The position numbers and the translations under genes were made by a program. Below, in pieces: positions 1 through 22,847 of a DNA stretch of 22,847 bases (position 1 is its first letter; every line of letters starts with the position of its first letter). The notes below the pieces were generated by a model that was not told the origin of the DNA, ran no database searches, and saw nothing but the letters and a program-made list of their open reading frames with translations. Source of the stretch: a virus; IMG/VR virus record IMGVR_UViG_3300008259_002295, positions 1 to 22,847 of that record. The stretch is one strand, 5' to 3'.

Positions 1-77
1 CCTGTGGCTGGGTCACGTACCCATTGACTCAAACCTGAGCCAACAATATCTGTAAGTGTTTTGTCTTTGTCAGCCAT
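1..77 (-). CDS. Partial CDS, N-terminus of an unidentified virion-module protein
   Basis: A reading frame begins with ATG at 77 and runs off the left edge of the window. The first residues are MADKDKTLTDIVGSG, and 25 codons are visible. The stop of the 599-aa gene lies two bases upstream, and its last codons contain a CCAGGGG-type ribosome-binding site at a suitable distance, so translation is probably coupled. The gene continues the leftward structural operon. Nothing in 25 residues allows a functional call. Confidence 0.6.
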   Translation of the reverse strand, partial: MADKDKTLTDIVGSGLSQWVRDPAT

Positions 78-79
78 TA

Positions 80-1879
80 TTACCCCTGGAATCCGAAGTC
101 ACGAAGAACTTGAAAAGCAGAATTTGATACTTCTTCACGAGCAGTATTTGTATACTGCCAACGAGAATCTTTGCGAAGTGCTTTCTTAAAATCATAGATG
201 TTTGATTGACCCTTGTCTGAGAATAAGCCATAACCGCTGAGTTCCTTAAGGTCAATTTCTTCTGGGTTTAATTCCAAGACCGAAGCCATAACGCCTTTAT
301 ACGGAGAATATATCTGTTCAAGATCGTAACCTTGATTCAATAAGTTACGGACAAACTCAGGTTGTCCAGTACCTGCAATAATACGAGCGTCTTGGCTGAT
401 TCGGTTAATATCAAGTTCGCCTAGTGCTAACTTCTCAAGTACTGCTTCCTCAAGATTGCCGTCAGTAGTAGCAGCAGAAATGCCAGGAAGTATGTCTCTT
501 AATGACAACCCATTGGCTTTAGCTATTGACTGCAGTGTTTGATAATTCTTAAGTGCTTGTCCACCATAACCTGTTATTGGCTTTCCGCCAACAATCGAGG
601 TTGTCTGGCTAATGAATGGAACCAAGAAAGCCCTGATTGCATTCTCGTCATCGTCTAAGAATCCAAGGTAAATTTTCTTAGCAATCTCTTCAGATTGTTG
701 ATCTGTCAGTGTTACGCCAGCAATGTTTCTGGCATCTGCCTTAAGAGTGCCTTTCTTTTTGCTTAGCCATAGACCATAGTCAGATTTGCTTACATCTTGA
801 CCTTGAGAACGTAAATCTTCATAGTTACCAAATGATATTAAGCGTTGACGAACATTGGCATTATTCTTGCGCCACCAGTTGGTAAGTTCAATCTCTTTGT
901 CCCAGCGGTTAATAGTCCATTTCTCATTGACTGCAAGAACAAGTAGGTCACCTAAATCTTTGTCTAGCCTAAAAATATAATCAGGCAAATCAAAGTAATT
1001 CTGAACATCTCCAAGAATATCCTCAAGCGTGCGCTTACCCGTAGCAACTTCACCAATACCGCTTGGTTTCGCAGCACCCATAGACGCTTCCTCGCCCATA
1101 CGGAAACGGGCAGGATTAAATCCAGCGGAAGGCACGATTGCTGGTGGTTGGTCTTGAGGCTGCTTATCTTTCTTTCTGCCATCACCTGATGGAGTCTGTG
1201 ATGGAGTTTGGCTAGGCGTAAGACTAGGAGTTTGAACTTGTGCAGGAGAAGGGGTAGTTGCAGAAGTTGGTGCTGTGGCAGCGGTGCCTGTTGGACCAGC
1301 CGAAGCAAGAGGAGTTTTTTCAACGTCCGATTTTTTCTTTTGGCTTGGATATAAAGTAGTGAAAATATCTTGCTGGACTTCTTGAATAGTATTCATTACA
1401 GATGAGTATCTGCTTTGTGCGACTTTAAGTTCGTCCTGCTCTAAGGCGTCAAGTTCATCACCACGAGCCACCTTTAAGGCGTAACGTTCTATGACGCCCT
1501 CATAGTTAGGTAAAGATTTTCTTAAAGTTTCAATATAGTTTTGTTTATTATTTATTTCAGCTCGTAATTGACTTCGAGTTTTTTCATCGTTTATTCTATC
1601 TACAGCAGCAAGTGCCTCTTCGCGTTTCTTGTCCATCTCTTTGCTCTTAGCAGCAACGCTGGCAGCAAAGTCTGAACCAAACTTACGAGGATCGGTAGAG
1701 GTTTTTGATTTCTCTCCTTTAGCCTTTTGGCCTATTTTAAAGAACTTTCCGTCTACTTCGTAGCCAGCTATAGAACCGTCTCTATTGTATACGACATCTA
1801 CAAAGCCAATAGGCAAACCATTGTTTGGCAGGAAGTTAAATATCTGGGCAACCCAGGTTCCTCTAGGACGTTCAGCCAT
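80..1879 (-). CDS. Putative virion-associated protein with Pro/Thr/Ser/Gln-rich linker (599 aa)
   Basis: I do not recognise this family with confidence. Residues 75-125 are rich in charged residues and look helical, possibly coiled coil. Residues about 190-250 form a low-complexity linker of Pro, Thr, Ser, Ala and Gln that includes a TPSQ-type tandem repeat. Residues about 260-599 look like a folded, mostly helical domain. The N-terminal 50 residues contain several Gly-turn hydrophobic stretches. ATG at 1879 immediately follows the TAA of the upstream gene, and the GTTAGG upstream is a weak ribosome site, so translation probably depends on coupling. Its place downstream of terminase, portal and the 1564-aa protein, all in one direction, makes a structural or ejected internal protein likely. 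The linker architecture fits a two-domain virion protein. No catalytic motif is seen. Confidence 0.7.
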   Translation of the reverse strand: MAERPRGTWVAQIFNFLPNNGLPIGFVDVVYNRDGSIAGYEVDGKFFKIGQKAKGEKSKTSTDPRKFGSDFAASVAAKSKEMDKKREEALAAVDRINDEKTRSQLRAEINNKQNYIETLRKSLPNYEGVIERYALKVARGDELDALEQDELKVAQSRYSSVMNTIQEVQQDIFTTLYPSQKKKSDVEKTPLASAGPTGTAATAPTSATTPSPAQVQTPSLTPSQTPSQTPSGDGRKKDKQPQDQPPAIVPSAGFNPARFRMGEEASMGAAKPSGIGEVATGKRTLEDILGDVQNYFDLPDYIFRLDKDLGDLLVLAVNEKWTINRWDKEIELTNWWRKNNANVRQRLISFGNYEDLRSQGQDVSKSDYGLWLSKKKGTLKADARNIAGVTLTDQQSEEIAKKIYLGFLDDDENAIRAFLVPFISQTTSIVGGKPITGYGGQALKNYQTLQSIAKANGLSLRDILPGISAATTDGNLEEAVLEKLALGELDINRISQDARIIAGTGQPEFVRNLLNQGYDLEQIYSPYKGVMASVLELNPEEIDLKELSGYGLFSDKGQSNIYDFKKALRKDSRWQYTNTAREEVSNSAFQVLRDFGFQG

Positions 1880-2584
1880 TTATAGACCTAACTTTCTCAT
1901 AAACGCTTGGTAATAATCTAAGACTTGCCCAGCTTTTGCCTCATCAGTCTGAGCGATTTTATCTACCAAGTACTGCTCTGCTCTACCAGTTGTAAATCCT
2001 GGTTCAGTTCTAATCTTTGTTCTTTTGCCTGCAGTTGTTGTAGTGGTAACAGTAGGCTTAGCAGCAGCCTTTTCTTTGAAGGTAGTTGTGTACTTGGCAA
2101 GCTCTTCATCTGTTGCCGAGCGACCCAACTGATCCTGAAATACTTTGTTGATAATGTTCTTGGCATTAGCCTTGGTGATTATAGATTCTTGCTCGGTGAT
2201 AGACGTGCCATCTCTGCCTGCTCCGCCAGTAGCGCTATAAGCGGCTGCTTCATTGGCAAGATAGTTAGTAAAGAATTGACTAGAGAATTGTTGGCCTAGT
2301 TGAGTAGCCTGCATCTGTGCTGTCTGAAGAGCATCATTATAGGATGCAAGAAGTTTATTTGAAAATACCCCAGTAGTCGGTACTCTATAACCAGCACTTT
2401 TTAGCGCAAGAGCAATCTGTTGACGCTGACGCTTGTCCATATTGTAAAGTTCAACTGCGACTGGGTTAGCAGTACCACTATTTACGGCAGCTTGATTAGA
2501 GACAGTTGTATTAGTTTTAATAATCTGACTTTGCCAGTTAGGTATTTCTGTAGGCCCTGGCGCAGACTTGAACTTTTCTGCCAA
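1880..2584 (-). CDS. Putative virion protein, 234 aa, TTG start
   Basis: The frame opens at TTG 2596 (238 aa), but I prefer TTG at 2584. It lies one base past the stop of the upstream gene and is preceded by GGAG with a six-base spacer, giving MAEKFKSAPG. Residues about 40-70 have a Leu/Ala/Gly pattern with a VPTTGVFS turn, faintly reminiscent of peptidoglycan-binding repeats. Residues 85-115 are Gln/Ala-rich. Around residue 170 there is a short run of Thr. The last 30 residues look helical. None of this gives a firm family call. Its position between the 1564-aa and 599-aa proteins suggests a virion component, perhaps one that acts with the large protein during entry. Both available starts are TTG, so low or coupled translation is likely. 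Confidence 0.65.
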   Translation of the reverse strand: MAEKFKSAPGPTEIPNWQSQIIKTNTTVSNQAAVNSGTANPVAVELYNMDKRQRQQIALALKSAGYRVPTTGVFSNKLLASYNDALQTAQMQATQLGQQFSSQFFTNYLANEAAAYSATGGAGRDGTSITEQESIITKANAKNIINKVFQDQLGRSATDEELAKYTTTFKEKAAAKPTVTTTTTAGKRTKIRTEPGFTTGRAEQYLVDKIAQTDEAKAGQVLDYYQAFMRKLGL

Positions 2585-2585
2585 T

Positions 2586-5500
2586 TTATTCTCCAATCAA
2601 TCTAGCGAATAGAATGTCGTATGCTGCTTGAGCATTAGCATTTCCTTGCGCTAACTGCTGTAGTTGTGTTTTGATATTTGTTCTCAATAGGTCCTTATAG
2701 CTCTGAGCGGTTTCGGTATTGCCATAGACGTTATCTCTAGCATTTTGATAACTATCAAAGGCTTGGCTCATCTGGCTTAGGATTGCTCGTGTTGTAGGCG
2801 AGGTAGTAACAGTTTTATCATTGAGCATTAAACGCAAATCGTCGTATGCCCGAAGGCGACGGATTTGAGACTCTGCACCCTTGCCTAGTTCTTCCTGAAG
2901 CATAGGACGTGAGCCAAGGAACTGCTCTTTCCAAGTTGCAAACTGATCGCGTAGTTGGCGCTTTGCTCCGTCTGAGTATGTAACAGCAAGTTGAGATTCA
3001 AAAGCATCGCGCTGCGAATAATAGATTTGCTCATCTTTAGCTGTCTGTACTTCACGCAAGAAGTCCTGAAGAGTTTTGTTCTCTTTTAATCCTGATTTGT
3101 AAAGCAACTTGTAAGCATCGAAGTTGAAGTCACCTTCACGTGGCATTAGGAATACTCCACCTTCGCGGTACTTCTTGAGTAATCCCTCGTTCTGCTGAAT
3201 CCATCCAACGGATTTATCTACAGAGCGTGCTGCTAGTACCGAAGTATTGTCTGATTCAGATATGGTATATGGCATCTCATCTGGGAAAAGCCTAATCCAC
3301 TCTTGAGTAGCTTTATCAATACTGCCATACTTGTTGATGAGTTGATTGAATACCTGCTTATATGATGTGCGCTCGTTGTCACGAACCCACTTTGATAGGT
3401 CACTTTTGAGCGTAATCTGCGGTGATGCTGGAGCGATAAAACCAAATAGCGCTCTAACTGCTAGAACAGAGATAGTTGCAGACTGAACCTTATCCTGATA
3501 CGCTGCCAATTCTCCAGGTGTTGGTGGAATCTCCTGATTAGTCTCTGGATCAATCTTTGGCTTGAGTCCGTGACCTGAAGCCTCAAGATATGTAACGGCC
3601 TTTCGGAATGCTGATGCGTATTGCGAGTTACGCTCGTCTTTATTTAGCGTTGCAAGAATACGATTGACGTGACCTGGTAATACTGCGCTAATCATTGGTT
3701 GGTCTACGCCATAAGTTCCAAGGAATGTTGCTTCTAAGTCCTTCAACTGTGGCACAACATTGAATAGCATCTTCATTGGCATAGAGGCCAATGGGCCAGC
3801 AAAGGTTGGGAACAGCGAATCTGGGTTCATTGAAGGTGTAATCATCTTCAACTTACCGCCGAACTCGACAGGCATTGGCACTTGGAATGCAGTCGGTACA
3901 CCAAAGGCCTTCATAACGCCATTCATAACCTTATAGACGGGCGTCAGTCCAGGATAAAAGAAGTACTGGTCTCCGTTGTCATCTGTCTGTACGAAGCCTG
4001 AATGCGCTACGCCCTCATAGGTAAGCGATGCACGGGTTAGCGCCTCTGGATTGTATTTAACAGTACGATAGATACGGCGATAGAAGTCTTCGGTTGCACG
4101 ATAGAAACGGGCAAAGTTACGAGCAGACATAGCCAGCTGGCTACGGACTGCTGGATTATCTACGAATGCAAGTACACGGTCTTTTGCTAGGTCTTCTGCA
4201 ATAGATACGATATGAGCCTTGGCTGCATCCTCAGCTACTTTGAGTTCAGCACCTGTTTTACCAGCAGTGAACTGATTCATAATGCGCTTTTCGAAGCCAG
4301 TAGCACGCATATCTTTACGAATGCGAATCATTGAGTCAATGACAAGTGGCTCACGTGAGAAGCGAGCGTTAGCTTCACCCATATAATCCCAAGTTTTATC
4401 AACCAAAGACGCTGCAAAATTATCGCTATCTGAAACAGGTACAAGAGTTGGTCCAGATACCCACTCTGGGGCTAGTTGTGGATTCATCTTATTAGGCAAA
4501 TCTTCTAGGCGGAAGTCTTTAGTTGAAATGACCATATCGCCTTTTTCGTTACGGAAGCGAATCTTATTCAGTAGGTCATCATTTATGTCGCCATTACGCT
4601 TAGAAACAAGGTTCTTGGTCGCCTGAACTACGCGCTCTGCGTGAACGCGGGTAGATGCACCAGTGTCATACAACGAGAATTTACTGCGCTCTTTGAGTGG
4701 TAATTTATCTAAGTATTCTTGAACAGCGTCTACTGCTCTTTTGCCTTCATTGTCTAGATTCATAAGGGCAATGCGACCTAAATCATCCCTAGAAACAATA
4801 CCAATTTGAACCATCCAACTAATACGAGATTCATCAGATGCCACTGGATTGAACTCTGAATAGTCTTTTAAGCCTGTAGATTGTTTGAGTTTCTTCCCAT
4901 TGATTTCAATGGCACCCACTTTGCCAAACTTAGATACATCGGTAGTGGCGTTAAGGTACTGATCTCCACCACGAAGGGCATTCTTGCCACCCTCTGCTAC
5001 GGCGCCAAGTGTGTCATCTAGGTATCCGTGTTCTGCAATCTCAGCAAGAAGTTCTGAGCCTTCTTTGTCGAGCTTACCCACTACCTTAGACTCAAGGATG
5101 GCTCTAGCCATAACCTTTTGTGCTGCTCTTGTATCTCCGGATGCAATGGCTTCATCCATCAATTTAGAATACTCTTCACTTTGCTTGCGATATACAAGTT
5201 TATTGATAAAGCCTAGATTGTTTGCGCCCTTTGCTTGACGTAGTTTTGTAGAAAGTAAGCGTGCTTTTGCCACACCCCAAGGTGAATCTCCTACAGCAAG
5301 ATGAAGCATCAAGTCTTCTGCTGCGTTACGTACTGGGAATCGAGGACCAGCAAGGGTACCGATTGACCAATATGAAGTCATACGCTCTGCCCACTTCTGG
5401 TGGGATACTCCCATAACTCTGTCAATGATGCCGGAACGAGCAGCTAATCTATCTAGGTCAATAATGGATGGGACTGCCATATTTGGCGACAACTGATATC

Positions 5501-7280
5501 CAAAGATAGCCATCTGTTGCCCATTAAATTCTGCAGGATTTGTAACTTCGGTTACTTCATCACCAAATTCATTTACCTTACGCTTTACGATTGATGCGGC
5601 ATATTGTTTATTGCGGCCAGAGCCAGCAAACTCATCCATATAAGACTTACCTGATGCACTCTTTGATACACCACGTATCTCAGCGACAGTATTCCATAGA
5701 CCTGCGAAGATTTGCTTACGCTGACCCTCATTACCAGCAGCAAAAGCCTCTGAAATTAGACGAGAATGGTAGCGGGTATTACCTAAACGAGCTAAGCGAT
5801 ATACCTGAGTTGCAGCATCTGATGCGTTAACGTCAAAGAACCCATCCTTGAAGTAAGGAATGGTTGTGAACTTGCGTGCAAAGCGATCAAGACGACCTTG
5901 AATTTGAGCAAGTGGCATACGATATCCGCCGTCTGCGCCCTTGAATCGTCCTACTTGACGTTCTGCTTGAGCAATGTCCTCAGCACGGGTAGTAATACCA
6001 GTAGCAATATCTTGATATTCTGGTCCAGTACCATATAAAGCCTGAACAAGTTTCTGACCTACGCTATCAATGTTAAAAACTTTGTCAGTTGCCGTAAAGA
6101 AATTGATACGAGCCTTGCGTGCTGCATCTAAAGTTGGGATAAGTGGGGTCTTTCTAGCTGATTGGCCAGCTAGAATTGTTTTTATATCTGTCTGATTCTG
6201 TAAATAAGCCTTAGCAGTGTCAGCATTCTTAACGCCTGCACTGATAAATTCATCAACGGCGGCGGGACCAAACTCTGGCGCTATACGCCGTAGCGCTGTT
6301 GAGGCCTTTTCTGCAGCAACAATATCTTTTGCAGCACGAGCATTCTTAAGATTATCAAGTTCTTTGCCGTAGGTATCAAAAAAGTTAACTACGCCTTTGT
6401 TTTCAAATACTCTGTCTACGCTCTTGACATCACCAGCAGTGGCCATAAGGTTGCGGCCATAGGTAAACTTTTCTTTTCCAAGGACATTGAAAAGCAAGAA
6501 GTTTCCAGCATCATAGGATTTCTTTGCTTTACCAAGTATAAGTGTAGGATCTGCAAATACTCGATAAGCAGCATCTGTAAATCCTGAGATGCCTTTGTAT
6601 AAGAAGCCAGAACTTTCTAAGCCTTCTGTAAGCAATAAGTTTGCTAGTTGACGACCAGGTGAGTACTTAGCAGCCTGTACTTTATCAAGCGCATCTTGGA
6701 ATAATTTGTCTTCACCTTTGGCTGCAGTTGAAGCAATAAGTTTTTCTGCATCTGTTCCGCCGGCAATAATCTCATCCAACGGTATGCCCTGAGCAACCTT
6801 GACTGCTACGTTAATACGGTCTGTACCATATTTATTCTTAGCGTCAGCAAGACGAGTTGGACTAAATACTTGGTCGCCCTTGTCATTTGCCATCTTAAAG
6901 GCTTTATCTAAATCTACGCCTTGGTCGATTGCGATTGCTCCAGTGCGGTAGACGCGGGTCATAAAGTCAGATACTTCGTTTAGTGCGCCAAATACACGAC
7001 CAATACTTTGCTTGACACCTTGGCCTGCATAATGGATTGCTCCACCAAGCCAGCCGCGCTTTTGCTCTGGTGCCTCTGAATCATCTCCACCAAAGAGTGC
7101 TACGTGAGCAGTCTGTTGATCTTGTGGTAACGATTGAAACTTCTTCTGAGCTACCGGAGCAGGCAGCGCTAAAAGGTTCTTGTGGGAATCTAATAACTTC
7201 TGCAAGCCATCAACTTGAGCCTTTTGCTTTGGCGTAAGATTGGCTTGTGCTGCTGCTGATGTAATAGAATTTTGTGGCAC
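2586..7280 (-). CDS. Giant putative internal virion protein (1564 aa)
   Basis: This is the largest gene in the window. It starts with GTG at 7280, sharing one base with the upstream TAG, with a CGAGG ribosome site ahead. The first 60 residues are rich in Ala, Gln and Lys. The body is mixed helical, with no signal peptide and no obvious transmembrane hairpin. Around residues 1050-1165 lie an aromatic/Arg-rich helix (ARFYRATEDFYRR), a YFFYPG motif and a Pro/Met-rich stretch ending MNPDSLFPTFAGP. This set of motifs recalls very large uncharacterised proteins of environmental phages, but I cannot assign a named domain. The last 250 residues are rich in Gln, Lys and Asp. The size, the place after portal and the lack of visible enzyme motifs suggest a capsid-internal or ejected protein. 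A polyvalent or tail-length protein is an alternative. The uninterrupted frame argues against decay. Confidence 0.8.
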   Translation of the reverse strand: MPQNSITSAAAQANLTPKQKAQVDGLQKLLDSHKNLLALPAPVAQKKFQSLPQDQQTAHVALFGGDDSEAPEQKRGWLGGAIHYAGQGVKQSIGRVFGALNEVSDFMTRVYRTGAIAIDQGVDLDKAFKMANDKGDQVFSPTRLADAKNKYGTDRINVAVKVAQGIPLDEIIAGGTDAEKLIASTAAKGEDKLFQDALDKVQAAKYSPGRQLANLLLTEGLESSGFLYKGISGFTDAAYRVFADPTLILGKAKKSYDAGNFLLFNVLGKEKFTYGRNLMATAGDVKSVDRVFENKGVVNFFDTYGKELDNLKNARAAKDIVAAEKASTALRRIAPEFGPAAVDEFISAGVKNADTAKAYLQNQTDIKTILAGQSARKTPLIPTLDAARKARINFFTATDKVFNIDSVGQKLVQALYGTGPEYQDIATGITTRAEDIAQAERQVGRFKGADGGYRMPLAQIQGRLDRFARKFTTIPYFKDGFFDVNASDAATQVYRLARLGNTRYHSRLISEAFAAGNEGQRKQIFAGLWNTVAEIRGVSKSASGKSYMDEFAGSGRNKQYAASIVKRKVNEFGDEVTEVTNPAEFNGQQMAIFGYQLSPNMAVPSIIDLDRLAARSGIIDRVMGVSHQKWAERMTSYWSIGTLAGPRFPVRNAAEDLMLHLAVGDSPWGVAKARLLSTKLRQAKGANNLGFINKLVYRKQSEEYSKLMDEAIASGDTRAAQKVMARAILESKVVGKLDKEGSELLAEIAEHGYLDDTLGAVAEGGKNALRGGDQYLNATTDVSKFGKVGAIEINGKKLKQSTGLKDYSEFNPVASDESRISWMVQIGIVSRDDLGRIALMNLDNEGKRAVDAVQEYLDKLPLKERSKFSLYDTGASTRVHAERVVQATKNLVSKRNGDINDDLLNKIRFRNEKGDMVISTKDFRLEDLPNKMNPQLAPEWVSGPTLVPVSDSDNFAASLVDKTWDYMGEANARFSREPLVIDSMIRIRKDMRATGFEKRIMNQFTAGKTGAELKVAEDAAKAHIVSIAEDLAKDRVLAFVDNPAVRSQLAMSARNFARFYRATEDFYRRIYRTVKYNPEALTRASLTYEGVAHSGFVQTDDNGDQYFFYPGLTPVYKVMNGVMKAFGVPTAFQVPMPVEFGGKLKMITPSMNPDSLFPTFAGPLASMPMKMLFNVVPQLKDLEATFLGTYGVDQPMISAVLPGHVNRILATLNKDERNSQYASAFRKAVTYLEASGHGLKPKIDPETNQEIPPTPGELAAYQDKVQSATISVLAVRALFGFIAPASPQITLKSDLSKWVRDNERTSYKQVFNQLINKYGSIDKATQEWIRLFPDEMPYTISESDNTSVLAARSVDKSVGWIQQNEGLLKKYREGGVFLMPREGDFNFDAYKLLYKSGLKENKTLQDFLREVQTAKDEQIYYSQRDAFESQLAVTYSDGAKRQLRDQFATWKEQFLGSRPMLQEELGKGAESQIRRLRAYDDLRLMLNDKTVTTSPTTRAILSQMSQAFDSYQNARDNVYGNTETAQSYKDLLRTNIKTQLQQLAQGNANAQAAYDILFARLIGE

Positions 7281-7684
7281 TACATACCTCGCGCTAATGC
7301 ACGTTGATAAAGAATTTCTACTTCTCCACTTTGGTCATAGGGAAGCATTCTTGATAAAATGTCAGATAATTTTTCTTGAGTTGTTGGAGCCATTGCTAAA
7401 GTCTCTGGCCCAGGACCTGCTCCTAGAGGAATACCTGATGTGATTGGTTCATTTGGGCGCTCTGATGGAGCATATAAAGGTGTAATAGGCGTCTGGCTTG
7501 GAGCCATACCCATCTCGCTACGTGATGTTGGGCGTACATCTGGTGTTCTAGCAAGTGGAGCGCCTGCTTTGATAGCGGCTTGCTCTACACCTGCGCCATA
7601 TTCTGGCGATTGAAATGAAAGTCCATCGGTTCTTGTGGAGAATTTACCTGGACCTGCTGGGCCTGCTAACGGACCTCTAGCCAT
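7280..7684 (-). CDS. Small Pro/Gly/Ala-rich virion-module protein (134 aa)
   Basis: The protein is low in complexity. Residues 1-100 are rich in Gly, Pro, Ala, Ser and Thr and are probably disordered. The last 30 residues (from about TTQEKLSDILSR) are likely helical. ATG at 7684 lies inside the end of the preceding gene (8-base overlap), and its TAG overlaps the GTG of the 1564-aa gene by one base. This tight coupling ties it to the virion module. A scaffold, head-decoration or assembly-adaptor role is plausible but not demonstrated, and no known domain is visible. Confidence 0.65.
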   Translation of the reverse strand: MARGPLAGPAGPGKFSTRTDGLSFQSPEYGAGVEQAAIKAGAPLARTPDVRPTSRSEMGMAPSQTPITPLYAPSERPNEPITSGIPLGAGPGPETLAMAPTTQEKLSDILSRMLPYDQSGEVEILYQRALARGM

Positions 7685-7895
7685 TTGGATCCTCCATCTT
7701 CTCTAAATCTTGTGTGAATTGTTCCCAAGCCTTATTAACTTGAGTCTTTCTAATTGCGTTATATGTTGCCAAATCTAAAAGTTCTTCTGCGAATACGTGA
7801 ATTGCGCTCATTAAATTATGAAACAGTCCTGCGAATACAACTAAAGTATCAGCGAGACGGACAGAGCGTGGAACATAATCTGGTTCTTCTTTCAC
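7677..7895 (-). CDS. Small hypothetical protein (72 aa)
   Basis: GTG at 7895 is preceded by GAGAGG at a normal distance. Residues 13-45 are hydrophobic but interrupted by His, Asn, Glu and Asp, so an amphipathic helical hairpin is more likely than a true membrane span. The C-terminus is charged (EKMEDPNG). It overlaps the 134-aa gene by eight bases and follows the 43-aa basic peptide by 25 bases. The position between portal and the giant virion protein suggests a minor assembly or head-tail protein. I do not recognise the family. Confidence 0.6.
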   Translation of the reverse strand: MKEEPDYVPRSVRLADTLVVFAGLFHNLMSAIHVFAEELLDLATYNAIRKTQVNKAWEQFTQDLEKMEDPNG

Positions 7896-7920
7896 GCTCT
7901 ATCCTCTCGTATTAAATACA

Positions 7921-8052
7921 CTAAGCCTTCTTGCCTTTACGAGCCTTAGCAGCATAGCCGAAATCGACTTTACCGCCTTTTGGCTTCTTCATATCTTTCT
8001 TGCCTTCTGTTGGCTTTGCCATAGAAGCCTTTGCACGACCACCTTTTTTCAT
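7921..8052 (-). CDS. Very basic 43-aa peptide between portal and virion genes
   Basis: ATG at 8052 is preceded by GGGAGG with a six-base spacer, one of the strongest ribosome sites in the window. The 43-residue product begins MKKGGRAKASMAKPTEGKK. About one third of its residues are Lys or Arg, spread through Gly/Ala-rich sequence. It has no Cys and no hydrophobic segment. It lies 12 bases after the portal stop, in the same direction. A short, strongly translated, Lys-rich peptide in a head module could bind DNA or RNA or act as a capsid cement or scaffold peptide. This is inference from composition and position. Confidence 0.7.
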   Translation of the reverse strand: MKKGGRAKASMAKPTEGKKDMKKPKGGKVDFGYAAKARKGKKA

Positions 8053-8064
8053 ATCACACCTCCC

Positions 8065-9804
8065 TTACCCTGCAATAGATGCGAGTAACGACGCTATATC
8101 TGGACGAGCGCCAGCAGCAGGGGCCGCACCAGTCATCATTTCTGGAGTTGGCTGCGAGGCAGGGGCTGGGGCCATACCTGCTGCTGGAACTTGTGCGCCC
8201 ATCATTTCTGCTGGGACTTCTGGTTGAGGCTCTGGAGTAAATACTTCTTCTATGATTGTCTCAAGTTGCTTACCCTTTTGACGACCCTTGATTACTTCGG
8301 CGATTCTGGAAACGATTTGAGAAGGATCTTGACCTTGTGCTGCAAGCGCAGGAATAGTCTGGGCGTACTGAGCAACAGCAACGCGCAGAGAATCGCGCAT
8401 CTCTTCAATATCCACACGCTGTTCTTCTTGAGTGACATTTAACTCCATCGGAATCTCACGACGTACATAGTCGCGGCTTACAAGTTTGTCGCTACGCATC
8501 TGTAGCAAAGCAATGATTGCGTTGTTTGGATTGAGGCCGGACATAATTCCGTAGCGAACATCTACTCCATATTCGCTTCTGATGTCACGGCTTGGCACAT
8601 ACTTCATATTGAATGGAGTGCCGTCATCTACTCCCTTGATTTCCTTGGTCATATTGCCAAAGATTTTTTCGTCAATCTCAAAGCAGAGTGATGTTAGTTC
8701 TGTAAATAGGCGTGCAAACTGTGCTTGTGCTGCACGTACCTGAGTATCAAAGCCAGCTTGGAGTGCTTGAACTCCACGACCTGTGATAACAGAGGCATCG
8801 ATATTACCGCTGCGAACCTCTGGGTAACGTGAACCTAGACGTAGTTCACGCTCTAGTACACCAGATTCTGTGAAGACTCCGTTTGGAAGTTCTAGCGGCA
8901 CACGGCGGATTGCTTGGGGATTAGCTGAACGCATAATCGCGTCAGGGCCAAGTGCAAGTTCTTGGACATCTTGCGGAATAGCAATCGGTGCTTGAATGGA
9001 TTTCTCTGCTGCCTGAATCTGCAAGACAGCGAAACGCGCACGTGCTAGTTGTACCGCTAGAACATCATCGAATTGACCGCGTGCTTCGCCATCAATAGAT
9101 GAACGTACTGCTACACGCGCTAGGCATTTGCCGATTGCATTGGGAAGATTAGAGAGAACCAAGTTATTACGATCGGGTAGATAGATTAAGTCTTGGTCTT
9201 TGTCGTGATAGCGAACCATAGTGATGTATGGCGAGCCAGAGGCGTACTGAGTCTTAACAACAATCTGATTGTAGAACTCTGGGTATTGCATAGCCAAAGA
9301 TTCTGCATCGGTATTGATGACTTGAGTGATTGAGATACAACGACCAAAGCGGTCCATCTCAGGATAGACACCAAATGGATTGAGCAAACGGATGCGTGGA
9401 TTGTTTGTCTCATAATCCATCTCAACGATAGATGGCAACATACCGTAGGTGTTAAACCAGTCAGCACCTTGATACATCTGAATCTGCAGTTCTGATGATG
9501 AGATGTAATAGTTTGCAATGCGTGTTCTAGTATCTGCGCTCTTTCGTGCAGAGTCAGAGACCATATTGGTAGCAGCGCAGTTAAACGATGGCAGTGGTGC
9601 CATTACCTCTGCTAGGTCACGAGCTGCAACATCGACGAAGTTTGCAACCAGAGGCTTTGGGTACTCTTCGGAGAACATCGCAGGATAAACCTTGCTGATG
9701 TCACCTTGACGTACTGATAGCACGTCACGCATACGTTGATCGCGGGCTGCGTACTTCGACTGAAGACGCGATACCTTAGCGATTACCTCTTTGGTTGTTA
9801 GCAC
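8065..9804 (-). CDS. Portal protein (579 aa)
   Basis: Portal rings form the DNA entry channel of the capsid and dock the terminase. The call rests on position (ten bases after the large terminase, same strand), on length typical of portals, and on its general pattern: an N-terminal helical region (MLTTKEVIAKVSRLQSKYAA), an alpha/beta middle with the PFGVYPEMDRFGR segment, and a long helical stem and crown region about residues 330-500. Residues about 520-579 are rich in Pro, Ala and Met and are probably a disordered tail. The start is GTG at 9804, with AGGAG 7-8 bases upstream overlapping the terminase stop. Sequence motifs in portals are weak, so the call is contextual. Confidence 0.78.
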   Translation of the reverse strand: MLTTKEVIAKVSRLQSKYAARDQRMRDVLSVRQGDISKVYPAMFSEEYPKPLVANFVDVAARDLAEVMAPLPSFNCAATNMVSDSARKSADTRTRIANYYISSSELQIQMYQGADWFNTYGMLPSIVEMDYETNNPRIRLLNPFGVYPEMDRFGRCISITQVINTDAESLAMQYPEFYNQIVVKTQYASGSPYITMVRYHDKDQDLIYLPDRNNLVLSNLPNAIGKCLARVAVRSSIDGEARGQFDDVLAVQLARARFAVLQIQAAEKSIQAPIAIPQDVQELALGPDAIMRSANPQAIRRVPLELPNGVFTESGVLERELRLGSRYPEVRSGNIDASVITGRGVQALQAGFDTQVRAAQAQFARLFTELTSLCFEIDEKIFGNMTKEIKGVDDGTPFNMKYVPSRDIRSEYGVDVRYGIMSGLNPNNAIIALLQMRSDKLVSRDYVRREIPMELNVTQEEQRVDIEEMRDSLRVAVAQYAQTIPALAAQGQDPSQIVSRIAEVIKGRQKGKQLETIIEEVFTPEPQPEVPAEMMGAQVPAAGMAPAPASQPTPEMMTGAAPAAGARPDIASLLASIAG

Positions 9805-9814
9805 TTAGTTGCTC

Positions 9815-11560
9815 CTAAATAAACTGGCGTTCTTGCTCTGCCAGTAGATTGTCAATGTTTACTACGATTCTCTTGCCACGTTCGTGACGAGACAAAAATG
9901 GATTCTTCAAGTGGTGCGTCTGGTGTATTCCTTGATTGAGCATCTCACGCGCTCTAATCTCACAGAACCAGAGAGCCATCACCATATCGGTCTTACCCTT
10001 GGTCGTCGGAGACCAGGTGATAAGTTGTTCTATTAAACTCTTGATATTTTCTGTTTGATCCGAAGGAAGATGGATAAGATTATCTCGATGGTGTTTACCA
10101 TCAGGCTGCTTCGTTCCAAACAGAGTGGACATACTGGCAACTCCGAATCCTGCATCCCACTTGTTGTTTCCGGTGTGGTGTTCACGAAGTAAAATTCCTT
10201 TGGTAGCCAAGAATTGGCGGATGCCTTCATCCTGAGTCAAGAATGACTGGAAGGCATTTCGCTCTACGACCCACTCTGAAGGAGTGTAGACGTTGGACCA
10301 ATCGATAATTAACTGTCTAATTTGAGCAGGTGTCGGACGCGTAATCTTGATAGCATCAACGATATATCTCTTATGAGTAACGCGATCAACAGCGTAACAG
10401 ACAGCGGCAGTGTCACCGACCATTGCAGGATCGAGGCCACAGACAAAAGAAAAGCCATTGAGGTCACGAGGATGTCCAGGGGAGCCAGCAACCAGACGAC
10501 CTGCCTTACGCATCCCATCGATGCTACCCTTGACGCAAATCGGGTCAAAGATGGCGTCATCTGAAATATCTTGCTGCTGATAGATAAGCGCCCAGGTGCT
10601 TGCATCCATCGCTTGGCGCTCAGCAAAGAGGTGTTTACCATTCCAACGCGGATATAAGTCTTCTTCGTTTTTATCATTTTCAGTCTGCCCGTCGAATGGT
10701 TGATCTGAATAAGGCCAGAGCGTAACCCACTTGTTATAGTCCTCGTGGGTCTCCAGCAGGGCTGGCATCGCTAAATAGGTCCAAGGGACTTGTCCACCAG
10801 GGTATCTATCGGGGTTACGCAATTCTTTGTATAAATCTACTGCAGCTACATCGACAATAATCATATCAGCACGCTTACCGTAAATCTGACCGCCGATACC
10901 TACAGCTTCAATGTTGGGATCCTTCTCAGAGGATTCACGGAGTTCATCACCAAAGACTACGCGGGTGGCCTGCCAGGAGGCAGACTTAGAGTTAAAGCCT
11001 ACACCGGCAGCATAGGCCGTCTGTAAGCCTTCATACATCGGATGGGTAAGTCTTTGCTTGATAGCGTAGAGAAAGTCTGCTGCTAACTGCTGAGTCTGGG
11101 AGACTATCAGAACTCTGAAGTTGGGGTTCTGGGCTACCTTCCAGGTTACATAGTCAACGGTAATGGTGATGGACTTGGCGTGGTTGGGCGGGATGTTGAT
11201 AAGGATGCGGTTATTAGCCAGACCCTTCTCATACTTCATCGAGGGATGGTGCCAGCTAGGGTCACGACCTTCGATGACATCTACCAAGTTCTGCTGGTGG
11301 TCAAAGGTGGATTGGTGAAGAAAGCGTTTTCTAAACTCTGCAAAGTCGATGTCGTGGACATCGGCGGAGGCGTAGGTCTTATCTTTTAACCCTAGCCTAG
11401 TTCTGTCTATCTTGTCAGCAAAGACCTTATCGGTCCTGCGGTAATACTCATAGGACTTGTAGGATCTACCAGCGGAGGATACTGCCTGTTCTACAGTTAA
11501 GCCATCTGCTACACCTTGCAGGATAACACGCTTGGCTATATCAGCGGAGGTATCAGCCAT
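9815..11560 (-). CDS. terL: Terminase large subunit, apparently lacking part of its ATPase core (581 aa)
   Basis: This is the ATP-driven packaging motor and nuclease. Walker A is at residues 123-131 (IPPNHAKSI). Walker B begins at 232 (DMIIVD). The RNase H-like nuclease shows D377 (GLDPA), E433 (ERNAF) and D525 (KTDMV). After D237 the chain runs straight into VAAVDLYKELRNPDRYP. In related terminases, as I recall them, Walker B is followed by a second acidic residue, about 40 residues and a GTR coupling motif before that segment, so an in-frame loss is suspected near 10850. Residues 15-60 resemble a small-terminase-type helix-turn-helix, and no separate small subunit is seen. ATG at 11560 has only a weak GGAT upstream. 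It is the first gene of the leftward virion operon. Confidence 0.92.
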   Translation of the reverse strand: MADTSADIAKRVILQGVADGLTVEQAVSSAGRSYKSYEYYRRTDKVFADKIDRTRLGLKDKTYASADVHDIDFAEFRKRFLHQSTFDHQQNLVDVIEGRDPSWHHPSMKYEKGLANNRILINIPPNHAKSITITVDYVTWKVAQNPNFRVLIVSQTQQLAADFLYAIKQRLTHPMYEGLQTAYAAGVGFNSKSASWQATRVVFGDELRESSEKDPNIEAVGIGGQIYGKRADMIIVDVAAVDLYKELRNPDRYPGGQVPWTYLAMPALLETHEDYNKWVTLWPYSDQPFDGQTENDKNEEDLYPRWNGKHLFAERQAMDASTWALIYQQQDISDDAIFDPICVKGSIDGMRKAGRLVAGSPGHPRDLNGFSFVCGLDPAMVGDTAAVCYAVDRVTHKRYIVDAIKITRPTPAQIRQLIIDWSNVYTPSEWVVERNAFQSFLTQDEGIRQFLATKGILLREHHTGNNKWDAGFGVASMSTLFGTKQPDGKHHRDNLIHLPSDQTENIKSLIEQLITWSPTTKGKTDMVMALWFCEIRAREMLNQGIHQTHHLKNPFLSRHERGKRIVVNIDNLLAEQERQFI

Positions 11561-11605
11561 TTTAAGTTATCCAATCTGAAGGTAGATTACACCCAACTAA
11601 ATGTT

Positions 11606-11757
11606 AGGCGCCGCTAGCGCCTCGCACTTCGGGCTTAGCGCCCGAGCGAGCCACAGCGACGCGAGGGGTAGGACTGCTTGCTCTATCTCCCTAACGGGCG
11701 TAGCGCAAGCGCAGCCCTACCGTTACGGTCGCAAATGCCAATGCGGGTCGCATTTGC
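11606..11757. repeat. GC-rich island of inverted repeats beside terminase
   Basis: Visible dyads are AGGCGC/GCGCCT (11606-11611 with 11617-11622), GGGC/GCCC (11631-11634 with 11640-11643), an imperfect long stem bounded by TAACGG 11692-11697 and CCGTTA 11720-11725, ACCGT/ACGGT (11719-11729), and GCAAATGC/GCATTTGC (11731-11738 with 11750-11757). TAGCGC occurs at 11615, 11636 and 11701. The island is much more GC-rich than the sequence after 11760. It could be a packaging site, a transcription barrier or part of an origin; the sequence alone does not decide. Confidence 0.6.
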
Positions 11758-11774
11758 TCCCTACTGTATATTAG

Positions 11775-11838
11775 GCGGGAAAAAAAAGTCATTTCCCGCA
11801 TAATGGGTAAAAAACTTTAGTTTTGTGACTAACGTCAC
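11775..11838. repeat. Three consecutive dyads
   Basis: Three perfect inverted repeats follow each other: GCGGGAAA/TTTCCCGC (11775-11782 with 11792-11799), AAAACT/AGTTTT (11811-11816 with 11819-11824), and GTGAC/GTCAC (11825-11829 with 11834-11838). None is followed by a clear T-tract, so they look more like protein-binding or origin dyads than terminators. The GTGAC-TAAC-GTCAC element resembles a generic operator half-site pair, but no regulator can be named. Confidence 0.5.
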
Positions 11839-12035
11839 TAATAAATACGGACAAACCGAACAAAATGATCGACCCCCTCATTTAGTCGAGAAATTTTGTG
11901 AGGGTACATACTATACACTCCTCCGTTGTTCACTAATCTGGGGTCTGTGTTTTGCGCCCGTAGGCGCAACCCCCACCCCCTGCCCCGATAGCGTGACCCG
12001 TAGGGGAATGATGAGGGCTGTCACTAAGTAACATA

Positions 12036-12070
12036 GCCTGTGGATAACTCTGCCCTGCCTGTGGATAACT
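12036..12070 (+). promoter_or_regulatory. Two perfect DnaA boxes in a 14-bp direct repeat
   Basis: GCCTGTGGATAACT occurs at 12036-12049 and again at 12057-12070. Each copy contains TGTGGATAA, the exact complement of the classical DnaA box TTATCCACA. The spacing is 21 bp start to start, two helical turns, so both boxes face the same side of the helix. This suggests recruitment of host DnaA to a phage origin, or DnaA-dependent control of the rightward operon that starts about 110 bp downstream. Confidence 0.75.
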
Positions 12071-12108
12071 TCGTTATGAAACTGTTATCGTGTCTCTATT
12101 GTATAGGG

Positions 12109-12135
12109 TAGACAGACCTAGTGTTTTACGATAAT
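12109..12135 (+). promoter_or_regulatory. Candidate promoter of the rightward operon (weak)
   Basis: GATAAT at 12130-12135 resembles a -10 element. TAGACA at 12109-12114 resembles a -35 element, but the spacer is only 15 bases. A start near 12142 would place the CCTATCGG repeats at the 5' end of the transcript. An alternative -10 is TATAGG at 12102-12107. This is inference from motif similarity only. Confidence 0.3.
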
Positions 12136-12140
12136 TTTCT

Positions 12141-12165
12141 CCTATCGGTAGGAAATACCTATCGG
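12141..12165 (+). promoter_or_regulatory. Leader direct repeat and alternative hairpins before the first rightward gene
   Basis: CCTATCGG occurs at 12141-12148 and 12158-12165. CCTA-TCGG-TAGG (12141-12152) can form a small hairpin, while TAGG (12149-12152) can instead pair with CCTA (12158-12161). The second repeat ends just before the AAAGG ribosome site of the gene at 12178. The arrangement could be an operator pair or a small RNA switch affecting translation. Confidence 0.4.
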
Positions 12166-12177
12166 AAAGGTTAGAAA

Positions 12178-12342
12178 ATGACACTAGAACAAGCAAAGCA
12201 AATCGTAGGAAATCAACCCGATTGGGCGCTTAAGAATATGGTTAAAGCGTTGAAAATGCTGCCAATGATGAACACCGCACAAGATGAGCAGCGCCTAGCA
12301 GCAGCGCTCGTCGTGTTGAAATCAAGAAAAGCAGGGCGCTAA
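12178..12342 (+). CDS. Small hypothetical protein, first gene of the rightward operon (54 aa)
   Basis: ATG at 12178 follows an AAAGG ribosome site. The product begins [16 protein letters not shown] and is predicted to be helical, with alternating hydrophobic and basic residues and a basic C-terminus (KSRKAGR). It has no Cys and no membrane span. Its stop shares bases with the next start (TAATG). The helical, compact make-up would suit a small DNA- or protein-binding factor. I have a general impression of similar short phage proteins but no family name. As the first gene after the DnaA-box region it is probably expressed early. Confidence 0.7.
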
Positions 12343-12548
12343 TGGCTAGTTTTGCCGATAAACAAGAGACTATCGCAAGAATACAAGAGGGCTATCACTA
12401 TTACGATTACACCTGTGAAAGATTCGCTAATGGATCGTGTGAGATTCTAGTTTATCCAATAGCTGGCGTAGTAAATAGATTCAAGACTATCCCTTGCGAG
12501 GGAGCGCCTATGCGCTACCGATTCGATTCACTAGGGAGAGCTATCTAA
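12342..12548 (+). CDS. Small hypothetical protein (68 aa)
   Basis: ATG at 12342 overlaps the previous TAA. The 68-residue protein has an N-terminal helix (ADKQETIARIQEGYHYY), then a likely beta-rich part with two Cys (C25 and C33) and a third near residue 52. It is soluble, with no membrane segment. Its TAA overlaps the next ATG (TAATG). The family is not recognised. Its place in a chain of stop-start-coupled small genes is typical of phage host-takeover operons. Confidence 0.65.
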   Translation: MASFADKQETIARIQEGYHYYDYTCERFANGSCEILVYPIAGVVNRFKTIPCEGAPMRYRFDSLGRAI

Positions 12549-12703
12549 TGCCTAAGAATACCGCGCAAGAGATAACTCTAATAGATCAAGAGGGACAAGA
12601 ATGGGCGAGGGCTACGCTATCGCTCACCCGCCTAAACGCATTATTAAGAGAGTATAAAAAACAAGGAATACACCTAACACCTAGAGAGAGAGTGAGCGCA
12701 TAA
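12548..12703 (+). CDS. Small hypothetical protein (51 aa)
   Basis: The frame is open from 12494, but the likely start is ATG 12548. It forms a TAATG overlap with the previous gene and gives an MPKNTAQEITLID start, parallel to the MPKPMSAV start of the next gene. The product looks like a beta hairpin followed by a helix and a basic tail (RERVSA). It ends in the VSA-stop junction that also ends the genes finishing at 13305 and 13460. No function is recognised. Confidence 0.65.
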   Translation: MPKNTAQEITLIDQEGQEWARATLSLTRLNALLREYKKQGIHLTPRERVSA

Positions 12704-12885
12704 TGCCTAAGCCTATGAGCGCGGTTAATCTAATTCAATGCCTATCGGGGGAACTGTATTGTGATCCTGCCCTGCTAGTGGAGACAATCAAGGAAGACGG
12801 CGAGACCCTCGCCCTAGTGCGTAGATACGGCAAGGGAGAAGAAGACTACGCAACAGTATTAGAGAGAGTGTCGCAACTAGTCTAG
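12703..12885 (+). CDS. Small hypothetical protein (60 aa)
   Basis: ATG at 12703 overlaps the previous TAA, and GAGAG lies upstream. The protein has two Cys (C13 and C20) in LIQCLSGELYC and an acidic C-terminal half (EDGETLALVRR, then EEDYATVLERV). It is soluble and of mixed alpha/beta character. It is the last gene before an 87-base gap that contains alternative hairpins. The family is unknown. The shared TAATGCCTAAG sequence at its start and at 12546 suggests duplication or shuffling of gene ends in this operon. Confidence 0.65.
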   Translation: MPKPMSAVNLIQCLSGELYCDPALLVETIKEDGETLALVRRYGKGEEDYATVLERVSQLV

Positions 12886-12897
12886 GTGCTTTACTAT

Positions 12898-12951
12898 GGG
12901 GGAGAGTGTGCTATATGCTCTCCCTCGTAGTAGCTCACCTAACAAGAGGGA
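12898..12951 (+). promoter_or_regulatory. Mutually exclusive hairpins in the 87-base gap
   Basis: GGGAGAG (12900-12906) pairs with CTCTCCC (12918-12924). TCCCTC (12921-12926) can instead pair with GAGGGA (12946-12951). The two stems share bases 12921-12924, so only one can form. No T-tract follows either. A processing site, a weak attenuator or a protein-binding site before the gene at 12973 is possible. Confidence 0.35.
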
Positions 12952-12972
12952 GCTAATTAGGAAAGGGAAGAA

Positions 12973-13305
12973 ATGAGCAGAACAACAGTAGAACAGATGA
13001 AGCAAGAAATACGCACCGCCCTATCCAATGGGGAAGAAATTGAAGAAATCAAAGACCGCTCGGGCGAGTGGGTGGACGGCTATCTGCCGGTGTATTACAA
13101 CCGCATTGTTGAAGAGTGGCAGGAAATGCCTAGCGAATACAACAACAGAGGGAGCGCTGAGTTAGGAATAGGACAGGAGATAGATATTTACAACCTTATG
13201 TCTCTTGATCTTTATCTTTATTACACCGACCAATTCTCCGAAGTGTTGGACGAGGTAGAGGAAGAACTCAAAGAGGAAGAAGAAAGCGAGGAGGTAAGCG
13301 CATAA
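12973..13305 (+). CDS. Acidic hypothetical protein (110 aa)
   Basis: ATG at 12973 is preceded by AGGAAAGGGAAG, a strong ribosome site that marks a new translation block after the gap. The protein is very acidic. Residues 1-30 look helical, residues 45-80 contain many Tyr (VYYNRIVEEW, then LYLYYTDQFS), and the last 25 residues are mostly Glu. Such highly acidic small phage proteins sometimes mimic DNA, but no family is recognised here and that reading is only inference. The stop overlaps the next ATG. Confidence 0.7.
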   Translation: MSRTTVEQMKQEIRTALSNGEEIEEIKDRSGEWVDGYLPVYYNRIVEEWQEMPSEYNNRGSAELGIGQEIDIYNLMSLDLYLYYTDQFSEVLDEVEEELKEEEESEEVSA

Positions 13306-13474
13306 TGAGCGAAATCTGCCTAGTCTGCTCATCAGACAAAGACGATAATGAACTGATTATCTGCTCAGAATGTAACGAGCAGGATAACGGGAGCGCGTGC
13401 GGTGCTTGTGGCGAATGGAATAACGGCGAGCATAACTGCTCAGAGGAGGTAAGCGCATAATGAGCGAGATCTGC
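13288..13474 (+). repeat. 32-bp direct repeat at the two ends of the zinc-ribbon gene
   Basis: The copies at 13288-13319 and 13443-13474 are identical except for one base (A or G in the third position of the Glu codon). Each copy covers a ribosome site, the codons for EEVSA or its end, the stop-start overlap, and the first codons MSEIC. A shorter version, AGCGCATAATG, also lies at 12695-12705. The repeats bracket the 51-aa gene as a cassette. Confidence 0.8.
13305..13460 (+). CDS. Small zinc-ribbon protein (51 aa)
   Basis: ATG at 13305 overlaps the previous TAA, with GAGGAGG upstream. The 51 residues contain three CxxC pairs (C5-x2-C8, C20-x2-C23, C33-x2-C36) and a final H-x-C at about 43-45, enough ligands for two zinc sites. 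The rest is acidic. Such a miniprotein could bind RNA, DNA or a host protein. It shares its start (MSEIC) and end (EEVSA) with its neighbours through a duplicated 32-bp junction. The phage Mu mom gene is controlled by a small zinc-finger protein, Com, and a Mom-family gene ends this operon. Any functional parallel is speculative. Confidence 0.75.
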   Translation: MSEICLVCSSDKDDNELIICSECNEQDNGSACGACGEWNNGEHNCSEEVSA

Positions 13475-13714
13475 GTGAAGTATCAAGCGACAGACCAAGA
13501 GGGCAACGTGCTAGAAAATCACAGTACCTACTCACACAGTTTTGACAGCGTACAAGAGGCGGAGGCTTGGCTAGAGGAGGAGGGCGATATGTTCCTAACC
13601 GCTTGCAACATTGACTCAAAGATATTGGAGGGCGACCAGTTTGCCGATGAGTTGTTGATTGTTCGGGTCAATGGCTTTCCTGTAATGAAAGAGGAGGTGC
13701 TCGTCAATGTTTGA
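13460..13714 (+). CDS. Small acidic hypothetical protein (84 aa)
   Basis: ATG at 13460 overlaps the previous stop, and GAGGAGG precedes it. The product begins MSEICVKYQATDQEG and looks like a small alpha/beta protein: beta strands at 4-12 and 18-25, an acidic helix (VQEAEAWLEEEG), and a C-terminal strand with VNGFPV. It has Cys at 5 and 49 but no pattern for a metal site. The first residues match the upstream zinc-ribbon gene because of the duplicated junction. Function is unknown. It overlaps the next gene by eight bases. Confidence 0.7.
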   Translation: MSEICVKYQATDQEGNVLENHSTYSHSFDSVQEAEAWLEEEGDMFLTACNIDSKILEGDQFADELLIVRVNGFPVMKEEVLVNV

Positions 13715-13829
13715 CATCTATGTCGGAGGGTGGCAAGCCACCGCGCAGGTTTTAGCTATCGCCCTACTAATCGGGGCGGGACTGTGGGTAATGAGTAAAA
13801 TCGAAATCAACGAGAGAGAGGGAGAGTAA
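13707..13829 (+). CDS. Single-span membrane miniprotein (40 aa)
   Basis: ATG at 13707 overlaps the end of the previous gene, with GAGGAGG about ten bases upstream. The 40 residues contain one clear membrane segment at about 11-29 (ATAQVLAIALLIGAGLWVM), an aromatic N-terminus (MFDIYVGGW), and a charged C-terminus (KIEINEREGE). By the positive-inside rule the single Lys after the span gives weak topology information. Candidate roles include a holin or antiholin, or an inhibitor of a membrane protein. Its stop overlaps the next ATG (TAATG). Confidence 0.7.
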   Translation: MFDIYVGGWQATAQVLAIALLIGAGLWVMSKIEINEREGE

Positions 13830-13987
13830 TGCCGTCCTGCGGAGTGTGTGGGTGGAACTTTTCAGATCGAACACTAGCAAAGCACGCCGAAACCCCGTGT
13901 GGGGAAGAAAGCGAGAAGGCGGGGAAGGTAACCTATCTTCCCGAAATAGATGACCTAATCAAAATGGAGGAGGAGTTCAATGGATAA
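13829..13987 (+). CDS. CCHC zinc-finger miniprotein (52 aa)
   Basis: ATG at 13829 overlaps the preceding TAA, with GGGAGAG upstream. The ligands C4-x2-C7, H19 and C24 form a compact CCHC finger with a short helix (SDRTLAKHAE). The C-terminal half is acidic (EIDDLIKMEEEF). This resembles a classic single zinc finger, which usually binds nucleic acid or protein. Its stop overlaps the next start by eight bases. It may be a takeover factor or a partner of the Mom-family protein encoded downstream. Both readings are inference. Confidence 0.72.
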   Translation: MPSCGVCGWNFSDRTLAKHAETPCGEESEKAGKVTYLPEIDDLIKMEEEFNG

Positions 13988-14081
13988 GGCAACATTAAAA
14001 GAGTGGCTATTAGACAGACAAGAAAATGGAGATGACGGCACAGGATATAACGACTATAACGAGGAGGAAGCAAGTGAATAA
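13980..14081 (+). CDS. Acidic miniprotein (33 aa)
   Basis: ATG at 13980 follows GGAGGAG at about the right distance and overlaps the previous stop. The 33-residue product has a short N-terminal helix (MDKATLKEWLLDRQ) and a disordered acidic tail rich in Asp, Gly, Asn and Glu. It overlaps the GTG start of the next gene. The short length limits certainty, but the strong ribosome site and the coupled layout support translation. Confidence 0.55.
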   Translation: MDKATLKEWLLDRQENGDDGTGYNDYNEEEASE

Positions 14082-14244
14082 AGAATACTACCAGGCGAAG
14101 GCGGATCTCTGCCGAGATTTAGCTATTAAGCAAATGACAGAGGGAGATAGCAAGGAAGCAGGGGCGAACCTTATCCGTATGGTCAATGCCCTCAATGAAC
14201 TAAACCTAATCAACTACAAGGAGGAGAAAGATGAAGCTCGTTAA
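14074..14244 (+). CDS. Small helical hypothetical protein (56 aa)
   Basis: An upstream ATG at 14026 would give 72 residues, but GTG at 14074 is preferred because GAGGAGG stands about seven bases before it. That start yields MNKEYYQAKADLCRDL. The protein appears to be a pair of amphipathic helices (EYYQAKADLCRDLAIKQM, then SKEAGANLIRMVNALNEL), a common shape for small protein-binding factors. There is no membrane segment. Its stop overlaps the next gene by 14 bases. Confidence 0.65.
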   Translation: MNKEYYQAKADLCRDLAIKQMTEGDSKEAGANLIRMVNALNELNLINYKEEKDEAR

Positions 14245-14461
14245 TTTCTATGAGGTAACAGAGAAGGACGGAACCAACGCCGTATGGGGTGGAGTTAGTG
14301 CGCTTCAAGCGGTTGAGTGGTTCAGAAAGGAGTTAGATAGGAGAGTCTTTGTCTCTATATGGAACGAGGAAGATCCCGAGGAGCCTCGTTTGGTAACGGA
14401 CAAGATAGAGGTATCCTCGCTGGTGCTGGCTACGATTTTAGATGAGAGGGATAAAGCGTGA
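14231..14461 (+). CDS. Small hypothetical protein (76 aa)
   Basis: ATG at 14231 follows AAGGAGGAGAAAG, close to the ideal ribosome site. The 76-residue product has an N-terminal strand (KLVNFYEVTE), a helix (SALQAVEWFRKEL), a strand (VFVSIW), an acidic loop (NEEDPEEPR) and a helical end. It looks like a compact alpha/beta protein of unknown function. Its TGA overlaps the GTG of the next miniprotein by three bases. Confidence 0.7.
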   Translation: MKLVNFYEVTEKDGTNAVWGGVSALQAVEWFRKELDRRVFVSIWNEEDPEEPRLVTDKIEVSSLVLATILDERDKA

Positions 14462-14544
14462 TAATTCTAGGCGTAATAACGATGACGATAATTGCTTACC
14501 TGCTCATAGTATGGGAGGATAATCTCAATGAACGACACAACTAG
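14458..14544 (+). CDS. 28-aa membrane miniprotein
   Basis: GTG at 14458 forms a GTGA overlap with the previous stop, and GAGAGGG lies upstream. The 28 residues are almost entirely a single membrane span (ILGVITMTIIAYLLIVW) followed by EDNLNERHN. An internal ATG exists at residue 9. It overlaps the next gene start by 17 bases. The match between hydrophobicity, ribosome site and stop-start coupling makes it more than a random frame, but its size keeps confidence moderate. It has the same layout as the 40-aa membrane protein at 13707. Confidence 0.5.
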   Translation: MIILGVITMTIIAYLLIVWEDNLNERHN

Positions 14545-14821
14545 AAGGGTGGATACTGCTATCAAGCAGGCAGTTAGACAGCGCAATTATAGACGGGTAA
14601 GAGACCGCGCCTTGAGGCGATTATCTAATCTCTACCCCGACCAATACCGAGAACTTTTGGAGGAGGAGAGGGCTAAAGATGAAGCGCAGGACAAGGTTTG
14701 GCTTGATATTAGTGGCAGGACTCGTGCTGGTATGGGCGCACCAACCCGAACTCGCTCACGTCGAACTACCAAAAGACGTGGCTATAGTGGCAAAAAAGGC
14801 AAGTTGGGAAGAAAAAAATGA
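14528..14821 (+). CDS. Basic hypothetical protein (97 aa)
   Basis: ATG at 14528 follows GGGAGG. Residues 1-50 are helical and Arg-rich (AIKQAVRQRNYRRVRDRALRR, shown here in shortened sense as a run of Arg-bearing helix), with the motif LYPDQYRELLEEER. Residues 55-65 read DKVWLDISGR. Residues 63-97 form a very basic tail of Arg, Thr, Gly and Lys, likely nucleic-acid binding. The last 48 codons overlap the signal peptide region of the lysin gene in another frame. The N-terminal half recalls short phage proteins I have seen, with no named family. It may be a nucleic-acid-binding takeover factor. Confidence 0.72.
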   Translation: MNDTTRRVDTAIKQAVRQRNYRRVRDRALRRLSNLYPDQYRELLEEERAKDEAQDKVWLDISGRTRAGMGAPTRTRSRRTTKRRGYSGKKGKLGRKK

Positions 14822-15095
14822 GAACAGAAGAATCGCCAAAGAATATGCGTGGGTTGCGTTTGGTTGGAAAGGCAGAGAGAGCAAGTGCCTTATCCAATTA
14901 TGGACCCGTGAGAGCAGGTTTGACCACCACGCAAGTAATCAACAGGGAAGCAGCGCTTTTGGAATTGCTCAGCTCCTTAGAGAAAAGAGTCGAGATCCTA
15001 GAATCCAAATACTTAGAGGCCTTAGATACATTTCAGAGCGTTACACAACGCCTTGCCGTGCTCTCGCTTACCACAATAAACGAAATCACTACTGA
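14679..15095 (+). CDS. Secreted lytic transglycosylase/lysozyme-like lysin (138 aa)
   Basis: The enzyme would cleave peptidoglycan glycan strands during lysis. Residues 1-20 form a signal or anchor (KRRTR, then FGLILVAGLVLVWA). The catalytic-type Glu is E78 in LWTRESRFDHHASNQQG, followed by SSAFGIAQLL (92-100) and a C-terminal helix ending near TPCRALAYHNKRNHY. This matches the SLT-type fold in short phage lysins. GGAGGAGAGG precedes ATG 14679. The first 143 bases overlap the 97-aa gene in another frame, and the stop overlaps the next ATG (TGATG). The signal suggests export without a holin, or a signal-arrest-release lysin. No separate cell-wall-binding domain is present. Confidence 0.82.
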   Translation: MKRRTRFGLILVAGLVLVWAHQPELAHVELPKDVAIVAKKASWEEKNENRRIAKEYAWVAFGWKGRESKCLIQLWTRESRFDHHASNQQGSSAFGIAQLLREKSRDPRIQILRGLRYISERYTTPCRALAYHNKRNHY

Positions 15096-15718
15096 TGTAT
15101 GACTATAGGGTAGAGAAATTACAAGCATCTATTGGTAAAGAGTTTGTAAAAAAATACCATTATTCTCACGGCATACATAATGGACCTATGTGTTATGGTT
15201 TATTTAATAAAGATGAACTCATAGGAGTTTGTGCTTTTGCAACTCCCTCTAGTGAAAATGTGTGCGCTAGTGTGTTTGGTGTTGAATATAAAAGGTCTGT
15301 GACTGAATTACATAGGTTAGTTTTATTAGATGAGGCACCAAAAAATAGCGAGTCTTGGTTCATAGTAAGGGCTTTGAAAAAATTGAAAGAAGATAGACCT
15401 TACTATGATGCCGTGCTGTCTTTTGCTGATGCCACAGAAGGACACAGGGGGGTTATTTATCAAGCGACCAACGCTATTTATAGTGGCACTTCAGGCAAGG
15501 CTACGTTTTTCCTCGACCAAACTGGGAGGCTTAGACATCCACGTCAAAATGGAATAAATATAACTAAAGAGGAGGCGGAAAGTAGGGGGTGGAAGCCAGT
15601 TAAAAGAGAGGGAAAGCATAGGTATCTCTACTTATTACCTAATGATAGGATACATAAGAAAGAGTTATTAAAAAGATTATTACTAAAGCCTTTGCCTTAC
15701 CCTAAAGATGTGATATGA
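15095..15718 (+). CDS. Mom-family DNA adenine modification protein (207 aa)
   Basis: Mom proteins are GNAT-fold enzymes that turn adenine in DNA into a carbamoylmethyl derivative and so protect phage DNA from restriction. Recognised features are KKYHYSHG near residue 20, ELHRLVLL at 71-78, NSESWFIVRAL at 84-94, LSFADATEGHRG at 108-119, IYQATNAIYSG at 121-131, and LRHPRQNGINIT near 146-157. The arrangement matches annotated Mom-like proteins of actinophages. It starts at a TGATG overlap and ends just before a terminator. It is visibly AT-richer than its neighbours: two 60-base lines inside it are 30% and 35% GC, against 50% in a line upstream. That suggests separate acquisition. In Mu, mom expression is tightly controlled. 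Confidence 0.85.
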   Translation: MYDYRVEKLQASIGKEFVKKYHYSHGIHNGPMCYGLFNKDELIGVCAFATPSSENVCASVFGVEYKRSVTELHRLVLLDEAPKNSESWFIVRALKKLKEDRPYYDAVLSFADATEGHRGVIYQATNAIYSGTSGKATFFLDQTGRLRHPRQNGINITKEEAESRGWKPVKREGKHRYLYLLPNDRIHKKELLKRLLLKPLPYPKDVI

Positions 15719-15727
15719 TATAAACTT

Positions 15728-15766
15728 AAAGCCTCGCAGTTATACCCTTTCCTGCGGGGCTTTTTT
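15728..15766 (+). terminator. Rho-independent terminator of the rightward operon
   Basis: GCCTCGCAG (15731-15739) pairs with CTGCGGGGC (15752-15760) with one G-T wobble, extended by AAA/TTT, and is followed by six T (15761-15766). It lies just after the Mom-family stop. The leftward FmdB gene ends inside the same T-tract, so the element separates converging operons. Confidence 0.88.
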
Positions 15767-15944
15767 ATTTGTCTTTGTCGTTTGAGTAAAAGCCTGAGCC
15801 TCGGAAGGAGATAGAGGGCGAAGCCCAGACTCTACTCATTAGTTCACCGCAGTCAGCACAGGAGGGAGCGCTAGCTTCGGCGTGTATAGAACGCTCAACC
15901 AAGAGGGTAGTTGAGCATTGAGGACATTTATATTCATAGTTCAT
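15765..15944 (-). CDS. FmdB-family zinc ribbon protein (59 aa)
   Basis: ATG at 15944 forms an ATGA overlap with the previous stop. The sequence starts MNYEYKCPQC, contains a second pair SCADCG near 29-33, and ends with SISFRGSGFYSND. These are the hallmarks of FmdB/Zn-ribbon regulatory proteins: N-terminal YEYKC-x2-C, C-x2-C, and an FxGxGFY end. FmdB-type proteins are small putative regulators. Several phages carry them, with no firm biochemical role. It is the last gene of the leftward replication operon. Its stop lies in the terminator T-tract. Confidence 0.85.
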   Translation of the reverse strand: MNYEYKCPQCSTTLLVERSIHAEASAPSCADCGELMSRVWASPSISFRGSGFYSNDKDK

Positions 15945-16318
15945 AGGGCAAAGGCGTAATCTAGGTGTAGGAAGCCAACGAGTTTCATAATCTTGCGAGT
16001 GTTAGTGAACTCTGTGGTCGCTGGCATACGACGCTCAGACCACGCAGGCTCAGGCACACGCGATAAATCAAAAGCATAGATACCTTGTGGTGTGGAGTTG
16101 ATGTAGTACGGAGTCAGCTCGCCTGCTTGGTTGATAAGTCTGCGGTATTTCATCTCTTCAATGAGTAGATCGGGATAGTGTGTATGCCTACACTTGAGTT
16201 CAATGTATAAGCCTTTACCTAAGGTGGTGCAGTCAAAGGAATCGTAAGCCCCTTCGGATTTCTCTAGGTCGGGGAAGTGTTTGTCTTTGAGGTAGTCGAA
16301 GAGTTCTTGTTCTTTCAC
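15941..16318 (-). CDS. PD-(D/E)XK nuclease-like protein (125 aa)
   Basis: The likely active-site pattern is D29 (YDSFDCTT) with E40-L-K42 (GLYIELKCRH), spaced as in PD-(D/E)XK nucleases. A helical N-terminus (QELFDYLKDKHFPDLEKSEG) precedes it. Lengths near 125 aa fit small resolvase-like or endonuclease folds. The start is GTG at 16318, overlapping the previous TGA, and the stop overlaps the FmdB ATG. A structural or nuclease-dead family member remains possible. Together with the resolvase-like and Cas4-like genes this makes three candidate nucleases in one operon. Confidence 0.6.
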   Translation of the reverse strand: MKEQELFDYLKDKHFPDLEKSEGAYDSFDCTTLGKGLYIELKCRHTHYPDLLIEEMKYRRLINQAGELTPYYINSTPQGIYAFDLSRVPEPAWSERRMPATTEFTNTRKIMKLVGFLHLDYAFAL

Positions 16319-16947
16319 TGGTAAGGACTCTCCCCACCGAGTAGGTTCTGTAGTCTGCGAAGTGAGTGGCTACACCTGCGATCAGCAGTAGAGATAGCGC
16401 AGTTGAGATACTCAGACATTTCTTGAAGGGTGAGGTTCTCGTGGTATCTCTTGATAAGAATATCTTTATCAGTTATATCTAGCTTGAGGTAAGCCTTCTT
16501 GATGTCAATAAGCATAGCTAAAAGGTTGCCACCTTCGGCTGGAGCCGATTGCTTCTTAGGCTGTCCGTCGTTGATAAGGTTCTGAGCAGACTCTAATACT
16601 GTGTCGTTGATGATTGAGGCAATAACGTAGGGCAGAAGTTGAGCAAGGGTGAGAGTGTCATAGAAGGACTCATCTCCTGGTTTATATCCGGAACGAATAG
16701 CTTTCTCTTTGCGGCAGTATCTCTCACAATGGCGACGCATCTGCCAAGCGATACGCTTCTCATTGACCACACGTTCAACTGAGTTCTCAACAGAGAGCAG
16801 ATTGTTGAAGTGTTCTATGCGTGAGTAGTACCAGGTATAACACTCCTGCTTGATGTCATCTCGTTCAACGAACTGTCTATACCTGCGGTATATGGAGTTC
16901 GATACGCTGGCTACAAGATCAGGGACGGCTGGGTGTAGGTCGTTCAT
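16315..16947 (-). CDS. Sigma-70-like / helix-turn-helix transcription protein (210 aa)
   Basis: The C-terminal part (about 172-199) reads LTLQEMSEYLNCAISTADRR and continues as a region-4-like helix-turn-helix of sigma factors, preceded by LDITDKDILIKRYHEN, which matches the usual entry to region 4. The N-terminal 20-60 (IYRRYRQFVERDDIKQECYTW) resembles region 2-type helices. A phage sigma-like factor would redirect host RNA polymerase to late promoters, such as those of the virion operon. ATG at 16947 has GAGAG upstream. The gene overlaps the 45-aa ORF by 29 bases and the nuclease gene by four. It could instead be a sigma-fold DNA-binding protein without promoter function. Confidence 0.68.
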   Translation of the reverse strand: MNDLHPAVPDLVASVSNSIYRRYRQFVERDDIKQECYTWYYSRIEHFNNLLSVENSVERVVNEKRIAWQMRRHCERYCRKEKAIRSGYKPGDESFYDTLTLAQLLPYVIASIINDTVLESAQNLINDGQPKKQSAPAEGGNLLAMLIDIKKAYLKLDITDKDILIKRYHENLTLQEMSEYLNCAISTADRRCSHSLRRLQNLLGGESPYQ

Positions 16948-17056
16948 TGGCTCTCTTATTCATCTCTTCTACGTAACGGGCAGCCTTCAATCTCTTTGCT
17001 TCTGCTATTTTCTTTCTGCGTAGCGCAGCCTTGTACCACGAATACTTTTCAGTCAT
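16919..17056 (-). CDS. Small basic protein (45 aa)
   Basis: ATG at 17056 lies inside the end of the Nmad1-like gene. The product begins MTEKYSWYKAALRRKKIAEAK, is one Arg/Lys-rich helix, and ends with a Pro-rich tail (RPTPSRP). It overlaps the sigma-like gene start by 29 bases. No good ribosome site is visible, so translation would be coupled. Without it, 101 bases of the operon would be empty. It may be a nucleic-acid or RNA-polymerase binding peptide. Confidence 0.55.
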   Translation of the reverse strand: MTEKYSWYKAALRRKKIAEAKRLKAARYVEEMNKRANERPTPSRP

Positions 17057-17465
17057 TAGGCAGCTCAGGCCAAGTCTTATCCAATACCATCATTGCAATG
17101 GCAGAGTAGTTCAATAAATCTAGAAAGGAGTCTCGGAGGGACTCGTTACTGGGAGAGACGTTGCTATCAAGGAGGTTATTGATGCGAGCCACCTTGTCCC
17201 ACATTCGCACGCGGAGTCCGTTGAGTGCGCCACCTGGAGAGTGAGCGATGTTTTTCGGGCCGTAATCGTGATGCTTGCTGATGAGCAGATTACCTGCTGA
17301 GTCAAGGATTCGCCAGACATTTGAGATAAATTCTGCATCTACTTTTTTGTAGGTATTGGCTTCAGCGTAATCGTACCATTCTTGAAGTCTATGGAAACTA
17401 TTACCATCCCCAATTCCTTCAGATACTCTGCCACTTGCGTCAATTCCTTCTTTGTACTCACTCAC
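17049..17465 (-). CDS. Nmad1/DUF1599-like protein (138 aa)
   Basis: The protein carries the pattern of nucleotide-modification-associated domain 1: SKHHDYGPKNI (63-73), NGLRVRMWDKVARINNLL (82-99), and NESLRDSFLDLLNYSAIAMM (107-126). Members of the family occur in phages with altered nucleotide metabolism or modified DNA, and some are linked by context to thymidylate or dNTP enzymes; the precise reaction is not established. The start is GTG 17465 after AGGAGGAG, overlapping the previous TGA. In this phage a Mom-family enzyme lies in the facing operon, which is worth noting. The N-terminal 25 residues are Gly/Ser-rich. Confidence 0.78.
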   Translation of the reverse strand: MSEYKEGIDASGRVSEGIGDGNSFHRLQEWYDYAEANTYKKVDAEFISNVWRILDSAGNLLISKHHDYGPKNIAHSPGGALNGLRVRMWDKVARINNLLDSNVSPSNESLRDSFLDLLNYSAIAMMVLDKTWPELPND

Positions 17466-18106
17466 TTAACTCCTCCTACTAGGTTGGTTGTTGCGTCCTT
17501 ACCATTTGCCAGGTAAAAGTCCGTTATGTCCATACCTGGTGGTAATTGTACGATTTGTGAGTTCAATACCTCGCCAGCAACACGCCGAGAGAACTCAGCA
17601 CCAGGATTGGTTCCATCATCTTTGATGTCGTTATCACCAAGAACATACACCATATCAAATCCACTGAATAACTTTGAGTAATAAGGCTTCCACGCAGCAA
17701 CTCCAGGAACTCCGACTGCCGGTATGCCACAGTTTGCTTCCATCACTATCGCATCGAACTCACCTTCGCAGACAACGATAGATTTTGTTGGAGCCATCGT
17801 CGCAGAGACGTTGTATAGGTGGCTCTTCTGGCCCAGTGGTGAGCCATACTTAGGCTTGCCATCGTCTAATCTGCGGAACTTGAAACCTACACATAAATCT
17901 AAAGCTGTGAAGTATGGTATCGCTATCCATCCCTCGTAATTCTGATGACCTTCAACGGGATCGGTGATAGTTCCAAGTCTGTATCGCGCTGCTACTTCTT
18001 CAGATATCCCACGTCCTGCGAGGTAGGCTAACGCCTCGTCGCTTATTGCCTCCGCGTAATGATGTGCCGCCTGTTGAAGTAATTTCGCCTGCTCTTTCGA
18101 GAGCAT
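17462..18106 (-). CDS. DNA primase, TOPRIM part (about 214 aa)
   Basis: This half carries the TOPRIM catalytic core: VVCEGEFDAI (E114 and E116 from the chosen start), GVPGVAAW, then VLGDNDIKDDG (D158, D160), and MDITDFYLANG (D193). The first 45 residues (LSKEQAKLLQQAAHHYAEA onward) look like the usual lead-in helices before TOPRIM. I prefer ATG 18106, with GGGG seven bases upstream. ATG 18121 is possible and adds five residues. It overlaps the CHC2 gene by about 107 bases in another frame. Together the two genes make a DnaG-like primase from two polypeptides, or one joined by frameshift. It is the downstream partner and feeds the DnaB/RecA-like helicase system. Confidence 0.86.
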   Translation of the reverse strand: MLSKEQAKLLQQAAHHYAEAISDEALAYLAGRGISEEVAARYRLGTITDPVEGHQNYEGWIAIPYFTALDLCVGFKFRRLDDGKPKYGSPLGQKSHLYNVSATMAPTKSIVVCEGEFDAIVMEANCGIPAVGVPGVAAWKPYYSKLFSGFDMVYVLGDNDIKDDGTNPGAEFSRRVAGEVLNSQIVQLPPGMDITDFYLANGKDATTNLVGGVK

Positions 18107-18377
18107 CCTTGAACCCCACATTCTCTAATTCCATAATGACACTAATCGCATCGCCACCTTTACCGCAGGTGTGACAGTAATACAGGTTGTTGTATGTATC
18201 TATGACTGCACTCTTGCGTGAGTCATCGTGCATACAGCACCGCACTGAGACGTTGCGCCCTTCCTTTACTTCTCCTCCGAAATGTCTGACGACATCTGCT
18301 ATGGAGACTGAGTTTGCATCGGAGTTGGCTTTTGACCTTTTCTTACGAACCACCCTGGACCAGTCCTGTGCTGGCAT
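18000..18377 (-). CDS. DNA primase, CHC2 zinc-finger part (125 aa)
   Basis: CHC2 ligands are C47-x2-H50 (VRCCMHDDSRKSA) and C68-x2-C71 (YYCHTCGKGGDAI), followed by IMELENVGFKDALERAGE. The domain binds template and initiates primer synthesis in DnaG-type primases. The first 20 residues are basic (VVRKKRSKAN). ATG at 18377 has GGAG eight bases upstream. The last 25 residues, RGGNKRRGVSLPRRTWDI and neighbours, are basic and overlap the TOPRIM gene. The stop codon follows the overlap, so the ORF is whole, not truncated. A split primase of this kind is known in some actinophages. Confidence 0.86.
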   Translation of the reverse strand: MPAQDWSRVVRKKRSKANSDANSVSIADVVRHFGGEVKEGRNVSVRCCMHDDSRKSAVIDTYNNLYYCHTCGKGGDAISVIMELENVGFKDALERAGEITSTGGTSLRGGNKRRGVSLPRRTWDI

Positions 18378-18475
18378 CCGCAGTCTCCTTCACACTTCTC
18401 GTGAAACTCTTTGGCTAGGTCAGTCTTACCAATAGTGTTGTGATGACCTGCCCAACAACAGCTACTGCATATCAT
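18299..18475 (-). CDS. Cys-rich miniprotein (58 aa)
   Basis: ATG at 18475 overlaps the preceding TGA (ATGA). The sequence begins MICSSCCWAGHHN and contains EKCEGDCGCQH near 27-36, giving C3, C6, C7, C28, C32 and C34 with His nearby, enough for one zinc site. The C-terminal 20 residues are basic and Pro-rich. It overlaps the CHC2 gene by 79 bases in another frame. The CEGDCGCQH type of motif recurs in short phage proteins as I recall. Function is unknown; it may be a small primase or replisome partner. Confidence 0.68.
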   Translation of the reverse strand: MICSSCCWAGHHNTIGKTDLAKEFHEKCEGDCGCQHRTGPGWFVRKGQKPTPMQTQSP

Positions 18476-18717
18476 TTGACTTCCTCAACAGTGGCATCAG
18501 GACCCAAGATAAACTCGTTGTATAAAGTATTATCACCAGTGTCATAAACATCCTGTGCCAAGAGACAAGCCTCATCTTCATCGTGTGCCTCTACTTGCAC
18601 TACGACTCGACGCTTAACAATCAATTCAACTTTGTATTTCTTTTTACCATCGTCTTTATTAAAATCTTTCACAACCCATATATCTGATGCTGTGATATCT
18701 CCCTGTGGCGTTGGCAT
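18472..18717 (-). CDS. Hypothetical replication-operon protein (81 aa)
   Basis: ATG at 18717 overlaps the previous TAA (TAATG), with AGGAGC upstream. The protein has a likely beta hairpin (KYKVELIVKRRVVVQVEA), an acidic helix (DEDEACLLAQDVYDTG), and a short C-terminal strand. It resembles small alpha/beta adaptors in phages, with no named family. It lies between the Holliday-junction-resolvase-like gene and the Cys-rich gene, so a replication or recombination accessory role is plausible. Confidence 0.68.
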   Translation of the reverse strand: MPTPQGDITASDIWVVKDFNKDDGKKKYKVELIVKRRVVVQVEAHDEDEACLLAQDVYDTGDNTLYNEFILGPDATVEEVK

Positions 18718-19070
18718 TACTTGCTCCTATCTTGTAACCATTGGTCTAGGTCTTGGATTACCCAAGCCTTCTCCACTCCGTGTTGTCTGCGCTTGACTAT
18801 GACGAAGGCTGGTGGGTTGACGGGTAGTCCACGAGCCTTCGCATAGTTGGCTGCCTCAGTCTGAGCTTCTGCCCAGAACTGCGGAAGATTGATTGACTTG
18901 CGGTTCTTGCACTCCAGAATATAGGTCTGACCTGCGATTATGGTGACGACATCACCTTCGTCGTTGGCTCCGGCCTTAGCGAGGCGCTCGGCGAAGTGTC
19001 CAAGTTTGCGTAAGTATTTCATTACATCCGTCTCAAACTTAGAACCCTTGGCTTTGTTGTATGAACTCAT
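18717..19070 (-). CDS. Holliday junction resolvase-like nuclease (117 aa)
   Basis: The protein has the Hjc-type PD-(D/E)XK pattern: GSKFETDVMKYLRKLG with E13, then GANDEGDVVTI with D40, then YILECKNRK with E53-x-K55. The conserved opening KGSKFE and the ECK motif match archaeal-type and phage Holliday junction resolvases. It would cleave four-way junctions during replication and before packaging. ATG 19070 overlaps the helicase stop, with GGGGCGG upstream. Its role may be to debranch concatemers for terminase. A VRR-NUC-type nuclease is the main alternative. Confidence 0.82.
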   Translation of the reverse strand: MSSYNKAKGSKFETDVMKYLRKLGHFAERLAKAGANDEGDVVTIIAGQTYILECKNRKSINLPQFWAEAQTEAANYAKARGLPVNPPAFVIVKRRQHGVEKAWVIQDLDQWLQDRSK

Positions 19071-19900
19071 ACCGCCCCTGTGTTATTGGAATGTAGAACT
19101 GCTCTACCGAAAGCATCGGCATCTCGTATCTGACAAGAAGCAAAGTTGACGAACAAAGGAACAGGGTCCTTGCCATCTGCCTGATGCTTGCCAAAGCGAT
19201 TCTTAACGGCTGCAACCCGAAGGTTATTGTTTATCGGATCATAGCCAAGAGTAAGTATGAGTGCTGGCAACTGGCTCACCTTGCCGTGTATAGCACGACG
19301 ATGTGGCGGGTCGCTCATATTTCCATACTCAGTCTGTTCTGATACGTGGTGCAGAACAAGCACGCAGGCTTCTGTTGTGCGTGCCATATCGTGTAGCTCC
19401 ATCATTATTTGACGTAAGCCTGCCCACTCATTATCAGATTCAGCGACGACATTCATCAGGTTATCCACAACAATAAGTTGTGGTGCTACTCCATAGAGTT
19501 CTATGTAAGCCTTGATTTCATCTTCAATATCATCAAGATTCGGAGATGAATCAAAGACCCATTGAATGTGGGATATATCTTCTAGGTTATTCGAGTAAGC
19601 ATTGGGGTTATACGACATCTGCTTCTCGACTGTTTGCTGGGTATGGCCTGACACGTGGGCTGTAGCACGCAGCATTACTGTTGCTACATCGGTGTCTGCT
19701 GAGAAGAACAGAGTTGGTACTTTGGATTGAATAGCATAAACGAGAGCGAACATAGACTTTCCAGCGTTCGGTGCAGCGGCAACCATACACACTTGACCTC
19801 GCCGGAACTTTATGTCCCGCTTCTCCAAGTCTTTCCACACAGTAGGAAGTGGCTGCGCCAATGTATGGGCAGACTTCCAAGCGCGGTCTAACCTAAGCAC
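19067..19900 (-). CDS. DnaB/RecA-like replicative ATPase-helicase (277 aa)
   Basis: Walker A is APNAGKS (43-49), Walker B LIVVDNL (142-148), and a later LVLHHVSEQTE (181-191) matches the sensor-type segment of the DnaB/RecA core. The protein lacks the N-terminal primase-binding domain of full DnaB, so it is a core-only helicase or AAA_25-type ATPase. GTG at 19900 stands three bases after GGAGG, which is closer than usual, and overlaps the WhiB stop by eight bases. In this operon it is the probable replicative helicase that works with the split primase. A RecA-like recombinase is less likely. Confidence 0.83.
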   Translation of the reverse strand: MLRLDRAWKSAHTLAQPLPTVWKDLEKRDIKFRRGQVCMVAAAPNAGKSMFALVYAIQSKVPTLFFSADTDVATVMLRATAHVSGHTQQTVEKQMSYNPNAYSNNLEDISHIQWVFDSSPNLDDIEDEIKAYIELYGVAPQLIVVDNLMNVVAESDNEWAGLRQIMMELHDMARTTEACVLVLHHVSEQTEYGNMSDPPHRRAIHGKVSQLPALILTLGYDPINNNLRVAAVKNRFGKHQADGKDPVPLFVNFASCQIRDADAFGRAVLHSNNTGAV

Positions 19901-20153
19901 TTTCCTCCCGTCGTACTTCTATCTTATTTATTCTTCTTAGCTGTTTTCTGTCCCACTCTGTAAGGCCACCCCAAATTCCGTAACGCTCGTTATGGATACC
20001 CCATTCTGCACACTCACTTTGATGGATACAGTTGTTACATATACTTCGTGCGTATATGATTTCGTATGACCTTGAGTCTCCCTTTTCAGGGAACCAAAAG
20101 TCGCCACCTGATTGAGCGCAGAGAGGATTCTCGAATTCACGAGGCTCTCGCAT
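19893..20153 (-). CDS. WhiB-family Fe-S transcription regulator (86 aa)
   Basis: WhiB-like proteins bind a [4Fe-4S] cluster and, in known cases, the main sigma factor of actinobacteria. The four ligands are present: C12 (PLCAQ), C39-x2-C42 (ICNNC) and C48 (SECAEW). The turn motif GIWGG is at 59-63, followed by a basic end (RKQLRRINKIEVRRE). All key elements are intact and the length is usual for a short WhiB. Known phage WhiB proteins inhibit or redirect host transcription. It argues strongly for an actinobacterial host. ATG 20153 follows the previous stop by four bases, with no good ribosome site. Confidence 0.93.
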   Translation of the reverse strand: MREPREFENPLCAQSGGDFWFPEKGDSRSYEIIYARSICNNCIHQSECAEWGIHNERYGIWGGLTEWDRKQLRRINKIEVRREESA

Positions 20154-20157
20154 TGGG

Positions 20158-20502
20158 TCATCGGACCCAGATAGTTTGGCATTTATCTGTAGCGCCCTTT
20201 GGAGCGTTACACATATAACCTTTCCACGCCTTTCCTTGGGCGTTCACACCTTCACGGTATGTCATTGAGCCGTGCTTGCAGGTGTTTGCTGATGGCTGGA
20301 CTGCTGGTGCAGCACCTGAAACGGACGCAGGAGATCCAGCGCCTCGAAAGGTATCAGCAGTTGATGTAATGAGCGCAGATACCATTGACAAGTCTGTAAG
20401 ACCTGACTCTAATTCACGCACATCTGTTGCATAAAGATTGATAAGAGTTCCATCTGGCAACTTGTAGTTGATTTGGAACTTTGTCGAATCTGGTGCAGCC
20501 AT
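20158..20502 (-). CDS. Hypothetical phage protein with Cys-rich C-terminus (114 aa)
   Basis: The N-terminal part (FQINYKLPDGTLINLYAT) is beta-like, followed by a helix. Residues 54-72 form a Gly/Ala/Pro linker. The C-terminus carries CKHGSMTYREGVNAQGKAWK, then YMCNAPKG and DKCQTIWVR, with C75, C97 and C107 plus H77 as a possible zinc site. Similar C-terminal segments (CxHG...KxWKGYxC...C...W) occur in phage proteins near recombination or ssDNA-binding genes in my recollection; the function is not established. The stop of the gene is just before the WhiB start. ATG at 20502 has GGAGG-type sequence overlapping the previous stop. Confidence 0.72.
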   Translation of the reverse strand: MAAPDSTKFQINYKLPDGTLINLYATDVRELESGLTDLSMVSALITSTADTFRGAGSPASVSGAAPAVQPSANTCKHGSMTYREGVNAQGKAWKGYMCNAPKGATDKCQTIWVR

Positions 20503-21441
20503 TTACTTTCCTCCAGTCTGTTTAATGGAAAGCCTTGCGCTTTCCTTTCCTTGCTTCATCGGTACATAACCCAGTGCTTTTTCCACTGCATCTTTATCTA
20601 CCGTATTACTCTGGATAGTAGACCACTTGATCTCTACGCCAGTGTGAGTAACTCCAGTTATACCCAGCAAAGTCTCACGTATCTCTGATTTCTTTGATTC
20701 CAACTTCTTGATTTCCTCATCAAGTTGTAGGTAATGCAGAGCATTGTTACCTGCTTCAGGATTTTCGATTATCTCTAATTCAGTTTTTGTACGTTCTTTT
20801 TTTAGACCAACGCATCCCATCTCACCAGAGGCGTCATAGTATTTGCAATAAAACTTACAATAACTCTCGTCCCTTTCAGGAGCGGGAGCTGAGTCCGATG
20901 TCTTAATTGCTTCTAACCAGTTGAGCGCCTCTAGCGCGATGGTCTCGTCATAGGGTTCGGAATGTACAACGACATCACGTTCATCCCCATCACGAGGTAT
21001 GGCTACTAGGTTCACGTTCTGGACCTTCCCCAAGCCAGACTTAGAAATCAGGTAGCCATAGACCTGTACTTGCCAACGTTGCTGTTGTGACGGGAAGTAG
21101 TTAAGGTTCTTATTCTTAACTGTCTTCCAGTCGATAACATCACCTGTCCCAGGAATGAAGCAGTCTACGTGCGCTTTCATCCCGTTGTGTTCAACAGTTT
21201 GTTCAAGCAACACATCCTTGTTATCAGCAAGGCTGGCCTCTATGGCAGCGTGGATTGCCGTTCCCATTATCGCTGCGAGCTTTAGCTCATTGTCATTGGT
21301 CTCAGGTTGATTGTTCAGCCTGTACCAAACCTTACGTCGACAGCCACCGAGTTCTGATGGACCTATCTGAACTTGCGTGGATCGCCCACGCTTATTCTCC
21401 TTCTCGTGAAGAGCTTTAATAAGTAGTTCTTTTATATCCAT
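20503..21441 (-). CDS. Cas4/RecB-like Fe-S exonuclease (about 312 aa)
   Basis: The nuclease core shows GTAIHAAIEASL (H64 from the chosen start), then AHVDCFIPGTG (D93) and DVIDWKTVK (D104, K106), followed by QVYGYLI. Four Cys in the Cas4/AddB arrangement (C34 in GGCRR, then C195, C199 and C210 near YCKFYC and MGC) suggest an Fe-S cluster. Such enzymes resect DNA ends for recombination or replication. I prefer ATG 21441, preceded by AGGG at six bases. ATG 21456 would add five residues but lacks a ribosome site. The C-terminal 100 residues are helical (EEIKKLESKKSEIRETL). Confidence 0.85.
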   Translation of the reverse strand: MDIKELLIKALHEKENKRGRSTQVQIGPSELGGCRRKVWYRLNNQPETNDNELKLAAIMGTAIHAAIEASLADNKDVLLEQTVEHNGMKAHVDCFIPGTGDVIDWKTVKNKNLNYFPSQQQRWQVQVYGYLISKSGLGKVQNVNLVAIPRDGDERDVVVHSEPYDETIALEALNWLEAIKTSDSAPAPERDESYCKFYCKYYDASGEMGCVGLKKERTKTELEIIENPEAGNNALHYLQLDEEIKKLESKKSEIRETLLGITGVTHTGVEIKWSTIQSNTVDKDAVEKALGYVPMKQGKESARLSIKQTGGK

Positions 21442-21620
21442 CCGTTGCCCTGCCATCTAGTAAAGGTTATGTTGAAGAATAGCAAGTTAATCTGCAAAAC
21501 TCTAGCCAGCATCTTTAGTGGCTGATAATCATTGATGTGGTAATAATCAATACCTAATGCCCAGTTATTCAAGTGGTGTGCATTGATATGCACTGTCCAC
21601 ACTTTCCAATCTTTCCTCAC
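21432..21620 (-). CDS. Small hypothetical protein (62 aa)
   Basis: GTG at 21620 forms a GTGA overlap with the proteasome-like stop. Residues begin MRKDWKVWTVHINAHHLNNW and contain ALGIDYYHINDYQP and QINLLFFNITFTRW. The protein is rich in aromatics, His and Asn, with no typical membrane span; the LLFFNI segment is short. Similar short proteins appear in phages near replication genes in my recollection. It overlaps the nuclease start. Function is unknown. Confidence 0.7.
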   Translation of the reverse strand: MRKDWKVWTVHINAHHLNNWALGIDYYHINDYQPLKMLARVLQINLLFFNITFTRWQGNGWI

Positions 21621-22183
21621 GATAACTCCCGTCTCTGTACAACAAACTGTACTGGCGGGTGTGTATTAACGTCAAGCACCGCCGAGATTGCCATAGCTTT
21701 TCGGGCGTGTCGCTCTGTGTTTACAATAGTGAGATTGTCAGCCACACCATAGAGATAACCAAGAGCGAAAGCACCACCCGACCCCAGACCGTAGAGTCCC
21801 ACGTCTGATTGGATGAACGATAGGTCCGTCGCAATATGGAAGAGGTTGCCATCAAACGAAACAAGGTAGTCGAACCCTGCGTCTTTTTCTTTTGTCGCTT
21901 CAAACGGGTCATAGTTATTCTCCTTAAACGCCGTGAGTATGGACGGCAAGACTTTCTTGCCCATCCACTGCACCGGATCTGCCCCTTTGTAATTCGGCGG
22001 AGACCAGTTGTAAGCAAGGATGTCACCAGGACGTGAGTCACCAGTGATTCCCAGCAGATACTTACCGACGTGAATTATCTTCGGAGTGGATGTACTGACA
22101 GTCCTCAAGTTATCTTCAGTTATCTGACTATCAGCAGCCATTACCACTCTGTCATCTAGCTGAATACCTATCAGAGTTGTCAT
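21617..22183 (-). CDS. Proteasome beta/HslV-like Ntn hydrolase (188 aa)
   Basis: The start MTTLIGIQLDDRVVMAADSQ matches the N-terminus of mature proteasome beta or HslV subunits. After removal of Met the first residue is Thr, the usual catalytic nucleophile, with no propeptide. The Asp at mature position 17 (AADS) and Lys at 34 (TPKIIHVG) fit the usual charge-relay residues within one position. GLGSGGAFALG near 131-141 matches the Ntn glycine-rich turn. A phage protease of this type could degrade host proteins or act in self-assembly. It is the first gene of the leftward operon. A -10-like TAAGAT lies nine bases before ATG, so the message may be leaderless. Being distantly related, a non-peptidase Ntn enzyme is possible. 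Confidence 0.85.
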   Translation of the reverse strand: MTTLIGIQLDDRVVMAADSQITEDNLRTVSTSTPKIIHVGKYLLGITGDSRPGDILAYNWSPPNYKGADPVQWMGKKVLPSILTAFKENNYDPFEATKEKDAGFDYLVSFDGNLFHIATDLSFIQSDVGLYGLGSGGAFALGYLYGVADNLTIVNTERHARKAMAISAVLDVNTHPPVQFVVQRRELS

Positions 22184-22197
22184 AGTTCACAATCTTA
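22184..22197 (-). promoter_or_regulatory. Candidate leaderless promoter of the leftward replication operon
   Basis: On the minus strand TAAGAT lies at 22197-22192, ending nine bases before the ATG at 22183. A transcript starting six to seven bases further would begin almost at the start codon. No ribosome site is visible between, which fits leaderless translation, common in actinobacteria. No clear -35 element is seen; a perfect dyad occupies that place. Confidence 0.5.
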
Positions 22198-22210
22198 CTT
22201 TCCCTACGGC

Positions 22211-22229
22211 GTGTCGCACCAAGCGACAC
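22211..22229. promoter_or_regulatory. Perfect dyad upstream of the protease promoter (operator candidate)
   Basis: GTGTCGC (22211-22217) and GCGACAC (22223-22229) are a perfect seven-base inverted repeat with a five-base loop ACCAA. It lies 28-46 bases upstream of the ATG at 22183, over the expected -35 region. It could be the binding site of an activator or repressor, or an RNA hairpin for the other strand. Confidence 0.45.
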
Positions 22230-22279
22230 ACCTACTTTGATTACAATATCGGAGCGAAGCGGAGATAAAAACAAACAGA

Positions 22280-22299
22280 GGGCCGCTTGTCGGCGGCCC
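22280..22299 (-). terminator. Stem-loop, leftward terminator candidate
   Basis: GGGCCGC (22280-22286) pairs with GCGGCCC (22293-22299) around a six-base loop. On the minus strand the stem is followed, after four bases, by TTTGTTTTTATC, an acceptable T-rich tail. This would insulate the replication operon from upstream transcription. It may also lie in the 5' leader of the plus-strand gene. Confidence 0.55.
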
Positions 22300-22312
22300 G
22301 ATAAACCATACA

Positions 22313-22540
22313 GTGCGGTTCCGTCTACCAAGGCTGCGAAAAAATAGCCTACCACCGATACAGGCATCTGACCTGCGGTCCATAGGACCGACCCATCAGT
22401 GCGTCTGTGGTTGTACAGTCTTCACCACGTATGTTCAATTCGATAACTATGAGATCTGCTGGTATGGCCTTGATGTTGAATGTGCCAACTGTGGCAACTT
22501 ACTCAAAGCTCCTTGCCCGATAGACAAACCAGAGGAATAA
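22313..22540 (+). CDS. Zinc-ribbon protein (75 aa)
   Basis: The start is GTG at 22313, with no good ribosome site, and the first residues MRFRLPRLRKNSLPPIQ are basic. The pattern CVCGC at 30-34 and C57-x2-C60 in VECANCG gives a zinc ribbon, with FDNYEICWYGLD between. I recall similar actinophage proteins with a LRSxGPTH-C-x-CG start to the ribbon. A TACAAT -10-like element is at 22242-22247. Function is unknown. It is the only plus-strand gene at this end, between two minus-strand units. Confidence 0.72.
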   Translation: MRFRLPRLRKNSLPPIQASDLRSIGPTHQCVCGCTVFTTYVQFDNYEICWYGLDVECANCGNLLKAPCPIDKPEE

Positions 22541-22548
22541 AAAAAGAA

Positions 22549-22568
22549 CCCCACCGTTTCCGGTGGGG
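22549..22568 (-). terminator. Rho-independent terminator
   Basis: CCCCACCG (22549-22556) and CGGTGGGG (22561-22568) form a perfect eight-base stem with a TTTC loop. On the minus strand it is followed by TTCTTTTTTT, a strong T-tract for the holin-like gene. On the plus strand the tail is weaker (CCTTTGC), but it also lies right after the zinc-ribbon gene. Confidence 0.85.
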
Positions 22569-22594
22569 CCTTTGCTCGCAGCCTGCTCTACAAA

Positions 22595-22819
22595 TTACTT
22601 ATGAGCAGCGTCGTACTTTCTTCCGAACTCTGCCTCAGCCTTATCTGCCCACTTAACAATAGGCGCGGTAAGACCTCCAATGAGGATTGCATATTCTGGA
22701 GCGATGTCAGTAACAATAGCGATAGCCATAGTTGCTGCTGATGCGAGAACAGCACGGAGATAAGACTTAAATACAGCCTTGAACTCTTTGCTCTTCAACT
22801 TCTTTACGAGCTTCTTCAT
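22595..22819 (-). CDS. Holin-like small membrane protein (74 aa)
   Basis: The first 20 residues are basic (MKKLVKKLKSKEFKAVFKS). Two hydrophobic stretches follow, at about 20-37 (YLRAVLASAATMAIAIVT) and 42-56 (EYAILIGGLTAPIVKW). The tail is charged (ADKAEAEFGRKYDAAHK). Length, two spans and a charged tail fit small phage holins, though the basic end is N-terminal and more than one small membrane protein family has this shape. ATG at 22819 follows AGGAAAGGAAAG. A terminator lies downstream. Confidence 0.65.
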   Translation of the reverse strand: MKKLVKKLKSKEFKAVFKSYLRAVLASAATMAIAIVTDIAPEYAILIGGLTAPIVKWADKAEAEFGRKYDAAHK

Positions 22820-22847
22820 TACTTTCCTTTCCTGAATAAGGACACAA

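Follow-up and report, generated by a model that had tools for sequence, protein, structure and literature searches.

The terminase large subunit (TerL) gene of the phage contig analysed here lacks 114 nt in frame, and very probably this is a deletion private to the contig which is either of very recent origin or not real, and not a new packaging mechanism. The window, the whole stretch of 22,847 nucleotides that was analysed (IMG/VR virus record IMGVR_UViG_3300008259_002295), is part of an uncultured tailed phage whose TerL gene is otherwise normal. The deletion takes out the catalytic carboxylate together with the helix that follows Walker B and that strand of the ATPase domain which ends in the coupling-type GTR motif. 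A TerL shortened in this way should be dead for productive ATP hydrolysis and DNA packaging, and its nuclease domain may still fold. Such a gene could be a genuine null allele of one genome or strain, which would either survive only with the help of a wild-type phage or have been sampled as unpackaged DNA. Alternatively, the deletion could have been introduced by library preparation or assembly; we consider the two sources about equally probable.

The TerL gene and its deletion

The TerL gene (9815..11560, minus strand; 581 codons, with a 38-codon internal deletion) was recognised from its open reading frame, from PHROG 38 and from its relatives. The ORF list shows an uninterrupted frame between 11560 and 9815, and the protein has an N-terminal ATPase domain and a C-terminal RNase H-like nuclease domain. 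The PHROG 38 terminase large subunit profile matches residues 37-549 and covers both domains (E=4.6e-48), Pfam Terminase_6C matches the nuclease part weakly, and fold matches to terminase nuclease domains support the RNase H-like assignment. Aligned identity to the best 80 relatives in the viral collection is 83-91%. A Walker A-type P-loop is present (PPNHAKS, with PP.HAKS invariant in the alignment), the Walker B strand DMIIVD (residues 232-237; 10850..10867, minus strand) is kept and ends at the first acidic residue, and the acidic triad of the nuclease is complete. As 339 of the 340 sites which are invariant among the other 80 relatives are kept by the window protein, the remainder of TerL is, judged by its sequence, fully constrained.

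The missing part lies between D237 of Walker B and VAAVDLYKELRNP and amounts to exactly 38 residues (114 nt), which read DAVTLKNANEFEKQIRWLTQDVRSRLNPTGKLIVIGTR in the sister contig L244. It comprises the second acidic residue, the helix after it and a beta strand ending in GTR; in the window V stands directly after DMIIVD, and the second D, which is the catalytic acidic residue, is deleted together with the coupling-type GTR motif after the post-Walker B strand. Most columns of the missing stretch are identical in all 80 relatives, and they are among the most conserved of TerL. The protein reads GKRADMIIVD and then directly VAAVDLYKELRNPDRYP, with D237 and V238 at about 10849-10850, and the conserved segment that normally stands after the GTR motif (VAAVDLYKELRNPDRYPGG; 10793..10849, minus strand) is fused to Walker B. 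A six-frame motif search of the window found no copy of the missing segment.

The sequence-only reading had described ADMIIVD running straight into the downstream segment at residues 237/238 near 10850, with about 40 residues gone, including an NAxxxEKQ-type segment and GTR. The open frame and the alignments with 80 relatives confirm this junction, and the estimate of length was accurate, the count being 38 residues in 80 of 80 comparisons. The loss of the catalytic carboxylate and of the coupling motif is likewise borne out by the presence of the segment in all 80 relatives, and the conservation of the flanks by the invariant sites mentioned above; the nuclease residues D377, E433 and D525, which the reading had listed as kept, are all three invariant in a 20-sequence alignment.

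The junction itself (GTCGA/TG/TAGC, 10847..10852, minus strand) was placed by alignment with loci L244, L246 and L001 and by an exact cut test. The ends of the deletion (GTCGA/TG...TG/TAGC) share a 2-bp TG microhomology, which lets the cut slide by 0-2 nt, and an 8-bp inverted repeat lies near both of them. A 2-bp microhomology of this kind is found at 19% of TerL positions by chance and an equally long inverted repeat at about 5%, so neither identifies a mechanism.

Distribution of the junction among relatives

Each of the 80 closest loci of the viral collection was aligned to the window TerL, and all 80 have 38 residues more than the window after residue 237; beyond this, the alignments contain a single gap, of 1 aa in one relative. 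Adding a group at 43% identity, and loci retrieved by DNA patterns for the two flanks, brought the loci that span the region to 244 (some of them share contigs, so that the number of independent genes is slightly lower), and 243 of them have the whole segment from the second acidic residue through GTR. In the remaining one, L298, numerous frameshifts disrupt TerL, and the segment is misread and not cleanly deleted. Homologues sharing the junction and offering an alternative acidic residue would have spoken for a natural variant; none of the 244 spanning loci shares the junction, and none combines it with such a residue. A degenerate DNA pattern for the junction matched no other contig among the 2.9 million viral contigs of the collection, and no prophage relatives were confirmed in genome contigs.

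Two records in this set should be noted in their own right. L298 (G012:C1:13888-15759) lies on a 44-kb contig and its TerL contains many frameshifts and stops; it is probably a noisy assembly and serves as a warning for automatic counts. At L073 (G005:C1:3-833), a 49.7-kb contig that holds a full TerL copy opens with a further one that is only partial (76% identity, residues 341-617), and this doubling may reflect a chimera or two phages joined.

The segment is also present in more distant terminases. The TerL proteins of Streptomyces phages of the Manuelvirus group (e.g., Zeigle, 40%) and of Caudovirales sp. ct2KA10 (43%) are collinear with the window protein over 98% of its length and share its Walker A, Walker B and nuclease motifs, and they keep the series DD...NAHExEKQ...GTR which the window lacks. 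T7 gp19 (DNA maturase B, 4bij) and the terminase of phage PhiV-1 (8dgc) match by profile across the ATPase domain with E about 1e-10, and both have a second acidic residue and a GT-type motif where the window has its gap, the profile aligning the DD and GT motifs of T7 gp19 to the missing part.

The sister contig L244 and other near-identical contigs

The most informative comparison is with L244 (IMGVR_UViG_3300027816_003506, 7093 bases), a contig from another metagenome that was retrieved with a pattern made from residues almost unique to the window (THEDYNKW). Over 12023-16940 the two sequences are 100% identical, and in the shared TerL DNA only 5 of 1461 nt differ, all of them synonymous, in addition to the deletion. 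The 487 residues that the two TerL proteins share are the same and the neighbouring genes are at 100% DNA identity, whereas L244 has the 38 residues and the window does not. The presence of the intact segment in a near-identical contig means that the deletion is private to the window contig. As no decay has followed it, we infer from these sequences that it arose very recently or is an artefact of the library or the assembly.

Together with L258, L287 and L164, L244 covers most of the window. No indels were found against L258 over 4010-9341 or against L164 over 12023-22847, and the one gap against L287, of 1 nt, is near the end of the L287 contig. The exceptions are the TerL deletion and the intergenic DNA upstream of TerL; no other gene of the window has a private deletion relative to these contigs.

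The main upstream difference is an intergenic block (11927..12022) of 96 nt which is unlike the about 235 nt found in L244; the DNA flanking it on either side is near-identical, and L164, up to the point where it ends, follows L244. By sequence this is a second strain difference close to TerL, an exchange of alleles confined to the DNA between the leftward structural genes and the rightward ones. We considered that the contig might be chimeric at 12022/12023, where L164 and L244 diverge from it, and rejected this: the window matches L244 again from 11926 leftwards, which indicates a local allele difference and not a joining of unrelated phages.

Structure models and known terminases

In an AlphaFold2 model of the intact protein of L001 the segment that is missing from the window forms a helix (245-262) and a strand (263-273) of the ATPase domain. 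The best fold match of this model is the PhiV-1 terminase 8dgc (E=7e-15); it also matches T4 gp17 (3cpe, E=3e-10), which has the same ATPase plus nuclease layout, as well as the T7 gp19, D6E and Sf6 terminases. In T4 gp17, mutation of the catalytic ATPase residues, including even conservative swaps in Walker B, or of the coupling motif abolishes ATPase stimulation or packaging (PMC3012670). The catalytic carboxylate and the coupling motif, which T4 gp17 has and for which they are essential (PMC3012670), are both absent from the window TerL.

The mean pLDDT is 65.5 for intact L001 and 58.0 for the window protein, both models thus being of low to moderate confidence, and the 38-column alignment gap may itself lower the confidence of the deletion model. 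In blocks of 10 residues the values fall from 68-88 to 46-75 over 121-180 and from 63-78 to 35-48 over 211-240, and the nuclease core of the window protein stays near 80. Confidence drops most clearly in the ATPase region and is held in the nuclease core, but the models are modest and part of the drop may come from the gapped alignment. They agree with the loss of a core strand of the ATPase and do not by themselves prove misfolding.

Origin of the deletion

Three options had been proposed from the sequence, namely a real variant which packages differently, a defective genome and an assembly collapse. The first is strongly disfavoured by the intact L244, by the lack of any other viral contig with the junction and by the lack of a relative that combines the junction with an alternative acidic residue, which leaves a defective genome or an artefact as the remaining pair. 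Collapse in the strict sense, mediated by a repeat, was rejected as unlikely, as the ends share only the 2-bp direct microhomology, with the 8-bp inverted repeat near them. Two shared base pairs are shorter than any assembly k-mer, and some read must consequently have carried the junction.

One account of such a read, to which we give a little less than an even chance, is that it was chimeric or deletion-bearing, arising from a polymerase jump or a ligation, and was assembled amid strain variation, so that no phage has the gene. In other samples, too, sister contigs have an end or an error within TerL: L244 ends at window position 10100, and L287 starts at about 10106 with its 1-nt frameshift near that end, which suggests that assembly is difficult here. 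The full constraint on the rest of TerL and ends sharing no more than what chance often supplies also fit this origin. Against it, a de Bruijn assembler needs junction-bearing reads and there is no long repeat to collapse, and the remaining contig has no other error of this kind against its near-identical counterparts. Moreover, the TerL SNPs and the intergenic block set the window apart from L244, which indicates a strain assembled from its own reads.

Just as probable is a true null allele that arose by spontaneous deletion in a single natural phage genome or a minor strain, which would be packaging-defective and either helper-dependent or sampled as intracellular DNA. No assembly error is required; short microhomology is often seen at the ends of spontaneous deletions, the inverted repeat near both ends is a further point in its favour (the frequency of such repeats in TerL being as given above), and no substitutions have built up in the protein, as expected if the event is recent. 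On the other side, a null terminase should be purged fast and its sampling at assemblable coverage would take luck, and no second contig of the viral collection has the junction.

That the protein is a functional variant, either as a motor whose shortened ATPase remains active or as a nuclease or regulator only, is very unlikely. The kept nuclease residues and the conservation of nearly all remaining residues speak for such a variant, and so does a length that is a multiple of three with a clean open frame; the latter would be required of a functional variant and has a 1-in-3 chance under a null allele or an artefact. This counts against our preferred explanation and is the main reason why the functional reading keeps the small probability that it has. 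Against it stand the sister strain L244, whose protein is identical outside the gap and has the segment, the absence of the junction from all 244 relatives, the fact that long relative records mostly carry a single TerL gene, and the removal of what the models place as a strand of the ATPase domain, the equivalent residues being essential in T4 gp17 (PMC3012670). If the motor did work, it would run counter to the rule by which a viral packaging ATPase requires both a catalytic carboxylate and the core strand bearing the coupling motif.

The TerL SNPs and the upstream block which separate the window strain from L244 also leave room for a strain-specific allele, a second point against our preferred explanation. 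That such an allele is stable and still used in packaging, e.g., as a nuclease or structural subunit mixed with wild-type TerL of a co-infecting phage, we hold to be just as improbable as a functional variant; if true, the phage would be a packaging parasite or would have a motor with a remodelled ATPase core. Equally improbable is that the segment is supplied elsewhere in the genome, by a gene that has been split or moved or by a further copy of TerL. In favour of this, the contig is a 22.8 kb fragment and relatives reach 33-50 kb, so that part of the genome lies outside the window; against it, no piece of the segment occurs in the six frames of the window, the window has no second TerL copy, and 12 of 14 longer relative records contain exactly one TerL match (L073 and L298 being the exceptions).

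We retain a private in-frame deletion, very recent or not real, as the explanation, and on the sequence evidence we file the gene as a defective copy of TerL, presumably without activity, and not as a working terminase. No new biological system is seen here, which is not to say that the deletion must be an artefact. The practical lesson is that a clean in-frame deletion in an essential gene of a single metagenome contig should be compared with near-identical contigs before any biological reading.

Neighbouring genes

General decay of the genome was rejected as a context for the deletion. The portal protein gene (8065..9804, minus strand) is intact, with 95% identity to L001 and 99.8% to L287 and no gaps in either alignment; the small gene beside it at 7280-7684 is intact with no indels against the near-identical contigs; and for a 1564-aa protein and the left-end genes, alignments with most of their closest relatives are full-length, with ordinary gaps.

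Several other genes of the window were annotated in passing. A gene at 15095-15718 (plus strand) encodes a Mom-family DNA modification protein (Pfam Mom, E=9e-39), which suggests that the phage DNA may be modified. Just upstream, three overlapping ORFs lie on the same strand at 14528-15102 (plus strand), encoding a basic 97-aa protein, a transglycosylase-like 138-aa protein and a 94-aa product; each has tblastn matches in relatives such as L007, and they may be overlapping genes of a lysis region, or the matches may be an echo, in other frames, of conserved DNA. A peptidase gene of the Proteasome/HslV family is found at 21617-22183 (minus strand; Pfam Proteasome, E=3.9e-6; PHROG 1040 peptidase HslV family, E=4.5e-21), and at 20158-20502 (minus strand) the last 50 residues of a 114-aa ORF match a C-terminal piece of the class II ribonucleotide reductase family (PHROG 364).
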